Shown here one piece after another: positions 1 to 64,000 of a DNA stretch of 64,000 bases. Within the stretch, counting starts at the first letter, position 1; each line of letters begins with the position of its first letter. Source of the stretch: Candidatus Aminicenantes bacterium. GTDB taxonomy: Bacteria > Acidobacteriota > Aminicenantia > Aminicenantales > UBA4085. The translations under genes were made by a program, and so were the position numbers. The DNA lies in the NCBI GenBank assembly GCA_026393855.1, contig JAPKZJ010000009.1, forward strand, positions 62,001 through 126,000, written 5' to 3'. The notes under the pieces were generated by a model. That model was not told where the DNA came from, made no database searches, and worked only from the letters and a program-made list of their open reading frames with translations.

Positions 1-765
1 TTCTGGAAGCGGCGCGACCCGGACCCGACGACCGAGGAGAACGAGCTGCGGGTGGAATATGAAATCCGGGTGGAAGCGGCGGCCAAGCTCTTCCCCGGCG
101 AGGGCCAGCCGGGCTACGCCACCGACCGCGGCCGCGTCTACATCCTCTACGGGCCTCCCTCCGAGCGCCAGACCCAGCCATCCGGGTTCGAGAACCAGAG
201 CCGCTGCAGCGAGATCTGGTTCTACGCCAATTTCCCGGTCGTCTTTGTCGACCAGTCGTGCACCGGCCGCTACCGCCAGATGACCTTCGACCTGACCCCG
301 ATCCGCGAGCTCAATATCGCCGAGCTCTCGGCTTCCTCCAAGGGCGGCCGTCCGGCTCCCGGCATTCTCCAGCCCGGATCCAAGCGCTTCGATTACGAGA
401 TCGAGCTGGTGTTCGCCGAGCGGGGGCCCAAGCGGATCGCGGCCCGCTTGCGGCTGCGCCTGCCGTACGGCGGCATTTGGTTCACTTCCGAGGCCAAGAC
501 CCTGCGGACGACTTTCGAGGTGGCCGTCGAAGTCCGGACCGCGGGCCGGGAGCTTCTCTTCGAGAACAAGGCGTCCTTCCCGGTCAGCCTGGCCGAGGCC
601 GAGCTGGCGGCCCGGGGCGGGGAGCTGTTCACCATGTATATTCCCGTCGACATCCTCGACGAGGCCCGGATCGCCAAACTGGGCCAAGGCAAGGACCAGC
701 TCGTGATCACGGTCGTCAACGCGACCTCCAAGGAAGCGCAGAAGAAGTCGATCGACTTCAATTAA
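1..765 (+). CDS. GWxTD domain-containing protein, C-terminal part
   Basis: The reading frame is open from the first base of the window, so the true start lies upstream and only the last ~254 codons are seen. The motif G-Y-A-T-D followed by RGRVYILYGPP is the signature of the GWxTD domain, found in secreted or periplasmic proteins of Acidobacteriota, Aminicenantes and related phyla; its biochemical role is unknown. A beta-rich region follows and ends in a short lysine-rich tail. The stop codon overlaps the stop of the convergent TonB receptor gene within a TTAA, leaving no room for a separate terminator. I am sure of the domain; no function can be assigned. Confidence 0.85.
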   Translation, partial: FWKRRDPDPTTEENELRVEYEIRVEAAAKLFPGEGQPGYATDRGRVYILYGPPSERQTQPSGFENQSRCSEIWFYANFPVVFVDQSCTGRYRQMTFDLTPIRELNIAELSASSKGGRPAPGILQPGSKRFDYEIELVFAERGPKRIAARLRLRLPYGGIWFTSEAKTLRTTFEVAVEVRTAGRELLFENKASFPVSLAEAELAARGGELFTMYIPVDILDEARIAKLGQGKDQLVITVVNATSKEAQKKSIDFN

Positions 766-3700
766 AAATTAATTTTCGCTCCGAGTCGGATCGAGCGGAC
801 CCCGTAATAGGAGAGAATGGACCCGTACGTCGACGAGACCGTGTAGGTCGGCGTCGACAGGTCCGACCGCAGGACGCCCGCCGGATCGGCGTCTTCGAGC
901 AGGGCGCTCGAGCCGAACAGGTTGAAGACGTCGAGGTAGAGGTCCAGCTTGCCGGCCCGGCCGATCCGGAACCCGCGCTGGAGGCGGAGGTCCAGGCTGC
1001 TGAAGGCCGGCTCGCGGCCGACACCCGAGGCCTCGGCCGCCACGGTCACGTAGGGCGTGCGTGTTCCGTACCCCATGTAGCCTTCCGGGAAGTAGACCCG
1101 GGCCAGGCTCCGACCGTAGGGGGCGCCCGAAAGGTACCGGAAATACGCGCCCAGGAAGAACTCGTAGGGGAGCTGGACGCCGGCCATGATCTTGGCCTGG
1201 AACGGCCGGTCCAGCCAGAGCGGGCCGGAGGCGTTGGTCAGGCCGTTGGGATCGGTGAAGCGAGAGGTCGAGGCGTAGCTGGCCGCCGCGTCCGCGCCCA
1301 GATTGCCCTTGAAAGAGCTGAGGACGAGGGAGCCGGCCAATTGCCAGCCGTGCGAGAGGCGCTTGTCGAAGGTCAGGATGCCGGCCATGTATTTCTGCTC
1401 GGCCTCGGGGATGTTGGCATACCGGTAGTTGGGCGTCGGCCGGTCGGCTCGCAGTCCGTAGACCGTCAGCGACTTGTCGTCGGCCGTGCCGAGCGTGGCG
1501 TCCCGGCCGGGATCGGTCACGGTCATGGGCAGCCAGATGAGACCCTTCTCGTCCCGGGCCGTCGGGTCGTAGCCGTTCTCGGTGTCGATGAGCGAGATGA
1601 GGTTCGAGGTCTTACGAAAGGTGAACTGGGCGCCGATGGTGAGGTCGGCCATGACCTCGCGCTCCAGGGCCGCCGTGAACGTGTCCAGGCGGGGCGGCTT
1701 GACGGTGTGTTCGACGCCGGAGGCGTCGACGTAGCTGAACATGTTCAGGGCCGTGTCCTGGGTGACCGCGGAGGTCAGGACGTATTCGTCCGTGCCGGGC
1801 AGGTCCATGTGCTTGTCGCCGTTGAGGTCGTACCAGTTCCACTCGACGACCTGCGGATTGAAGAGGTGGCCGGTCCCGTAAAGCCCCGTCCAGAGGGACT
1901 CGTAATCCCGGGCAAACGAGAGTTTGAGGGCCGTGGACCCGTCGCCGAAGATGTCGAAGGACAGGCCGGCCCGGGGCGCCAAGGTCAGGTACTCCACGAT
2001 TTTCTTATAGGGAATCGTCACCAGATCGAAGGGCGATTTGACGCCGGCGTCGGTGAAGCGCTGAATCAGCGCGCCCAGCAGGTCGTTGTCGCCCAGGTCG
2101 ACGGCGATCAGCTCGGGTGCGTAATTAAAGCTCAGAGCGGGCCTGGATTGGGCGGGCATGAACTCCAGGCTGTAGTCCAACCGCAGCCCCAGGTTCAGGG
2201 CCAGGCGGCCGGTCTTGATGCCGTCCTCCACGAAGGCCGAGAAGCGCCGGAAGCTGTCCTGCGGATTCCAGTAGGCCTCGGCTCCCGGACCGGCGGTCAT
2301 GCGGAGGAGGCCGATTTTGTTGAGCGGATCGACGTAGTAGGGATTATCGGCCGCCCAGTCATACCAGAGCGAATAATACGGGTTGGACCGCCACCAATCG
2401 CGGGTGGAATCGGATTGCTCGATCCCGCCGCCGGCTTTGAATACGTGGTCGGCGCCGAGAAATCTATCCAGGAAGGCGGTGATGGAGGCTTGGCCGGACA
2501 ACCGCTTGAATGCGTTCTTGATGCTGTAGGGAGCGGCGCCCCAGGTGACCTGGCGCGAAAAATCGACGCTCGTGTACTCGAGGCTGTCGCGCGAGAGCTG
2601 CGGCACGTCGCGCTCGATATAGGTGCCGCGGACCTCGACCCGGACCTTGGGCGAGAGGTCGAACGTCACGAGATGGCTGGTGGCGTAGGAGTTTTCGTGG
2701 TCCAGGATCCAAGTGGCGTCGAAGGCCGTGCCGGGGGCAAAGGAGGCCTCGTCGACGGGTTGATAGAGGTTGGCCCAATGGAAAGAGCCCGTGTAGCGGA
2801 TCTTTTCCGTGGCGTTGACGGTGGCCTTAAGGAAAAACATCCATTCGGACTGGTCGCGGTCGAAGCTCGAGGCGTCGCCGACGCCCAGCCCGGCCAGGCG
2901 CGAGCCGGGGTCATAGGGGTTCGGCTGGGTCGAGAACGCGCGGCGCACGTTCAGAAAGTACCAGGCCCGATCTTCCCAGAGCGGCCCGCCCAGGTTCAGG
3001 GAAAAATCCTTGAGGCTCAAGTATTTGTCCGAGGGGGCGAGCGTCAAGCTTTGGACGGCGGCGGCGTCGAATCCATCCGAGCTCAGGGCCGAGCCCGAGA
3101 GGTAGAAGCCCAAGCTGCCGGCGAAGGCGTTGCCGCCCGACTTGCTGAGGAGATGGATCGCGGCGCCCCGGCCCGGCTCTTCGGCGGCCGGTTTGCCGGT
3201 CGAGATGATCTCGACCTGGTCGATGATGTCGACGTTGAGATTGCCGATGGGGAAGCCCGAAGACGGATCGGTCAGGCTGGCGCCGTCGAGGACGTAGCTC
3301 TGCCCGCGCGCGCTGCCGCCCTGGATCGAGACGGCCCGGTCGAAGGGCCGGCCTTCGCCGACGGCTCCCGGCGCCATGGCCTGGATGTCGCGCAGGTCGC
3401 GGTGCAGGGGAAGCGCCTCCAGCAGAGTGGAGGAGAGGACGATGCCGCTTCGGGCGGAGAAGACGTCGATGCCGGGGAGGGGAGTTGCGACGATCGCGTC
3501 GTCCTCGACCTCGGAAGGTTCGAGGGCGATTTTGAGCTCGACCGTCCGTCCCGCCCGCAGCAGGATATTTCTGCGGACGATGGATCTATGGCCCGGCAGA
3601 TCAGCCCGAAGCTCGTAGACACCCGGGGGCAGGGCCAGAAAATCAAACGCGCCGCTGCCCTCCGTCAGGGCGTCGGCTTGGCCCTGGAAGGACGGGCTGA

Positions 3701-3851
3701 GGATTAGGATCGAGACCCCGGCCAGGGGCTTCCCGGCGGGGTCCGTGATCCGTCCCCGAAGAGAGGCGGTCGGGTTCTGGGCCGAAAGGGTTCCCGCCAG
3801 GCTTAGGGCCAGGAACAGGAGGATGACGGCGCGCAGGGTGCTTCTATTCAT
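762..3851 (-). CDS. TonB-dependent receptor, Oar/SusC-like, with N-terminal carboxypeptidase-regulatory-like domain
   Basis: A 1029-residue outer-membrane transporter. Residues 1-24 form a signal peptide ending in LSAQ. Residues ~28-105 are a CarboxypepD_reg-like beta-sandwich (SLRGRITDPAGKPLAGVSI). A plug region (~110-240) includes SYVLDGASLTDP and a predicted TonB-plug segment, and the remainder is a long beta-barrel rich in aromatic/polar alternation, ending in a C-terminal phenylalanine (GAKINF) as expected for barrel assembly. The start is preceded by GAGGAG at good spacing. It lies 36 bases downstream of the ROK kinase on the same strand and may be the last gene of the tatA operon. The family imports large substrates such as oligosaccharides or peptides; the substrate here is unknown. 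Confidence 0.92.
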   Translation of the reverse strand: MNRSTLRAVILLFLALSLAGTLSAQNPTASLRGRITDPAGKPLAGVSILILSPSFQGQADALTEGSGAFDFLALPPGVYELRADLPGHRSIVRRNILLRAGRTVELKIALEPSEVEDDAIVATPLPGIDVFSARSGIVLSSTLLEALPLHRDLRDIQAMAPGAVGEGRPFDRAVSIQGGSARGQSYVLDGASLTDPSSGFPIGNLNVDIIDQVEIISTGKPAAEEPGRGAAIHLLSKSGGNAFAGSLGFYLSGSALSSDGFDAAAVQSLTLAPSDKYLSLKDFSLNLGGPLWEDRAWYFLNVRRAFSTQPNPYDPGSRLAGLGVGDASSFDRDQSEWMFFLKATVNATEKIRYTGSFHWANLYQPVDEASFAPGTAFDATWILDHENSYATSHLVTFDLSPKVRVEVRGTYIERDVPQLSRDSLEYTSVDFSRQVTWGAAPYSIKNAFKRLSGQASITAFLDRFLGADHVFKAGGGIEQSDSTRDWWRSNPYYSLWYDWAADNPYYVDPLNKIGLLRMTAGPGAEAYWNPQDSFRRFSAFVEDGIKTGRLALNLGLRLDYSLEFMPAQSRPALSFNYAPELIAVDLGDNDLLGALIQRFTDAGVKSPFDLVTIPYKKIVEYLTLAPRAGLSFDIFGDGSTALKLSFARDYESLWTGLYGTGHLFNPQVVEWNWYDLNGDKHMDLPGTDEYVLTSAVTQDTALNMFSYVDASGVEHTVKPPRLDTFTAALEREVMADLTIGAQFTFRKTSNLISLIDTENGYDPTARDEKGLIWLPMTVTDPGRDATLGTADDKSLTVYGLRADRPTPNYRYANIPEAEQKYMAGILTFDKRLSHGWQLAGSLVLSSFKGNLGADAAASYASTSRFTDPNGLTNASGPLWLDRPFQAKIMAGVQLPYEFFLGAYFRYLSGAPYGRSLARVYFPEGYMGYGTRTPYVTVAAEASGVGREPAFSSLDLRLQRGFRIGRAGKLDLYLDVFNLFGSSALLEDADPAGVLRSDLSTPTYTVSSTYGSILSYYGVRSIRLGAKINF

Positions 3852-3887
3852 GAGATCTCCTCGTTATTTTCATACACGCATCGGCTC

Positions 3888-4823
3888 TCAATCGTTGCCT
3901 CGACTTGAATCTATTCCAGCCGCCGGCTCGGCGGCCCAGGCGGCTGCGCCGATAATCCCGGCCTCGTTGGCCAGGGCGGCCCGCTCGATTCGGCAGGCCT
4001 TATATGCATTTTTAAAACTTCTTCTGGAGGCTTCCTCGGCTGCCGGCCGGATGATGTCGTCCCCGGCGCCCAGAACGCCTCCCCCGAGAAGGATTTTTTC
4101 CGGGTTAAGGAGGTTGATCAGGATGCCGAGTCCGAGGCCCAAGCAGCGAGCCGATTCTGCAATGGCCATACGGGCCTTATCGTCCCCGGCGGTCGCAAGA
4201 GCTTGGATTTCCTCGGCCGTGAGCGGTCCGTCGGCCCCCGCGGCTTCCCGATACCGGCGGATGATCGCCCGCGCCGATGCCTCGGTCTCCAGGCAGCCGC
4301 GCCCGCCGCAGGCGCAGGGCTCGCCGTCGGGGCGGATCGACATATGGCCGACTTCCCCGGCGTAGCCGCGTGCTCCCCGAAGGAGCTTTCCGTCCGCGAT
4401 GATCCCGGCCCCGATCCCTGTCCCGATTGTCAATAGGATCAGGTTCGCGACCCCGCGTCCGGCGCCGTGCCGCCATTCGCCGAAAGCGGCCAGGTTGGCG
4501 TCGTTGTCGGCCCGGACGGGCACGCCCAGGAGCCGCTCCAGGACCGCCTCGATCTCGATGCCGTCGAGGCCGCCGGTGTGGGGGGATTCCAGGATGCGGC
4601 GGCTGGCCAGATCGAAGATTCCGGGCAGGCCGAAGCCGGCGGCCCGGATCGGCTCCCCGGCCCGCTGCCGCAACCCGGCCCACATCGATTCGACCAGGGC
4701 GAAGAACCCGTCGGCGGTGGCGGGCGTCGGCTCCTGCGTCTTGTACAGGAGCCCGCCTCGCTCATCGACCAGTCCGCACTTGAGCCTCGTGCCCCCGAGG
4801 TCGAATCCGGCGAAGACGGCCAT
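3888..4823 (-). CDS. ROK family sugar kinase (glucokinase-like)
   Basis: A 311-residue cytoplasmic kinase that should phosphorylate a hexose or amino-sugar with ATP. The N-terminal phosphate-binding motif FDLGGTRLKCG and the catalytic aspartate in ADNDANLAAFGE are present. The ROK zinc-binding signature is complete: GH, then CACGGRGCLE. IGTGIGAGI is the second ATP-binding loop. The start ATG at 4823 was chosen because it begins the conserved fold and lies two bases after the stop of the upstream methyltransferase, implying translational coupling. The frame stays open much further upstream, but that extension has no family similarity. Sugar specificity cannot be read from the sequence. Confidence 0.93.
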   Translation of the reverse strand: MAVFAGFDLGGTRLKCGLVDERGGLLYKTQEPTPATADGFFALVESMWAGLRQRAGEPIRAAGFGLPGIFDLASRRILESPHTGGLDGIEIEAVLERLLGVPVRADNDANLAAFGEWRHGAGRGVANLILLTIGTGIGAGIIADGKLLRGARGYAGEVGHMSIRPDGEPCACGGRGCLETEASARAIIRRYREAAGADGPLTAEEIQALATAGDDKARMAIAESARCLGLGLGILINLLNPEKILLGGGVLGAGDDIIRPAAEEASRRSFKNAYKACRIERAALANEAGIIGAAAWAAEPAAGIDSSRGND

Positions 4824-4825
4824 AG

Positions 4826-6001
4826 TCAGCTCTTCCGCGCCACGGCGGCGTAGTTGGGAGCGCCGAACAACAGGCGGTTGAGCTTGTCGATGTCCTGGTT
4901 GAGCGCCAGGCCGGCGTCGCCGGTCCCCGGGACGGGGTCCAGGCGCTCGGGCTCGATCCGGCCGGAGTAGAGGATCTCCGTCTTCTCGAAGCCGGCGGCG
5001 TCCAGCAGGAAGCGCAGGGCTTCGGGATGGACGGGGAAGCGATGCGACAGGTCGGCGTAGAAGGCGTGGACAAGGGCGTAGACCGAGGTCGGGTTGATCG
5101 TCTCGAGGATGACGACACCGCCGGGAGCGAGCTTGGCTTGGGCCAGCTCGACCAGGCGCTCCAGCGCGGCCGCGGGAAGATGCTCGATAACCTGGGCGGA
5201 GAAGATTCCGTCCAGCGAGGCGTCGGCCCGGCCGGCCAGCGTGTCCAGCAGATCGCCCCGCTCGGCCTGCAGGCCTTGGCCGCGGCAGGATTCGACCATT
5301 TGGGCGTTGAGGTCGACACCCGTGCCCCGGAAGCCGCGGTCGCGGAGAAGCTCCAGAAACTCGCCGCGGCCGCATCCCAGATCGAGAATCTCGCCGCCGG
5401 CTTTAAAGTATTCGAGGTAACGCTCGAGCTGGCTGCGGATCTCCTCGCGCGAGCCCCGGTGGCGGTTCTCGAAGCGGGTGTAGCGCCAGTCCCGGATCGG
5501 CTCTAGCACGGCCCCGACCTCGGCCGGGGTGGGCAGGTGCTTTTCCTGGAGCGAGGCCAGCAGCCGCCCTAGCTGGTCCTGCAGAAGGACAAACGTCCGG
5601 CTCAGCGAAACGGCGTCCTCGGAGGCGGCGGCCAGGCGTTCGACCCGGCTTTCCAAGCCCTGCACGAGAGCGCTCAAGTGGTTATTGCCCAGGGCGTCCC
5701 ACTCCTTGTCCCGGACATCGGAGAGGGCGTTGACGGTCTCCAGAAGAGCGGCCGTCGAATCGGCCAGCCCCGCCGCCAGCCGCGTCCCTTCGGCCAGGGC
5801 TGAGCCGAGGGCGGCGGAGTCGGCGGACGGTTTTGCGGCGAAGAGGCCGCTCTTGCGGCCGGACGCCTCGCCGGCGGCGGAAAAACGGCCTTCCAAGGCC
5901 GCCATGGCACGGGCCGCGGCCTTGAGGGAATCGACTTGCTGTTGGAAACGTTCCTCTAGCCGGCGCCGATCACCGGCCAGCTTCTCGATCGTCCGTTGCA
6001 T
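4826..6001 (-). CDS. SAM-dependent methyltransferase with N-terminal coiled coil
   Basis: A 391-residue protein. Residues 1 to ~150 are charged and alanine-rich with heptad character (predicted coiled coil). The second half is a class I methyltransferase: motif I DLGCGRGEF near residue 207, acidic motif GTGVDLNAQ, motif IV DGIFSAQVIEHLP and a post-motif LAPGGVVILETINP. This organisation resembles methyltransferases of surface-polysaccharide clusters that cap or modify glycans, but the substrate is not determined. The ATG overlaps the tatA stop by one base (TGATG), so the two are probably co-translated; the ROK kinase follows after two bases. Confidence 0.85.
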   Translation of the reverse strand: MQRTIEKLAGDRRRLEERFQQQVDSLKAAARAMAALEGRFSAAGEASGRKSGLFAAKPSADSAALGSALAEGTRLAAGLADSTAALLETVNALSDVRDKEWDALGNNHLSALVQGLESRVERLAAASEDAVSLSRTFVLLQDQLGRLLASLQEKHLPTPAEVGAVLEPIRDWRYTRFENRHRGSREEIRSQLERYLEYFKAGGEILDLGCGRGEFLELLRDRGFRGTGVDLNAQMVESCRGQGLQAERGDLLDTLAGRADASLDGIFSAQVIEHLPAAALERLVELAQAKLAPGGVVILETINPTSVYALVHAFYADLSHRFPVHPEALRFLLDAAGFEKTEILYSGRIEPERLDPVPGTGDAGLALNQDIDKLNRLLFGAPNYAAVARKS

Positions 6002-6195
6002 CAGTCCTTGGAAGGGGGAGTGGTCTTGTCGTCGTCTTTGTTGTTGTCCTTGCCGCTGACCGAGCCCTTGAAGTTCTTGATGCCTTCGCCCAGGGACTTG
6101 CCGAGGTCGGGAAGCTTTTTGGCGCCGAAGATGATGACCACGATGAGCAGGATGAGAATCAGTTCCTGCGGACCAAGCGTTCCGAACAGAAACAT
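6001..6195 (-). CDS. tatA: Twin-arginine translocase subunit TatA/TatE
   Basis: A 64-residue TatA-type protein. A short N-terminus leads into one membrane helix (about residues 10-24), the invariant FG at 23-24 with [13 protein letters not shown] forming the amphipathic helix, and a charged, lysine/aspartate-rich tail. TatA multimers form the channel that exports folded proteins carrying twin-arginine signals. AAGGAGG lies 5 bases before the ATG. No tatB or tatC is in the window. The adjacent divergent gene encodes a peptidase with a clear twin-arginine signal. The upstream leader carries an intrinsic terminator, suggesting controlled read-through into this operon. Confidence 0.95.
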
Positions 6196-6254
6196 ATCGG
6201 CCTCCTTACGGGTTCTCCGGGCCGGCTGGACGTCTAAATCGCCCGAACAGGCTT

Positions 6255-6278
6255 AAAAAAAAGACCCGATTTGTCTTT
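6255..6278 (-). terminator. Intrinsic terminator upstream of tatA
   Basis: On the minus strand AAAGAC and GTCTTT form a 6-bp stem around a 7-base loop, followed directly by a run of eight T. It lies about 60 bases before the tatA ATG, so it would stop transcripts before the operon unless read through. Confidence 0.6.
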
Positions 6279-6380
6279 GCGACGGGCCAAAGGCCCGGCG
6301 GCAACCTCGTTCTCCCCGGGAAGATGAGCCGGCCGCGCACCCCTGGGGCGCTCGCCATGACAAAGCATGGCTTTTAACCC
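6255..6380 (-). ncRNA. Candidate structured leader RNA or small RNA upstream of tatA
   Basis: A ~126-base minus-strand segment lies between a good promoter and an intrinsic terminator and has no convincing open frame. Reading 5' to 3' it can form successive hairpins: GCCATG/CATGGC with loop CTTTGT, a GCGC-based stem, TCTTCCC/GGGGAGA, CGGGCC/GGCCCG with loop TTT, and the terminator. A CCCG before the terminator could pair with the CGGG in its loop, giving an alternative fold. It may be a terminator-type regulatory leader of the tatA operon or a free small RNA. I did not recognise a known riboswitch class. Confidence 0.4.
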
Positions 6381-6385
6381 CGATA

Positions 6386-6414
6386 AAGGTACTCGTAAGG
6401 GAGGCAAAAGTCAA
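6386..6414 (-). promoter_or_regulatory. Sigma70-type promoter for the tatA leader
   Basis: TTGACT (6409-6414) and TACCTT (6386-6391) are separated by 17 bases on the minus strand. The predicted transcription start is near 6379-6380. Confidence 0.5.
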
Positions 6415-6416
6415 TG

Positions 6417-6452
6417 AAACCGCCGCCGGGAGGCTTCCCCGGCGATCGGTTT
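6417..6452. promoter_or_regulatory. 36-bp palindrome between divergent promoters
   Basis: Nested inverted arms AAACCG/CGGTTT (6417-6422, 6447-6452) and CGCCGGG/CCCGGCG (6424-6430, 6438-6444) surround a 7-base centre. The palindrome fills the space between the two divergent TTGACT -35 boxes and is followed symmetrically by AGTCAA and TTGACT. It is well placed to be the operator of a shared regulator. Confidence 0.55.
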
Positions 6453-6479
6453 GACTTCGCCAGGGGCGGGTGATATAAG
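6451..6479 (+). promoter_or_regulatory. Sigma70-type promoter for the M24 peptidase gene
   Basis: TTGACT (6451-6456), 17 bases, TATAAG (6474-6479). This gives a leader of about 80 bases, which contains a CCGGGCC/GGCCCGG hairpin (6519-6537) and a GGAGG ribosome site before the ATG at 6567. Confidence 0.55.
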
Positions 6480-6566
6480 TTTTCAAATAGTGACCGGATT
6501 TTTTGCATTCTCTTCCCCCCGGGCCTTGATGGCCCGGAATCCCCGCTCATTCGCCTGGAGGCGCCC

Positions 6567-7814
6567 ATGTTCAATCGTCGCGATTTCCTGAAGCTGGGCG
6601 GTCTCTCGCTGGCGCTGCCTTCGTTTCTGAAGACGGCCGACGGTCAGGCCATTGCCGGAGCGGGGCTCGAGAACATGACGGCCGGGATTAAACCGCTCGG
6701 TCCGGAGGATTACGAGGCTCGCCTGGAGCGGGCCCGGGTTCTCATGGCCGCGAACCGTCTTGAAGCCGTGTTCTTGGGGGGCGGGACGAATCTCAGCTAC
6801 TTCACTACCGTGAGCTGGGGCACCAGCGAAAGAACTTTCGGCGCCGTCCTCAACCGCAAGGGGAGGCCGATCTGGGTCTGCCCGGCCTTCGAGCTGGAGC
6901 GGGCCAAAGAGAGCCTCCCGGCGGGCGACTCGGTCCGGGTCTGGGAAGAGCACGAGAGCCCGTATGCCCTGATCGGCGGCATCGTTCGCGATCTGGGCGG
7001 CCGTCGGCTCGGCCTGGCCCCGAACTTGAGCGCCTTTCAGGTCTACGGGCTGCAGCGCGACGCGGCCGGGATCGAGCTGGCCGACGGCGCCGTCGTCACC
7101 GACGGCTGCCGGGGGACCAAGACGGCCAAGGAAATCGCCTATCTCGACCTGGCCAATAAGATCACCAAGATCGCCTTCCGGGAGGGCTTCCGCCAAATCC
7201 GCGAGGGCATGACGCCGCGCGACCTGTCCGCGGCTATCGCGGCCGCCCATACCCGGTTGGGCGCAAGCGGCGGCGGCGGGCCGCAGTTCGGGCCGAACAC
7301 GGCCTTTCCTCACGGTTCGCGCGTTCCCCGCACCGTCCAGGACGGCACCCTCATCATGGTCGACGGCGGCTGCCGGGTCGAGGGATACAGCTCCGACGTT
7401 ACCCGGACGGTCGTCTTCGGTAAGGCGAGCGACAAGATGGTCAAGGTCTGGGACATCGTCCGCAAGTCCCAGGCCGCGGCGCTCAAGGCCGCCCGTCCCG
7501 GCGCCACCTGCGAATCCGTGGATGCCGCCGCCCGCAAGGTCATCGAGGATGCGGGGTATGGCCCGGGCTACAAACATTTCGCCCACCGGGTCGGACACGG
7601 CATCGGGCTGGAAGGCCACGAGTACCCCTATCTGGTCAAGGGCAACGCCCTCAAGCTTGAGCCGGGCATGACCTTCTCCAACGAGCCGGGCGTCTACATC
7701 TACGGCGAGTTCGGCATCCGGACCGAGGACTGCATGGTCGTCACCGAGGACGGCGCCAGGCATTTGGGCGGCATGGAAGCTGTCTCCCTGGAGCAGGCTT
7801 TCGGCGCCGAATGA
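6567..7814 (+). CDS. Tat-exported M24 family metallopeptidase (Xaa-Pro aminopeptidase-like)
   Basis: A 415-residue two-domain peptidase. The N-terminus carries a twin-arginine signal (NRRDFLKLGG at 3-12), so the folded metalloenzyme should be exported by Tat. A creatinase-type N-terminal domain follows to about residue 180, then the pita-bread M24 domain. All five metal ligands are visible: D266 (MVDGGC), D277 (YSSDVTR), H344 (VGHGIGLEGHE), E373 (NEPGVY) and E387 (RTEDC). The family removes N-terminal residues next to proline or splits dipeptides. GGAGG precedes the start. The gene is divergent from tatA and shares its palindromic promoter region. Exact specificity is unknown. Confidence 0.93.
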   Translation: MFNRRDFLKLGGLSLALPSFLKTADGQAIAGAGLENMTAGIKPLGPEDYEARLERARVLMAANRLEAVFLGGGTNLSYFTTVSWGTSERTFGAVLNRKGRPIWVCPAFELERAKESLPAGDSVRVWEEHESPYALIGGIVRDLGGRRLGLAPNLSAFQVYGLQRDAAGIELADGAVVTDGCRGTKTAKEIAYLDLANKITKIAFREGFRQIREGMTPRDLSAAIAAAHTRLGASGGGGPQFGPNTAFPHGSRVPRTVQDGTLIMVDGGCRVEGYSSDVTRTVVFGKASDKMVKVWDIVRKSQAAALKAARPGATCESVDAAARKVIEDAGYGPGYKHFAHRVGHGIGLEGHEYPYLVKGNALKLEPGMTFSNEPGVYIYGEFGIRTEDCMVVTEDGARHLGGMEAVSLEQAFGAE

Positions 7815-7844
7815 CAATTATCAATATCCTTTAGGAGGCTCTCC

Positions 7845-10019
7845 ATGAAGCGTTTTCTCATCGGCATGGTCGCGCTCGCCGTTCTCGGCGGGGCGGCCCT
7901 GATCGTCTTCACCGGCAGCGCGGCGGCCCAGCACACGCCTTGGCTGTACTGGACGCTGCTGCCCAAGGCCCAGATGGACCTGATCGTGGGCGAGGCGTCT
8001 GGCGAAGCCGCCCTGGCCACGATCCAGGACATCGCCGCCTACATGCGCGACCGTCAGCCCGAGGAATGGGCCGGCACGCTGTGGGAGTCCGAAGCCATGA
8101 TGATCCGGCTCAAGCGCTGGGGCTTCACCAACGCCGAGCTGATCAAGTACCCCGCCGGCGAGACCTGGGACGTCAGCCAGGGCTCGATCTGGGAGGTCAA
8201 GCCCGGCCTGCGCAAGATCGCGTCGATCGAGGACAACATCGTCCAGCTGGCCGCGGGCAGCGCCAACACCGACCTCACGGCCGATCTGGTCTGGGTCGGC
8301 CGAGGCACGCCGGCTGAGATCGAGGCGGCCAAGGTCGAGGGTAAGATCGTAGTCACCGAGGGCTCGATGGGCCAGGTCTACAACATCGCCTGCAACCAGA
8401 AGGGCGCCCTGGGCATCGTGGCCGTCACGCCGTCGCGCGGCAGCAGCGATCTGACCGAAATGGGCTGGGCCCAAGTCGGCGGCGGCATGCGCGGCGGCCA
8501 ACGGGGCGGCGCCGCCGCCCAGCCGGCCGCGACCCCTCCCCCTCCGCCGCCCGCGCCCAAGTTCGGGTTCCAATTGCCCGTCCGCGAGGGCGAAATTCTC
8601 AAGCAGCGTCTGGCCGCAAACGAGAAGATCAGCGTCAAGGTCAAAATCGTCGCCAAACAGGTCAAGTACAACATGGAAGTGGTGACCTGCGCTATTCCGG
8701 GCACCGATCCCAAGGCCGGCGAGATCATCTTCTCGGCCCACAGCTTTGAGGGCATCTCCAAGCAGGGCGCCAACGACAATACTTCGGGCTCCGCGGCCAT
8801 CCTGGAAGCGGCCCGCATCCTCAAGACCCTCATCGACGACGGCCGCCTGCCCGCGCCCAAGCGGACCATCCGCTGGGTCTGGGGCCCCGAGTTCGCCGGC
8901 ATCGGCAAGTGGGTCGGCGAGCACAAGGACCTGATGGCCAAGACCCTCTGCAACATCAACATGGACATGGTCGGGGAATGGCTGAGCAAGAACCAGTCGT
9001 TCTTCTGCTTGATGCGCACGACTTACGGCAACCCCCATTACATCAACGACGTCATGGAAAACATCTACCGCTACGTCGGAGAGGGCAACCGCGAGCGCAT
9101 CCAGAACCGCAGCACCGCCTTCAAGGTTCCGGTCCGCATTGTCGCCCCGTTCGGGGCCGACGAGCCGTTCTGGTACTCGATCGAGACCCACTACGGCGCC
9201 TCCGACCACGAAGTTTTCAACGACTGGGGCGTGGGCGTTCCCGGGATCATGATGATCGCCTGGCCCGACCGCTGGTATCACACGAGCGGCGACACGGCCG
9301 ACAAGTCCGACGCCACCCAGATGAAGCGGGCTTCGCTGATCGGCGCCGCGGGCGCCTACACGGTCGCCACGGCCGACGACGCCCAGGCCGTCAAGCTGGC
9401 CGGCGAGATCGGCAGCAACGCCGCCCGTCGCCTGGGCCACCAGATGGTGGTCGGGCTGGAAGCCTTGAACGCGGCCGACGCCGCCGGGCTGGCCGCGGCC
9501 TACAAATCCGCCCGGTCCTTCGTCGAAGCGGCCGTCCTCAACGAGAAGGACACTCTCGACTCCGTCATGGAGCTGGCGACGGACAAGACCGCCGTGGGAA
9601 GCTATGTCGGCAAGATGAAGGCCACGGTCGACTCCCTCGGCGCCGCCGAGCTGGCCGCCCTGCAGGCCCATATGGATGCGGCCGCCAAGCGGTTTGGGAC
9701 CGCCCCCGTCGTCCTGAAGCTCACGGATGAGGAAAAGAAGGCGGCCAAGATCGTGCCGCGGCCGACGGCCAAGGTCACGGCCGAAGGCTACACCGGCTAC
9801 AGGAAGTACATCGATCAGGTGCCGGCGACCGAGAAGGCCAAGTACGCCTATGCGTCCGAGCTGTCCAACCCGGCCGAGCTGCAGCTGCTGGTCAACGGCA
9901 AGCGCTCGGTCCTGGAAATCCGGACCCTTCTGGATGGCCAGGCCCAGCGCAAGTCCACTCTCAACGGGATCATGAACTACCTCATGATCCTCAAGCTGGC
10001 CGGGCTGGTCGAGTTCTAA
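7845..10019 (+). CDS. Secreted M28 family zinc peptidase
   Basis: A 724-residue exported peptidase, 30 bases downstream of the M24 gene and probably co-transcribed. Residues 1-28 are a signal peptide ending in SAAAQ. A PA-type insert lies around residues 130-210 (GKIVVTEG). The M28 core has the expected ligand pattern: H in FSAHSFEG, bridging D in GANDNTSG, E in GPEFAG, D in NINMDMVG, and the final H in WPDRWYHTSGDTADK. A low-complexity stretch rich in Q, A and P (near residues 215-240) separates subdomains, and a ~200-residue helical C-terminal region follows. GAGG precedes the ATG. It probably has aminopeptidase or carboxypeptidase activity on peptides outside the cytoplasm. Confidence 0.88.
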   Translation: MKRFLIGMVALAVLGGAALIVFTGSAAAQHTPWLYWTLLPKAQMDLIVGEASGEAALATIQDIAAYMRDRQPEEWAGTLWESEAMMIRLKRWGFTNAELIKYPAGETWDVSQGSIWEVKPGLRKIASIEDNIVQLAAGSANTDLTADLVWVGRGTPAEIEAAKVEGKIVVTEGSMGQVYNIACNQKGALGIVAVTPSRGSSDLTEMGWAQVGGGMRGGQRGGAAAQPAATPPPPPPAPKFGFQLPVREGEILKQRLAANEKISVKVKIVAKQVKYNMEVVTCAIPGTDPKAGEIIFSAHSFEGISKQGANDNTSGSAAILEAARILKTLIDDGRLPAPKRTIRWVWGPEFAGIGKWVGEHKDLMAKTLCNINMDMVGEWLSKNQSFFCLMRTTYGNPHYINDVMENIYRYVGEGNRERIQNRSTAFKVPVRIVAPFGADEPFWYSIETHYGASDHEVFNDWGVGVPGIMMIAWPDRWYHTSGDTADKSDATQMKRASLIGAAGAYTVATADDAQAVKLAGEIGSNAARRLGHQMVVGLEALNAADAAGLAAAYKSARSFVEAAVLNEKDTLDSVMELATDKTAVGSYVGKMKATVDSLGAAELAALQAHMDAAAKRFGTAPVVLKLTDEEKKAAKIVPRPTAKVTAEGYTGYRKYIDQVPATEKAKYAYASELSNPAELQLLVNGKRSVLEIRTLLDGQAQRKSTLNGIMNYLMILKLAGLVEF

Positions 10020-10044
10020 GCCGCCGCCCGTTTTAGACCAACCA

Positions 10045-10093
10045 GGGGCGTCTCCCTTCTCCCGAGCAGGGGAGGGGAGACGCCCCTTTTTTT
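10045..10093 (+). terminator. Strong intrinsic terminator after the M28 gene
   Basis: A perfect 12-bp stem (GGGGCGTCTCCC at 10045-10056 with its complement at 10075-10086) is followed by seven T (10087-10093). It closes the M24-M28 transcript. Confidence 0.9.
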
Positions 10094-10124
10094 GTAACAA
10101 ATATTAATGGGGAAACACCAGCTC

Positions 10125-10442
10125 TCAGGCCGGAGCGTTCGGACGGAGCTCTCCCCGAGCCCAAGGCTTGATCTTGGCTAGTGTCTTGGCCAGCACATCC
10201 TTGGCCCTGGCCGCATCGAAGTCCAGTTGCAGTCCGATCCAGAATCCGTCCGACATACCAAAAAACTGCGATAAACGAAGGCCCGTATCGGTCGTGATGG
10301 CGCGCTTGCCGGCTACGATCTCGCCGATGCGCCGCTGCGGCACGCCGATTTCCTTGGCCAGCCGGTATTGGGTGATGCCCAGCGGCTTCAAGAATTCTTC
10401 AATCAGGATTTCGCCGGGATGAGGGTACGGGACTTTGCGCAT
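10125..10442 (-). CDS. higA: HigA-type antitoxin (XRE helix-turn-helix)
   Basis: A 105-residue antitoxin of the HigA/VapI group. The N-terminal HPGEILIEEFLKPLGI is typical, and the helix-turn-helix is YRLAKEIGVPQRRIGEIVAGKRAI (about residues 27-50). The C-terminal half binds the toxin. The gene follows higB after 13 bases, the toxin-first order characteristic of higBA rather than most other toxin-antitoxin systems. HigA neutralises HigB and represses the shared promoter. Confidence 0.93.
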   Translation of the reverse strand: MRKVPYPHPGEILIEEFLKPLGITQYRLAKEIGVPQRRIGEIVAGKRAITTDTGLRLSQFFGMSDGFWIGLQLDFDAARAKDVLAKTLAKIKPWARGELRPNAPA

Positions 10443-10455
10443 GATGTTGTCTCCA

Positions 10456-10737
10456 TTAGTGGTAATCCACGATCTCGACGTCCTTCGGACCTCCAGCCAT
10501 CCATACGAAGCACAGGCGGAATTGGTCGTTAATCCGAATGCTGTGCTGCCCGGCCCGGCTGCCCTTCAAGGCTTCCAAGGCGTTACCCGGCGGCACCCGG
10601 AGATCATCGAGTCTGCCGGCTCGATTCAGCATGGCTAGCTTCCGCATGGCCACCCGCTCGATGTTCACGAACCGCCGGATGCGTTTGCCTTCGAAGAGTC
10701 TTTGCGTATCGCCGCAGCTGAACGACTGGATCGGCAT
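10456..10737 (-). CDS. higB: HigB-type toxin (RelE superfamily mRNA interferase)
   Basis: A 93-residue RelE-fold toxin of the plasmid-maintenance killer type. Conserved features are the N-terminal FSCGDTQRLFEGKRIRRF, the central LNRAGRLDDLRVPPGNALEALKG, and the C-terminal IRINDQFRLCFVW with basic catalytic residues. Such proteins cut mRNA on the ribosome. The ATG lies six bases after a -10 box, so the message appears to begin with the start codon. No ribosome-binding site is visible. Confidence 0.93.
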   Translation of the reverse strand: MPIQSFSCGDTQRLFEGKRIRRFVNIERVAMRKLAMLNRAGRLDDLRVPPGNALEALKGSRAGQHSIRINDQFRLCFVWMAGGPKDVEIVDYH

Positions 10738-10743
10738 GTGGGA

Positions 10744-10772
10744 ATAGTAGCGCGACGCGTTAGTATTGTCAA
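10744..10772 (-). promoter_or_regulatory. Consensus-like promoter for higBA
   Basis: TTGACA (10767-10772), 17 bases, TACTAT (10744-10749) on the minus strand. The predicted start of transcription coincides with the A of the higB ATG at 10737. Confidence 0.75.
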
Positions 10773-10812
10773 CAGTCCGTATCTGGCTTCCAAGAAGACC
10801 CTAAAAAATCGA

Positions 10813-10838
10813 GGAGAACCTCGGATTAATAGTTCTCC
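10813..10838. promoter_or_regulatory. Inverted repeat, candidate operator of the XRE regulator
   Basis: GGAGAAC (10813-10819) and GTTCTCC (10832-10838) are perfect inverted arms with a 12-base spacer, ending seven bases before the start of the XRE gene. A regulator bound here would block its own translation-start region or promoter. Confidence 0.45.
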
Positions 10839-10845
10839 ACGGTGG

Positions 10846-11241
10846 ATGATGCTGGCAGTAATAAAAAAACCTCGTGTGGAGCTGTCGATCCAGGGCGAGA
10901 AAGCCGCGGAAATCGTGAACTGGCTGCGGAAGAAATACGAGATTTCCGTCTTGGCTTCCGACGATGAAGAGGCGCTTGCCCCCATCGAATCGACCGAGTT
11001 CTGGAAGGAAATGGAGAAGAACCGGGTCGGCAACCTCCTGGCCGGAGCCCGTTTGAAAGCCGGTCTGACCCAGGGCGAATTGGCCGGCAAGCTCGAAATC
11101 CGACAGAATATGGTCAGCGATTATGAGAGAGGCAAGCGGTCGCTCTCGGCGGCCATGGCTAAGCGGTTCGGATCCACTCTCCAAATCCGTGAGGAGCAAT
11201 TGGCTTATGGGCCGGCCAAGGCCGTGAAGAGCAAAGGCTAG
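10846..11241 (+). CDS. XRE family transcriptional regulator
   Basis: A 131-residue protein. The C-terminal half contains a helix-turn-helix (AGARLKAGLTQGELAGKLEI, then MVSDYERGKRSLS). The N-terminal half (VELSIQGEKAAEIVNWLRKKYEI) could be a small alpha/beta domain. The start is one of two adjacent ATG codons at 10846 and 10849; upstream codons contain no usable start. It is divergent from higBA and preceded by a perfect inverted repeat, so autoregulation is likely. It may be the lone antitoxin of another module or a third component of this locus; no toxin partner sits beside it. Confidence 0.75.
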   Translation: MMLAVIKKPRVELSIQGEKAAEIVNWLRKKYEISVLASDDEEALAPIESTEFWKEMEKNRVGNLLAGARLKAGLTQGELAGKLEIRQNMVSDYERGKRSLSAAMAKRFGSTLQIREEQLAYGPAKAVKSKG

Positions 11242-11264
11242 ACGGCCTTCGCCCGATCTGGTAT

Positions 11265-11270
11265 TATAAT
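11265..11270 (+). promoter_or_regulatory. -10 box upstream of the decarboxylase gene
   Basis: A perfect TATAAT with a poor -35 region, about 80 bases before the start codon at 11352. Confidence 0.35.
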
Positions 11271-11351
11271 CAACGGTTTTCAGCCCCGGCGGGCCGCGGC
11301 TGGCCTGGAATGGGGACTATCCCCGAAACCCGCCCATAAGGATTCACGACC

Positions 11352-13328
11352 ATGTCCGCCCAACCCTGCCCCTGTCCCTCGGATCGCCCGTCCGCTTACC
11401 GCGTCCTGGTGATGACGCCCAAACCGAAGGATCTTAAGGGTGAGCTGCGGGAGCTCCGAAGCCGCGGCTTCAAAGCCGTCGGTGTCGGCACCTGGGAAGA
11501 GGCCGAGACCGAGCTGCGGCGGGACGGCGGCATTCACGCCGTGTTGACCGAGTGGCGGCTGCCGCTGGCCCGGAAATCGGCCGAACTCGTCGAGGGCGTG
11601 GATCTGTTCAAACGGATTCTGGCCCTACGCTTCGAGGTCAATATTTTTCTTTTCACCGCTGAGCGGGACTGCACCCTGTTCAGTGCCGGGGGCTACACCA
11701 ACAGCTATTTCTACAAGCCCGACCAGGACTACGACGACATCGCCAAGAAAATCCAAGCCGAGATCATCAGCTCCAAGGACCGGGCGCCCTTTTTCGATAA
11801 GCTGCGCGAGTACGCCCTACAGGCCCGCGACGCCTGGCATACTCCCGGCCACTCGGGCGGGGATTCCGTCAAAAACAGCCTATCGGCCGGCGAGTTCTAT
11901 AGATTTTTCGGCCCTCATCTCTTTCAATCCGACCTTTCGGTCTCCGTCCCCGAGCTGGACTCCTTGCTCGACCCCAAGGGCGTCATCAAGGAAGCCCAGG
12001 ACCTGGCCGCCCGGGCCTTCAACGCCCGCTATACCTACTTCTCCACCAACGGCACGAGCACGGCCAATAAAGTTTTGATCCAGACCTTGCTTAAGCCGGG
12101 CGAGGCCATTCTGCTCGACCGCAACTGCCACAAGAGCGTCCACTACGGGGTCGTCATCGCCGGGGCCGAGCCCATCTATCTGAAGCCGAGCATCAATAAC
12201 AAGTACGGCATCTTCGGGCCCGTCCCCAAGGCGGCCATCATCCGGGCCATGGACCAGGCGCTGGCGGCGGGCAAAAAGGTCAAGGCCCTGATCCTGACCA
12301 ACTGCACTTACGACGGACTGATGTACGACATCAAGGCCGTCGTCGAGGAAGCCCACCGGCGCGGCATCAAGGTCATCGTGGACGAAGCCTGGTTCGGCTA
12401 CGCCGGCTTCCACCCGGCCTTCTACCCCTCGGCCATGGCCGCCGGCGCGGACTACGCCACCCAGAGCACCCACAAGACCATGAGCGCTTTCAGCCAAGCC
12501 TCCATGATCCATGTCCAGGACCCCGACTTCGAGCGGATCGAGGGCTTCTTCCGCGAGAACTTCAACATGCACGCCAGCACCAGCCCCCAGTACCCGATGA
12601 TCGCCAGCCTGGACGTGGCCCGGCGGCAGATGGCCATGGAAGGCTTCGGCATGTTGCAGCGGATTCTCGATCTTTCCGACTCGCTGCGCCGCTCGATCAA
12701 CAGCCTGGAGAAGTTCCGGATCCTCGGCTTGGAAGACCTCGTTGCCGACGAGGTCCGCGGCGACAACATCCGCCTGGACCGGACCAAGCTGACGATCGAC
12801 GTCTCCGGGTCGGGCTACGACTCGCATGAGATCGAGCACATCCTCCTGAACAAGCATAATATCCAGATCGAGAAGAGTACCTTTAACACCCTGACCGTGC
12901 TGATCACGATCGGGGCCACGACCAGCAAGCTCAACCGTCTGTTTATCGCCCTGGAGAACATCGAGCGGCTGAGCGGCAGCCGGCGCGAGGCCGACAGCGT
13001 CAAGGCCCTGCGCGAGTTTCGGCTCGAGCTCTCGCCGATCAAGTATCGGCCGCGCTTCGCCTTCTACTGCGACGGCGAGAAGATCCCCCTGCGCGACGCC
13101 GCGGGACGGGTGGCCACTGCGATGGTCGTGCCTTACCCGCCGGGCATCCCGCTGCTTGTCCCCGGCCAGCTCGTCAGCCGCGAGATCGTCGACGCGTTGA
13201 TGGCCTACCGCGATTACGGCGTCGAGATCCACGGCCTGCATGACGGTCTGTTGAGCGTCATCACCGCGGATGAAGAACGCGAGCTGTCGGGCCAAGGCCA
13301 CAAGATAAGCGACAACTGCTTCGCGTGA
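11352..13328 (+). CDS. Orn/Lys/Arg-type PLP-dependent decarboxylase
   Basis: A 658-residue fold type I PLP enzyme. Residues ~15-140 are the response-regulator-like N-terminal wing domain of the family (YRVLVMTPKPKDLKGELREL). The large domain has WHTPGHSGG, the substrate/PLP region TNGTSTANK, the catalytic H in DRNCHKSVHYG, the PLP aspartate in VDEAWFGY and the Schiff-base lysine K375 in STHKTMSAFSQASMIH. The C-terminal domain is also present. It should release CO2 from ornithine, lysine or arginine and consume a proton. The stop is four bases before the NhaC-type antiporter, so the two form an operon. Substrate choice cannot be decided from motifs. Confidence 0.9.
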   Translation: MSAQPCPCPSDRPSAYRVLVMTPKPKDLKGELRELRSRGFKAVGVGTWEEAETELRRDGGIHAVLTEWRLPLARKSAELVEGVDLFKRILALRFEVNIFLFTAERDCTLFSAGGYTNSYFYKPDQDYDDIAKKIQAEIISSKDRAPFFDKLREYALQARDAWHTPGHSGGDSVKNSLSAGEFYRFFGPHLFQSDLSVSVPELDSLLDPKGVIKEAQDLAARAFNARYTYFSTNGTSTANKVLIQTLLKPGEAILLDRNCHKSVHYGVVIAGAEPIYLKPSINNKYGIFGPVPKAAIIRAMDQALAAGKKVKALILTNCTYDGLMYDIKAVVEEAHRRGIKVIVDEAWFGYAGFHPAFYPSAMAAGADYATQSTHKTMSAFSQASMIHVQDPDFERIEGFFRENFNMHASTSPQYPMIASLDVARRQMAMEGFGMLQRILDLSDSLRRSINSLEKFRILGLEDLVADEVRGDNIRLDRTKLTIDVSGSGYDSHEIEHILLNKHNIQIEKSTFNTLTVLITIGATTSKLNRLFIALENIERLSGSRREADSVKALREFRLELSPIKYRPRFAFYCDGEKIPLRDAAGRVATAMVVPYPPGIPLLVPGQLVSREIVDALMAYRDYGVEIHGLHDGLLSVITADEERELSGQGHKISDNCFA

Positions 13329-13332
13329 TGCC

Positions 13333-14817
13333 ATGACCGATCCCGGCTTGCTCGTTCTCCTCCCGGCCCTGGTCACTATTCTGGCCGCGGTCTTCATCCG
13401 CCGGCTGACCCTGGCCCTGACCCTGGGCATTCTGGTGGGAGCCCTGATCTTGGGCCAAGCTCACATTGGGCCCAGCGCCGGGTTTTTTTGGAGTTCCCTC
13501 AAAGCCGGGCTCGTGGACGTGGACAAGCTCAAGATCGTCATCTTCCTGCTCCTCGTCGGCGGCCTGCTGGAGATGATCGGCGCCAGCGGCGCCTACGCCG
13601 CGCTGGCCCACCGCCTGTCGCGGCGCCTGGACACGCCCCGCAAGGGGCGGATGGCCGCCTGGGGGCTTTCGGCCGGGCTCTTTTTCGACGATTACGCCAA
13701 TGTCCTGATCAGCGGCTCGGCCATGCGGCCGATCTTGGACCGTCTCCGGGTCAGCCCTGCGCTGCTGGCCTATATTGTGGATGTCGTCGCCATCCTGGCC
13801 AGCTCGGCGCTTCTTTCGACCTGGTCAGCCTTCGAAAGCTCGGAATTGGCCCGCGCCGCGATCTCGGTCGGGCGCGAAGCGCCGGCAACAATACTCTTCC
13901 TGAAAGCCTTGCCGTATCATCTCTACACCTTCCTGGCCGTTGGGCTGACCCTGATCGTGGCCTGGACCGGGCGCTGGTTCGGCGGCCGGCTGGACAAGCG
14001 GTCTTTCCCGGCTCGCCCGGACGAGGACGTCGAGGGCGAAGGGGCCCGCGCCCGTCACGCCGTGGTGCCGCTTGTCGTCCTGGTCGGTGGGGCGCTGTCG
14101 AGCCTGATCGGGACGGGAATGTTCTTTGCCCGGCGGGCGGGAGAGCCCCTGACTTTGGAGGCGATCCTGCGGCATGCCTATCCGATCGAGGGGCTGATCG
14201 CGGCGACACTGGCCGCCCTCGTCGTCGGCGCGGCTTTCCTATGGCGGGACGGCGTGCTGTCCCATCTCCACATTCGCAAGAGCTTCCACCGGGGCATGAT
14301 GGCCATGATCGAAGTCTCCCTCATCATGCTCCTGGCCACGTCTCTCTCCCGCCAGGCAGTGGATTTGGGAACGGGGATGTTTTTAGCCGGAAAAATCGGG
14401 CCGTGGCTCGCTCCGGCAGTCCTGCCGGCGCTCGCTTTCCTACTGGCCGCCTTGATCACGGTGGCGACGGGATTTTCCTGGGGCGCCATGAGCCTCGTGC
14501 TCCCGGTCGCCTTCAGCCTGGGCCAAGCCCAGCCCGGCCTGATCCCGATCCTGTCCGGTGCCGTCATCACCGGCGCCGTGGCGGGTGAGCATCTCATCCC
14601 GTACTCCGAAAAGGCCGTCATGACCGGGATCGCCTGCTCCATTCCACCGCTCTATCACATTAAAACCATGCTGCCCCAGAGCCTGGCCGGGCTGTCGGCG
14701 GCTGCGCTCGGTTTCCTCCTGCTCGGGCTCGGCTATGGATTGGCCGCTTCACTGGCCGTCCCGGCGCTGGTCCTGCTGGCCGCGCATCTTCTCCTGGCCC
14801 GGCCGTCGAGGGTTTGA
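13333..14817 (+). CDS. NhaC family Na+/H+ antiporter-like transporter
   Basis: A 494-residue polytopic membrane protein with about 11-12 hydrophobic helices. Family landmarks include a conserved acidic stretch [18 protein letters not shown] near residue 118 and [15 protein letters not shown] in the second half. The NhaC superfamily includes sodium/proton antiporters and MleN-like malate/lactate exchangers, so exchange of the decarboxylase substrate and product is possible. Tight coupling to the decarboxylase (four-base gap) supports a shared role in pH or sodium homeostasis or in amino acid/amine exchange. Confidence 0.88.
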
Positions 14818-14854
14818 CCGAGGCTCCCATTTCTGCCATCATACTGCGCCCTTC

Positions 14855-16645
14855 ATGAACAACATCCGCAACTTCTCCATCATCGCCCACATCGACCACG
14901 GCAAGTCAACCCTGGCCGACCGGTTCCTGGAAATGACCGGAGCCGTCTCTTCGCGCGACATGCGGGCCCAGACCCTCGATACCATGGACCTCGAGCGCGA
15001 GCGCGGCATCACCATCAAGGCCCAGACGGCCCGCCTGCGTTATGTCGCCAAGGACGGCAACGAGTACGCACTCAACCTGATCGACACCCCCGGCCACGTC
15101 GACTTCTCTTATGAAGTCTCCCGCAGCATGAAAGCGTGCGAGGGCGCCCTGCTGGTCATCGATGCCTCGCAGGGGGTGGAGGCCCAGACCCTGGCCAATT
15201 CCTACCTGGCCATGCAGAACAACCTAACCCTGATCCCGGTCATCAACAAGATCGACCTGCCCTCCGCCGACGTCGAGGCGGCCCTGGAACAGCTCGAGCA
15301 CATCGTCGGGCTGGACCGGGATGAGGCCCTGATGACCAGCGCCAAGACCGGCCTCAACGTGATCGACGTCCTGGAGGCCGTGGTCGAGCGCGTCCCGCCG
15401 CCGCAAGGCGATCCGGAGGCGCCCCTCAAGGCTCTGCTTTTCGATTCCTGGTACGACACGTTCCGTGGCGTCATCGTTCTCATCCGCGTCTTCGACGGCG
15501 AGATCCGGGTTGGCGACGCGATCACGCTGATGGGCATCGGGGCCGACTACGAGGTCGAGGAGCTGGGCTACCTGACGCCCAAGCCGGTCAAGCAGGACCG
15601 CCTCGGGGCCGGCGAGGTCGGCTATCTCATCGCCGGCATCAAGACCTTAAGCCACGCTCGGATCGGCGATACCGTGACCCTTCGCCACCAGCCGACGGCC
15701 GCACCGTTTCCCGGGTTCAAGGAAGCCAAGCCGATGGTCTTCTGCGGCCTCTTTCCGGCCGGGGACACCCGAATCGAGGAGCTGCGCGACGCGATGGAGA
15801 AGCTGCGGCTCAACGACGCCTCCTTCTATTATGAGCCCGAAGCGTCGCTGGCCCTCGGCCAGGGCTTCCGTTGCGGCTTCCTGGGCCTGCTCCATCGCGA
15901 GATCATCCAGGAGCGCCTGGAGCGCGAGTTCGGCCTGACCCTGCTGACGACCGCGCCCAGCGTCGGCTACCGGGTGAAAACGAAATCGGGCCAGATGAAG
16001 GAAGTCCGCATACCCTCGGAGCTGCCGCCGCCGCAGGAGATCGAGTCCATCGAGGAGCCGATCATCGAGGCCATGATCCTGACGCCCGATCGATACATCG
16101 GCGCCATTCTGGCCCTTTTGGAAGGCCGCCGCGGCGAGCAGAAGAAGATGGAGTACATCAGCCCCCAGCGCGTGCTTCTCCAATACTTTCTGCCGCTCAA
16201 CGAGGTCGTCTTCGACTTCTTCAACCAGCTTAAGAGCTGCTCCCAGGGCTACGCCTCGCTCGATTACGAGCTGTCCGGCTACCGGGCCGGCCCACTCGTG
16301 AAGCTCGACATCCTGATCAACCGGGAGCAGGTCGACGAGCTCTCGGTCATCGTCCACACCGACAAGGCTTACACCTTCGGCCGGGCCCTGGTCGAACGGA
16401 TGCGCAAGGCTATTCCGCGCCAGCAATATGAGGTGGCCCTGCAGGCGGCGCTGGGCAGCCGGATCATCGCCCGCGAGACCGTCAAGCCGTTCCGTAAGGA
16501 CGTCCTGGCCAAGCTCTACGGCGGGGACTACACCCGCAAGATGAAGTTGTTGGAGAAGCAGAAGGCGGGCAAGAAGCGGATGCGGACCGTCGGCCGGGTC
16601 GAAATCCCGCAGGAAGCCTTCCTGGCCATTCTTGAAGTGAAGTAA
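14855..16645 (+). CDS. lepA: Elongation factor 4 (LepA), ribosome back-translocating GTPase
   Basis: A 596-residue translational GTPase of the usual length. G1 is [14 protein letters not shown]2 has [10 protein letters not shown]3 DTPGHVDF, G4 NKIDL and G5 TSAKTG. Domains II, III and V follow, with the LepA-specific C-terminal region ending in [16 protein letters not shown]. The start at 14855 gives [10 protein letters not shown], the family N-terminus. The frame is open for 40 codons upstream inside the antiporter gene, but those are not conserved. No Shine-Dalgarno sequence precedes the ATG; a CATACT box ends ten bases before it, so the message may be almost leaderless. Confidence 0.97.
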
Positions 16646-16659
16646 GAAAAGAGGGGCTC

Positions 16660-16791
16660 GGGCAATGGGGGGCCAAAAACGCTCGCTCCCCCGGCGAGGG
16701 AGCTCGCTCCGGCCGGCTCGGTCGCTCCCGTCCCCTGCGGGGCCGGTCCGTGCCCGCTTCCTCGCCGATGGTTTTGGCCCCCCAATTGCCC
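16660..16791. repeat. 132-bp element with 19-20-bp terminal inverted repeats after lepA
   Basis: The left arm GGGCAATGGGGGGCCAAAA (16660-16678) pairs with the right arm TTTTGGCCCCCCAATTGCCC (16772-16791), differing by one inserted T. The 93-bp interior is rich in CTCGCTCC-like sub-repeats and has no convincing gene. It may be a MITE-like element or a large 3' hairpin of the lepA message. The rest of the gap (16792-16987) shows only an A/T-richer leader region and no gene. Confidence 0.65.
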
Positions 16792-16987
16792 TCACTCCAA
16801 TGCTCAAATTGCTTCTCTTTGAAGCAGAAGACAACTGAAAATCCAGAGAGGACTGATTAGGCCTCATCGGGCTGTAAACGGAGCGGGTTTGGGCGGGCAT
16901 ACCCCTCGCCTCTAACCAAAAACCCGACTTAACTTTTAAAGAAGCCAGAATGCTTTTTACGGGCTGGGACGACGCGGTCGAGTTCCG

Positions 16988-16993
16988 TATAAT
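16988..16993 (+). promoter_or_regulatory. -10 box upstream of mtnA
   Basis: A perfect TATAAT 29 bases before the mtnA start codon; no clear -35 box. GGAG follows as ribosome-binding site. Confidence 0.4.
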
Positions 16994-17022
16994 AAGGCAC
17001 AGGAAAAGAACGGAGAACGCTC

Positions 17023-18051
17023 ATGCATCCGACGATCGAATGGAAAGACGGCAAGGTCGTGATGATCGACCAGCGGCGACTGCCGCTCCAGGAAATCTAC
17101 CTCGAGCTGGCCGACGAAGACCGGGTGGCCGAGGCCATCGAGACGATGGTCATTCGAGGAGCTCCGGCCATCGGCGTGGCTGCGGCCTACGGCTTTGCCC
17201 TCGGCGTCTTGCGGCTCAAGCCAGGAGCCGATGTTGCGGCCGAGGTCGATCGAATCCAAGCCCGGCTATGGCGGACGCGGCCGACGGCCCGCAACCTCTT
17301 CTGGGCCCTGGAACGGATGCGAAAAGTATTTGATGCGAATCGCGACCTCGCTTTGGCCGCACTGCAGGAGCGCTTCCTTGAAGAAGCCAAAGAGATCGAG
17401 CGCGAGGACGAGGCCATCTGCCGCCGCATCGGCGAGAACGGCGCCGTCCTCGTTCCCGACGGGGCGACCATCCTGACCCACTGCAACGCGGGCGGGCTGG
17501 CCACGGCGGGCTACGGGACGGCGGTCGGCGTCATTCGCGCGGCCTGGGAGGCGGGCAAGAAGATCCGCGTTCTGGCCGACGAGACGCGCCCTTTCCTGCA
17601 AGGCGCTCGGCTCACGGCCTGGGAGTTGGGCAAGCTGGGGATCCCGTACCATGTCATCACCGACAACATGGCCGGCTGGCTGATCCACAAGGGCGAAGTG
17701 CAATTCGCCGTAGTCGGGGCCGATCGCATCGCCCGCAACGGAGACACAGCCAACAAGATCGGGACGTATTCCGTGGCCGTGCTGTGCCGCGAGAACGGGG
17801 TCCCGTTCACGGTCGCGGCCCCCCTAAGCACTTTTGATTTCAGCCTGGCCCACGGCGGCCTGATCCCGATCGAGGAGCGGCCGGCGGCCGAAGTCCGCGA
17901 GATCAACGGCCGCCTGATCGTGCCGCCCGACGCGGTCGTCCGCAACCCGGCTTTCGACGTCACGCCGGCCCGTTATATTTCGGCCATCATTACGGAACGG
18001 GGGATCGCGAGCCCGCCATACGAAGCGTCGCTTCAGCCTTGGATCGGATGA
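17023..18051 (+). CDS. mtnA: S-methyl-5-thioribose-1-phosphate isomerase
   Basis: A 342-residue enzyme of the eIF2B alpha/beta/delta-like family that converts methylthioribose-1-phosphate to methylthioribulose-1-phosphate in methionine salvage. Signatures are [13 protein letters not shown] near residue 46, [15 protein letters not shown] with the catalytic cysteine near 150, [18 protein letters not shown], and [17 protein letters not shown] with the catalytic aspartate. The start is supported by GGAG 7-8 bases upstream. The related ribose-1,5-bisphosphate isomerase is less likely, given the length and motifs. No other salvage gene is adjacent. Confidence 0.93.
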
Positions 18052-18060
18052 ACGGCGGTC

Positions 18061-18897
18061 CTAAAGCCGGATTATAAATCCGGCCGTCAGGCTGACCCCG
18101 CTGAACTCCATTTTCGCTTCCGTGACGCTGCCGAACGCCGACCCGAAAGGCTGGGTCTCCGCCACCAGCAGAAGTGGAAAATGGGGAAATTCCGCTGTCT
18201 CGCAGAGCCATAGCTTGCCGTTGATCGAGGTGGTCGAACCTTCCGCCCGGCGGACGTAATCGCCCTTGAAGCCGCCGATCGGAGCGTAGCGGGCGTCGAC
18301 CTCGACCAGAAAGCCCAGCCATTGGGTCAACGGGATATCGAAGCCGAGGCCGCCTTGGAAGCCGATCCCGTTTCCCGTCAGTTCATACGTATCTTCGTAA
18401 TTCGCGGCGAAGAAGACGTGTTGAGTGTCGGTATAGCGGGCTTTGTAATAAGCGGCGCCCAGATGAAACATCATGTTGATCTGACCGGCCGGCAGCACGT
18501 AATAGGCGTTCAGGGAGAAGGGGACCGCCTCGATCTTCGGGTTCCAAGTCTCTTTATCGGTGCCCGTCTCCTGGACGAGGTCGAGGGAGGATGATTTGGA
18601 AGCAGCGAGCCTGCCCGCCCCCAGGCCGATCCGAAAATGGGAGCCGATCCCGATCAGGATCTCGGCTCCATAGTCCGCCCCCAGGTGTACGGGTTCGTAT
18701 CCGCCCATGGCGCCGATCCAAGGGACGTCGTAGGCGTAGTCCCAGAGGTCGGACCAGCCTTGGAGCCCCTTGTTCAGGTCGCCTCCGCCGAGATAGGCGA
18801 AGCCCCCGGTCAGCTTGAAGCTCAGGCTGACCTGGGCCTGCGCCGTCCCGGCTGCCAGCCAAAAAACCATCGCTGCAATCGCCGTTGATCGCTTCAT
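18061..18897 (-). CDS. Predicted outer-membrane beta-barrel protein, unknown function
   Basis: A 278-residue exported protein. Residues 1-24 are a signal peptide (MKRSTAIAAMVFWLAAGTAQAQ). The rest is built of amphipathic beta strands with aromatic girdles and glycine turns (FKLTGGFAYLGGGD, LGAAYYKARY, SLTAGFIIRL), like small outer-membrane barrel proteins. Start 18897 was chosen for the signal peptide and the GGAG before it; the frame remains open upstream across the tsaD promoter but only as antisense of tsaD. It is convergent with mtnA and divergent from tsaD. I do not recognise a specific family. Confidence 0.7.
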   Translation of the reverse strand: MKRSTAIAAMVFWLAAGTAQAQVSLSFKLTGGFAYLGGGDLNKGLQGWSDLWDYAYDVPWIGAMGGYEPVHLGADYGAEILIGIGSHFRIGLGAGRLAASKSSSLDLVQETGTDKETWNPKIEAVPFSLNAYYVLPAGQINMMFHLGAAYYKARYTDTQHVFFAANYEDTYELTGNGIGFQGGLGFDIPLTQWLGFLVEVDARYAPIGGFKGDYVRRAEGSTTSINGKLWLCETAEFPHFPLLLVAETQPFGSAFGSVTEAKMEFSGVSLTAGFIIRL

Positions 18898-18915
18898 GGC
18901 GTCTCTCCTGAGCCT

Positions 18916-18921
18916 ATTATA
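18916..18921 (-). promoter_or_regulatory. -10 box of the outer-membrane protein gene
   Basis: TATAAT on the minus strand, 18 bases before the start codon at 18897. It faces the tsaD promoter in a 76-base divergent gap. Confidence 0.45.
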
Positions 18922-18949
18922 AGAAAATCGGGGCCCGGCATAAATCGGG

Positions 18950-18955
18950 TATAAT
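18950..18955 (+). promoter_or_regulatory. -10 box of tsaD
   Basis: TATAAT preceded by AAATCGGG, the same 14-base string found at 44711-44724 before the radical SAM gene. It lies 18 bases before the tsaD start. Confidence 0.5.
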
Positions 18956-18973
18956 GCTTCTGGATTTATTGGT

Positions 18974-20164
18974 ATGCGCATATTAGCCATCGAGACATCG
19001 TGCGATGAGACGGCCTCGGCCGTCTTAGAAGGCCGAGGGCGGATCACACTCGGCGGTGGCGTAGCCGGCGACGAGTGCGAAACACCGGCTAACGTCTTGG
19101 ATAGCGGCCGAAGTCTCGTACTCAGGGGCGGCGGAACCGCCCCTGGCGGTGAAGCCGACCGTGAGTGTGAGACGTCCGCCTGCGTCTTGGAGGGCAGCGA
19201 AATACGCATCCTCTCCAACATCGTCCTCTCCCAGGACGAGATCCACGCCCCCTACGGCGGCGTCGTGCCCGAGCTGGCCTCGCGCCAGCACCTCAAATCG
19301 ATCGCCCCGGTCGTTGCCGAAAGCCTGGCCCAGGCCGGTTTGACTGCGGCGGATATCGATGCCTTCGCCGTCACCCAGGGCCCCGGCCTGATCGGGTCGC
19401 TTCTCGTAGGCGTTTCCTTCGCTAAGGGCCTGGCCTATGTCTTCGGCAAGCCGCTCATCGGCGTCGATCACGTCCAGGCCCATATCGAGGCGGCTTTCCT
19501 GGAGCATCCCGCAACCCCGCTGCCGGCTTTGGCCCTGATCGTCTCGGGCGGCCACACCTCGCTCTTCCTCCTGCGCGAGCGCCTGCACCTCGAGCTTCTC
19601 GGCCGGACGCGGGATGACGCGGCCGGCGAAGCCCTGGACAAGATCGCTAAGTTCCTCGACCTTGGCTATCCCGGCGGGCCGATCATCCAGAAGCTGGCCG
19701 AGCCGGGCGACCCCAAGGCCTTCGCTTTCGTCCTGCCGCGGATGACCGACCGCAGCCTCGACTTCAGCTTCAGCGGCCTTAAGACGGCCGCTATCCGCCA
19801 TGTCCGCGAGAGCGGCCTAGACAAGAATCATCCCCGCCTGCCGGATTTCCTGGCCAGCTTCGAGGCGGCCGTGACGAAAGCCCTTCTCGACAACTTGATG
19901 CGGGCGGCCGACCGGGTTGAGCCGAAATCGCTCATCCTTTGCGGTGGAGTGGCGCGCAACAAGCGCCTGCGGACGCGCTTCGAGGAGACGGCCCGCTCGC
20001 ACGGGCTGGTCTGGGCTGTGCCCTCCGGCAAGCTCTGCACAGACAACGCGGCCATGGTCGGCGCCCTGGCCCTGACCAAGCTTGCGGCGGGGGAACCAAT
20101 CCCCTCCGCCCTCGAGCTGGACGCCTATCCGCGCCGACCGGCGGCGGAAAAGTTTATCCGTTAA
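18974..20164 (+). CDS. tsaD: tRNA threonylcarbamoyladenosine (t6A37) transferase TsaD
   Basis: A 396-residue ASKHA-fold enzyme that, with TsaB and TsaE, transfers the threonylcarbamoyl group to A37 of ANN-decoding tRNAs. Conserved features are ETSCDET at the N-terminus, YGGVVPELASR, the metal histidines in VDHVQAHIEAAF, VSGGHTSLF, DDAAGEALDK, DFSFSGLKT, GGVARNKRLR and the metal aspartate in LCTDNAAMVGA. It is about 54 residues longer than usual because residues ~10-75 hold three diverged copies of the N-terminal block; everything else is standard. The gene is expected to be essential and appears intact. Confidence 0.95.
   Translation: MRILAIETSCDETASAVLEGRGRITLGGGVAGDECETPANVLDSGRSLVLRGGGTAPGGEADRECETSACVLEGSEIRILSNIVLSQDEIHAPYGGVVPELASRQHLKSIAPVVAESLAQAGLTAADIDAFAVTQGPGLIGSLLVGVSFAKGLAYVFGKPLIGVDHVQAHIEAAFLEHPATPLPALALIVSGGHTSLFLLRERLHLELLGRTRDDAAGEALDKIAKFLDLGYPGGPIIQKLAEPGDPKAFAFVLPRMTDRSLDFSFSGLKTAAIRHVRESGLDKNHPRLPDFLASFEAAVTKALLDNLMRAADRVEPKSLILCGGVARNKRLRTRFEETARSHGLVWAVPSGKLCTDNAAMVGALALTKLAAGEPIPSALELDAYPRRPAAEKFIR
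19001..19198 (+). repeat. Diverged internal triplication inside tsaD
   Basis: Three in-frame copies begin at Cys10 (CDETASAVLEG), Cys35 (CETPANVLDS) and Cys65 (CETSACVLEG). The first two continue into GR-x-x-(I/V)-x-L-x-GGG. DNA similarity follows the same register (GTCTTAGAAGGC, GTCTTGGATAGC, GTCTTGGAGGGC). The extra block replaces the short loop between the first strands of the usual TsaD fold. Confidence 0.8.
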
Positions 20165-20230
20165 ATCAGCGGTAAGAGGGTTCCGGGGTTTGCTGAGGGT
20201 CTATTCTCCGTCCGGACAGCCCACGGGAGG

Positions 20231-21184
20231 CTAAACACCTTCTTTCTGCGACGTGCTGACCAGGTGGATCAGCTGGTGGCGGTTGTTCACTTTCAATTTC
20301 CGGTACAGGCTGTAGGCGTGGCTTTTGACGGTGTGGATGGAGATGTGCAGCGCCTCCTCCATCTGCTTGTAGCTCTTGCCGTCGATCATCAGGATCAGAA
20401 TCTCCATCTCGCGGGCGGACAGCCCGTGCTTCTTCTGCAGGGACGGCATGACGACGCCGGCGCCGATGATCTTGCCCAGGCTGCCGGCCCAGGGGATGAA
20501 ATAGGCCTGCAACCAAAACAGGGGGATGAGATTGGTATAAAGGGCCAATAGCCTGACGGCGGTGATATTCCAATAATTGAGCGGGCCCGGATTCAACATC
20601 ACGATCGCCAGATAAACAGGGATGCGAAGGAGGAACAGCCAGGCGAAAGCCCGATTGGCCCGCCGGCGGTCTGGGTCGGGTCCCGCCTTGTTTTCCGCCA
20701 ACATCCGGATCAGCCAGATCGCGGCTATCAGGTTCAGGGGCCAGATGAACAGATTCCAAAAATTGATATAGGGGCTGCGGGGCAGAAAGCCTGGGGAGCG
20801 CATGTCCAAAAAGAAAAGAAGCATCAAGGCGGCCGTAAAAAGGCCCAGGCCCGGCAGGAGCCATTTCGAAAGCTTCTTCCCCCGCAGCCAGGCAATCGTT
20901 TTATATAGAGAGACATACAGGCCCAGGATCAGCAGGGTGCGGAGCGGCCAATCGACCCCCTTGAACCAGGAAAAAAAGCTTGCCGATTGCTGGGGGGTCA
21001 GATTGCTGTCGAAGTAGACCAGCAAAAAGACTTCGAGCTCTATGATGTTGTAAAAGATCAAGTAATACAGGAGGTCCCGGAGGCGGGCGTCGGGGAATCG
21101 CCGCGACTTCTGGTGGAAGATGAGTATAGACCACACTCCGACCATCAGGACGATGAACACGGACAGGACATTGTAGTGTTTCAG
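20231..21184 (-). CDS. Membrane-anchored LuxR-type transcriptional regulator (paralog 1)
   Basis: A 317-residue protein with about seven hydrophobic helices in residues 1-225 and a C-terminal LuxR/GerE helix-turn-helix (LSAREMEILILMIDGKSYKQ, then ISIHTVKSHAYSLYRKLKV). It looks like a one-component sensor that binds DNA from the membrane. The start is set at a CTG (21184) because AAGGAG lies eight bases upstream and the resulting LKHYNVL matches LKHFNVL of the paralog at 27142-28128. The first conventional start is a GTG at 21160. It is divergent from the esterase-like gene, with a shared 42-bp element between them. Confidence 0.85.
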   Translation of the reverse strand: MKHYNVLSVFIVLMVGVWSILIFHQKSRRFPDARLRDLLYYLIFYNIIELEVFLLVYFDSNLTPQQSASFFSWFKGVDWPLRTLLILGLYVSLYKTIAWLRGKKLSKWLLPGLGLFTAALMLLFFLDMRSPGFLPRSPYINFWNLFIWPLNLIAAIWLIRMLAENKAGPDPDRRRANRAFAWLFLLRIPVYLAIVMLNPGPLNYWNITAVRLLALYTNLIPLFWLQAYFIPWAGSLGKIIGAGVVMPSLQKKHGLSAREMEILILMIDGKSYKQMEEALHISIHTVKSHAYSLYRKLKVNNRHQLIHLVSTSQKEGV

Positions 21185-21214
21185 GAGAGAAACTCCTTCT
21201 CACGGGAGGCGGGG

Positions 21215-21243
21215 ATTATATTTCAACCGCCTCCCCGGGGCAA
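21215..21243 (-). promoter_or_regulatory. Promoter of LuxR paralog 1
   Basis: On the minus strand TTGCCC (21238-21243), 17 bases, TATAAT (21215-21220). Confidence 0.5.
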
Positions 21244-21258
21244 TAACGCTCTCGGGGG

Positions 21259-21300
21259 TCGGGAACAGGGATGATTCGGCGAATTCATGCGGTTTCCCGA
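21259..21300. promoter_or_regulatory. 42-bp inverted-repeat element, copy 1
   Basis: It begins with TCGGGAA, carries ATGATTC at positions 13-19 and ends with GCGGTTTCCCGA. The outer arms TCGGGAA and TTCCCGA are inverted repeats. It matches the element at 28230-28271 at 33 of 42 positions with no gaps. It sits between LuxR paralog 1 and the divergent esterase-like gene, ending just before the -35 position of the latter. Confidence 0.7.
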
Positions 21301-21323
21301 TGTCTATTTCCGGCTCCCTTGCG

Positions 21324-21329
21324 TATGAT
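21324..21329 (+). promoter_or_regulatory. -10 box of the esterase-like gene
   Basis: TATGAT starts 24 bases after the 42-bp element. The -35 position (TGTCTA) is poor, as expected of an activator-dependent promoter. The paralogous locus has the same spacing. Confidence 0.4.
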
Positions 21330-21382
21330 TCCGTGACGTCACCGATCAGGTGACCGCGAACGAACCGGAAAACGAGGTAATT

Positions 21383-22561
21383 ATGACTTTCCCGAGATCA
21401 ACGCTGCTCATCTTCCTGACGATCCTGCTCCTGTTCCTGGCCGGGATCAGCTTCGGAGAGCCGACCGCCTCCGCCGACGGGTCGGAAGCGGGGGGCCAGC
21501 CCATCCAGGCCGTCCGGGTCGAAAAAATCGCTTCGGCCAAAGTCGGAGAGACCCGGGAATTCTGGGTCTCCCTGCCTGATGGCTATGCCGATTCCGGCGA
21601 GAGGTATCCCGTGCTCTATATGATGGACGCGGATTTCAACTTCAGCTCCGGCATTATCGGAGGCGTTCGTTTTGCCGCCCTCATGGGGCAGATGCCCGAG
21701 TTCATCATGGTCGGCATCAAGAACACCGACCGCTCGAAGGACATCTTCCCCGAGGTCGTCACTTACCGCGACGGCAGCAAGGACGGGGGCCGGGCCGGCC
21801 AATACCTGGATTTTATCCGCGAGGAGCTGATCCCCCACATCGACAAAAATTATCGGACTGAAAAGTTCCGGGTCCTCTACGGCACGTCCAACACCGGATT
21901 CACCACCGTCTATGCCCTGTTTCGCAATCCCGATACGGCCGACGCCTACATCGCCGCCAGCGCCACGCTGTCCATACCCTTGTTCAGGGCCAAAAGGGAC
22001 GAATGGATCCAAGGCTTCAAGGGCGGCCGGCGCCGGTTGGTGGTGGTCATGGGTGAGAATGACCTGCCCACGGTCTTAAGCCAAAATGGGGCGCTGAAGG
22101 AAGCGATCGATACCCAGGCGCCCCCCGATTTGATCGGCCGTTTCCTGGTCGTCGAGAACGGAGGCCACGTGCCGGTCGATTCGTTGCGGCAGGGGCTGAG
22201 CGCTCTCTTCGAAGGATGGAAGATCGATCTCCCTTTCACTGACGCCACATTTGACGAGATCCGGAAACAGGCGGAACGGCGGGCCGCCAAGTTTGGCGTT
22301 CCGGGCAAGCTCCCCGAGGACGATCTGGCGATACTGGGCCGGAGCCTGTTGGGTGAAAAGAAAGAGCTCCGGGCCGTCGAGGTCCTGCGCTACAGGGCGG
22401 ATCTTTATCCCCGCTCGGCCGAGGCCCAGGTGGCTCTGGGCGATGCCTACCGGCAGAGCGGCCAAACGGCCAAGGCCCGCGAATGCTACGATCGGGCCTT
22501 GATCATCGCGCCGGGGCACGCCGCCGCGACGGCCAAGCGGAAAGAGCTCGATTCCAAATGA
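21383..22561 (+). CDS. Secreted alpha/beta-hydrolase (esterase D/IroE-like) with C-terminal TPR
   Basis: A 392-residue exported protein. A hydrophobic signal segment covers residues 4-22. Residues ~45-290 resemble the putative esterase family (SLPDGYADSGERYPVLYMMD, HIDKNYRTEKFRVLYGTSNTGFTTVYAL, VVENGGHV). The nucleophile elbow is GTSNTG rather than the usual GxSxGG, and the late histidine in GGHVP fits the triad. The C-terminal ~80 residues form one or two TPR-like repeats (AEAQVALGDAYRQSGQTAKA). ATG 21383 was preferred over GTG 21350 because GAGG precedes it and it opens directly into the signal peptide. It is divergent from LuxR paralog 1. Confidence 0.78.
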   Translation: MTFPRSTLLIFLTILLLFLAGISFGEPTASADGSEAGGQPIQAVRVEKIASAKVGETREFWVSLPDGYADSGERYPVLYMMDADFNFSSGIIGGVRFAALMGQMPEFIMVGIKNTDRSKDIFPEVVTYRDGSKDGGRAGQYLDFIREELIPHIDKNYRTEKFRVLYGTSNTGFTTVYALFRNPDTADAYIAASATLSIPLFRAKRDEWIQGFKGGRRRLVVVMGENDLPTVLSQNGALKEAIDTQAPPDLIGRFLVVENGGHVPVDSLRQGLSALFEGWKIDLPFTDATFDEIRKQAERRAAKFGVPGKLPEDDLAILGRSLLGEKKELRAVEVLRYRADLYPRSAEAQVALGDAYRQSGQTAKARECYDRALIIAPGHAAATAKRKELDSK

Positions 22562-23160
22562 GAGAAAGACATTGGCTTGATGCCGGAACCGCCGTTCCGG
22601 TCGTTTTTTTCACTACGACGGTCCTCTGCGGGCTGGTCCAGGGAAACTACAATCATCTTTCCAGGCAGGTCAGCGAACTGGGGACGATCGGCACGAATTC
22701 GCAATATCTGTTTGCGGCGGGTCTCGTTCTCAGCTCGTTCTTGAGTATCCTCTTCATCGCCTGGCTTCTCGGCGCCTGCCGGCGGCTCCAATTGAGCGTC
22801 TGGCCTGTTTGGCCGATGTTTGCTTTCTCGGTTTCCATCGCCGGCGCGGCGATGTTCCCGCTGCCCTTGCGCATGCACCAGATCATGGGCAGCCCCGTGT
22901 TCTTGCTGCTCTTATCGCCTCTCCTGGGCCTCATTTTATGGCCGAAGAACCGGCTGGCGGCGAATATCCGGTGGATGTCGGTCTTAAGCCTCCTGATCAT
23001 GGCCCTGGGCTTTTTGGCCTATTTCCCCGACATCCTGGCCTCCTATCCCGGATTGAAGCAACGCTTCTTTCACGCCGGCTGGGCGATCTGGTTCGTCTAT
23101 TTAAGCCGGGCCTTCCGCCGGGCTCTCGAGAATCAGCGGATCGAGGCGGGAAGGCCATGA
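22558..23160 (+). CDS. DUF998-like integral membrane protein
   Basis: A 200-residue membrane protein with about six hydrophobic helices. NHLSRQVSELGTIGTNSQ after the first helix matches the DUF998 family, whose function is unknown. The start ATG overlaps the preceding stop (ATGA), showing translational coupling with the esterase-like gene. A longer frame upstream lies inside that gene and is not conserved in character. Confidence 0.75.
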   Translation: MRERHWLDAGTAVPVVFFTTTVLCGLVQGNYNHLSRQVSELGTIGTNSQYLFAAGLVLSSFLSILFIAWLLGACRRLQLSVWPVWPMFAFSVSIAGAAMFPLPLRMHQIMGSPVFLLLLSPLLGLILWPKNRLAANIRWMSVLSLLIMALGFLAYFPDILASYPGLKQRFFHAGWAIWFVYLSRAFRRALENQRIEAGRP

Positions 23161-23228
23161 AAATCGTCGTCATCCTCAACTCGATACTGCCGATGGAATT
23201 AGCCGCCCGGGCGAAAGCCAAACCATAA
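23157..23228 (+). CDS. Possible 23-residue small protein
   Basis: An ATG overlapping the stop of the DUF998 gene (ATGA) opens a 23-codon frame, MKIVVILNSILPMELAARAK plus three residues. Its end is 11 bases before the Tat-signal gene. The hydrophobic beginning looks like the first strand of a Rossmann-like protein, so this may be a truncated gene rather than a functional peptide. Confidence 0.25.
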   Translation: MKIVVILNSILPMELAARAKAKP

Positions 23229-23239
23229 AGGAGATCATC

Positions 23240-23761
23240 ATGGAATTGCAAAAAAGTCGGCGTCGTTTTTTGAAGGATTGCGCGAAGATGGGCGGAACCT
23301 GCTGCGCGCTTCTGGCCTGCCATCGGCTTCTGCCGGCCGAGGAAGGCCTGCAAAGCCCGAAGCCCATCGATCTGGCGCCGCTGTCCTATTGCGGCATCCC
23401 CTGCGTCAAGATCTGCCCGCTGTACAAAGCCACGCAGGAAAACGACGTCCAGATGAAGAAGACCCTGTACGAACGACAGGAGATGAAGAAGAAATTCGGC
23501 TTCGATTTCGATCCGGACAAGGTCGTCTGCTACACGTGCAAGCCGGGGGACAAGCCCAAAAAAGTCGGCATGGACACGTGCCCGGTCCGCCAATGCGCCT
23601 TGGCCAACGGTGTGGAATCCTGCGTCCAGTGCGCGAACCTGGACGCCTGCGATAAGGAATACTGGAAAAAGTGGCCGCAGCAATATGCCTCCACGAAATA
23701 TATCCAGGCCCGCTACCGGACCCAGCCGGGCGCGGTGATCAAGGGAGGCAAGGCTCGCTAG
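23240..23761 (+). CDS. Tat-signal DUF3795 cysteine-rich protein
   Basis: A 173-residue protein with a twin-arginine-like N-terminus (RRRFLKDCAKMGGTCCALLA). The body matches DUF3795: YCGIPCVKICPLYKATQEND, CYTCKPGD, CPVRQCALANGVESCVQCANLDAC. The many cysteines suggest a metal centre, perhaps an iron-sulfur cluster or zinc; this is inference. GGAG precedes the ATG. Export through Tat would fit a cofactor loaded in the cytoplasm. It belongs to the cassette between the two membrane LuxR regulators. Confidence 0.82.
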   Translation: MELQKSRRRFLKDCAKMGGTCCALLACHRLLPAEEGLQSPKPIDLAPLSYCGIPCVKICPLYKATQENDVQMKKTLYERQEMKKKFGFDFDPDKVVCYTCKPGDKPKKVGMDTCPVRQCALANGVESCVQCANLDACDKEYWKKWPQQYASTKYIQARYRTQPGAVIKGGKAR

Positions 23762-23879
23762 TCAAGATATAGAGATCGTCAATTCGCATTTGAACTCGTG
23801 CTCGCCGTCCGCCGTTGGGCGTCATAAGATGAAAACGAACGGCATCAGAGTGACGAAGCGTCAATTTAGGAGAATAACA

Positions 23880-24509
23880 GTGAAATCCGCAAGTCTGCCA
23901 AAAACAATTCTAATTTTCACGCTCGGTTTTCTGTCCCTGGGCACCATGTTCGCCCAGCCGCCGTCCAAAGACGCAAGCCCTTCCGACAAGTGCTTTGTCG
24001 GCAGCTCGGCTTTTGTTTTGGGCAATTTGGCTCCCGATCCTCCTTCCTTCTACCAGCTGAATATCGGGTATCGGATCACGTCTAAAGACGTCATTTCGCT
24101 GGAGGCCATCACCTGGACCTACAAGGCTCCTTTGGGAATTCCTTACGGGCCGTCTTGGGGAGATGCCGGCGAAAATTACCCGGGAAGCATTCGCGAATAT
24201 GGCATCGGCATGACGTATCAGAGATTCTTGTGGAAGGGCTTGTACGCGTCCCTGCAGGTCATCCCGTTCAAAAGAATCTATCGGGATATGGACGATAAAA
24301 CCATCCAGAAGGGATTTCAGCTGTTTTCGACGCTCCGCATCGGGTTTCAAATTCCCTTATTCAAGAATAGATTTTTCTTGGAGCCGTCCATCGCTGCCAC
24401 ATTTTGGCCTGTCAGCACAAACGTGCCGCCAAGCTTTGCGGCAAAAGACGCCAAGTGGAATAGGTTCTTTCTCTTTGAGCCTGGATTGCACTTCGGCCTT
24501 AATTTTTAA
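23880..24509 (+). CDS. Hypothetical exported beta-barrel-like protein
   Basis: A 209-residue protein from a GTG with AGGAG seven bases upstream. Residues 1-25 are a signal peptide (ILIFTLGFLSLGTMFAQ). The mature part has alternating strands such as FYQLNIGYRITSKDVISLEA, YGIGMTYQRFLWKGLYASLQ and LRIGFQIPLFKNRFFLEPSI, ending in FGLNF with a terminal phenylalanine. This pattern resembles small outer-membrane barrels. Base composition is visibly more A/T-rich than in neighbouring genes, so it may be a later acquisition. A longer version from ATG 23829 is possible but lacks a good ribosome site. Family not recognised. Confidence 0.65.
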   Translation: MKSASLPKTILIFTLGFLSLGTMFAQPPSKDASPSDKCFVGSSAFVLGNLAPDPPSFYQLNIGYRITSKDVISLEAITWTYKAPLGIPYGPSWGDAGENYPGSIREYGIGMTYQRFLWKGLYASLQVIPFKRIYRDMDDKTIQKGFQLFSTLRIGFQIPLFKNRFFLEPSIAATFWPVSTNVPPSFAAKDAKWNRFFLFEPGLHFGLNF

Positions 24510-24511
24510 AT

Positions 24512-26521
24512 ATGCGCACCGTTCAGATACTCAATTTTCAAAAAAAAGGACTCCTGCGTATCATGGCTAATAAGGAATTCAGTAACTCGCCCAAAAACCG
24601 CCGGCTTTGGAATACAGGCGTGATTGCCGTTGTTTTTGCGGGACTTGCCCTCGTCTACCTTGACCCTGGTTTTGCGGAAGCGGGCATGAAGGGGAACAGG
24701 AGCGGTTTGACTCTATCCGGGCCGCAATCGACCCCTTCGGCTTCAACGGCGGCTCCCTTACCCAAAGGGCCTTACTTCGGCCAGCGGCTGCCGGGGGAGA
24801 TCCCGGAATTGTTCGCCCCCGAATTTCTTTCGGCCCGCTTCGGTTTCGTCGCCCGCATCGCGTTCGCTCCGGACGGCAACGAGTGCTTCTTCACCGTGAC
24901 GGACGCCGCCTATGCGCACCCGAAAATCTATGGCAGCCGAAAAGTCGGGGACACCTGGAGCGAGCCGGCGATACCGGCTTTCGCCGATCCGCAATGGATC
25001 AATCACGAGCCATTCTTTTCCCGGGACGGCGGCAAAATCACCTTCACCTCTAATCGGCAGACGCAGTCCGTTACGAACAAAAGGGACTTCTGGGTGACCG
25101 AGCGGACGCTAAATGGATGGAGTGAACCCAAGCGCCTTCCTCCCCCCATCAACTCCGATCATACGGAGTTCTTTTATTCGCAGACGGCGGATGGAACGGC
25201 GTACTTCTGCTCCGACCGCCCCAACGGGATTGGCGCATTGGACATCTATCGAGTTCGCCCGGGGGCGGAACCGACCGCGCCGGCGGAAAATCTCGGAGCC
25301 CCGGTGAACGCTAAATACTATAATGGGGATCCCTGCATCGCTCCCGACGGGCGCTTTCTGGTGTTCGGGACCGTTCGCCCGGAGGGGCGCGGCGGCATGG
25401 ATCTTTATGTGAGCTTCAGAGATGGGCCCAATGGCTGGACCGTACCCGTCAGTCTCGGCGAGGGGTTCAACACGCCTGCCAATGAATACGCGCCTTCTTT
25501 TTCTCCGGACGGGCGCTTTCTGTTCTTTGCCCGGCACGACGGCCAGCAGGCCAAGCTCTATTGGGTGAAGATGTCCGTTTTAGATCGGTTTCGCGCGAAG
25601 GCCTCGTCTCTGGCCCCAAAACCGGCGGAGCCGCTAAAGTCGACCGGCGCGACGGGCGATGGCCAAGTCAAAGGAGCGTATCTGGGGCAAAAACCTCCCG
25701 GGGACACGCTTGAAGTATTTGCCCCGGGAATCGTCTCCCTGGAAGACAGGCTTGAAGCCTACCCGACGTTTTCCGCGGACGGCCGGGAGCTGTTTTTCTC
25801 AGTCGTGAATGCGGCTTGGACGGCGGGGGAGATTCTTTATACAAGACTCAAGGATGGGGTTTGGAGCAAACCCGAAAAAGCTCCTTTTTCGGCAGGCTCC
25901 TCCATCAATTGGGAATCGTCCCTGTCTCCCGACGGGAAGCAGTTGTTCTTCGCTTCCAACCGGCCGCCCTCTTCCGCGGCGGCGATCGATCTCTGGATGG
26001 TCGAGCGGGTTGCGGAAACCGCATGGTCCGATCCGGTCAGGCTTCCCGCCCCGATCAATTCCGCCGCGGATGACGGGTCCGCCTGCGTGACGAACGACGG
26101 AACTTTGTATTTTCATTCTTCTCGCGGCGGCGGGATCGGAGGTTCCGAGCTGTACCAGGCCCGGCTGATCGATCACGCGAATGCCCGGGTCGATAGCCTG
26201 GGGGGCGTCATCAAGACCGGCCCCAAGGAAAGCGAGCCGTATATGGCTCCCGACGAAAGCTATCTGATCTTCATCTCGCAGACGCGGCCGGGCGGAAAGG
26301 GCGGGTGGGATTTGTGGATCAGCTTTCGGAAGACGGACGGCTTGTGGACGGCTCCCGTGAACATGGGTCCGGAAATCAATACGGCCGCCGACGAGTACGG
26401 TCCGCGCGTGACCCCCGACGGGAAATATCTCTTTTTGACCCGGGAAGTCCGGGGCCGGTCGATGGATATCTATTGGGCTTCGGCGCGGATTATCGAGCGT
26501 TTACGAGCCAATCATGGCTAA
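24512..26521 (+). CDS. WD40-like (PD40/TolB-type) beta-propeller protein with internal duplication
   Basis: A 669-residue protein with one hydrophobic segment near residues 33-55 acting as signal or anchor. Two homologous halves follow, starting PYFGQRLPGEIPELFAPEF and AYLGQKPPGDTLEVFAPGI. Each contains repeated PD40 blades such as FSRDGGKITFTSNR, IAPDGRFLVFGT, FSPDGRFLFFAR, LSPDGKQLFFASNR and VTPDGKYLFLTR. Proteins of this type act as periplasmic or surface scaffolds; no catalytic residues are evident. It starts two bases after the previous gene. ATG 24563 is an alternative start that shortens the N-terminus by 17 residues. Confidence 0.82.
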   Translation: MRTVQILNFQKKGLLRIMANKEFSNSPKNRRLWNTGVIAVVFAGLALVYLDPGFAEAGMKGNRSGLTLSGPQSTPSASTAAPLPKGPYFGQRLPGEIPELFAPEFLSARFGFVARIAFAPDGNECFFTVTDAAYAHPKIYGSRKVGDTWSEPAIPAFADPQWINHEPFFSRDGGKITFTSNRQTQSVTNKRDFWVTERTLNGWSEPKRLPPPINSDHTEFFYSQTADGTAYFCSDRPNGIGALDIYRVRPGAEPTAPAENLGAPVNAKYYNGDPCIAPDGRFLVFGTVRPEGRGGMDLYVSFRDGPNGWTVPVSLGEGFNTPANEYAPSFSPDGRFLFFARHDGQQAKLYWVKMSVLDRFRAKASSLAPKPAEPLKSTGATGDGQVKGAYLGQKPPGDTLEVFAPGIVSLEDRLEAYPTFSADGRELFFSVVNAAWTAGEILYTRLKDGVWSKPEKAPFSAGSSINWESSLSPDGKQLFFASNRPPSSAAAIDLWMVERVAETAWSDPVRLPAPINSAADDGSACVTNDGTLYFHSSRGGGIGGSELYQARLIDHANARVDSLGGVIKTGPKESEPYMAPDESYLIFISQTRPGGKGGWDLWISFRKTDGLWTAPVNMGPEINTAADEYGPRVTPDGKYLFLTREVRGRSMDIYWASARIIERLRANHG

Positions 26522-26550
26522 AAAGACGCCCTAAACAGGAGGAAAAGGAT

Positions 26551-27132
26551 ATGAAAAGAAACGAATTTCTGAAAGCTTGCGGCGCGGGCCTCTGCGGCTG
26601 CGGTGTCGTGGGCCTCCTGGCCCCGCTGGCGGCTTCGGCCGAAGGCGCGGACGGACAGACAACAGCCGCCTCGGCCGCCCCCTCCGAGGTCGACTTGTTG
26701 AAGCGGCAGCTCGACGGCGCGCAAGAGCGCTTCGCCGAATTGGTGACCATCATGGGGGAAAACCTCGACGGCGCCACCCGCGACAAGATCCTGACGCGCC
26801 TGGGCCGCGAGTGCGCTCAGGCCTACCGCCCGCTTTTCGAGAAGTACCGCGGCGACCTGCCGGGTTTTTTGGCCAAGATCAAGATGGCCTGGCTCGAAAG
26901 CGCCGAGTACGATGAAAAAGCCGGCATCCTGCGCACCGTCGGTAAGCCCGCTCCCTGCGCGTGTCCCCTGGTCAAAGTCGGCCGAACCCCGGCCGATTTC
27001 TGCAACTGCACGCTCGGCTGGAACCAGGAGGCCTTCTCGATCGTGTCGGGAAAGCCGGCGACGGTCGAGATCGAGGAGACGGTCCTGCGCGGCGGAAAAA
27101 GGTGCAGCTTCCGCATCGGCCTCAAAGGGTGA
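26551..27132 (+). CDS. Exported cysteine-motif protein, unknown function
   Basis: A 193-residue protein with AGGAGG before the ATG. The N-terminus (MKRNEFLKACGAGLCGCGVV) is a signal with features of a Tat signal but lacking the second arginine. A helical segment (~50-125) is followed by a cysteine cluster: CACPLV near residue 132 and FCNCTLGW near 149, then ATVEIEETVLRGGKRCSFRI. The C-x-C-P, C-N-C-x-x-G-W and late cysteine resemble uncharacterised cysteine-motif families with a 4-vinyl-reductase-like ending. I cannot assign a function. It is the last gene of the cassette and is convergent with LuxR paralog 2. Confidence 0.65.
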   Translation: MKRNEFLKACGAGLCGCGVVGLLAPLAASAEGADGQTTAASAAPSEVDLLKRQLDGAQERFAELVTIMGENLDGATRDKILTRLGRECAQAYRPLFEKYRGDLPGFLAKIKMAWLESAEYDEKAGILRTVGKPAPCACPLVKVGRTPADFCNCTLGWNQEAFSIVSGKPATVEIEETVLRGGKRCSFRIGLKG

Positions 27133-27141
27133 CTCCGGCCG

Positions 27142-28128
27142 TCACGCCGGGCGCGCCGGACGATCGGTAGGCGCGGCCGCTCCCGTCCCCCCGTAGACGC
27201 CGATCTGGTGGATCAGCTGGTGGCGGCTTTTGACGTCCATCTTACGGTACAGGCTGTAGACGTGGCTCTTGACGGTATGGATGGAGATGTGGAGGGCGCT
27301 CTCGATCTCCTTGTAGCTCTTGCCGTCGATCATAAGCTCCAGGATCTCCATTTCCCGGGCCGACACGCCGCGGGCTTGCCCTATTGCGGCGAGGTTGAAC
27401 TGCTCTCCAAGGACCTTGCCCAGGCTGCCCGCCCAGGGACCGAAATAAGCCTTCAGCCAAATGCCCGGCAGGAGATTCGTATAAAGGCCGAGCAGCTTGG
27501 AGAGCGCCAAGGCCACGAATACCGCTCCGCCCGGGTTCCAGACGCTCAGGGCCAGATGCAAGGGATAGCGCGCCAGGAACAGCAAGGCGAAGGCACCGTC
27601 GACCCTCCGCTGTCCCGGATCGGCGGCCTTCCGGCTTTCCGCAAGCAGCCGGCCGAGCCAGAACATGTCGAGGAGGCCCAGGGGCCAGACCAGGGCGAGC
27701 CAAAACGTGTTCTCCGGTCTATGGGGGGTCAAGGCCGGGTATCTAAGCGCCAGGAAGTACCAGGCTATCACCGCGACGCCGAAAACCCCTACGACGGGCA
27801 CGACCCATTTGGGCAAGTCCTTGTCCCGGCGCCGGAATATGGCCCGGTAAAGTGAAATGTGGACTCCCACGGTGAGGGCGGTCAGGACGGGCCATTCGAC
27901 GAATTTGTACCAGAAGGAGAGGCTCGACAGCTGAGCCGGCGTGAGATTGCTCTGTCCGTAAGTGCTGAAGAAAACGGCCAAGGCCAACCCGTTGTAGAAG
28001 ACCAGGAAAAGCCCCAGGTTATCGAGCTTGGACCCGGGGAAGCGGCGGGACCTTTGGCGGAACTCGACGACGGCCCAGACCCCGACGATCAGGATAAGAA
28101 CCGTGGTCAGGACGTTGAAGTGCTTCAA
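27142..28128 (-). CDS. Membrane-anchored LuxR-type transcriptional regulator (paralog 2)
   Basis: A 328-residue paralog of the regulator at 20231-21184, with the same order of about seven membrane helices and a C-terminal LuxR helix-turn-helix (VSAREMEILELMIDGKSYKE, then ISIHTVKSHVYSLYRKMDV). Shared membrane-part motifs include KHFNVL, VGVWAVVEFRQRSRRFPG, SNLTPAQ and WAGSLGK. The start is placed at TTG 28128 because it aligns with the paralog and lies after the promoter; an ATG at 28185 would add 19 poorly conserved residues and overlap the -35 box. It is divergent from the MDR oxidoreductase. Confidence 0.85.
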   Translation of the reverse strand: MKHFNVLTTVLILIVGVWAVVEFRQRSRRFPGSKLDNLGLFLVFYNGLALAVFFSTYGQSNLTPAQLSSLSFWYKFVEWPVLTALTVGVHISLYRAIFRRRDKDLPKWVVPVVGVFGVAVIAWYFLALRYPALTPHRPENTFWLALVWPLGLLDMFWLGRLLAESRKAADPGQRRVDGAFALLFLARYPLHLALSVWNPGGAVFVALALSKLLGLYTNLLPGIWLKAYFGPWAGSLGKVLGEQFNLAAIGQARGVSAREMEILELMIDGKSYKEIESALHISIHTVKSHVYSLYRKMDVKSRHQLIHQIGVYGGTGAAAPTDRPARPA

Positions 28129-28155
28129 GGCGCAAAATTCCAAGTGACGATATGG

Positions 28156-28185
28156 ATTATAGGGGAACAGACGCGAACGTGACAA
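28156..28185 (-). promoter_or_regulatory. Promoter of LuxR paralog 2
   Basis: On the minus strand TTGTCA (28180-28185), 18 bases, TATAAT (28156-28161). Confidence 0.45.
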
Positions 28186-28229
28186 GACCGCCGAGAAGAG
28201 GCCGCTCCCCGGGGCGCCCGCCCCCGGCC

Positions 28230-28271
28230 TCGGGAATCGGTATGATTCTTCAATCTCACGCGGTTTCCCGA
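28230..28271. promoter_or_regulatory. 42-bp inverted-repeat element, copy 2
   Basis: The same architecture as the element at 21259-21300: TCGGGAA at the left, ATGATTC at positions 13-19, GCGGTTTCCCGA at the right, the same length without gaps. It lies between LuxR paralog 2 and the divergent MDR gene and directly abuts the -35 box of the latter. Confidence 0.7.
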
Positions 28272-28300
28272 TTGCCGGACGCCTTGCCGTCCCCTATGAT
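28272..28300 (+). promoter_or_regulatory. Promoter of the MDR oxidoreductase gene
   Basis: TTGCCG (28272-28277), 17 bases, TATGAT (28295-28300). The -35 box begins at the base after the 42-bp element, and the -10 spacing equals that at the paralogous locus. Confidence 0.5.
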
Positions 28301-28378
28301 GCGCCCGGTCCGACCGTGTCCCCAGGCGGTTCCGATATTCAGGGAACCGGCGCGGGAGCGGGCGAAAAGGAGATGACC

Positions 28379-29422
28379 ATGGCGCCGACTTCCTCAACCA
28401 TGAAAGCGATCGTCTATACCGAATTTGGTTCCCCCGACGTCCTCCGGTTCGAGGAGACCGCTCGGCCGATGCCCAAACCCAACGAGATCCTGGTCCGGAT
28501 CCGGGCCGCAAGCGTCAATTTCGGGGATACCATGGCCCGGAGCTTCAAGGCCGTCACGCCCCGTGGATTCAACATGCCCTTCTTGTTCTGGCTGATCGCG
28601 AAGGCGAGCATCGGATGGAACAAGCCCCGGATCCGGATTTTGGGAAACGAGTTCGCCGGGGACGTCGTCTCGGTCGGCCGGGACGTCAAGCGCTTCAAGC
28701 CCGGCGATCAGGTGTTCGGCTATACCGGCCAACGCTTCGGCGCTTACGCCGAGTTCCTGTGCCTGGCCGAAAGCGCCCCGGTGGCCCATAAGCCCGCCAA
28801 CCTGACCATCGAGGAGGCCGCCGTCATCCCCTACGGGGCCATGATGGCCCTGCCCCTTCTACGCAGGGCGAACCTCCAGCCGGGGCGGACGATCCTGATC
28901 AACGGGGCCAGCGGCGGGATCGGCTCGGCCGCGGTGCAGATCGCCAAGCATCTCGGGGCCGAGGTGACCGCGGTTTGCGGAGGGCCCCGGCTGGAATTCG
29001 TCCGAGCCCTGGGGGCGGATCGGGCGATCGATTACGAGGAACAAGACTTCACCCGGAACGGCGAGACCTACGATGCGATCTTTGACATCCTGGGCCGGGC
29101 GCCCTTTTCGCGCTGCCGGCATTCGCTCAAGGCCCGCGGAGTTCTCCTCTACGCCAGCTTCAAGACGCGGCATCTCCTGGCGATGATTCGGACGTCCCTT
29201 TCCGGCGGCCTGCGGGTCGTCTGCGCACTCGCGCCTGGAAGCCTCAAGGATTTGCTCGTAGTTAAAGAACTGGTCGAGGCCGGGAAGATCAAGGCGATCG
29301 TCGATAGGCGTTTCCCCATGGACCGCGCCGCCGAAGCGCACAGATACGTCGAGACCGGGCGCCGGAGGGGGGCTGTGGTCATCATTATGGCCCCCGGCAC
29401 CGAAGGAGAGGGAAACGGCTGA
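28379..29422 (+). CDS. Zinc-less MDR family NAD(P)H-dependent oxidoreductase (quinone reductase-like)
   Basis: A 347-residue medium-chain dehydrogenase/reductase. The catalytic domain begins MKAIVYTEFGSPDVLRFEE; GNEFAGDVVSVGRDVKRFKPGDQVFG is the family signature. The cofactor domain has INGASGGIGSAAVQIAKHLGA near residue 180, a typical NADP-binding A-x-x-G-x-x-G pattern. The usual catalytic zinc ligands are missing, pointing to a quinone- or enone-reductase-like enzyme. Start 28379 gives a six-base spacing from AAGGAG; ATG 28373 and 28400 are alternatives. It is divergent from LuxR paralog 2 and a likely target of it. Confidence 0.87.
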   Translation: MAPTSSTMKAIVYTEFGSPDVLRFEETARPMPKPNEILVRIRAASVNFGDTMARSFKAVTPRGFNMPFLFWLIAKASIGWNKPRIRILGNEFAGDVVSVGRDVKRFKPGDQVFGYTGQRFGAYAEFLCLAESAPVAHKPANLTIEEAAVIPYGAMMALPLLRRANLQPGRTILINGASGGIGSAAVQIAKHLGAEVTAVCGGPRLEFVRALGADRAIDYEEQDFTRNGETYDAIFDILGRAPFSRCRHSLKARGVLLYASFKTRHLLAMIRTSLSGGLRVVCALAPGSLKDLLVVKELVEAGKIKAIVDRRFPMDRAAEAHRYVETGRRRGAVVIIMAPGTEGEGNG

Positions 29423-29522
29423 TTTCCGCTTCGATCCCGAGATTCGGTCCGCTCTTAATTTGCACATATTTTGTCAGCCTATTTGTCGCGGGCTTCGTAT
29501 TCATATTCGGAGTGTGACCACC

Positions 29523-31256
29523 ATGCGCAGATCATATGCCTTTGGAGCCGTCGTCCTATTCATCCTCGCAACCGCTTTTTCCGGGCTCGTTGCCCAGACT
29601 CCGAAGCCGGTCAACAATGCCGGCGAAAATGTCCTGGTCAAGGTGGAGAAGCCGATCGCAGCCCCCGAGTCTTATCGGACCGGGTTCTCCGTCATTACCG
29701 CCCGGGATAGCCGGGTCTTGCTCTCCTATCTGTCATCGGACCTGCTGGAAGGTCGGGAGAGCGGATCCCGCGGCTATCGGCTGGCCGCCGAATACGCGGC
29801 CTCCCTCTTCGCCCTCTGGGGGCTCGAACCGGCCGGCGATGCGGGGAATGGCGCCGGGCGCGACTATTTGCAGGAAGTCGTGATGAAAGAGTATACCGGC
29901 CTGGGATGTACGGCCACCTGGTCGGCTCGCGAGGGGGAAAGCTCGGGAGGCCGGACTTTTCATGAAGGGGTCGATTTGGAGAACTATTACCGGAACCGCA
30001 TTCCGGAAGTCGTTTCCGCCCCGGTGGTCTTCGCCGGCTACGGCCTCAGCGAACCGTCGGCCGCCTACGACGATTTCGCCGGGCTCGAACTGAAAGGCAA
30101 AATCGTCATGCTCCTCGACGATGTCCCCGGTCGGGGCAACCCGGCTTCTCCGTTTGCGAAGGGGGAGGCAGGGGAGAAGCCGAGGGCCGTGATCTGGTTC
30201 GACGGCCTCAAAAAAGCGAACGCGGCGGCCGCGCGGGGGGCCCGGGCCGTCTTGGTGGTCAGGAATTCGCTCTCCGCGGGCGACGTTTACGCCGAAATGG
30301 GGCCCCCGGCGCCGAATGATGCGCGCCCGATCCTCCACGAACCCAGTCGTCTCGTCACGCTGCCCGGAGCCAAGCGTGACGGGGGCGCCATCTTCATCTC
30401 CCGCGAAATGGCCGACTTTATTCTGGCCTCGTCCGGCCGGACCATCGCTAGCCTGAAGGCGGAAATCGAATCCCGCTGGAAGCCGGCCTCGTTTGAAATC
30501 CCCGGCGGCGCACTGACCATTCGCAACAGCGCTGAAAGCGAGCGAATATTGCGCTGCTATAACGTCATCGGCGTGATCCCGGGGAGCGATCCACGGCTGA
30601 AAAACGAGGCGGTGGTCATCGGCGCCCATTTGGATCACCTGGGCCAGCGGGGCGATTATATCTTCAACGGGGCCGACGACAACGGCAGCGGCGTCACCGG
30701 CACCCTGGAGATGGCCCGGGCCGTCGCCTCCCTGCCGCGCAAGCCGAAACGGTCCATGGTCTTCTGCCTATGGACAGGGGAGGAGCTGGGCCTGCTCGGC
30801 TCGGCTTTCTATCTCCAACACCCTGTTTTCCCGCCGGCGCAAACGGTCGCTTATCTTAATCTCGATATGATCGGGCGGTCCCCCGACGATTCGAGCTTCA
30901 AGGCCCGGCTGAAACGACTGAAGGTTCCCGCCGAAGCCCAAAGCAGGATCGCGGCCGACAATTTCGCCGTCGTCGCGTTCCCGGCCGGGCAGGGGTTGGG
31001 GGAGATCCTGAGCCGCGCCGATCAGGCCGTCGGCCTCGATCTTTGGCCCCAGGCCGAGGCGATCGCCAAGACTTCGGGCCTGGTCAGCGATTACGCTTCC
31101 TTCGCCGAGGCCCGCGTCCCCTATCTCTCTTGGATGGGGGGAACGCACGAGGATTATCACCAGACCAGCGACAGCCTCGATAAAATCAACCTGGAGCGGA
31201 TGGCCAAGATCATCCGTTTGACCTATCTCAGCGCCCTGACCCTGGCCGATCAATAG
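29523..31256 (+). CDS. Secreted M28 family aminopeptidase with PA domain
   Basis: A 577-residue exported zinc peptidase. The signal peptide covers residues 1-24 (ending GLVAQ). A PA-like insert follows (PVVFAGYGLSEPSAAYDDF, ELKGKIVMLLDD). The catalytic core carries all M28 ligands: GAHLDHLG, GADDNGSG, GEELGLLGSAF, LNLDMIGR and the final histidine in THEDYHQTSDSLDKI. The catalytic glutamate is the first of GEE. It should trim peptides in the periplasm or outside. It precedes two tricorn-like proteases, giving a peptide-degradation neighbourhood. Confidence 0.92.
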   Translation: MRRSYAFGAVVLFILATAFSGLVAQTPKPVNNAGENVLVKVEKPIAAPESYRTGFSVITARDSRVLLSYLSSDLLEGRESGSRGYRLAAEYAASLFALWGLEPAGDAGNGAGRDYLQEVVMKEYTGLGCTATWSAREGESSGGRTFHEGVDLENYYRNRIPEVVSAPVVFAGYGLSEPSAAYDDFAGLELKGKIVMLLDDVPGRGNPASPFAKGEAGEKPRAVIWFDGLKKANAAAARGARAVLVVRNSLSAGDVYAEMGPPAPNDARPILHEPSRLVTLPGAKRDGGAIFISREMADFILASSGRTIASLKAEIESRWKPASFEIPGGALTIRNSAESERILRCYNVIGVIPGSDPRLKNEAVVIGAHLDHLGQRGDYIFNGADDNGSGVTGTLEMARAVASLPRKPKRSMVFCLWTGEELGLLGSAFYLQHPVFPPAQTVAYLNLDMIGRSPDDSSFKARLKRLKVPAEAQSRIAADNFAVVAFPAGQGLGEILSRADQAVGLDLWPQAEAIAKTSGLVSDYASFAEARVPYLSWMGGTHEDYHQTSDSLDKINLERMAKIIRLTYLSALTLADQ

Positions 31257-31443
31257 AGAAAAAGCCCAAACGGCGGCCTCGATCTTTTCCGGCGTCGCCA
31301 ACCCGGAGGCTGGAACGCCCGTCTTTACTAGGGACCGCGACGGCCCTCTCGCGGCGATCGATTTGCCAATAGGGAGCCGAGCGGTGTCTATAGACGACAA
31401 TAAGACGAATCTTTTCGAAAAAATTATAGAAAGGTGATGCGCG

Positions 31444-34400
31444 ATGAAAATAATTTTAGTTCTGTTGTTCGAACTCCTGGTTGTCTTTGGAATGGTTCAG
31501 GCTCAGGTCGACGCGCGGATGATGCAAAACCCTGACGTTTCGAAGACGCAGATCGTCTTCACGTATGGCGGAGACCTATGGGTCGTACCCAAGGAGGGCG
31601 GAACGGCTTTGAAATTGAGCTCTTCGCCGGGCCAGGAACTCTTCGCCAAATTCTCTCCGGACGGCTCGGAGATCGCTTACAGCGCGACCTACAAAGGCAA
31701 CGGCGATGTCTATGTCATCCCCGCTTTGGGCGGCGCTCCCGCGCGGGTGACCCACCATGGGATGAACGACAGGTTCATCGATTGGTATCCGGACGGAAAA
31801 AACTTGCTCTACGCTTCGTCCATGGCCAGCGGCAGGCAGAGCTTCAGGCAATTTTATAAAGTGGGTAAAAGCGGCGGCCTGCCCGAAAAGCTCCCCATCC
31901 CTTACGGAGAGACGGCATCGCTGTCGCCCGACGGAACGAAAATCGCCTATACCCCGGCCAGCCAGGCTTTCCGGACGTGGAAACGATACCGCGGCGGCTG
32001 GCAACCGGATATTTGGATTTACGATCTGTCGAAGAATGCGGCCGAGAACATCACCGATAGCCCTTCCGACGACGAATTCCCGATGTGGTCCGGAAACAAA
32101 ATCTACTATCTCTCGGATCGCGGTCCGGACTTGCGGACCAACATCTGGTCGTACGATCTTTCCGCGAAAAAGCATGAACAAATCACGAAGTTCACGGATT
32201 TCGACATCCACTTCCCATCTCTCGGTCCCTCCGACATCGTTTTCGAGAAAGGCGGCCGGCTGTATCTGTTGAGCTTGGCCGATGAAAAATATCGCGAGGT
32301 CGCGATAAAGCTGGTGACCGACGAGATCACGCTCATGCCTAAAGTCGAAAAGGTCGCCGACCTCATTCAAAACTGCGGACTTTCCCCTGACGGCAAGTGC
32401 GCCGTTATCGAGGCCCGGGGCGAGATCTTCTTGATCCCGGCGGAAAACGGTCCCCTCTTCAATCTGACCAAGAGCTCCGGAGTGGCCGAACGTTTTCCGG
32501 CTTGGTCGCCGGATGGGAAATCCATCGCTTATTGGAGCGACCGGTCGGGCGAATACGAATTGACGATCAGGGACATGGAGAAGCCCGCCGAAGAAAAGAA
32601 GCTCACCACCTATGGGCCGGGCTTTCGCTATCAATTGTTCTGGTCCCCCGACAGCAAGAAGGTCGCCTTTGTCGACAAAGCGATGGAGATTTTTATTTTT
32701 AATCCGGGAACCGGCGAGACCACGAAGGTGGATAAAGGACTGTACCTCTTTGCCGGCGCTTTGGATGGATTCAGCGTGAGCTGGTCCTCCGACAGCCGGT
32801 GGATGGCCTATTCCAGAGGCCTGGAGACGCGGAGATCGGCCATTTTTATATATGACCTGAAAGAGAATCGATTGCATCAGGTGACCTCAGGCTATAACAA
32901 CGACGCCAATCCCGTTTTTGATCCCGACAGAAAATATCTCTATTTCGCGACAAACCGGACGTTCAACCCGCTGCATAGCGGCATGGAGTTCACCTTCTTT
33001 TACGCCAACTCGACGAACATCGCGGCCGTGCCGTTGACCGAAGACATCGCCTCTCCTTTAGCTCCGAAGAACGATATGCCGGCCGTCAAGAAGGACGAGC
33101 CAAAGAAAGAGGAGCCGGCAGCAAAAAAGGACGAGAAGGCCGTAAAGGATGCGAAAGAGGTCAAGATCACTCTTGAGAATTTCGAGAGCCGGCTGGTCCT
33201 CCTGCCCGCCGCTCCCGGCAATTACGGCGCTTTGGCGGCGGTTTCGGGCAAGGTGATCTATCATCGGCAGCCGAACACGGGCGCATCCGCGTCCGTTCAG
33301 CCGGTCGTCTTTTATGATCTCGAAGAACGGGAAGAGAAGACGATCATTGAGGATGCGGAGCTCTTCACGATCAGCGCCGACGGCAAGAAGATGCTGGTGG
33401 GGAATAACGGGGCGTTTTCCGTTTTGGACATCGCTCCGGGCCAGAAGATGACGAAGATGATGCCGACCGCCCAGACGGAGATGACGATCGATCCGCGCGC
33501 GGAATGGAAGCAGATCTTCAATGACGTCTGGCGATTCGAGCGTGATTTTTTCTACGATCCGAACATGCACGGACTCGATTGGAAGGCCGTCGGCGAGCGC
33601 TATCAGAAGCTTATCGACGACTGCGTCACGCGATGGGACGTCAGCTATTTGATCGGAGAATTGATCGGCGAGCTGAGCTCCTCGCATACCTACAACTCGG
33701 GAGGCGATACGGACGAGGCGACGCCGAGAAACGTGGGCTATTTGGGGATCGATTGGGAAATTGCAGACGGCGCGTATCGGATTAAAAAGATCATCGACGG
33801 AGCTCCTTGGGATTCCGAGGTCCGTTCCCCTCTCCGGATGCCCGGGCTGAAGGTCAAGGAAGGCGACTACATCATGGCGGTGAACGGAGAGCTTCTCGAT
33901 GTCCGCCAAGATCCATGGGCGGCTTTCGAAGGGCTGGCCGGCCGAACGATCGAGCTGACCATCAACGGCAAGCCGGGCTTCGAAGGGGCTCGAAAGATCG
34001 TGGTCAAGACGCTCGGCGATGAAACGCGCCTCAGATATCTGGCCTGGGTCGAATCCAACCGGAAGCGCGTTGAAGAAGCGACCCAAGGGAAGATCGGCTA
34101 TATCTACGTGCTCAACACCGGGACCGACGGACAATCCGAATTGATCCGACAGTTAGCCGCCCAGTACAAGAAGGACGGACTGATCATCGACGAGCGGTTC
34201 AACGGCGGGGGACAGATCCCCTACCGCTTTATCGAACTGCTCGATCGGAAACCGCTGGCGTTCTGGGCGGTGCGGGACGGAATGACGTGGCAAGTGCCTC
34301 CCCTCGCCAATTTCGGCCCCAAGGTCATGCTGATCAACGGCTGGAGCGGGTCCGGGGGCGACGCCTTCCCGGACTTTTTCCGGAAAGAAAAACTGGGCCC

Positions 34401-34686
34401 GCTCGTCGGGATGAGGACCTGGGGCGGCCTGATCGGCATAACCGGTTCGCCCAGCTTGATCGATGGCGGGACGGTCACGGTGCCGACGTTCCGAATGTAT
34501 GACCCGGACGGAAAATGGTTCAAGGAAGGCCACGGCGTCGATCCCGATATCGAGGTCATCGACGACCCCGCCCAATTAGCTAAGGGCGTTGATCCGCAGC
34601 TCGAACGGGGGATCCAGGAAATCCTGAAGCTCCTGGAGAAGAATCCGCCGGTCAATCCGAAACAGCCGGCTTACGAGAAGAGGTGA
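31444..34686 (+). CDS. Tricorn protease-like S41 peptidase, copy 1
   Basis: A 1080-residue exported tricorn homolog. Residues 1-21 are a signal peptide. Two beta-propellers occupy roughly residues 30-540 (repeated PDG blades such as FSPDGSEIAYS and WSPDSKKVAF). A lysine/glutamate-rich linker (~540-580), a helical C1-like region, a PDZ domain (~760-860) and the S41 core follow. Candidate catalytic residues are the histidine in SSSHTYNSGG and the serine in GWSGSGGDAFPDFF; NGGGQIPY precedes it as in the family. Tricorn proteins cut oligopeptides made by upstream proteases; here the protein appears periplasmic. It is followed after 45 bases by a paralog. Confidence 0.92.
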   Translation: MKIILVLLFELLVVFGMVQAQVDARMMQNPDVSKTQIVFTYGGDLWVVPKEGGTALKLSSSPGQELFAKFSPDGSEIAYSATYKGNGDVYVIPALGGAPARVTHHGMNDRFIDWYPDGKNLLYASSMASGRQSFRQFYKVGKSGGLPEKLPIPYGETASLSPDGTKIAYTPASQAFRTWKRYRGGWQPDIWIYDLSKNAAENITDSPSDDEFPMWSGNKIYYLSDRGPDLRTNIWSYDLSAKKHEQITKFTDFDIHFPSLGPSDIVFEKGGRLYLLSLADEKYREVAIKLVTDEITLMPKVEKVADLIQNCGLSPDGKCAVIEARGEIFLIPAENGPLFNLTKSSGVAERFPAWSPDGKSIAYWSDRSGEYELTIRDMEKPAEEKKLTTYGPGFRYQLFWSPDSKKVAFVDKAMEIFIFNPGTGETTKVDKGLYLFAGALDGFSVSWSSDSRWMAYSRGLETRRSAIFIYDLKENRLHQVTSGYNNDANPVFDPDRKYLYFATNRTFNPLHSGMEFTFFYANSTNIAAVPLTEDIASPLAPKNDMPAVKKDEPKKEEPAAKKDEKAVKDAKEVKITLENFESRLVLLPAAPGNYGALAAVSGKVIYHRQPNTGASASVQPVVFYDLEEREEKTIIEDAELFTISADGKKMLVGNNGAFSVLDIAPGQKMTKMMPTAQTEMTIDPRAEWKQIFNDVWRFERDFFYDPNMHGLDWKAVGERYQKLIDDCVTRWDVSYLIGELIGELSSSHTYNSGGDTDEATPRNVGYLGIDWEIADGAYRIKKIIDGAPWDSEVRSPLRMPGLKVKEGDYIMAVNGELLDVRQDPWAAFEGLAGRTIELTINGKPGFEGARKIVVKTLGDETRLRYLAWVESNRKRVEEATQGKIGYIYVLNTGTDGQSELIRQLAAQYKKDGLIIDERFNGGGQIPYRFIELLDRKPLAFWAVRDGMTWQVPPLANFGPKVMLINGWSGSGGDAFPDFFRKEKLGPLVGMRTWGGLIGITGSPSLIDGGTVTVPTFRMYDPDGKWFKEGHGVDPDIEVIDDPAQLAKGVDPQLERGIQEILKLLEKNPPVNPKQPAYEKR

Positions 34687-34731
34687 AGGATCGCTTCATC
34701 CGACGATCGATTCGCTTATAAGGGAAAGACT

Positions 34732-37700
34732 ATGTGCATCATGAAAAATAAAAAATTGATTATGGGGGCCCTCATAATCACATGGGCGGCCCTGTCGGCC
34801 GCGGCCGCGGAGACGCGGCTGCTTCGCTACCCGGACATCCATAAAGACCAAATCGCCTTCTGCTATGGCGGGGACATCTATACCGCCTCTGTTAACGGGC
34901 AAAACGTCCGACGGCTCACGTCCTTACCGGGGGAGGAGCTCCTGCCGAAGTTTTCGCCCGATGGAGAGCAGATCGCTTTCACGGCGGAGTTCGAGGGGAA
35001 CAAGGAAATCTATGTGATGTCGGCCCATGGCGGGAAGCCTCGGCGGTTGACCTTTCATCCCGCGGATGAATATGTTGTCGACTGGCACCCGGATGGAACC
35101 CATATTCTCTTCCGTTCCAACGGCAGCAGCTTCAGCTACAGGTTCAACCGGCTCCATTCCGTGCCGGTTCAGGGGGGACTTCCTGCGGTGCTTGAACCCG
35201 CGGAAGCGGATTTGTCCAGCTATAACGATCAGGGGGATCAAATCGCGTTTTGCCGGACCAGCCTCGAGACGCTGCCTTGGAAAAGGTACCGTGGCGGCGC
35301 CGGACCGAGTATCTGGACATTTGATTTCAAAACCCACAAGTCCGAGCTGGTCGTCGATGACGCCTCGATCAATCATCATCCCCTCTGGATCGGGGATGCC
35401 ATCTATTTCGTCAGCGACCGGGGCGAAGCCAAGGAGCAGAATCTGTGGGCTTACGATTGCCGAAGCCGAGCCGTCCGGCAGCTGACCTTTTATAAGGACT
35501 GGGGCGTCAAATGGCCGAGCCGGGGCGGCGGGAAGATCATCTACGAGAACGAGGGCCGGCTCTGCGTCTATGACGTGAAAACCGGGCGCATCTCCGCTAT
35601 CCGGATCGAGATCGGGCTTCCCGACGGCTTCCTCACACCGACGGTTAAGAACGTCCAGGACAAGATATCCTCCGTCGCCCTGTCGCCCGACGGGAAGAAG
35701 GTGATTGTGGGCGCCAGGGGCGAGCTGTTCGGCCTGGACCCCGAAAAGAAGATCACCCGCAACCTGACCGAAACGCCCGGCGTCAACGAGCGAGCCGCGG
35801 TCTGGAGTCCGGACGGCCGATCCTACGCCTACATCTCGGATCGCTCCGGCGAGGAACAAATCTATGTTCAATCGGAGGAAGGCGGTGGGCCGCCGGTCCA
35901 GGTCAGCCGCTGCGAGCCGTCGAAGCTGGGCGGGCTCAATTGGTCGCCCAACGGCAATAAAATCGGATATTCCGACAAACGGGCCGCCTTCTATGTCATC
36001 GACCTGGAGACTCGGGAAACCCGGAAGATATTTTTTAACGAGTATTTCGCCAGTGAGCGGTACGTGGCGGCGGCCTGGTCTCCCGACAGCCGGTGGCTGG
36101 CCTACGAGGTCGGCAATCCCAACTGGTGCAGCTCCATCTTTCTATATTCCTTCGATGCCGACCGGGCCTTTCGGGTGACCGACGAATCGTCGAGCGCCTA
36201 TAACCCCCGCTTCGATCCGGACGGAAGATACCTCTTCTGGATCGCGGACTGCGCCGTCGAGGTAGCGGATTCCTACGGCGATGAAGACCATCATATGCTC
36301 AACCCCTCCAAGATCGTCGTCGCCACGCTGCAAAGAGACCGGCTCTCCCCGTTCTCTCCCGGCGGGGGAGGCGTCCCCGGCCCGGGGAGCCCGGCCGCCT
36401 TTCCGATCCGGATCGACGTCGACGGCTTGGGGCAAAGGATCACGACTCTGCCCGTCGCCAATTCGAATTATCGGGATCTGACGGCCCGCTCGGGGCGGTT
36501 GATCTACCGCTCCGAACCGGACGGCGGCGAGCCGGCCGTCAAGATCTTCGACCTGGCTGGGCCAAAGGAATCGACTCTGTTGAACGCGGGCTATGCCGTC
36601 TATCCGGCCGCCCGCGCGGACAAGCTCCTCTATTCCGGCTCCGGCCGGGTCGGCCTGCTCGACATCCGGGCGGATCAAAAAGCCGGCGACGGGCTTATCG
36701 ATCTGAGCGGCCTGCGCATGACGGTCGATTATCGGCAGGAGTGGCGGCAGATGTTCACCGACGCCTGGCGCATCCAGCGGGATTTCTTTTTCGACGAGAA
36801 ATTGCGCGGCGTCGATTGGGAGGCGATGAAAAGGAAATATGAAGTTTTCCTGCCGGATGTGGCTTCGCGCCGGGATCTCAACTCCCTGATCGAGGACATG
36901 TTTGCGGAGCTGGGCCAAAGCCACGTGGAAATCAATGGCGGTGAAGGGCCGAGCCTGCCCGTCCACAAAAACGGCTTGCTCGGGATCGATCTCGAATTCG
37001 ATCGAGCGCACCGGCTTTATAGGATCACCAGGATCTATCGCGGGCGGAACTGGGACGCGGATAGGGTCAGCCCCTTGACGCTGCCCGGCCTGAATATCAA
37101 GAGCGGCGACTATCTCTTGGCGATCGACGGGACTCCTTTGGAGGAGCGGGTGAATCCCGATTCCCTGTTGGTGGACAAGGCCGGCGAAAACACGGTCCTG
37201 ACGATACACGATAAGCCCGTCTGGGCGGGGGCCCGAACGATGACGGTTAAACCCGCGTCTTATTCGGCCCGCCAAGGCGATCTGCTGCGATACAACGATT
37301 GGGTTTTGAGCAATATGGACGCGGTGAACCGGGCGAGCGGCGGCAAGATCGGCTATCTGCACATTCCCGACACCTACTATCCGGGGATAGAGGCCTTTTT
37401 CCGCTACTTCTATGCCCAGATTCATAAAGAGGGACTTATCGTGGACATCCGCTTCAACAGCGGCGGCTATTCCCCCTATTGGATGATCGAGCGCTTGAAC
37501 CGTTCGATGATTTACTATTCCCGCATGCCCTATGGCAAAGCCCCCATCAAGGAGCCGGGGCCGGGCTTTTTCGGCTTGAAGGTCTGCTTGATCAACGAAT
37601 GGGCCGAGTCGGGGGGGGAGAATTTCGCCTCGATCTTCCGCCTTTTGAAGAGCGGCCCGCTCGTCGGCCGCCGGACGGCCGGCAACCTGGCCTCGGCGAG

Positions 37701-37914
37701 GGACTATGCCCTGATGGACCGGGGGGTGGTCACATATCCCGCGGAGGGCAAGAAGACCGTCCGCGGCGAGGATTTCGTCGAGAACGCCGGAGTTTCTCCG
37801 GATATCAAGGTGGCGAACCGGCCGGAGGATTTCGTCCGGGGCATAGACAGGCAGCTGGAGCGGGGCGTCCAGGAGCTCCTGAAGCAACTGGCCAAAACGG
37901 GAAAGGATCATTGA
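34732..37914 (+). CDS. Tricorn protease-like S41 peptidase, copy 2
   Basis: A 1060-residue paralog of the preceding gene with the same order: signal peptide (residues ~1-27), PD40 propellers (LPKFSPDGEQIAFTAEFEGN, WHPDGTHILFRS, LSPDGKKVIVG), C1-like helices (YRQEWRQMFTDAWRIQRDFF), PDZ (~770-860) and S41 core. The catalytic histidine is in AELGQSHVEING and the nucleophile serine in NEWAESGGENFASI, so both copies look active. The second copy lacks the lysine-rich linker and is more GC-rich. The start may be ATG 34732 or 34741; both give a signal peptide. Tandem retention suggests different peptide preferences. Confidence 0.92.
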   Translation: MCIMKNKKLIMGALIITWAALSAAAAETRLLRYPDIHKDQIAFCYGGDIYTASVNGQNVRRLTSLPGEELLPKFSPDGEQIAFTAEFEGNKEIYVMSAHGGKPRRLTFHPADEYVVDWHPDGTHILFRSNGSSFSYRFNRLHSVPVQGGLPAVLEPAEADLSSYNDQGDQIAFCRTSLETLPWKRYRGGAGPSIWTFDFKTHKSELVVDDASINHHPLWIGDAIYFVSDRGEAKEQNLWAYDCRSRAVRQLTFYKDWGVKWPSRGGGKIIYENEGRLCVYDVKTGRISAIRIEIGLPDGFLTPTVKNVQDKISSVALSPDGKKVIVGARGELFGLDPEKKITRNLTETPGVNERAAVWSPDGRSYAYISDRSGEEQIYVQSEEGGGPPVQVSRCEPSKLGGLNWSPNGNKIGYSDKRAAFYVIDLETRETRKIFFNEYFASERYVAAAWSPDSRWLAYEVGNPNWCSSIFLYSFDADRAFRVTDESSSAYNPRFDPDGRYLFWIADCAVEVADSYGDEDHHMLNPSKIVVATLQRDRLSPFSPGGGGVPGPGSPAAFPIRIDVDGLGQRITTLPVANSNYRDLTARSGRLIYRSEPDGGEPAVKIFDLAGPKESTLLNAGYAVYPAARADKLLYSGSGRVGLLDIRADQKAGDGLIDLSGLRMTVDYRQEWRQMFTDAWRIQRDFFFDEKLRGVDWEAMKRKYEVFLPDVASRRDLNSLIEDMFAELGQSHVEINGGEGPSLPVHKNGLLGIDLEFDRAHRLYRITRIYRGRNWDADRVSPLTLPGLNIKSGDYLLAIDGTPLEERVNPDSLLVDKAGENTVLTIHDKPVWAGARTMTVKPASYSARQGDLLRYNDWVLSNMDAVNRASGGKIGYLHIPDTYYPGIEAFFRYFYAQIHKEGLIVDIRFNSGGYSPYWMIERLNRSMIYYSRMPYGKAPIKEPGPGFFGLKVCLINEWAESGGENFASIFRLLKSGPLVGRRTAGNLASARDYALMDRGVVTYPAEGKKTVRGEDFVENAGVSPDIKVANRPEDFVRGIDRQLERGVQELLKQLAKTGKDH

Positions 37915-37963
37915 CGGCATCGGCTCGCGGGCCGCTTGCGCGCCGTTGGCGACGGTCTTTTTA

Positions 37964-37992
37964 TTGACCTCCCGGCCTCGCGGGGTTATAAT
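37964..37992 (+). promoter_or_regulatory. Sigma70-type promoter of the HAD gene
   Basis: TTGACC (37964-37969), 17 bases, TATAAT (37987-37992). Predicted transcription start about 12 bases before the ATG at 38012. Confidence 0.65.
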
Positions 37993-38011
37993 GAGATGAG
38001 GCCATGAACGT

Positions 38012-38692
38012 ATGTCGTCTCTTCAGATCGCCGAACCGGTTGTATCCGTCCCCGTCCGGGCCTCGGTCCGCCCGACCCTGATTTTCGATTTCGACGGCAC
38101 CCTGGCCGACACCCTCTCCGCCATCGTCGGGATGGTCAACGAGCACGCCGACGAGTTCCACTTCAAGCCGCTTGACGAGAACGACGTGGAGGAGATGCGC
38201 GGCCAATCCAACATGGAGATCATCCGCCGGTTCGGCATTCCGCTGATCAAGGTCCCCGGTCTGCTCCTGCGCTCGCAGAAGGAGCTCCACCGCCGGATGA
38301 ACGAAATCGATCTCTTTCCCGGCATCCGCGAGCTCATCCTCTGCCTTAAGGCCGAAGGTTTCGGGCTGGGGATTCTGACCTCGAACTCGAAGGAAAACGT
38401 CCAGAAGCTCCTCCGCGAGCGCGACTTGGACGTTTTCGACTTCATCCATTCCGAATCCAACCTCTTCGGCAAGAATCGGGCCCTTCACCATCTGATGAAG
38501 CTCCATAGCCTGAAACGAGAAGAAGTGGTCTATGTGGGCGATGAGGCGCGGGACATCGAAGCCTGCCGCCGCATCCCGGTTGCCGTCATCGCGGTGAGCT
38601 GGGGCTTCCACCGCCGCGATCTGCTCCTGGGCCGCGATCCCGATTACCTGGTCGACACGCCGGACGAGATCCGATCCATCGTCTTGGGCTGA
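38012..38692 (+). CDS. HAD family hydrolase (phosphoglycolate phosphatase-like)
   Basis: A 226-residue HAD phosphatase. Motif I FDFDGTLADT with the nucleophile aspartate is near residue 25, motif II ILTSNSKENV near 122, the motif III lysine falls in FGKNRALHHL and motif IV is YVGDEARDIEACRR. The helical cap between motifs I and II is of the C1 type, as in Gph-like enzymes. The substrate could be phosphoglycolate or another small phosphate. The last 49 bases overlap the end of the convergent GT-C-like gene. Confidence 0.88.
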   Translation: MSSLQIAEPVVSVPVRASVRPTLIFDFDGTLADTLSAIVGMVNEHADEFHFKPLDENDVEEMRGQSNMEIIRRFGIPLIKVPGLLLRSQKELHRRMNEIDLFPGIRELILCLKAEGFGLGILTSNSKENVQKLLRERDLDVFDFIHSESNLFGKNRALHHLMKLHSLKREEVVYVGDEARDIEACRRIPVAVIAVSWGFHRRDLLLGRDPDYLVDTPDEIRSIVLG

Positions 38693-41103
38693 AGCCCCGC
38701 TCGTCGGGGGATGATCCGAAGCCGATACGGCGCCTCGAGCATGGATTCCTTTGAAATCTGCTCGAGCGAGATGTTCAGCAGGTATAAACTCAGGCCTCGC
38801 GTCTGGTAGACGGCCGCCGGCCGGAACACCAGTGTTTTCGTCTCCCCGTCGGTTCGATCCGCGAGGAGCGGCACGTCGAAGAGGGACATCGAGGCCCGGT
38901 GCGACCCCTTGAGGGATCCGTAGTTGAGCTCGATCGTAGTCAAAGGCTCGCGAGAGGCGAAATAGATCGTATACGACTTTGGGAAATGGAGATACAGCGA
39001 GCCGTCGGGTCCGGGAATAACACCCGAACCCGCTTGCTCCAGATAAAACCCCAGCCGCCCGCCGCTCGGGAAATCAACCTTATGCGCGGCCGATAAGGCC
39101 GGCCGGGGAAAGGCCGTCCACATGGCGAGGGCGCCCGTCAGCAGGAGGGCGGCAGTACCGGTATGGAATCCCGGCGACAACGGCTTTGTCGCCTTACGCC
39201 CGAAGACTAGGTAGGCAGCGACGAACAGGACTAGGATCCCCACCCAGACGAGATTCGGAAGATAGCCGCGGTTTTCAACTTTAATGAACGACGGAAGGAG
39301 CGGCGGCAGGTAGAAACGCATATTGCTCAAGTGGATGAATAAATCGCCGGCCCGCCGCGTGTAGTCGTGGGTCGTCGGCTGGTAGAGAAACTGGGGATGG
39401 GTCAGGAGAATTCCCGAGATCGCCGCCCCCGCGGCCGCGGCCAGTCCGAACAGCCAGCGGAAGACGCGGTTTCCGGTATAGGCTAGGAAATAGCCGACCG
39501 CGACGGCGCCGATCCAGGAGATGGGCGTCAGGACGCGGCCCTGCGGGCAGAAACCCTGGCGATGGGTGAAAAAGGCGTAGTTGAGGACGAAGGGGGAGGC
39601 GATGAGAAGCAGGCGGATCAGCTCGCCGCGCGCTTTCCGACCCATCTCCACGAATCCCAGCAGGGCGAACAGCCAGAACGGGGCGTAGAGGAACAGCCCA
39701 TCCCGTTGGTCCAGGAAATAATCCAGGAACGTGTCGACGCGGGCCGAGTGGGGCAGGTCCATGAACGACTTGGTGATGGCCTGGGCTTGCTGGCCCGTGA
39801 TGGCCCCTTCATAAACCGCGAAAGGCGAGATCGTCCCGTACATCGTCCAGACGCCGAAATAAAACAGCACTAGGCCGAGCAGGGCGGGCCCGACCAGCCA
39901 CAGGATCTTGGCTCGGGGGCGCTGGGTTTTCCAAAGATCGAACGCCGCGACGGCCAGCAGCGGCCAGAAGATCAGGTTATATTTCAGTCCGAACCAGAAG
40001 AACGATCCGAGCAGAAGGCCCAGGAAGGCCAGATGCAGGGATTTCAGGGCCCGGCCGGACCGGACCATTCGGTAAATGTAAATCGAGAAAAGGGCGATCG
40101 GGATTTCGGGATACAGATGGACGGCGTAGAAAAGAACGGGCGTGCTGAAGGCATAGACCGCCCAGAGCCCGAGAGCCAAGCCCTCGCGCTTCCAAAGTTC
40201 ACGGGCCAGGAGATAGAGCTGCAATCCCAGCAGAACGGCCCAGATGATCAGGCTGCCCTTGAGGATCGCGGTCCGGGCGAAGCTGTCGCCGAAGGCTTGG
40301 CCGAGCGTGTAGAAAGGAACCATCAGGGCGGAGACGCCCGGCAGGTTGATCGGGTAAACATGGCCCGGCCCCTTTTTGCCTTCCCGGGCGTACATCCCGA
40401 GCCGCAGGCGCGGGTCGGCCTTTTGCGAATAGAAGTGGAAATAGTCCCGCTCGGCGTAATTGTTGGCCAGGTTGATGTCGTGGTCGCTGAGCAGGCTGTC
40501 GGCGTTGAGGAGATAGTTGGGCTCGTCGCCCGAGAAGGTGACGCCTTCGCGGACGAGGAGGACGGCCGCTCCGGCGTAAAGCAGGAACGCGGCCAGGCCG
40601 AGGACGAGCAGGCGGCGCCGGATCGGGAGCGCCAGGAAGCGGCGGCCGATCCCGCGCTTCTTCTTCTTCGCCTTGGGTCCCACGGGCAGGCTCCGGCGCT
40701 CGGCCAGGCCGAGGTAGACCGCCGCGGCCAGGGCGAAGGCGAGGCACAACCAGAGGCGGATCCGGAAGTCGTCGCGGCTCAGGAAATCGCGGAGCAGGGC
40801 GGGGGCGAAGAGCAGCCCGGCCAACGGCCAGAGGGCCAGGGCGCCGGCCCGGAACCGCTCCTCCTCGGGCCGGCCCGAGGCCAGGCTTTCCGATCGGGCC
40901 AGCAATTGGAGGCTCAAGGCCAAGCCGAAGAAGAAGGCCGCCCAGAGCGCCAGCAAGGGAAACCAAAGTCGCCCCTTCACCAGCAGGCCGTGGCCGAGGA
41001 TGCTGAAGGCGGGCGATTGCCGGAGCAGAGCCAGCCAGAGGGTCAGCCCGCCCGATGCGGCCAACAGGATGCCCACGGCCGCGGTCGAGGAGGGTTTCCG
41101 CAT
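38644..41103 (-). CDS. GT-C-like polytopic membrane glycosyltransferase, paralog 1
   Basis: An 819-residue protein with about a dozen or more membrane helices and a C-terminal beta-rich extramembrane domain (~690-819). The first large loop has VTFSGDEPNYLLNADSLL then DINLANNYAERDY; the DE pair resembles the acidic catalytic residue of ArnT/PMT-type GT-C enzymes, which use polyprenyl-phosphate sugars. A clear paralog lies at 42262-44694. No adjacent gene on the same strand is co-transcribed. The substrate is unknown; the neighbouring DPM1-like glycosyltransferase could supply a lipid-linked sugar donor. Confidence 0.78.
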   Translation of the reverse strand: MRKPSSTAAVGILLAASGGLTLWLALLRQSPAFSILGHGLLVKGRLWFPLLALWAAFFFGLALSLQLLARSESLASGRPEEERFRAGALALWPLAGLLFAPALLRDFLSRDDFRIRLWLCLAFALAAAVYLGLAERRSLPVGPKAKKKKRGIGRRFLALPIRRRLLVLGLAAFLLYAGAAVLLVREGVTFSGDEPNYLLNADSLLSDHDINLANNYAERDYFHFYSQKADPRLRLGMYAREGKKGPGHVYPINLPGVSALMVPFYTLGQAFGDSFARTAILKGSLIIWAVLLGLQLYLLARELWKREGLALGLWAVYAFSTPVLFYAVHLYPEIPIALFSIYIYRMVRSGRALKSLHLAFLGLLLGSFFWFGLKYNLIFWPLLAVAAFDLWKTQRPRAKILWLVGPALLGLVLFYFGVWTMYGTISPFAVYEGAITGQQAQAITKSFMDLPHSARVDTFLDYFLDQRDGLFLYAPFWLFALLGFVEMGRKARGELIRLLLIASPFVLNYAFFTHRQGFCPQGRVLTPISWIGAVAVGYFLAYTGNRVFRWLFGLAAAAGAAISGILLTHPQFLYQPTTHDYTRRAGDLFIHLSNMRFYLPPLLPSFIKVENRGYLPNLVWVGILVLFVAAYLVFGRKATKPLSPGFHTGTAALLLTGALAMWTAFPRPALSAAHKVDFPSGGRLGFYLEQAGSGVIPGPDGSLYLHFPKSYTIYFASREPLTTIELNYGSLKGSHRASMSLFDVPLLADRTDGETKTLVFRPAAVYQTRGLSLYLLNISLEQISKESMLEAPYRLRIIPRRAGLQPKTMDRISSGVSTR

Positions 41104-41210
41104 GGAACCGTGTATAGACCAGTTGATAGGTCAAGTCAAGGCACGGCCCGGGCGGCGGCGGGTTTGAGGCGGCCGGGAAATATGGTACATTCCCCCCGAG
41201 GAAAACGCCC

Positions 41211-41954
41211 ATGCCGAGCAAGCGCGACCGCAAAGTGATCGTCATCATGCCGGCCTACAACGCCGAAAAAACCCTGCCGCGTACGCTTAACGATATCCCC
41301 ATGGACTGGGTGGACGAGATCATCCTGGTCGACGACCATAGCCGCGACGGAACCGTCGCTCTGGCCCGGGATCTGGGGCTCGAGGTCTTCGTCCATCCGG
41401 CGAACCGGGGCTACGGCGGAAACCAGAAGACCTGCTACACCGAGGCCCTCAATCGGGGCGGCGAGATCATGGTCATGATCCACCCCGACCACCAGTACGA
41501 CCCGACCGTCATTCCGCAGATGATCCAGCCGATCCTGGAGGGCCGCTGCGATGCGGTCTTCGGGTCGCGCATGCTGGGCGGCCGACCCCTGGAAGGCGGG
41601 ATGCCCAAGTGGAAGTACTTGGCCAATATCTTCCTGACGGCGGTCGAGAACGCCACCTTCTACATGTACCTCACGGAGTACCATTCGGGGTTGCGGGCCT
41701 ACTCGCGCCGCTACCTGGAAACCGTCAAATTCATGGCCAACTCGGACGACTTCGTCTTCGACTCCGAGATCATCGCCCAGGGCGTCCTGCACGGGATGCG
41801 GATCCGCGAGATTCCCATCGAGACCCGCTATTTTGAGGAAGCCTCGCAGATCGGGATGGGGCGGTCGATCGTCTACGGCCTGTCGATCCTCAAGACCCTG
41901 CTCAAGTTCAAGCTGCACAAGAAGGGGATTCTGAAGTTCGCGATATTCAATTAA
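41211..41954 (+). CDS. GT2 family glycosyltransferase (dolichyl-phosphate mannosyltransferase-like)
   Basis: A 247-residue GT-A enzyme. VIVIMPAYNAEKTLPRTL is the nucleotide-binding start, IILVDDHSRDGT the first aspartate motif, MIHPDHQYDP the DxD-like motif, and VFGSRMLGG and SGLRAYSRRYLE complete the DPM1/GtrB-like pattern. There is no membrane anchor. Enzymes of this type make polyprenyl-phosphate sugars, the donors used by GT-C transferases such as the two flanking membrane proteins. The start follows GAGGAAAACGCCC. It is divergent from GT-C paralog 1. Confidence 0.88.
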   Translation: MPSKRDRKVIVIMPAYNAEKTLPRTLNDIPMDWVDEIILVDDHSRDGTVALARDLGLEVFVHPANRGYGGNQKTCYTEALNRGGEIMVMIHPDHQYDPTVIPQMIQPILEGRCDAVFGSRMLGGRPLEGGMPKWKYLANIFLTAVENATFYMYLTEYHSGLRAYSRRYLETVKFMANSDDFVFDSEIIAQGVLHGMRIREIPIETRYFEEASQIGMGRSIVYGLSILKTLLKFKLHKKGILKFAIFN

Positions 41955-41960
41955 CAGGAT

Positions 41961-42254
41961 GGCTCTCTTCCATTCTGTTTGGCCTGCATCTTGGTATCCG
42001 GCCCGGCGGCGCGGGTTTTTCGCGCCTTCCTCGCGCTACTCTTCTCGGCGCCTGCGGAACTCCGCATACCAGTCCTTACTGGCTTACATGACTTCCCACT
42101 CTGTCTCGTTTTCGTTCGATCATCGCGTGCTCAAACATCCCGCGGCGCCCGTTGGGTACCCTCGAAGAGGTGCGCAGGAAGTCTAAACCCGCGCGGTTTC
42201 GCCGTTGGCCGGATACCAAGCCGCCTGACCATCCCAAACAGAATGGAAAAGAGC
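41961..42254. repeat. ~294-bp element with long imperfect inverted repeats
   Basis: The left end GGCTCTCTTCCATTCTGTTT (41961-41980) matches the reverse complement of the right end (42235-42254) with one mismatch. Internal segments TTGGTATCCGGCC and GCGCGGGTTT recur as inverted partners, so imperfect arms extend about 55-70 bp each side. The interior (~42020-42180) holds small palindromes (GCGGAACTCCGC; CCAGT/ACTGG) but no convincing gene. It fills the gap between two convergent genes almost exactly. It could be a MITE-like element or a very large bidirectional terminator. Confidence 0.7.
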
Positions 42255-42261
42255 CGAACGA

Positions 42262-44694
42262 TTAAATCGGGCTGAGCGCGAACTGGTAGGGGAAATCGAT
42301 CGTCTTGGCCCCGGACAGATTTTTGATCCCGATCGAGACGCGGTAGACGTATTCGCCGCCGCGGCGGTAGGCTGGGGGCGCTTCGAAAACCCGCATATCC
42401 AGCGCGTGTTTGGTGATGTACGTCTCGGCTTTGTCGTCCCAGAACCCCAGCCGCAGCTCGTAGTCGCCCTGGCCCGACCCAAAGTCGATGCGCAGCTTGT
42501 CCAGACGGGTCGGCGAAGCGAAATAGAAATCGTAGTCCCGCCCGTCCTCGAGCAGGGAGAATCGAGCCGGCTGATGCATATGGGCGACGCGGGAGAGGTT
42601 GTAAAAGGTCCAGGTCGGCCCGCCGGGGAGAGCAGCCGGCGCGGGAGCGAAGAGGACCAGCCGCGGCACGGCCGTAAACCAGACGAAGAAGAGGGCTAGG
42701 ACGATCGCCGTGATGCCGAGGTGGCCGGCGAAGGGCAACCGCTTTGCTTTTTTGCGGGCCAACAGGAACACGGCGATGAACGCGGCCGTGATCGCGGGCC
42801 AGACGAAGTTCGGCGTCCAATGCCAGTCCTCGACCTTGAGGAACGAAGGCAGAATCTTGGGCAGGGAGAGATGGAGATTGCTCAGGATGTAGAAAAGATC
42901 GCCTCCCCGATCCGTGGCGCCTTGAGTCGTCTCCTGATAGAGCGCCAGGGGATTTTGGAGGAGAAGCCAGGTGATGAGCAGGCTTAGTCCTGCGGCGGCG
43001 TTGAAGAGCCCCGCGAAGATACGCTTGCGCTCGGAAGCCAGATAGGCCCCCAGAAAAAGAATCGGCGCCCAGATCGCGGCGACTAGGGTCCGGGCTTGCG
43101 GGGCATACCCCGTGCGCTGGGTCAGGAAGGCCGAAACCAGCGCGTAGGGTGCGGCGATGGCCAGGATGAGCCAAGCCTGCTTGGATTTCTTCCGGGCCAT
43201 CTTGAAGAAGCCCAGGAAGGCGAAGAAATAGACCGGGGCGTAGAGCAGAAGCCCATCGCGCTGATCGAAGAAATAGCCGGCCAGCGTTTCCAGCCGATAG
43301 CGGAACGGGATCCCGGACCAGAGCATCTTGAGGAAGCCCAGCGTCTGCCTGCCGTCCATCGGTCCCTGCCACGAGACCGAAGTCGGATTGAGCGAACCGT
43401 AGAGCTTGTAGGAGAACCAGAGGTAGAGAGCCGCCAGCACGGCCGGAATGACGAGAAACGCGGCCCAGTCGCGAAGCGGCGTCTTGCGGCGAACGAGCGT
43501 CCAAACGCAATAGAGGAAGAGCGGTATCAGGATGAAGATGTACTTGAGGGCGTGGAACCAGACGAAGGCCGGCAGGAGGAATCCACACAGCAGAAGCTTC
43601 GCGGTCGTCAGGCGCTCCGAGAAGCGGAAGAGCCGGAAGACTGTGATCGAGAACAAAGCCACCACGATTTCCGGATAGACATGGAGCGAGAAGAAAAAGA
43701 CCGGGGTCGTGAAGGAGGCCAGTGCCCACAGCCCGAGGGCGAGCCTCTCCCGCCCCCATTCCCGCCGGGCGTAGAGGTAGATCTGCAGGCCGAACAGCCC
43801 GCCCAGGAGGGTCATGGCGAATCGGAGCAGGAGGACGAGAGCGCTTTCGCTCAGTCCGCGCCCGAGGGCATAGAAGGGCAGCAGATAGAACGAGACGCCG
43901 GGCGAATGGAAGGAGTATTGGCCGCCGGGTTTTCTTCCGGCCAGGGCGTGCGGCCGGATGACGACGTTGTCCGGCGTGAATTCGTGATAGTCGGCCTCGG
44001 CGTAATTATTGGCCAGGTCGAGATCGCCGTCCCGGAGCAGGCTGACCGTGTTGATGATGTAATGCGGTTCGTCTCCGGAAAAGGTGATGCCCTTGGAGGA
44101 CAAAATGACGGAAGCGCCGTTGGTAACCAACAGGGCCGTTAGGAACAAAAGCGGCAGCTTGCGTTTGACGTCGAGAGCCAGGAATTTAGCCCAAGCCCCC
44201 TGCCACCGCGGCGGGTGATCGGGCGCGACTTCGCGCCAGCGGACGATCTTGAGATAAAGGACGGCCATAAAAACGACCGTGAGCCATAAGCCGAGCCGCG
44301 CCGCCAGGTCCTGATGCGTCGTGTAATGCCGCAAGGCCATCGGCGTCAAGGCCAGGAAGAGGAGGGGCGCCCAGGTTCCCACATCGAGATCGATCGCTTG
44401 CTTGTAGGGAAAGCCGGTGGCTCGGGCCATGAAATGGGAGGCCAAGGCCCATAGCCCCAGAAGGAAGACGAAAATCACCGCGGCCGAGACGGCCAGAAGC
44501 CCGGGGGCGACCTTCAGCGCATGAGCGGAAAACCGGTAGGAGCTTGCGGCCTGCCGGAGCTGCAGAACGCCGGCGACGAGGATGGAAAAAAGAGCGAAGA
44601 CCGGCAGGCGCAGGGACGAAGGAAGCTTCGACACACCGTTTTTATGAAAACGGTGTAAGCGGCTCATGCGGGGATGATGGATGAGAGTACTCAT
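42262..44694 (-). CDS. GT-C-like polytopic membrane glycosyltransferase, paralog 2
   Basis: An 810-residue paralog of the protein at 38644-41103. It shares ITFSGDEPHYIINTVSLL and DLDLANNYAEADY after a helix pair, FFDQRDGLLLYAPVYFFAFLGF in the middle and a C-terminal beta-rich domain (DYDFYFASPTRLDKLRIDFG). Many transmembrane helices are evident. The start is either ATG 44694 or 44667; both lie in the divergent region shared with the radical SAM gene. The frame continues upstream as an antisense shadow of that gene and should not be included. It probably transfers a sugar from a lipid carrier outside the cytoplasmic membrane. Confidence 0.78.
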   Translation of the reverse strand: MSTLIHHPRMSRLHRFHKNGVSKLPSSLRLPVFALFSILVAGVLQLRQAASSYRFSAHALKVAPGLLAVSAAVIFVFLLGLWALASHFMARATGFPYKQAIDLDVGTWAPLLFLALTPMALRHYTTHQDLAARLGLWLTVVFMAVLYLKIVRWREVAPDHPPRWQGAWAKFLALDVKRKLPLLFLTALLVTNGASVILSSKGITFSGDEPHYIINTVSLLRDGDLDLANNYAEADYHEFTPDNVVIRPHALAGRKPGGQYSFHSPGVSFYLLPFYALGRGLSESALVLLLRFAMTLLGGLFGLQIYLYARREWGRERLALGLWALASFTTPVFFFSLHVYPEIVVALFSITVFRLFRFSERLTTAKLLLCGFLLPAFVWFHALKYIFILIPLFLYCVWTLVRRKTPLRDWAAFLVIPAVLAALYLWFSYKLYGSLNPTSVSWQGPMDGRQTLGFLKMLWSGIPFRYRLETLAGYFFDQRDGLLLYAPVYFFAFLGFFKMARKKSKQAWLILAIAAPYALVSAFLTQRTGYAPQARTLVAAIWAPILFLGAYLASERKRIFAGLFNAAAGLSLLITWLLLQNPLALYQETTQGATDRGGDLFYILSNLHLSLPKILPSFLKVEDWHWTPNFVWPAITAAFIAVFLLARKKAKRLPFAGHLGITAIVLALFFVWFTAVPRLVLFAPAPAALPGGPTWTFYNLSRVAHMHQPARFSLLEDGRDYDFYFASPTRLDKLRIDFGSGQGDYELRLGFWDDKAETYITKHALDMRVFEAPPAYRRGGEYVYRVSIGIKNLSGAKTIDFPYQFALSPI

Positions 44695-44718
44695 AAAGTC
44701 AAGCCGACGGAAATCGGG

Positions 44719-44724
44719 TATAAT
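44719..44724 (+). promoter_or_regulatory. -10 box immediately before the radical SAM gene
   Basis: TATAAT preceded by AAATCGGG (as at tsaD). It ends six bases before GTG 44731, so the predicted transcription start falls at the start codon. Confidence 0.5.
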
Positions 44725-44730
44725 CCGGCC

Positions 44731-46248
44731 GTGGATGCGCCGCGGACCGTCTTTCTCGAGCTGACCAGCCATTGCAACATGCACTGCGAATTCTGCCCGT
44801 CCGACATCCTGCGGCGGGAGAAAGGGACGCTGGCCGCATCCGTCGCGGATCGCTTTCTCGACCAGCTTCACGCTCTCGATATGCGCCCGCCCATCCTGCT
44901 CAATGTGCTGGGCGAGCCGCTCCTCAACAAAGCCGTTTTTCCCCTCCTCGACCGGCTGGAGCGGGACGGCCATCTCGTCACGCTCATCACCAACATGACC
45001 CTCCTGACCGATCCGCAGGTTCGGCGCGAGCTTCTGCGCCACTCCAACCTGACCCTGGCCTTGAGCCTTCAGACCGCGACTTCCGAAGCCTATCGGATGC
45101 GGGGCTACCCGCGGATGCCGTTCGATGAGTTCTTCGGGCTCGTCTTCGAGGTCATCGAGGACAAGTTCCGGCTGGCCAGCGGCACCCGGCTGGAGATCCA
45201 CATCGCATCGAGCTATGTCGTGGCCCATGACCCGACCATCCAAAGCGATATTCCCCTGCGGCTCTGGCCCAATTTCGCCGACGAGAAGGCCGAGCGCCGC
45301 TGGATTCGGAAGACCCTGCGGCGGCTTGAAGCCTTCGGCCGGCGGATGAGGCGGACTTACCCGGAGGCTTATGCCGGCGAGAAGTCCCGGATCGAATCCC
45401 TCTACAAGGACCAGATTGGGACGAAGATCGCCGTCTCGCGAAAGGCCCTGCCCGCGGATTTTCACCGCCTGAAAGACGAGGTCTTCTGGGGCTATATGGT
45501 CATGCCCCATACGCTCCTTGTCTTCAAGTCGTTCGAGCTGTGGACCCGCGACGAGGCTTTCCTGCGGCGGGCGCTCCCCCCAGGCACGGTTTTCTATGTC
45601 GAGGAGAATCCCGGACCCTGGGCCTGCCCGATGACGGAAAGCTTCGGGCTGCTGGCCGACGGGACCTATGTCCTCTGCTGCCTCGACTACGAAGGCGAGA
45701 TGCATCTGGGCGGCATCGCCTCCACACCCATCGCGGACTTCCTGGGTGGAGAGAGGCGGGCGGCGCTGCGGGCCGACGCCATGATCGAGCCGGTCTGCCG
45801 CCGCTGCAAAGGCAACCTCTTCGTCTTCGATGCCGCGCCGCTCCTCGGGACCGAGCAGAAGGTGGATAAGCTCGGCCGAGGCTGGTGGCCGCATGAGTCT
45901 GCCTTGCATGGCCGGGGAGGGAGCTGGACCAAGGGCGAGGCGTGGGCCTACGCGTTGGCCCGAATTCCGGCCAAAGCGCTTCGTCTCCGCTTTCTGTCGA
46001 CCTTCCCCGATGACACGGCCTTCAAGCTGGAGATCCGGACTTACGATGAGCAGGCCATAGCGTTCGGGCTCGGTCCCGTTTTCGAATTCCGGGGCCGGAA
46101 AGGGTTGGCCGTCGAGTTCCGGGCCGCGTTCGACTTTCAGCCGGGACGGCTCTACCGGATCGATCTTCTTTCGCCCACTTTCGCCCCCGGCGTCGGCGAT
46201 CCCCGCCGCCTCGGGCTGGCTGTTTACGAAATCAGCCTCCTGGCTTGA
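44731..46248 (+). CDS. Radical SAM/SPASM protein with C-terminal beta-rich domain
   Basis: A 505-residue protein. The radical SAM cluster motif CNMHCEFC lies near residue 14 after VFLELTSH. The (beta/alpha)6 region follows (LLNVLGEPLLNK). A SPASM-like region (~290-360) contains CPMTESFGLLADGTYVLCC and CRRCKGN, which would bind auxiliary iron-sulfur clusters. The last ~110 residues form an extra beta-rich domain (LEIRTYDEQAIAF, FQPGRLYRIDLLS). GTG 44731 was chosen because a TATAAT lies just upstream, implying leaderless translation; ATG 44674 would place the promoter inside the gene. Such enzymes modify peptides, sugars or lipids; here the context suggests glycoconjugates. Confidence 0.82.
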   Translation: MDAPRTVFLELTSHCNMHCEFCPSDILRREKGTLAASVADRFLDQLHALDMRPPILLNVLGEPLLNKAVFPLLDRLERDGHLVTLITNMTLLTDPQVRRELLRHSNLTLALSLQTATSEAYRMRGYPRMPFDEFFGLVFEVIEDKFRLASGTRLEIHIASSYVVAHDPTIQSDIPLRLWPNFADEKAERRWIRKTLRRLEAFGRRMRRTYPEAYAGEKSRIESLYKDQIGTKIAVSRKALPADFHRLKDEVFWGYMVMPHTLLVFKSFELWTRDEAFLRRALPPGTVFYVEENPGPWACPMTESFGLLADGTYVLCCLDYEGEMHLGGIASTPIADFLGGERRAALRADAMIEPVCRRCKGNLFVFDAAPLLGTEQKVDKLGRGWWPHESALHGRGGSWTKGEAWAYALARIPAKALRLRFLSTFPDDTAFKLEIRTYDEQAIAFGLGPVFEFRGRKGLAVEFRAAFDFQPGRLYRIDLLSPTFAPGVGDPRRLGLAVYEISLLA

Positions 46249-46340
46249 TTTAAACCCGAGGCCGGCGTTTTTCGTATGAATCCATGCCCTTAGGGAGGCG
46301 TGCGCGTTCTTCGGCCGCCCCCGGACCCAGGAGGAAGACC

Positions 46341-47894
46341 ATGATCCGGAAAACGACAATCGCGGCCGTGCTGGCCGTCCTGATTTTCGCCTCGACCGCC
46401 GCCTCCCAAGAGCGGCCGGCCATGAACCTGACCCTTGAGGAGGCCATCGCCAAGGCCCTGAAGAACAACCTCAACGTGGCCGTGGAGATGTTCACCCCCG
46501 AGCTGGCCGGGCATTCCCTCGACCGAGCCCGGGAGGCCTTTCTTCCCAGCCTCAAGATGACTTACGGCAACAACCGAAACGAAAACCCCTCCTACTGGTG
46601 GCTGTCCGGCTCCGGCACGAACATCGACCGCATGGCCAATTACGCCGTTTCGGTCGTCGAAGCCATCCCCACGGGCGGATCCTTTTCCTTGTCCCTGCAA
46701 AACTACAGGTCCGAGACCAACCAGGCCTTTCAGCTGATCAACCCCCGCTACGGCAGCACCCTGCAGATGGACTTCACCCAGCCTCTGCTCAAGAACTTCG
46801 GCCCCAAGGTGGCCCGCCGCCAGATCACCCAGGCCCAGGCCGGTGTCGAGATCGCCGACAGCCAGCTCCGCAACACCATGATCGAGACGGTCTACCTGGT
46901 CCAGGAAGGGTATTGGAACCTTGTCTTCGCCGTGGAGAGCTTCAAGGTCAAGGAAAAGTCGCTCCAGCTCGGGAAAGACCTGTTGGCCAAGAACCGCAAG
47001 GAAGTCGAGTTCGGCCAATTGGCCCCGCTGGAGATCCTCAACGCCGAGGCCGCGGTGGCCCAGCGCGAGGCCGATCTGATCCAGGCCGAATTCCTGATCA
47101 CCCGTAGCGAAGAGGTTCTCAAGTCCATGCTCAACCTGGCGGTCGAGGGCGGCGGGCAGAAATTCCGGCTCGTCCCGACCGACCGTCCCGCCGCCGCCGC
47201 CGAGGCCAAGCCCTCCTTGGACTCGGCCCTGGCCGCGGCTCGGGAAAAGCGGCCCGACCTGGCCATCTTGCGCAAGACGATCGAGACCAAGGAGCTGGCC
47301 ATGGCCGTGGCCCGCAACCAGATGCTGCCCGGCCTGGACCTGACCCTGTCCTACTGGAGCCCCGGCATCTCGGGCGATCGGCTGCTCTATGACGGCAACG
47401 ATTTCTTCGGCGGCACGGTCATCGGCAAGGTACCGGGCCAAGCCTCCGACGCCCTCCGCGACGCCTTCAAGATGCTCTACAGCAACTGGAACGTGGGGCT
47501 GACCCTGACCGTCCCGCTGAGCACGTTCATGACCCGTGCCGAGCTGACCTATGCCCGAGCCGACTTGAGCCAGAGCCAGGTCCGCCTGCAGGCTTCCGAG
47601 CAGCAGGCCGAGTTGGAGATCAGCGACGCCGTGCGGTCCATCGAGGCCAACGCCAAGCGGGCCGAGGCTTATAAGCTGGCCCGCGAGCTGGCCGAGAAGA
47701 GCCTGGAGGCCGAGGTCAAAAAGCTGGCCGTCGGCCTGTCCACGAACTACTTCGTCTTGGATTATCAGGAGAAGCTGGCCAACGCCCAGTCCCTCGAGCT
47801 TAAGTCCAAGATCGATTACGTTCTGTCGGTGGAGCGTCTGGAGAAAGCCGCGGGAATCAACCTGGAAAAGCGCAGCTTCAAGATCGGCGGCTGA
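46341..47894 (+). CDS. TolC family outer-membrane efflux protein
   Basis: A 517-residue protein with a signal peptide (residues 1-22, ending STAASQ) and two TolC-type repeats of long helices (LTLEEAIAKALKNNLNVAVE; YLVQEGYWNLVFAVESFKVKEKSL; AELEISDAVRSIEANAKRAEAYKLARELAEKSLEAEVKKLAVG). TolC-like trimers form the outer-membrane duct of type I secretion and efflux systems. AGGAGG precedes the ATG at ideal spacing. No membrane-fusion or inner-membrane pump gene is adjacent, so partners must be encoded elsewhere. It could serve export of the glycan or peptide made by this region. Confidence 0.92.
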   Translation: MIRKTTIAAVLAVLIFASTAASQERPAMNLTLEEAIAKALKNNLNVAVEMFTPELAGHSLDRAREAFLPSLKMTYGNNRNENPSYWWLSGSGTNIDRMANYAVSVVEAIPTGGSFSLSLQNYRSETNQAFQLINPRYGSTLQMDFTQPLLKNFGPKVARRQITQAQAGVEIADSQLRNTMIETVYLVQEGYWNLVFAVESFKVKEKSLQLGKDLLAKNRKEVEFGQLAPLEILNAEAAVAQREADLIQAEFLITRSEEVLKSMLNLAVEGGGQKFRLVPTDRPAAAAEAKPSLDSALAAAREKRPDLAILRKTIETKELAMAVARNQMLPGLDLTLSYWSPGISGDRLLYDGNDFFGGTVIGKVPGQASDALRDAFKMLYSNWNVGLTLTVPLSTFMTRAELTYARADLSQSQVRLQASEQQAELEISDAVRSIEANAKRAEAYKLARELAEKSLEAEVKKLAVGLSTNYFVLDYQEKLANAQSLELKSKIDYVLSVERLEKAAGINLEKRSFKIGG

Positions 47895-47898
47895 GGCG

Positions 47899-49329
47899 TC
47901 AGGCCAGCGAGCGGATCTCGTCGATCAGGGCGCCGAGATCGGCCGCTGTCGTCCGCGGATTGATCAGGGTGCAGCGGAGCCACAAATTCCCGGCCAGCTC
48001 GGTTTGGACGACGTAGAACGTCCCCCGCTCGAGCAAGGCGCGGCGGATGCGGCGCTGCAGGGCGCTCGCGTCTTTTTCATCAGGCCTGAGATGGCGGAAG
48101 CAGACGATGTTGCTTTCCGGCTCGACGGCGACCTCGAAATCGCCCGCCCGCCGCAGCTGGGCGGCGAACGCGCGGGCCAAGTCCCACATCGCCGTGACAT
48201 AACCGGCGAAGAAGTCCGTCCCGTAGGCGGCCAGCGAGACGAACAGGCGCATGCCCATCATCGTCTTGGTGCACTCAAGGGTGCGGTGGGCGAAATTGAA
48301 CCACTCTTCGCGCGCATCCCTCTCAAACAGATAGGAGGCTTTCTGGGAGAAGGCTTCGTAGGAGCGGCGGCCATCCCGGAACAGCACGGCGGTGATCAAG
48401 GCCGGCATAAGCATGTTTTTATGGGCGTCCCAGATGAAGGAATCGGCCCGCTCTAAACCCTTTAACAGGTGCCGATATTTTTCCGTGAGCAAGGCGCCCG
48501 CGCCGTGGGCCCCATCGACGTGGAACCACAGCCCGCGCCGGGCCGCGAATTCGCCGACCATCGTCAAATCGTCGTAGCTGCCGGTGGCCGTGGAGCAGCC
48601 GTTGGCCACCACCGCGAACGGCCGGCGGCCCCGCCGGTCGGCTTCGCTCCACGCCTTTTCCAGCCCGGCCGCGGTCATGTGAAAGCGCTCGTCGACGGCC
48701 ACGGGAACGGCCGCATTTTCGCCCAAGCCCATCACGGCGACCGCCCGCCGGACGCTGTAATGGCATTGCTCCGAGACGAGGACTGCGCCTCGATCGTCCC
48801 CAACGCCGTCCCGCCAGACATCGCTCTCGGCCGCCCATTGACGGGCCGCCAGAAGGGCCGTCAGGTTGCCGATCGAGCCGCCGCTCGTCAGGACGCCGTC
48901 CGCGTCCGGCCCCCATCCCGCCAGCCCGGCCATCCAGCGGACGAGATGCCTCTCCATGGCCGTGTTGACCGGGCCCATCTCATACACGGCGGTTCCGTTG
49001 TTCAAGAACTGGCCGGCGAATCCGGCCAAAGCCGCCAGGGGCAGGGCTGTGGTGCATTGATGGCCGACGAAGCGGGGATGGAGAAGATCGTTGGAACGGG
49101 CCAGAATCTCGGGCAGAAGCTCCGGGAACGGCTTCGAAGGCGTCCGACCGAAGCGGTCCGCCCAGGAGGCCAACATTGCTTCGGGGTCTTCGTACGCCAG
49201 GACCTTGGGGCGCCCGTCCGGGTTGGAGGCGGCCAGGTGGTCGGCCAGGATATCGACGACGCGCTTGCCTTCAACCCGGAATGCTTCGGGATCGAAGGCG
49301 GCCTGGAGCTGGTCTTCATAGGCGGGCAT
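47899..49329 (-). CDS. Group II PLP-dependent decarboxylase (aromatic-L-amino-acid/glutamate decarboxylase-like)
   Basis: A 476-residue fold type I PLP enzyme. Conserved features are HPRFVGHQ near residue 80, GVLTSGGSIGNLTALLAAR, SEQCHYSVRRA, the PLP aspartate in FHVDGAHGAG and the Schiff-base lysine in WDAHKNMLMP. Group II decarboxylases act on aromatic amino acids, histidine, glutamate or cysteine sulfinate; the substrate is not resolved here. It ends four bases from the stop of the convergent TolC gene. It has no obvious functional link with the glycosyltransferases around it. Confidence 0.88.
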   Translation of the reverse strand: MPAYEDQLQAAFDPEAFRVEGKRVVDILADHLAASNPDGRPKVLAYEDPEAMLASWADRFGRTPSKPFPELLPEILARSNDLLHPRFVGHQCTTALPLAALAGFAGQFLNNGTAVYEMGPVNTAMERHLVRWMAGLAGWGPDADGVLTSGGSIGNLTALLAARQWAAESDVWRDGVGDDRGAVLVSEQCHYSVRRAVAVMGLGENAAVPVAVDERFHMTAAGLEKAWSEADRRGRRPFAVVANGCSTATGSYDDLTMVGEFAARRGLWFHVDGAHGAGALLTEKYRHLLKGLERADSFIWDAHKNMLMPALITAVLFRDGRRSYEAFSQKASYLFERDAREEWFNFAHRTLECTKTMMGMRLFVSLAAYGTDFFAGYVTAMWDLARAFAAQLRRAGDFEVAVEPESNIVCFRHLRPDEKDASALQRRIRRALLERGTFYVVQTELAGNLWLRCTLINPRTTAADLGALIDEIRSLA

Positions 49330-49370
49330 GAGCCGCTAGTATAGCTCGATGTTGCGTAAAATGCGCGGCC

Positions 49371-49379
49371 TGTGATACT
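49371..49379 (+). promoter_or_regulatory. Extended -10 element before the GT2 gene
   Basis: TGTGATACT, an extended -10 type sequence, ends eight bases before GTG 49388, so the transcript probably starts within a few bases of the start codon. Confidence 0.35.
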
Positions 49380-49387
49380 TTCAAGCC

Positions 49388-50161
49388 GTGAGAATCTCCG
49401 CCGTCCTGATCACCTTCAACGAAGAGGCGAACATCGAGGCCGCGCTCCGGAGCCTGAGCGGGATCGTCGACGAGATCGTCGTCGTCGACAGCTTCAGCGG
49501 CGATCGGACCGTCAAGCTGGCCCGGGCCTTCACCGACAAGGTGGTGACCCGCAAGTGGACGAACTATTCCGACCAGAAAAACTTCGCCGATGGCCTGGCT
49601 TCCCATCCCTGGATCCTCTCCCTCGATGCCGATGAGCGGATTTCGGACGGCCTGCGGACGGAGATTCTGGCTCTCCGGAGCGACGAGCCCTCCTGCGCCG
49701 GGTTTTCCATGCCCCGTCTCGTCTTTTACCTCGGCCGCTGGATCCGCCATTGCGGCTGGTACCCCGACCGCAAGGTCCGCTTGTTCCGCAAGGATGCGGC
49801 CGCCTGGGAAGGGGAGTATGTCCACGAAAAGCTGGCCGTCTCGGGCGAGATCCGGACTTTCAAGAACCCCATCCATCACTTTACCTACCGCAACATCGGA
49901 GACCACCTGGCCCGCATCGACAAATTTGCCGACCTGGGCGCCCAAAAGCTCTATGCCCAGGGCAAGAAGTGCCGCTGGCCTCACCTGCTCCTCTTCCCCT
50001 TTGGTCGTTTTCTGAAAGCCTATGTCCTGAAGCGCGGCTTCCTTGACGGTTTCGCCGGAATCGTCGTCTCTGTCCTCAACGGCTATTCGATCTTCGTCCG
50101 CTACGCCAAGCTGGGGGAGATTTGGAAAAAAGGAGAGCGCATTGAGCCTTTTCCAGATTGA
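49388..50161 (+). CDS. GT2 family glycosyltransferase (WaaE/KdtX-like)
   Basis: A 257-residue GT-A transferase. ISAVLITFNEEANIEAALRS and EIVVVDSFSGDRT begin the domain. NYSDQKNFADGLASHPWILS and LDADERIS carry the DxD-type motif. YPDRKVRLFRKDAAAWEGE and VHEKLAV match the WaaE-like beta-1,4-glucosyltransferases that decorate lipopolysaccharide core. A hydrophobic/basic patch near the C-terminus may bind the membrane. The message seems nearly leaderless. The downstream GT4 gene overlaps its end by 20 bases. Confidence 0.88.
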   Translation: MRISAVLITFNEEANIEAALRSLSGIVDEIVVVDSFSGDRTVKLARAFTDKVVTRKWTNYSDQKNFADGLASHPWILSLDADERISDGLRTEILALRSDEPSCAGFSMPRLVFYLGRWIRHCGWYPDRKVRLFRKDAAAWEGEYVHEKLAVSGEIRTFKNPIHHFTYRNIGDHLARIDKFADLGAQKLYAQGKKCRWPHLLLFPFGRFLKAYVLKRGFLDGFAGIVVSVLNGYSIFVRYAKLGEIWKKGERIEPFPD

Positions 50162-51254
50162 CGCCGGCCGGGAATGGGGCGGCGAGGAGCGCCAATCTTT
50201 CCTGCTGACCCGCGAACTCGTCGAGCAGGGCTTTGCCGTTTGCCTGGTCGTCCACCCCGGCTCGCCCCTGCACGCGAAAGCCGAGGCCGAGGGCTTGCCC
50301 GTCCTGCCGATCAAAATGAAGGGGGACGACGAAATCGGCGCCGCCTACAAGCTGTCGCGAGCCATGCGCAAGCATCACTGCGTCCTGGCCCATTTCCACG
50401 GGGCCCGCGCCGTCTCCTCCGGCGGCGCTGTCTGCGCCCGGGCCAAAGTGCCGATCAGGGCCGTCTCGCGTCAGGCTGTCACCCGGCTGCGGACGGGATT
50501 CTTTTCCAAGCGCAAGTTCACCCAGGACGTGGACCTCATCGTGGCCGTCTCCGAGCGCGTCCGCGACGTCCTGATCCATGGCGGCATCGCCCCGGACAAG
50601 ATCGAGGTCATTCCCTCCGGGCTCAATTTCGGGGCCTTCGACGGCGTTGAAGACCGGGGCCTCCTGCGTCGCGAGTTCGGGTTTTCGCCCGACGACTTTC
50701 TGGCCGGGATCGAGGCCACTTTAGAGGACAGCAAGGGCTATGGCTACCTGATTGAGGCGGCCAGGATGCTCAAGGCGCGCGCGCCGAAAATCAAGCTCAT
50801 CATCCTCGGCCGGGGCCCGCTCGAGCTGGCTCAGGATAAGCAGGCCCGCGACCTAGGCGCCGGCGACTTGGTCTTTTTCCTGGGCTTTCATCAAGACGCG
50901 CCCCGCATTCTGGCTTCGCTGGACGTCTTTGTCGTGTCCTCCGAACGGGAGGGCCAGGGCGGCCCGATCATGGATGCCATGGCCAGCCGGCTGCCCGTCG
51001 TGGCCACTCAGGTCGGCGGCATCCCCGAGGTGGTCCTGCACGACGAGACCGGGCTTCTCGTTTTGCCCCGCAGCCCGCGGGCGCTGGCCGAGGCCATCTA
51101 CGCGATTTACAAGGATCCCGAGCTGGCCCGCCGGTTCGGCGAACGGGGCCGCCAGGTCGTCCACGAGCGGTTCTCGTCTTTGGCCATGGCCCGTAAGACG
51201 ATTGCGCTTTACAAGCGCATCGCTTACCGCAAGATGGTCAAGCTCGGCCCCTGA
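50142..51254 (+). CDS. GT4 family glycosyltransferase
   Basis: A 370-residue GT-B enzyme. The start is a TTG at 50142 preceded by AGGAG with six-base spacing, giving LFQIDAGREWGGEERQ, a typical GT4 opening; it overlaps the end of the GT2 gene. The donor-binding C-terminal half has IIEDSKGY-like contact (EDSKGYGYLIEAARML), LIILGRGPLE, and the SSEREGQGGPIMDAMASRLPVVAT segment that holds the E-x7-E-type donor site. Together with the upstream GT2 it probably builds a lipopolysaccharide core or O-glycan chain. Donor and acceptor are unknown. Confidence 0.9.
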   Translation: MSLFQIDAGREWGGEERQSFLLTRELVEQGFAVCLVVHPGSPLHAKAEAEGLPVLPIKMKGDDEIGAAYKLSRAMRKHHCVLAHFHGARAVSSGGAVCARAKVPIRAVSRQAVTRLRTGFFSKRKFTQDVDLIVAVSERVRDVLIHGGIAPDKIEVIPSGLNFGAFDGVEDRGLLRREFGFSPDDFLAGIEATLEDSKGYGYLIEAARMLKARAPKIKLIILGRGPLELAQDKQARDLGAGDLVFFLGFHQDAPRILASLDVFVVSSEREGQGGPIMDAMASRLPVVATQVGGIPEVVLHDETGLLVLPRSPRALAEAIYAIYKDPELARRFGERGRQVVHERFSSLAMARKTIALYKRIAYRKMVKLGP

Positions 51255-51278
51255 GGCCGGCGCCCCCCCCTTGATTCC

Positions 51279-51620
51279 TTAAGTGCGCTTGACCGGCGGC
51301 GCGGCTTCCGCCGCGATCGGATCAACGTCGGATTCGCTGATATAGGCGGTCAGCAGGACGCCGATCTCCGACCGATGCCGGACTTCGTACCAGGCGCCCG
51401 TCTTGCGGACGACCTCGAAGACCGTTCCCTTGGCCACCTTGTCTACGACCACTTCGCCTTTGAGGGAGGCGCTCAAGCGGAGGACCGCCGTCGTCGTCTT
51501 GACCCTGATTTTGACCGGGGCGCGTTCAGACCAGTCATAGTAGCGCTTTGGGCCGCAGGCGGCGATCAGGAGAACGGCCGCGAGGAGGAAGGCCGGGGCG
51601 GCTTTTAATTTGGCGTTCAT
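51279..51620 (-). CDS. SH3-like domain lipoprotein
   Basis: A 113-residue exported protein. The signal peptide MNAKLKAAPAFLLAAVLLIA ends in a lipobox with the lipidated cysteine at residue 21 (IAACGPK). The mature part resembles a bacterial SH3 domain (VLRLSASLKGEVVVDKVAKG, FEVVRKTGAWYEVR), often involved in binding peptidoglycan or peptides. AAGGAG precedes the ATG. It lies 17 bases after the Ser/Thr kinase gene and is probably the last gene of that operon, so it may be a sensor or effector for it. Confidence 0.78.
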   Translation of the reverse strand: MNAKLKAAPAFLLAAVLLIAACGPKRYYDWSERAPVKIRVKTTTAVLRLSASLKGEVVVDKVAKGTVFEVVRKTGAWYEVRHRSEIGVLLTAYISESDVDPIAAEAAPPVKRT

Positions 51621-51637
51621 GGCGGCTCCTTTTCGGT

Positions 51638-53389
51638 TCATTTGGCTTCGAAGGCCAGGTCGGAGATGATCCAACGCGGCCCGTCTTTCTCCAAGGTCCA
51701 GGTGTAGCTCCCTTGGAAGATCGTCTCGCGCTTCCAATTGGAGCGGGTCCGGCCGGTGATCGTGTGCGGGAAGCTCGCCCGCACGATGAAGCGGGGAGAT
51801 TGGGCGCTGCGCGTGTCGAGCTTGAGATCGCCCGCCGCGCCTTCGAGCTTGTCGTACACCTTATCCATCAGCTCGAGGTTGCGCTTGAGGCGGTCGGTGA
51901 GGGCGGCCGAGGCGTTGGCTTGGTAGAAGGCCGCCTCCTTGCCTTTTTTCAGGCCGTCCAGATAAGCCGCCAGGAGCGTCTTAATGTCCGCTTCGGCGGT
52001 GCGCAGGGCGATGTCCCTGGCTAGGGCCTCGGCCGCAGCGGGACTTGGGCTCGGTTCCTTGACTTCGCCGGGCTTCGCGGCCGGATTGCCTGGGTCCGTT
52101 TTTACCGCGTTCGTGGCGGCGTTCGATGCGGCCGGCGCCTGTATTTGGGCCGGTGCCTGTTTTTGGGTCGGTGCCTGTTTTTGGGCCGGTGCCTGTTTTC
52201 GGGCCGGCGCGGGCTCTTCCTTGGAGGCGGGCGGGGGAGTGGTTCCGCCGGCCTGGATCTGGGCCTGGCCTTTCGCGCCGCTTTTCGGATCGGGCTTGGC
52301 CGCCGCTTCCTGCCTCCCCGGCTCGACCGGCCCGGAGACGGCGGGGCTCTCCGGCTTTTGGCCGGGCAGCCGCCCGTTGTTGCGGGTCAGAAGCAGGATG
52401 CCGCCGGCGATGACGACGACGGCGGCCATGGCTACGCCGACGATGATCAGCGGCTTGCGCGAGGGTGTATCCGCCGCCGGCTTGACGGCCTCGGCCGGGC
52501 GCTTCAGCTTCTTGGTCTCGGTCAGAGAGGTCTCGGGCTGGGGGCGGCGGCCGACATCGAATCCGGCTTCGTCGGCGAAACGGATCAGGTCGTTGGCCAG
52601 GGCCCGGCAGGACTGATAGCGGGCGTCCGGGTCCTTGGCCAAGAGCTTGCGGACGATCGGGTCGAGCGCCGCCGGCAGATTGCCCTTGAACTGGCGCAGC
52701 GGGATCGGCTCCTCGTTCATGATCTTGTAGATAATTGTAGTCAGGTTGTCGCCGGTGAACGGCTTCTCCAGGGTCAGCATCTCGTAGAAGATGGCGCCCA
52801 GGGCGAAGATATCCACCCGATGGTCGATCTTGCGCGCCGCGACCTGTTCGGGTGCCATGTAGAACGGCGTGCCCAGGACCGCGGTGGTCTGGGTCAGAGT
52901 CGAGGCCGGGATGCGGGCGATGCCGAAATCCACCAGATGGGGATGGCCCTCGGCGTCGACCAGGATGTTGCCGGGCTTGATGTCGCGGTGGATGATGTTC
53001 TTCTTGTGGGTCGAGTCCAGGGCCTCGGCCACTTCGATGATAAATCGAACGGCTTCCTCGACCGACCAGCGGCGCTTGTCGGCCAGCCAGGCTTCCAGGC
53101 TGCGGCCTTCGATGTACTCCATGGCGATGAAGGCCTGGCCCTGGTCCTCGCCCACCTCGTAGATGGTCGCGATGTGGGGGTGGGAGAGCTGGCCGGCGGA
53201 CTTGGCTTCGCGCAGGAACCGCTTCTGGGCCTCATCGCGCTGGTCGGGTTGGGCGTACATGTCGAAGCGGATGGTTTTAAGGGCCACGATGCGGTCGATG
53301 AGCGGGTCGCGGGCCTTGTACACGACGCCCATGGCGCCGCGACCGATCTCGCCGATGATCTCGTATTTTCCGATCCGCTGTTCGGTCAT
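51638..53389 (-). CDS. Transmembrane Ser/Thr protein kinase (PknB-type)
   Basis: A 583-residue Hanks-type kinase. Gly-rich loop GRGAMG at 16-21, catalytic lysine K38, HRD at 134-136, DFG at 154-156 and APE in MAPEQ are all present, so it should be active. One membrane helix (PLIIVGVAMAAVVVIAGGIL) lies near residue 330. The extracytoplasmic part has a proline/alanine/glutamine-rich linker with 18-bp DNA repeats and a C-terminal ~120-residue NTF2-like domain (AAYLDGLKKGKEAAFYQANA). The start overlaps the PP2C stop (ATGA). The extra domain differs from the PASTA repeats of classic PknB and may sense an envelope signal. Confidence 0.93.
   Translation of the reverse strand: MTEQRIGKYEIIGEIGRGAMGVVYKARDPLIDRIVALKTIRFDMYAQPDQRDEAQKRFLREAKSAGQLSHPHIATIYEVGEDQGQAFIAMEYIEGRSLEAWLADKRRWSVEEAVRFIIEVAEALDSTHKKNIIHRDIKPGNILVDAEGHPHLVDFGIARIPASTLTQTTAVLGTPFYMAPEQVAARKIDHRVDIFALGAIFYEMLTLEKPFTGDNLTTIIYKIMNEEPIPLRQFKGNLPAALDPIVRKLLAKDPDARYQSCRALANDLIRFADEAGFDVGRRPQPETSLTETKKLKRPAEAVKPAADTPSRKPLIIVGVAMAAVVVIAGGILLLTRNNGRLPGQKPESPAVSGPVEPGRQEAAAKPDPKSGAKGQAQIQAGGTTPPPASKEEPAPARKQAPAQKQAPTQKQAPAQIQAPAASNAATNAVKTDPGNPAAKPGEVKEPSPSPAAAEALARDIALRTAEADIKTLLAAYLDGLKKGKEAAFYQANASAALTDRLKRNLELMDKVYDKLEGAAGDLKLDTRSAQSPRFIVRASFPHTITGRTRSNWKRETIFQGSYTWTLEKDGPRWIISDLAFEAK
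52137..52208 (-). repeat. Four tandem 18-bp repeats in the kinase linker
   Basis: Four copies of the unit GCCTGTTTTTGGGCCGGT (plus strand) with a few substitutions encode repeated six-residue units of the type PAQKQA in the extracytoplasmic linker. Such arrays readily change length. Confidence 0.85.
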
Positions 53390-54183
53390 CCTTCTCCTCG
53401 TTCCCGGACCGCTTTTCGCGGACGGCCGGTCGGGCGGACGCGGGCTGCCACGGCGGTGATGTTGTCTGGCCCGCCCCGCCGGTTGGCCAGGCGGACGAGC
53501 CGCTCGCAGATCCACGGCAGGTCCGCGGACTTGCGGAAAACTCGGCCCATAACCCGCTCCGGCACCGGGCCGTAAAGCCCGTCGCTGCAAAGCAGCAGCG
53601 CGTCGCCGCTCTCCAGGTCGACCTCGAAGCCGTCGACCTGAACCTTGTCCTCGTACCCCAGCGAACGGGTGACCATCCGCCGGAACGGAGATCGCTCGAT
53701 GTCCGCTTCGCTCAGGTCGCCGATGGCTCTCTGCTCGGCGATCCAGGAATGATCCTTGGTGAGCTGATAGAGCGTCCTGTCCCGGACTACGTAGGCGCGG
53801 CTGTCGCCGACATTGGCGATGAAGGCGCGGTCGGGCCGGATCAGGGCGGCGACCAGGGTCGTGCCCATGCCGGCCGATCCGGGGATGCCGGCGGCCGTCC
53901 GGAAGATCTCGGCGTTGGCGGCTCGGCAGGCCGCGAACAGGACGTCCCGGGGGGAGCCGGCCGCGCCGTCCGGCGTAAAGGCCTCTTTCAGGACCCGGAC
54001 CGCAGCGGCTGAGGCTTGGGCGCCGCCGACGTGGCCGCCGATGCCGTCGGCGACGGCCAGCAGCCAGTCATAATCCGAACCGGCGGAGCGGCCGCGAAGA
54101 TCGAGGCAGAGAAAATCATCCTCGTTGTGATCGCGCTTCCGCCCGATGTCCGTCCGGCCGAAGGCTTCAATTTCGAGGCGCAC
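53386..54183 (-). CDS. PP2C family Ser/Thr protein phosphatase
   Basis: A 265-residue phosphatase that should reverse the action of the adjacent kinase. Motifs are RTDIGRKRDHNEDD, LAVADGIGGHVGG, ANVGDSRAYV, LLCSDGLYG and GGPDNITAVAARV, which supply the metal-binding aspartates. GTG 54183 was chosen because AGGGGGG lies at good spacing; GTG 54210 overlaps the FHA stop and is also possible. The stop overlaps the kinase start, so production of kinase and phosphatase is coupled. Confidence 0.93.
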   Translation of the reverse strand: MRLEIEAFGRTDIGRKRDHNEDDFLCLDLRGRSAGSDYDWLLAVADGIGGHVGGAQASAAAVRVLKEAFTPDGAAGSPRDVLFAACRAANAEIFRTAAGIPGSAGMGTTLVAALIRPDRAFIANVGDSRAYVVRDRTLYQLTKDHSWIAEQRAIGDLSEADIERSPFRRMVTRSLGYEDKVQVDGFEVDLESGDALLLCSDGLYGPVPERVMGRVFRKSADLPWICERLVRLANRRGGPDNITAVAARVRPTGRPRKAVRERGEG

Positions 54184-54206
54184 CGCTCGTTCCCCCCTCG
54201 CGCCTC

Positions 54207-55082
54207 TCACCCGACCTTGAACCGGAGCACGACTTTGCCCACGCTGATCGCCGCTCCGGCTTTGAGAACGGTCGGGCCGCTCAGCTCGGCGCCGTCGAGC
54301 AGGGTCGGGTTCGTGGCGCTCTCGTTGACCAGGGTGAATTCCTTTGTCGCGGTATCGTAGTGAAGGGCGGCCTGTTCCTTGGAGACTGTGCGGTCCGCGA
54401 TCTCGATGTCGTTGAGCCGGCCTCCGGGACGCCCGATGAGCGTCTTCATCAGGTGGAGCGGGTATTCCCGGCCCTTGTCGGGACCGCTTTCCAGGATCAG
54501 GGCGGCCCCCAGGTTCCGGTAGACCTGCGTTTTCCCGCCGTCAGCACTTTCGGCCGGAGGGGGCGGCGGGACGCGGATGGTCTTCGACATGTCCGGCCCA
54601 ACCGGTCGGACGCTTGGCGCCGACTCCGCCCGGCGGCGAGGCTTGAGCCAAAGGATGACGAGAATGACGAACAGCACCGCCAGAGCCGCTCCGGCCGCGA
54701 TCAGCACGGACGAGGTGAGCGACGAGCCCAGGGGGGAGCGCTTCTCCTCCTTCAAAGTCGGGGCGTTTGCCCGGGCCGGGTCGGCCAGGAGCGTTCCGGT
54801 GATCCGATAGACCTTGCCGATCTTAGGCAGCTTTTCGGTCCGGATGGTCAGGGGCGACGGGGTGCTGTCATCGACGATCGTATAGGTCCCCCGCGGGCCC
54901 CCGCCGGAGCCCGTCTGGAGGGCCTGGACCTGGCCGACGACCGTCACCGAAGTGTTGAGGAACCGCTCCGGTCGGTTCAGAAGATCCAGGACATAGATGT
55001 CTTGGGCAAATGCGGAGGCGGCGAAGATGAGCAGGCCGGAGGCCGCTATCCAGCGGGGAAAAGACAGCCGGGCGTTCCTCAT
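54207..55082 (-). CDS. Membrane FHA-domain protein with N-terminal OB-like domain
   Basis: A 291-residue protein. The signal peptide (1-26, ending SAFAQ) leads to an extracytoplasmic OB-fold-like domain (TSVTVVGQVQALQTG, YRITGTLLADP). A membrane helix lies near residues 125-148 (SSVLIAAGAALAVLFVILVI), and a cytoplasmic C-terminal FHA domain follows (LIGRPGGRLNDIEIADRTVSKEQAAL, ESATNPTLLDG). FHA domains bind phosphothreonine, so it is a likely partner or substrate of the kinase encoded in the same operon. It would link an envelope signal to phosphorylated cytoplasmic proteins. Confidence 0.87.
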   Translation of the reverse strand: MRNARLSFPRWIAASGLLIFAASAFAQDIYVLDLLNRPERFLNTSVTVVGQVQALQTGSGGGPRGTYTIVDDSTPSPLTIRTEKLPKIGKVYRITGTLLADPARANAPTLKEEKRSPLGSSLTSSVLIAAGAALAVLFVILVILWLKPRRRAESAPSVRPVGPDMSKTIRVPPPPPAESADGGKTQVYRNLGAALILESGPDKGREYPLHLMKTLIGRPGGRLNDIEIADRTVSKEQAALHYDTATKEFTLVNESATNPTLLDGAELSGPTVLKAGAAISVGKVVLRFKVG

Positions 55083-55150
55083 CAGTCGTTCTCCAATCGG
55101 AGCGGATTCATGCTATCCGCAAAGCCCGGGTTTGTCAATTTGAGCAGGTT

Positions 55151-55379
55151 GCGATCCTCGCGATGACGGAAGCTTTTGCTTGTCGTCCCGAGCCCTGCCC
55201 TTTGGGCGGGGCGTGGGGACCTAAGATATGAAATGAGGGCGATGAAGCATCGGCGCTAGTCATAACGAGAACTGCGACCCTTGCGATGACGGAGGCTTTT
55301 GTTTGTCGTCCCGAGACCTGCCCCTTGGGTAGGGCGTGGGGACCTAAGAATCAATGGTGATGAGGCGCTGACATCGGCG
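55151..55379. repeat. Two ~105-bp direct repeats in an intergenic gap
   Basis: Copies at ~55151-55255 and ~55274-55379 share TGCGATGACGGAGGCTTTTG-like starts, TTGTCGTCCCGAG, a CCTGCCC/GGGCGGG-type hairpin, GGCGTGGGGACCTAAGA, GATGA and CATCGGCG; the offset is 123 bp. Most positions agree. There is no coding potential. The unit has the look of a dispersed palindromic repeat family (REP/BOX-like). The rest of the gap 55083-55448 shows no gene. Confidence 0.75.
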
Positions 55380-55448
55380 TCGCCTGCCCTGTCGAGGACG
55401 ATATGGCGTCGTTTGACAGCCGGGAGCGAAAGACGGAAAATCAAGCCC

Positions 55449-56366
55449 ATGGGAGGGAAGATCAAGCTCGAGGCTTCGGGGAGCGCTGCGGCCGTTTTCG
55501 AGTTGGGCAACACGACGGGCATCGGCCGCTCCTCCGGCAATCAGATCCGCCTTGAGGCGGACGCCGCCGCCTCGCGCCAGCACGCGATGATCCGCCTGCA
55601 GGGCGAGCAGGAGTATTACCTGGTCGACCTCGGCTCGGCCAACGGCACCTTCCTCAACGACAAGCTGGTGGTCGCGCCGGCCCTTCTCCGCAACGGCGAT
55701 CGCATCAAGGTCGGCGAGTCCGACCTGCTGTTCGAGCTGCCGGGCCCTTCCCCGGACGAACAGCGGCATATCACCGGCCTCCATCTGGAGAAGACGCAAG
55801 TGGCCGTGCACTTGCGAACCATGGTCGTCCTGGTCAGCGGCATCCGCCATTTCACCAGGATCGGGGAGCTGCTGCCCCCGGACCGGCTGGCCCGCTTTCT
55901 CGGCTCCTGGTTCTGCCAGGCGTCCGAGATCATTTCCAACCACAAAGGCGTCGTGGATAAGTTCGTCGGCGATACCGTCATGGCCTATTGGATCCAGGAG
56001 GAGCGGGCCCCGACCGTGGCCTCGGCGAGCGCCGTGGACGCGGCCCGGGCTCTCCACCGGCAGGCGGCCGCGATCCAGGTGCCCGACCACCCGGAGTTCG
56101 CCTTTCGCATCGGGGTGGGGATCAATCAAGGCCTGGTCTCGAGCGGCACCATGGGCGTCACCCAGCGGGATGCCACGATCGTAGGCGATGCCGTCACCCT
56201 GGCCTTCCGCCTGGAAAGCGTTTGCAAGGTTAAGAAGGTCCCGATCGTCGTCGGGGCCGATCTCGTCCGCGGCCTGGGCGAAAAGTTCCCGTTCGTGTCG
56301 ATGGGCAAGGTTCCGCTCAAGGGCAAGGCCGTCAGCCCCGAGGCCTTCAGCCTTCAGGTGGAGTGA
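55449..56366 (+). CDS. FHA-domain protein with degenerate class III adenylate cyclase domain
   Basis: A 305-residue cytoplasmic protein. Residues ~20-95 are an FHA domain (GIGRSSGNQIRLEADAAASR, LGSANGTFLND). Residues ~125-300 are a class III nucleotide cyclase fold. The first metal aspartate is replaced: the usual F-A-D-I-x-x-F reads VLVSGIRHFT. The second (DKFVGDTVMAYW) is kept, and the transition-state asparagine is threonine (DAVTLAFRLES) with the arginine kept. It is therefore likely inactive or altered. FHA plus cyclase next to the kinase cluster suggests a phospho-dependent regulator. ATG 55449 gives a complete FHA domain. Confidence 0.85.
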   Translation: MGGKIKLEASGSAAAVFELGNTTGIGRSSGNQIRLEADAAASRQHAMIRLQGEQEYYLVDLGSANGTFLNDKLVVAPALLRNGDRIKVGESDLLFELPGPSPDEQRHITGLHLEKTQVAVHLRTMVVLVSGIRHFTRIGELLPPDRLARFLGSWFCQASEIISNHKGVVDKFVGDTVMAYWIQEERAPTVASASAVDAARALHRQAAAIQVPDHPEFAFRIGVGINQGLVSSGTMGVTQRDATIVGDAVTLAFRLESVCKVKKVPIVVGADLVRGLGEKFPFVSMGKVPLKGKAVSPEAFSLQVE

Positions 56367-57211
56367 TCGGCGGCATGGGAGCTTCCCGGCCCGGTCCCGC
56401 GGCCTCGGTCAAGATCCGGCCCTTGCGAACGCCGGCCGATTTAGAGGCCTGTGTTGCGATCCAGCGCCGCGTCTGGAACCGATCCGACCTGGAGATCACG
56501 CCGCCCCATCAGCTTCGCGTCTCGGTCCACATGGGCGGGATTCTGCTCGGCGCCTTCGTCGACGGCGTCGCGGCCGGCTACGTCTATTCCTACCCCGCCG
56601 TCTACGGCGGCCGGAACATCCAGCATTCCCACCACCTGGCCGTCCTGTCCGAGTTCCAGGGCTTCGGCCTGGGCAAGACCCTCAAATGGGCCCAGCGCGA
56701 CGAGGCCTTGGCCCGCGGCACCAACCTCATTACTTGGACTTACGACCCTCTCCAGGCCCGCAACGCCAATCTCAACCTTCATACTTTGGGAGCGGTAGGC
56801 CGCACATACCTGGACGATTTCTATGGGTCCGTGCCTTCACTGACTCTCGAGCCGGGTGTGGCCACGGACCGGCTCCTTGTCGAGTGGCTCCTGTCGACGA
56901 AACGGGTCAGCGACCTGGCGGCGTCTTCCCGGGCTCGGCTTGATCCCGAGGCGTTCCCGAGGGCGTTGGCCCAGAGGCCGGTCGGAGTTTATCCCGTGAT
57001 CACCCCGCGCCGGCCCGATTTCGCCCGCACCGAGCCAGCCCTGCTGGTCGAGATTCCGCGGGCCATCCGCGACCTCAAGGGCCGCGGGGGGCTCATCGCG
57101 GCCTGGCAGAAAGCCGTTCGGGCCGTTTTCGGGCACTATTTCAAAGCCGGCTATGTCCTGGAGGATTTCATCTTCGGCGAGCGGGCTTTCTATGTCCTCC
57201 GGCGGAGTTAG
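56363..57211 (+). CDS. GNAT-like acetyltransferase (COG3375-type)
   Basis: A 282-residue protein. Residues ~15-150 form a GNAT fold: VKIRPLRTPADLEACVAIQR, GGILLGAFVDGVAAGYVYSY and the acetyl-CoA loop EFQGFGLGKTLK. NLITWTYDPLQARNANLNL and LGAVGRTYLDDFYG are typical of the predicted GNAT superfamily group COG3375. The start GTG overlaps the preceding stop (GTGA), so it is coupled with the FHA-cyclase gene; ATG 56375 is a later alternative. The substrate is unknown. Confidence 0.82.
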   Translation: MIGGMGASRPGPAASVKIRPLRTPADLEACVAIQRRVWNRSDLEITPPHQLRVSVHMGGILLGAFVDGVAAGYVYSYPAVYGGRNIQHSHHLAVLSEFQGFGLGKTLKWAQRDEALARGTNLITWTYDPLQARNANLNLHTLGAVGRTYLDDFYGSVPSLTLEPGVATDRLLVEWLLSTKRVSDLAASSRARLDPEAFPRALAQRPVGVYPVITPRRPDFARTEPALLVEIPRAIRDLKGRGGLIAAWQKAVRAVFGHYFKAGYVLEDFIFGERAFYVLRRS

Positions 57212-57243
57212 CGCTCTGGTCAGTGCGATTCGGGGATGAGAAG

Positions 57244-57546
57244 CTACCCTCCGAACAATCGCTTGAAGCGGGCCCGGTAGATTTTGTAAGCTTTGAGGCC
57301 GTCGGGCGTCAGGCGGACGAGCGTCAACGGGATCTTGCCCTTGTAGGTCTTCTCGATCGCGACATACCCGGCCTCCTCGAGCTTGGCCAGGTGGAACGAG
57401 AGATTCCCCTTGGTCAGGCCGGTCTCGCGCTGGAGATAGAGGAAGTCGGCGCTCTCGGCCACCGAGAGGATGGTGGCGATGATCAGCCGGGCCGGCTCGT
57501 GGATGACCCGGTCGAGATCGGCCAGGTCCCGCAGATCAGCGCTCAA
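57244..57546 (-). CDS. Winged-helix transcriptional regulator
   Basis: A 100-residue winged-helix protein of the HTH_34/ArsR-like type. VIHEPARLIIATILSVAES, LQRETGLTKGNLSFHLAKLEEAGYV and the wing KTYKGKIPLTLVRLT are characteristic. There are no metal-binding cysteines, so it is not a classic metal sensor. Its start overlaps the end of the membrane-protein gene by 11 bases, and the pair is transcribed from the promoter at 58214-58241. The protein probably controls its own operon. Confidence 0.87.
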   Translation of the reverse strand: MSADLRDLADLDRVIHEPARLIIATILSVAESADFLYLQRETGLTKGNLSFHLAKLEEAGYVAIEKTYKGKIPLTLVRLTPDGLKAYKIYRARFKRLFGG

Positions 57547-58168
57547 CGGCGTCCTCCCCGGCGGGCTTGTTCCGGTGCAGGAAACGGGCCAGCGTGACGG
57601 CGCCGGACAGGGTCAGGGCGGCGCCCATGAGGGCTCCGTACAGGATGACGCCGCGGATGTAGACGATTCCGGCGGCGGCGATGCCTGTGCCTAGAGCTGC
57701 CGAGACGACGGCCAGGATGTGGAACCGCAGCGCTCCGAGCTTGGCGGCCAGCACCAGAAAGGCAATGCCGATGAGAAATCCGTCGATGGCGGGATACCAG
57801 GCCCTGGCCGACGGCGAAGAGGCGGTCAACGCGGAGAGAAGGGCGGCGATGATCCCGCCGCTCACGGCCGCGAGCCGCTGGCGGCCCGGCCGATCTTTCT
57901 TGGGGTATGAGACATAACCGGCTCGGGGGTAGGTGATGCGGCGCTTGAGGAAGCGGAGGAGATATGTGGCGAGAAGGACGGCCAGGATGATGACGAGAAA
58001 AAACGCGGTGTCGCTCAGGGAATAACCGGCCTCGCCTTTGCGGCCCGGCCGGAGATAGAAGAATCCGCCCCACAGGAAGAGGATCGCCCCGATCACCAGC
58101 TCGGTCAGCCCGTCCTCATAGAAATGGCGGATTGTCCGCCGCTCGATGGTCTTGAAGTCGTCGTTCAT
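57536..58168 (-). CDS. Conserved-type membrane protein of unknown function
   Basis: A 210-residue protein with a short cytoplasmic N-terminus (MNDDFKTIERRTIRHFYEDG) and about six hydrophobic helices in pairs separated by basic loops. The pattern of a small winged-helix regulator following a membrane protein is common in stress- or lipid-responsive operons. I do not recognise a family with a known role. GAAGGATG precedes the start. Confidence 0.7.
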   Translation of the reverse strand: MNDDFKTIERRTIRHFYEDGLTELVIGAILFLWGGFFYLRPGRKGEAGYSLSDTAFFLVIILAVLLATYLLRFLKRRITYPRAGYVSYPKKDRPGRQRLAAVSGGIIAALLSALTASSPSARAWYPAIDGFLIGIAFLVLAAKLGALRFHILAVVSAALGTGIAAAGIVYIRGVILYGALMGAALTLSGAVTLARFLHRNKPAGEDAVER

Positions 58169-58213
58169 GGTCGCATCCTTCTTGAATGTGGTCTGTCATA
58201 CAAACCTGTCTGT

Positions 58214-58241
58214 ATTATAATTCCAAATCCGGGTTTGTCAA
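58214..58241 (-). promoter_or_regulatory. Near-consensus promoter for the membrane-protein/regulator operon
   Basis: On the minus strand TTGACA (58236-58241), 16 bases, TATAAT (58214-58219). CTGTC occurs twice nearby (58192-58196 and 58206-58210) and may be a regulator site. Confidence 0.75.
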
Positions 58242-58267
58242 GCCGGGACGGGCGGCTTGACAGGTAG

Positions 58268-58450
58268 GCCGTCCAAACCGCGGGGCCACAGTCCGGCCGC
58301 GTCTTCAAGGCCCGCGCCGAGGGACCGCGCATCGTCTGGAACTGGGTTTTTGCGGACTCCTTCGACAATAATACCGGCGAAACGGTCGTTCTGTCGAAAA
58401 CGCGCCTGGCGGATCCGGGCCGGTTCTTGAAGGATGAGAAGACCCGCTGA
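58268..58450 (+). pseudogene. Remnant of a truncated gene (3' end only)
   Basis: After an in-frame TAG at 58265 the frame is open for 60 codons with protein-like content (SGRVFKARAEGPRIVWNWVF, then SFDNNTGETVVLSKTRLADP) and stops at TGA 58448. It has no start codon or ribosome site, and its left part lies in the promoter region of the divergent operon. It looks like the C-terminus of a larger lost protein, perhaps a secreted propeller-type protein such as an arylsulfotransferase relative; that identity is a guess. Confidence 0.5.
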
Positions 58451-58552
58451 TCCGGGGCCCGATGGCGTTCATGGCCGCCGGGCGGACCCGGGTGGGGGAA
58501 ATTTCGTCACGGCCGATTTTTATCGTTGGCAGCCCGAAGTCCGGAAATCGGA

Positions 58553-58581
58553 TTGCCGACCGGCGTGGATTCTGCTACTCT
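58553..58581 (+). promoter_or_regulatory. Possible promoter of the second TonB receptor
   Basis: TTGCCG (58553-58558), 17 bases, TACTCT (58576-58581). The resulting leader of ~155 bases (to 58744) is GC-rich and may be structured. I could not match it to a known riboswitch. Confidence 0.35.
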
Positions 58582-58744
58582 GGACCGTCCTGTCCCGATA
58601 CGCCGCGGCCTCCCTTGCGACTCCACGGACGCGCGAAGCGAGGATTCCCCGAGCTCCGATGGAGGCAGACGCCGCCGGCGTTCCGCCCGGGGCGCGGGTC
58701 CGATCTCCGGCCCCCCAGATTCTCCACAAAAAGAAGGAGACGGT

Positions 58745-61126
58745 ATGGCCCATACGGCCTTTGTCTATAGATCGTTTAATCCCTGCGGAGCGCGCCGCCG
58801 TCGTTTCCTCGCGGCCCGAGGTCCCTATGAAGCGGCAGCCCCGCGAGCATCGAGGATGGTCCAAGCCGGCCTCGTGTCGGCCGCGCTCCTGGCTGCCGCC
58901 GTCTTCCTCATCGGACCGGCCTCTCTGTCGGCGGCGGAGATCGTTTCGGGCCGGGTCGTCTCCGCGGCTTCCGGCCGGCCGATCGTGGGTGTGTTGATCA
59001 CCGTCCGCGGGACCGAGGCGGCCGGGGGCTCGGCCGTGACCTCGGATGCGGACGGCCGTTTCCGCCTCGAGATTCCCGCTCCTTCGGAATCCGTCCTTGT
59101 CTTCCGCAAGACCGGGTTCGCCGAGGCGATCGTCAAGACGGCTTCCGGGTCCGGCCTCATCATCCGCCTGACCGCCGATCCGTCCGCCTTTCTGCCCGCG
59201 GAGGAGGTCGTGGTCGAAGCGGCGGGTCTGGACCGAACGGCCTTCGAGCTGCCTTACGCCGGCCGGACCGTATCGCGGGACCGCCTGCTGGACGGCGGAA
59301 TCGAGGCCCTGAATGAAGCCGTCGCTGACGTACCCGGCATTTCGTTTGTGGGCGGGGGGTTCCATTCCGCCCCGTCCCTGCGCGGCCTGGCCCGCAACCG
59401 GCTCGTTCTTCTCGTCGATGGCGTTCGGACCGCTTCCATACGAACGGTCGGTGGGCATCTCGGCTTCGTCCATCCCTTCGCAGTCGAGGACGTGGAGGTC
59501 GTCAAGGGGCCCTTCTCGACCGTCTACGGTCACGACGCCATGGCCGGCGTTCTTCAGGTCGACACCCTCCGCCCGGCTTTCTCCGAGTCCGGGCTCTCGA
59601 TCCGCGGCGGGGCCACGGCCGGCTATCAGTCGGCCGCCAACGGCTCCGACGGTGCGTTCCATCTGGAAGCCGGGACGCGGAAGGCCGCCTTCCTCGTTTC
59701 CTGCGGCCGCACGGTCGAGGAAGACTATCGGATGGGAGGGGGGGCGGTCCTGCCCCAATCCGGGTTCCGACTGGCCTCCTTCCTGGCCAAGGGCGAGTTC
59801 CGGCCGGCGGCCGGCCATCACCTCGAGATCCTCTACCTGCGCACCGACGGAACCGACATCGGCAAAGCCAGCGGTGATCCCGCAATCGTCAACCGCCACC
59901 CGTCCGAAAGCAATGAGGTTGCGGCGCTGTCCTACGAATGGCGGCCCAACGGCCCGTTTCTCAACTCCTTGGAAGCCAAGCTCTCGCGCGGACTGTTCAG
60001 CCTGGCCGCAGATTTCCGGACGCTGACCGGGCCGCGGACGGTGCAGAGCCTGCGCGACTTGGGCGAAGACGACTACGGCGTCTTCCTGCGGGCCGGACTT
60101 TCTCCGGTCCAGCGCGCCATCGTGTTCATCGGGCTGGACGGATATTTCCAGGAAAACCAGCGCATCACCGGGGTGAAGAACATCTACCTGACGGGCCAGT
60201 CAGCGCCCTTCTCGTCGGCTTCGCTTAATGAAGTGCCTTTGGCGGCGACGCGGGATGTCGGCTTGTTCGCCCAAGGCACCTGGGCCGCCGCTCCGCGCTG
60301 GGACTTCATCTTCGGAGCCAGGATGGACGGGGCTTCCGAGCGGGCCGAATTCCCGGACGGCGTTCAGCTCCGCCGCTTCGATCCCGAATTGAACGGAAAT
60401 CTGGGCCTTCTCTACAAGATCGGCTCCGGGCTGAGGCTGGGCGCGAACATCGGCACCGCCTTCCGGCTACCGACGCCCAAGGACCGCTATTTCGTGGGCC
60501 AGACCCCGCAGGGGATCAACATCGGGAATCCCGACCTCAAGCCCGAGCACAGCCTGAATGCCGACCTGGTCCTCAAATTCCGTACGGAGACGCCCGGTCC
60601 CCTGTGGGTCGAGGGTTCGCTGGCCGGTTTCGTCAACCGGTTTCGCGACCTGATCGTCATCAAATGGGACCAGCCTACCGGCAATCGCACCGGCGTCTTC
60701 GCCAATGCCGGCCGGGCCGAGATTTATGGGTTGGAAGCCGAGGCCGCCCTGGCCTGGAAAAAGGGCTGGACCGTCTCCGCCGCGGTCACCGCTCTCGGTG
60801 CGGCCGTCCACGGCAACGACGAAGTCCTGGACGATTTGCCGCCGCTGCAAGGTCGATTGAGCCTGCGCCGGACGCTGGCCGGCACGGGCTGGCTGGGACT
60901 CGATCTGCGGGGCGCCGTAGCCGAGGGCCGGACTTCGGCCGGGGATCTCCCGGCGTCGGCCTGGCTCACGGCCGATCTGGCGGCCGGATGGCGGATCGGC
61001 CGGACGTGGGCCCTGCGGCTGTCGCTGGACAATGTCTTTGACGCGTCCTACCGGGAGTTTTTCGATCTGCCGCTCTTGCGGCGCAAGGGCCGCAGTCTGG
61101 ATCTTTCGCTCACGGTCGGCTTGTGA
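58745..61126 (+). CDS. TonB-dependent receptor (BtuB/CirA-like) with carboxypeptidase-regulatory-like domain
   Basis: A 793-residue outer-membrane receptor. After a long basic N-terminus the signal helix is at ~38-63 (VQAGLVSAALLAAAVFLIGP). A CarboxypepD_reg-like domain follows (IVSGRVVSAASGRPIVGVLI). The plug (~150-270) includes LNEAVADVPGISFVGGGFHS, LVLLVDGVRT and VEVVKGPFSTVYGHDAMAGV, which is a clear TonB-plug motif. The barrel follows with NIGTAFRLPTPKDRYF, NPDLKPEHSLNADL and the TonB-receptor C-terminal signature around LSLDNVFDASYREF. AAGGAG lies five bases before the ATG. It resembles siderophore or vitamin receptors more than the Oar-like one; the ligand is unknown. Confidence 0.92.
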   Translation: MAHTAFVYRSFNPCGARRRRFLAARGPYEAAAPRASRMVQAGLVSAALLAAAVFLIGPASLSAAEIVSGRVVSAASGRPIVGVLITVRGTEAAGGSAVTSDADGRFRLEIPAPSESVLVFRKTGFAEAIVKTASGSGLIIRLTADPSAFLPAEEVVVEAAGLDRTAFELPYAGRTVSRDRLLDGGIEALNEAVADVPGISFVGGGFHSAPSLRGLARNRLVLLVDGVRTASIRTVGGHLGFVHPFAVEDVEVVKGPFSTVYGHDAMAGVLQVDTLRPAFSESGLSIRGGATAGYQSAANGSDGAFHLEAGTRKAAFLVSCGRTVEEDYRMGGGAVLPQSGFRLASFLAKGEFRPAAGHHLEILYLRTDGTDIGKASGDPAIVNRHPSESNEVAALSYEWRPNGPFLNSLEAKLSRGLFSLAADFRTLTGPRTVQSLRDLGEDDYGVFLRAGLSPVQRAIVFIGLDGYFQENQRITGVKNIYLTGQSAPFSSASLNEVPLAATRDVGLFAQGTWAAAPRWDFIFGARMDGASERAEFPDGVQLRRFDPELNGNLGLLYKIGSGLRLGANIGTAFRLPTPKDRYFVGQTPQGINIGNPDLKPEHSLNADLVLKFRTETPGPLWVEGSLAGFVNRFRDLIVIKWDQPTGNRTGVFANAGRAEIYGLEAEAALAWKKGWTVSAAVTALGAAVHGNDEVLDDLPPLQGRLSLRRTLAGTGWLGLDLRGAVAEGRTSAGDLPASAWLTADLAAGWRIGRTWALRLSLDNVFDASYREFFDLPLLRRKGRSLDLSLTVGL

Positions 61127-61175
61127 GCGGGGCACCGCCGGCCCTTTGGCGGCCCTAAGGGCTCGGCCTCCGCCT

Positions 61176-62963
61176 TCACTCGGCGTAGAGGGCGTCGATC
61201 TGGTCCTTGTATTTCTTCTCCACGATGTTGCGCTTGATCTTGAGCGTCGGCGTGACCTCGTCCTCGCCGATCTCGAAGTCCTTATCCAGGACGGCGATCT
61301 TTTTAATCCGCTCGTAGGCGGCCAGGTCGGGCGTGGCCTCGTCGATCTGCCCCTTCAGGAAGGCGGCGATCTCCTCCTTGCGGCATAGGTCGGCCCGGTC
61401 GCGGAACTCGATGCCCTTCTCCCGGGCGTATTCCTCCAGACGGGCGAACTCGGGCACGACCAGCGCGGCGATGAACTTGCGCTCGGCGCCGACCACGACG
61501 ACGCTGGAGAAAAACCGGTTGGCCAGGATGCGGCTCTCGATGGGCTGGGGGGCGACGTTCTTGCCGCCCGAGGTGATGATCAGGTCCTTCTTGCGGTCGG
61601 TGATGGTCAGGTAGCCTTCCTCGTCCATGCGGCCGAGATCGCCGGTATGAAGCCATCCCCCGGCCATGACTTCGCGGGTGGCGGCCTCGTTCTTGTAGTA
61701 GCCCCGCATGATGTTCGGCCCCTGGGCCAGGATCTCGCCGTCCTCGGCGATGCGCAGGGTCACGCCGGGCAGGACCGTGCCGACCGTCCCGATTCGGTAC
61801 TTCCAGGGGTTGTTGGCGGCCAGGACGGGGGCGGTTTCCGTCAGCCCGTAGCCGGCCAGGATGATCAGGCCGACGGCGTAGAAGAATTCGACGATGTCGG
61901 CCGCCAGCGGCGCTCCGCCGCAGACCAAGAAGCGGAAGCGGCCGCCGGTCTTGGCCAGGATCTTGTGGAAGACGAGCTTGCGGGCCAGCCCCAGCCGGAA
62001 AGCCAGGCCGCGCGGCAACGGGCGGCCGGCGATGGTCAGGGCGGCGGCGGCCTTGCCGGTCCGGATGCCCCAGAAGAAGATCCTCTTTTTAAGGGCCGAG
62101 CCGGCCCGGACCTGATCCATGACCCGGGCGTAGATCTTCTCGAAGAGGCGCGGCACGCTGACCATCATGGTCGGCCGGATTTCGATCATGTTCTCGGCCA
62201 CGGCGGCGACGTTCTCGGCGAAGGCAATGGTGCAGCCCTTGAACAGGAAGAGGAAGGAGCCGGTTCTCTCCAGGACGTGGGATAAGGGCAGGAAGGAAAG
62301 GATCACGTCGTCCTGGCTGAAGCTTTCATGCTCGTCCAAGCCATGGACGTTGCTGACAAAATTCTCATGCGTCAGCATGACGCCTTTCGGCACCCCGGTC
62401 GTGCCCGATGTGTAAATGAGCGAGGCCAGGTCGTCCGGCCGGATGGCTTCCGCCATCCGTTCGAACGCGCCGGGATCCGCCGCCTCGGACTTTTCACCGA
62501 GGGCCGCGACATCGGCCACCGGCATTCCGCCGGGCGCAGCTTCCCGGCCCAGGAAGATCGTCTTTTCCACGAGCGGGAGCTGCTCGCGGATGGCGGTGAC
62601 CTTCTCCCACAAGACGCCTCCTGCGGCCAAAATCATCCTGGCCTCGGAATCGTGGACGATGTAGCGGATCTGCTCGGCCGGGAGGGTCGGGAAGATGGGG
62701 ACCGTCACTCCGCCGGAGCAGAGAATGGCGAAGTCGGAGATGACCCAGTCGGGTCCGCTCTCGGCCAGCAGGGCGACCTTGTCCCCGGGCTTCAAGCCCA
62801 GGGCGCGCAGCCCGAGCGACAGGCGGCGGATCCGGCGGCCGAATTCATCGGTCGAGAGCGCATACCAGGAACCGTCCGCTTTGCCCTTGAGGAGCTCGGG
62901 CTTGGCGTAGGTCCGGCAGGTGTTGAGAAAGAGCCGGCCGAGTGTCGTCACATATTCTGACAT
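61176..62963 (-). CDS. Long-chain acyl-CoA synthetase (AMP-binding, FadD/FAA-like)
   Basis: A 595-residue adenylate-forming ligase that should activate fatty acids with ATP and CoA. The P-loop-like motif is YTSGTTGVPKGVMLTH near residue 210. GYGLTETAP, HTGDLGRMDEEGYLTITDRKKDLIITSGGKN and the C-terminal catalytic-lysine region TPTLKIKRNIVEKKY are present. It corresponds to the long-chain group seen in many bacteria (COG1022). GGGAG precedes ATG 62963. It is convergent with the TonB receptor, with a 49-base gap. The exact chain length preference is unknown. Confidence 0.94.
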   Translation of the reverse strand: MSEYVTTLGRLFLNTCRTYAKPELLKGKADGSWYALSTDEFGRRIRRLSLGLRALGLKPGDKVALLAESGPDWVISDFAILCSGGVTVPIFPTLPAEQIRYIVHDSEARMILAAGGVLWEKVTAIREQLPLVEKTIFLGREAAPGGMPVADVAALGEKSEAADPGAFERMAEAIRPDDLASLIYTSGTTGVPKGVMLTHENFVSNVHGLDEHESFSQDDVILSFLPLSHVLERTGSFLFLFKGCTIAFAENVAAVAENMIEIRPTMMVSVPRLFEKIYARVMDQVRAGSALKKRIFFWGIRTGKAAAALTIAGRPLPRGLAFRLGLARKLVFHKILAKTGGRFRFLVCGGAPLAADIVEFFYAVGLIILAGYGLTETAPVLAANNPWKYRIGTVGTVLPGVTLRIAEDGEILAQGPNIMRGYYKNEAATREVMAGGWLHTGDLGRMDEEGYLTITDRKKDLIITSGGKNVAPQPIESRILANRFFSSVVVVGAERKFIAALVVPEFARLEEYAREKGIEFRDRADLCRKEEIAAFLKGQIDEATPDLAAYERIKKIAVLDKDFEIGEDEVTPTLKIKRNIVEKKYKDQIDALYAE

Positions 62964-63044
62964 GTTTGCGCTCCCTTCTTCGTCTGCAGGGGGATTATAC
63001 AAGGATTGGCGGCTGAGGAAAACGCTTCCCCATTGGGGTCCGGG

Positions 63045-64000
63045 TCAGCGGCCCAAACGGATGCGGGCGACAATCCCGCCCTTGCCGACGGCCCAACCCG
63101 CCGTACCGTCCGGGGCGAAGGACAGGGCGTGAAAACCCATCGGGCCGGGGATCGGCGTCCAGGAGCGGCCGCCGTCAAGCGTGAAATCCGAACCCGAGGG
63201 GCCGACCGTGATGGCCATGGAGGTCGTCGCGCCGGGGACGAAAGCGACGCACTCGCGGAAGCCATCCGGCTTGCGGTCGTTGACGACCGTCCACGACGCG
63301 CCGCCGTCCATCGAAAAGGCGGCGTTTTTCTCGGCCGCGGGCTCGTCGCGGTAATCGCCGCCGACCGCGATGCCGTCGCGCTCGTTGCGGAAGGCGATGG
63401 CATAGGTGCCGAACGAGGGCTCGCCTTTGAGGAGGGGCGAATCCGTAATCGCCCAATTCCGCCCGCCGTCGGCCGTGTGGAAGATGCGGGAGATCAGGCC
63501 GCCGCTGCAGAAACGGACTTCGGTCGGGCTTTTGGCCTCGATGCACGTCCCGCCGGCAGCGAACAGCCCTTCGGATTTCTTGGCATAGGGCCGCCGCACG
63601 GACGAGGGCTTGACCCAGGTCTTGCCTCCGTCGGACGTGGTCAGCACGAAGATGCGGCCGCCGATCGGGTCGCCGACCGCCCAGCCGTCAAGCGGCCCGG
63701 AGAAGTCGATGCCGTCCAGGAAGATGCCGCTGGCGTTGTCGTGATAGACCTCGGTCCAGGTCTCGCCGCCGTCGGCGGTTCGGAAGATGCGGGCCGGCTT
63801 GGCGATGCCCATGACTACGGCCGTCTGGGCGTCGAAAGCCTCGATGTCCCGGAAATCGACCCCTTCCGCGCCGGGCACCTTCTTGCGGGCCCAGGTCCGG
63901 CCGCCGTCCACGGTCCGCAGGACGGTGCCTTCGGACCCGGAGGCCCAAGCTGTGACCGCGTCGACGGCCGCGACACCGCGCAGCCCCGCCGAGACGCCGC
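63045..64000 (-). CDS. YCF48-like/BNR-repeat beta-propeller protein, C-terminal part
   Basis: The frame runs through the right edge of the window, so the start lies outside; ~317 codons are visible. Repeated blades of the photosystem II assembly factor YCF48/sialidase BNR type are evident: TVLRTVDGGRTWARKKV, RIFRTADGGETWTEVY, VLTTSDGGKTWVKPS, IFHTADGGRNWAITD and FSMDGGASWTVV, each separated by a short loop with GWAVG-type turns. Such propellers in non-photosynthetic bacteria are exported proteins of unknown role. It is upstream of and parallel to the acyl-CoA ligase gene with an 81-base gap. Confidence 0.85.
   Translation of the reverse strand, partial: GVSAGLRGVAAVDAVTAWASGSEGTVLRTVDGGRTWARKKVPGAEGVDFRDIEAFDAQTAVVMGIAKPARIFRTADGGETWTEVYHDNASGIFLDGIDFSGPLDGWAVGDPIGGRIFVLTTSDGGKTWVKPSSVRRPYAKKSEGLFAAGGTCIEAKSPTEVRFCSGGLISRIFHTADGGRNWAITDSPLLKGEPSFGTYAIAFRNERDGIAVGGDYRDEPAAEKNAAFSMDGGASWTVVNDRKPDGFRECVAFVPGATTSMAITVGPSGSDFTLDGGRSWTPIPGPMGFHALSFAPDGTAGWAVGKGGIVARIRLGR

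Follow-up and report, generated by a model that had tools for sequence, protein, structure and literature searches.

The window analysed here, a stretch of 64,000 nucleotides from an Aminicenantia genome, holds two genes for predicted membrane regulators with a LuxR-type domain, each divergent from another gene, and in each of the two gaps lies a nearly identical 42-bp element. What is this element, which protein reads it and which promoter does it serve? To our knowledge, LuxR regulators embedded in the membrane have come to be recognised as a kind of protein only in recent years, and little is known about their operators. Here we report that the 42-bp palindrome very probably serves as operator for a small family of seven-helix, one-component membrane LuxR regulators that would activate local genes. 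The core of this reading, a membrane LuxR protein with an operator of its own, is strongly supported by comparative sequence data. The features concerned are as follows:

20231..21184, minus strand: membrane LuxR regulator 1, seven predicted TM helices and a C-terminal GerE HTH (Pfam GerE 3.7e-15)
21259..21300, plus strand: operator 1, candidate, 42-bp palindrome (pattern search, palindrome count, profile, shuffle test)
27142..28128, minus strand: membrane LuxR regulator 2, seven TM-length helices and an HTH (Pfam GerE 4e-16)
28230..28271, plus strand: operator 2, candidate, 42-bp palindrome (pattern search, palindrome count, profile)

The two elements are identical at 33 of 42 positions without gaps and share the arms TCGGGAA and TTCCCGA, whereas the best ungapped 42-bp match in dinucleotide-preserving shuffles of both gaps (n=3000) was 27. 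The coordinates, the 33/42 match, the arms and a TATGAT box 24 nt farther on had been given in a preliminary description of the locus, and all are present. The genome of the window, 95% complete, comprises 3.68 Mb in 144 contigs. Throughout it, TCGGGAAN26-30TTTCCCGA occurs in two places, operators 1 and 2, and a whole-genome profile search, for which ten sites supplied the position-specific model, yielded no third element. Exactly two full-length membrane-LuxR genes are present in this genome, each adjoining one element; in a whole-genome protein search with regulator 1, the sole other full-length relative was regulator 2.

The palindrome extends over all 42 bp, with 26-30 of 42 positions self-complementary, a level reached by 0-11 of 20,000 shuffles. 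Inside the element lies an inner inverted pair, RTGAWTC..GAWTCAY, and the half-site reads TCGGGAAWCSGYRTGAWTY. Both halves of seven distinct 42-bp sequences were compared (14 half-sites): T1, C2, G3, G4, G5 and A7 together with T14, G15 and A16 are invariant in all 14, and C9 and G11 are conserved in 13. The centres of TCGGGAA, RTGAWTC, GAWTCAY and TTCCCGA lie 12, 11 and 12 bp apart, each about one helical turn, a spacing that would let two dimers sit on the same side of the DNA. Among the eight sites, identity is 0.78-0.85 inside the element versus 0.25-0.39 in the 60 bp upstream. In length, 42 bp exceeds one LuxR-type dimer site.

The start of regulator 1 was placed by alignment and tree with its orthologues; the probable start is a CTG (LKHYNVL...) at 21184, as against the GTG at 21160 of the listed ORF, and the first helix is thereby completed. 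The C-terminal GerE domains score 55.7 and 58.8 bits against a Pfam gathering cutoff of 23.5. An AlphaFold model of regulator 2, built from a 17-row alignment, consists of seven long helices and an HTH (mean pLDDT 85.9, pTM 0.75), and the loops carry 5, 5 and 4 K+R on one side versus 0-2 on the other, which by the positive-inside rule gives an N-out/C-in topology. Pfam, AlphaFold and loop charges support the preliminary description in its proposal of a membrane sensor of seven helices that carries a LuxR (GerE) domain. No profile of a known sensor domain matched; apart from GerE, the hits were to weaker profiles, HTH-like or due to chance. A fold search of the PDB placed 7TM receptors on top, with an E of 0.011 and a query-based TM-score of about 0.45; this is not a significant sign of GPCR homology, and the resemblance is likely that of a generic seven-helix bundle. 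At the core of the recognition helix the carriers have SIHTVKSH, with SIHTIKSH in genome G481, and between regulators 1 and 2 a single position of this helix is different (SIHTVKSHAYSLYRK/SIHTVKSHVYSLYRK).

The distribution of element and regulator was compared in 142 genomes of the class, the regulon search being run with one genome per species. A protein search with regulator 2 found a close relative in five genomes: our own, with two genes, and G220, G275, G444 and G446, at 71-73% identity; relatives at 42-45% occur in G149, G481 and G487, and one remote relative in G418 (six of these genomes also bear a second label: L048=G444, L050=G275, L051=G446, L052=G220, L049=G149, L047=G487). A pattern search at the DNA level, made independently in the 142 genomes, found the element in five (8 sites), exactly those with a regulator 2-type protein, and in none of the other 137, with 0 matches for the reversed-pattern control. 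If genomes are counted as independent, the chance of this coincidence is 1 in C(142,5), or 2e-9, and that of the pattern within genus g6 (n=13; four genomes with both element and regulator, nine without either) is 1 in 715, although only 8 genomes, distant homologs aside, are carriers, some of them are related to one another, and these counts are not fully independent. Because nine congeners in g6 lack both, shared ancestry alone does not account for the co-occurrence.

Element copies number one or two per genome and always lie in this cluster. Three genomes with regulator 1-type proteins of about 50% identity (G149, G481 and G487) have a diverged 43-bp palindrome between the regulator and an esterase gene; these palindromes resemble TCAGGAATTCGCATGATTT-N(4-5)-AAATCA..ATTCCCGA and are followed 23 nt later by TATCAT, TATCAT and TATTAT, respectively. 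A phylum-wide search returned three sampled carriers and two matches with 2 mismatches, against one genome for the reversed control; the latter two, in the remote phylum genomes G106 and G124, are without inner arms and come at about the control rate, and were dismissed as chance. Extra weak matches in G481, considered as a wider regulon, lie inside coding sequence and were likewise taken as chance. The search of the genome and its relatives suggested in the preliminary description thus found a pattern that tracks the regulator, with the same -10 spacing mostly kept, and neither genome-wide nor class-wide was the element scattered away from membrane-LuxR genes. At the sequence level, this argues for an operator specific to the membrane LuxR proteins.

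Which of the two divergent promoters the element serves can be judged from their layout:

21215..21243, minus strand: regulator 1 promoter, TTGCCC at 21243-21238, 17-bp spacer, TATAAT at 21220-21215; 10/12 match
21301..21329, plus strand: target promoter 1, weak -35 TGTCTA directly next to the element, then a 17-bp spacer and the -10 TATGAT at 21324-21329; spacing kept in orthologues
28156..28185, minus strand: regulator 2 promoter, TTGTCA at 28185-28180, 18-bp spacer, TATAAT at 28161-28156; 11/12 match
28272..28300, plus strand: target promoter 2, -35 TTGCCG directly next to the element, then a 17-bp spacer and the -10 TATGAT at 28295-28300

The luxR promoters follow TTGNCN-N17/18-TATAAT and are separate from the element, and the TATAAT of regulator 1 is kept in all orthologues examined. 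Their -35 boxes stand at a variable distance of 7-44 bp from the element in genomes other than G275. In G275 a distance of 3.4 kb separates element and regulator; the element there still precedes a cluster gene, and the regulator has its own intact TTGCCA-N18-TATAAT promoter without the element. On the target side, the first base after the element is the start of the -35 hexamer. The start of the -10 hexamer falls 24 nt past the element (23 nt between) at 8 of 11 sites and 25 nt past it (24 between) at two; at the second site of G444, a -10 box at the expected place is unclear and the arms are decayed. This spacing is held despite targets as different as an esterase, a dehydrogenase, a Tricorn peptidase, a DUF3795 protein and a membrane protein. 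Because of the G275 relocation, and of a fixed distance to the target -10 as against a variable one to luxR, the element is assigned to the target promoter. The data point to an operator of target promoters and not of luxR, and to a regulator that would be made constitutively, with the element as its activator site there; an earlier notion that tied the element to the regulator's own promoter is given up on the same evidence. The placement had also been described as that of a class II activator. The element's edge does meet the -35 box, but its centre falls at about -56/-57, with the proximal half at about -46 and the end at the edge of the target -35, so that the label is approximate.

The genes behind the two elements in the window are:

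21383..22561, plus strand: target gene 1, exported putative esterase (PF00756) with TPR (Pfam)
22558..27132, plus strand: rest of the cluster (Pfam), a DUF998 membrane protein and a predicted secreted protein among its members
23240-23761, plus strand: DUF3795 Tat-type protein, cluster member (Pfam)
24512-26521, plus strand: PD40 protein, cluster member (Pfam)
26551-27132, plus strand: cysteine-rich Tat-type protein, cluster member
28379..29422, plus strand: target gene 2, zinc-type alcohol dehydrogenase/quinone oxidoreductase family (PF08240/PF13602), ATG at 28379 behind AGGAG
29460..37914, plus strand: M28 peptidase and two Tricorn-like S41/PD40 peptidases, same-strand genes

Across the 11 sites, the element is followed by an esterase gene five times, a dehydrogenase and a Tricorn-like peptidase twice each, and a DUF3795 protein and a membrane protein once each. 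The esterase orthologue recurs in G149, G481 and G487, with another esterase behind site 2 of G446, and the dehydrogenase orthologue behind site 2 of G444; the first gene behind the element encodes a Tricorn-like peptidase in G220 and at site 1 of G446, the DUF3795 Tat-type protein in G275, and the membrane protein at site 1 of G444. A similar gene set follows the G481 element in one run. The putative targets would mostly be conserved exported hydrolase genes, plus a dehydrogenase. Gene order around the element is shuffled between genomes.

In the mechanism we propose, the regulator gene would be transcribed from its own near-consensus promoter, and its product, an N-out/C-in seven-helix sensor domain with a LuxR/GerE DNA-binding domain fused straight to it on the cytoplasmic side, would be triggered by an extracytoplasmic or membrane-soluble signal. 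It would probably sit on the operator as two dimers, one per ~21-bp half (TCGGGAA-N5-RTGAWTC), and may contact RNA polymerase at the abutting -35 box, activating a local gene set of mostly exported hydrolases (the esterase, Tricorn-like and M28 peptidases, the DUF3795 protein) and a dehydrogenase. Binding by this protein, its oligomeric state, activation over repression and the ligand are what we infer here.

Repression by the bound regulator, of the targets or of its own gene, is an unlikely alternative. Some LuxR-family proteins do repress, and in most cases the element sits 7-44 bp upstream of the luxR -35 box; it overlaps, however, neither the -35 and -10 boxes of the target nor those of luxR, and it keeps a fixed distance to the former and a variable one to the latter, with the G275 luxR gene standing without it. 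The target -35 boxes are poor (TGTCTA, TAGCCG, TTGCCG), as is typical of activated promoters, whereas the luxR boxes are near-consensus. Slightly less likely still is that the element belongs to some other transcription factor, or is a sigma or nucleoid-protein site, through which regulator and cluster would both be controlled. That the element also stands upstream of luxR in most genomes would fit such a factor; a general factor, though, would leave sites elsewhere in the genome, where none was found, and presence and absence of the element match those of the membrane LuxR in 142 genomes, including the nine congeners without both. Two distant homologs, moreover, have palindromes of the same design in the corresponding position.

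Hairpins may arise from inverted repeats, and neighbouring gene order shuffles between genomes, observations that would also fit an action in RNA (terminator, leader or riboswitch) or a mobile or repeat element. We regard both as highly improbable: the element lies upstream of the target -10 and hence outside the target mRNA made from that promoter, an RNA element was rejected after an Rfam search without a match, and one or two copies per genome, always in this cluster and with fixed -10 spacing over diverged sequence, also count against them. Activation of local genes by the membrane LuxR proteins remains the reading we prefer.

How the two regulators came to share a genome is a separate matter. 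Regulator 2 is 72-74% identical to proteins from another family of the order and 49-50% identical to regulator 1; in the tree it groups with four g6 proteins (100/100), with regulator 1 outside and nearest to g19 proteins. Since identities and tree place regulator 2 with g6 and not with regulator 1, a recent tandem duplication is rejected, and the two would be old paralogs, or one of them acquired. The duplicated one-component system of the preliminary description does not hold as a recent local copy (72-74% to the other family versus 49-50% to regulator 1). Operator 1 matches operator 2 and the g6 operators at 30-33 of 42 positions and the g19 ones at 26-29, which suggests that the operators in this genome may be held alike because both regulators use both. 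Given near-identical operators and recognition helices that differ at one position, regulators 1 and 2 probably share both candidate sites.

Beyond the close relatives, the remote homologs L033 and L107 are transcribed away from ABC-transporter ATPase genes, and the divergent gaps hold, where the element would be expected, 42/43-bp palindromes with arms TAGGAAACC/GGTTTCCTA in L033 and TAGGAAACC/CCTTCCCA in L107, each abutting TTGTTA or TTGTCT. A Bacteroidales homolog, L053, has the SIHTVKSH core, GTATGATTTT..AAAATCATAC upstream and the inner core GTATGATTTTGCCAAAATCATAC in its gap. No palindrome of this kind was recognisable beside the G005 homologs L006, L017 and L022, or beside L042 and L043, and the comparison of upstream regions proposed earlier was accordingly productive for L033 and L107 and not for these. 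The findings are suggestive of a general operator design across the wider family. Somewhat short of probable, we tentatively consider a distinct class of 7TM receptor and transcription factor in a single protein, spanning Aminicenantia and a Bacteroidales relative, that would read its signal in the membrane and use a ~42-bp palindrome ending at the -35 box, the design being kept and the inner motif varying with the recognition helix (KSH with RTGATTT; KNH with other cores in L033 and L107).

Neither this operator nor LuxR regulators with seven helices are described in the open-access literature searched, and a published account may exist elsewhere. For the seven-helix variant, in a lineage that is uncultured, comparative genomics here provides a candidate operator at base resolution, with its geometry and target set; binding, cross-talk between the paralogs and ligand screens would be directly testable by means of synthetic DNA in an ordinary host.

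The nearest precedent is found in Eggerthella lenta and other Coriobacteriia, where DadR, HcdR and CadR are LuxR proteins with 10-12 TM helices, identified by deletion as ligand-dependent activators (PMC9734109). They likewise join an N-terminal multi-helix membrane domain to a C-terminal LuxR HTH, and their genes adjoin the enzyme genes under their control; here the regulator genes are divergent from esterase and dehydrogenase genes, and in relatives from genes of the cluster, whose control is predicted. They differ in helix number (10-12 versus seven predicted here), phylum and targets, which are catechol dehydroxylases, and only the HTH domain is comparable here; a text search of that paper (PMC9734109) found no operator sequence. 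The closest solved relatives of the DNA-binding domain are LiaR and VraR (NarL family, GerE HTH; 4wt0, 5hev, E 1e-21 to 5e-19), which have a cytoplasmic, phosphorylated N-terminal receiver and a separate histidine kinase, whereas the regulators here are without a receiver. With 7TMR-DISM receptors they share the plan of a seven-helix bacterial receptor with intracellular signalling output, but the 7TMR-DISM profile gave no match down to E=5 and the large extracytoplasmic N-terminal domain is absent. Quorum-sensing LuxR/TraR proteins and their lux box offer the same GerE-type HTH and a palindromic operator close to the -35 box; the regulators described here differ from them in matching no autoinducer-binding profile and in an operator that is 42 bp long and of another sequence.

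Regulator 1 of the window (20231-21184, minus strand) probably starts at a CTG codon (LKHYNVL...) upstream of the listed GTG, a sequence-based assignment supported by the conserved KH(F/L/Y)NV N-terminus that its orthologues keep. Regulator 2 and its element sit between the genes for a cysteine-rich Tat-type protein and a dehydrogenase (window 20231-28185). In G481, a genome of the same class with a regulator of the first type, homologs of these genes follow one another on the same strand downstream of just one regulator, and in the window genome regulator 2 may therefore be an insertion into a cluster that existed before it. Two adjoining Tricorn-like genes, each combining PD40, PDZ and S41 domains, occupy window 31444-37914. 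In G220, another Aminicenantia genome, the gene that immediately follows the element is more closely related to the second of the two.

Some further membrane-LuxR homologs are also accompanied by palindromes. At L041 (G386), the region upstream of the homolog gene contains a 22-bp palindrome, GATTCGGACTTTGGTCCGAATC, located in the gap that precedes the divergent gene. The divergent gap of the Bacteroidales homolog L053 carries a near-perfect inverted repeat, AAAGTATGATTTTGCCAAAATCATACTTT (6499-6540), which has its inner core in common with the Aminicenantia operator. At the remote homologs L033 (G023) and L107 (G418), palindromes of 42/43 bp occupy the gap between the membrane-LuxR gene and an ABC-transporter ATPase gene. 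They follow the design of the Aminicenantia operator and end at a TTG -35 box, but their inner motif differs, and the recognition helix has KNH in place of the KSH of the Aminicenantia element carriers.
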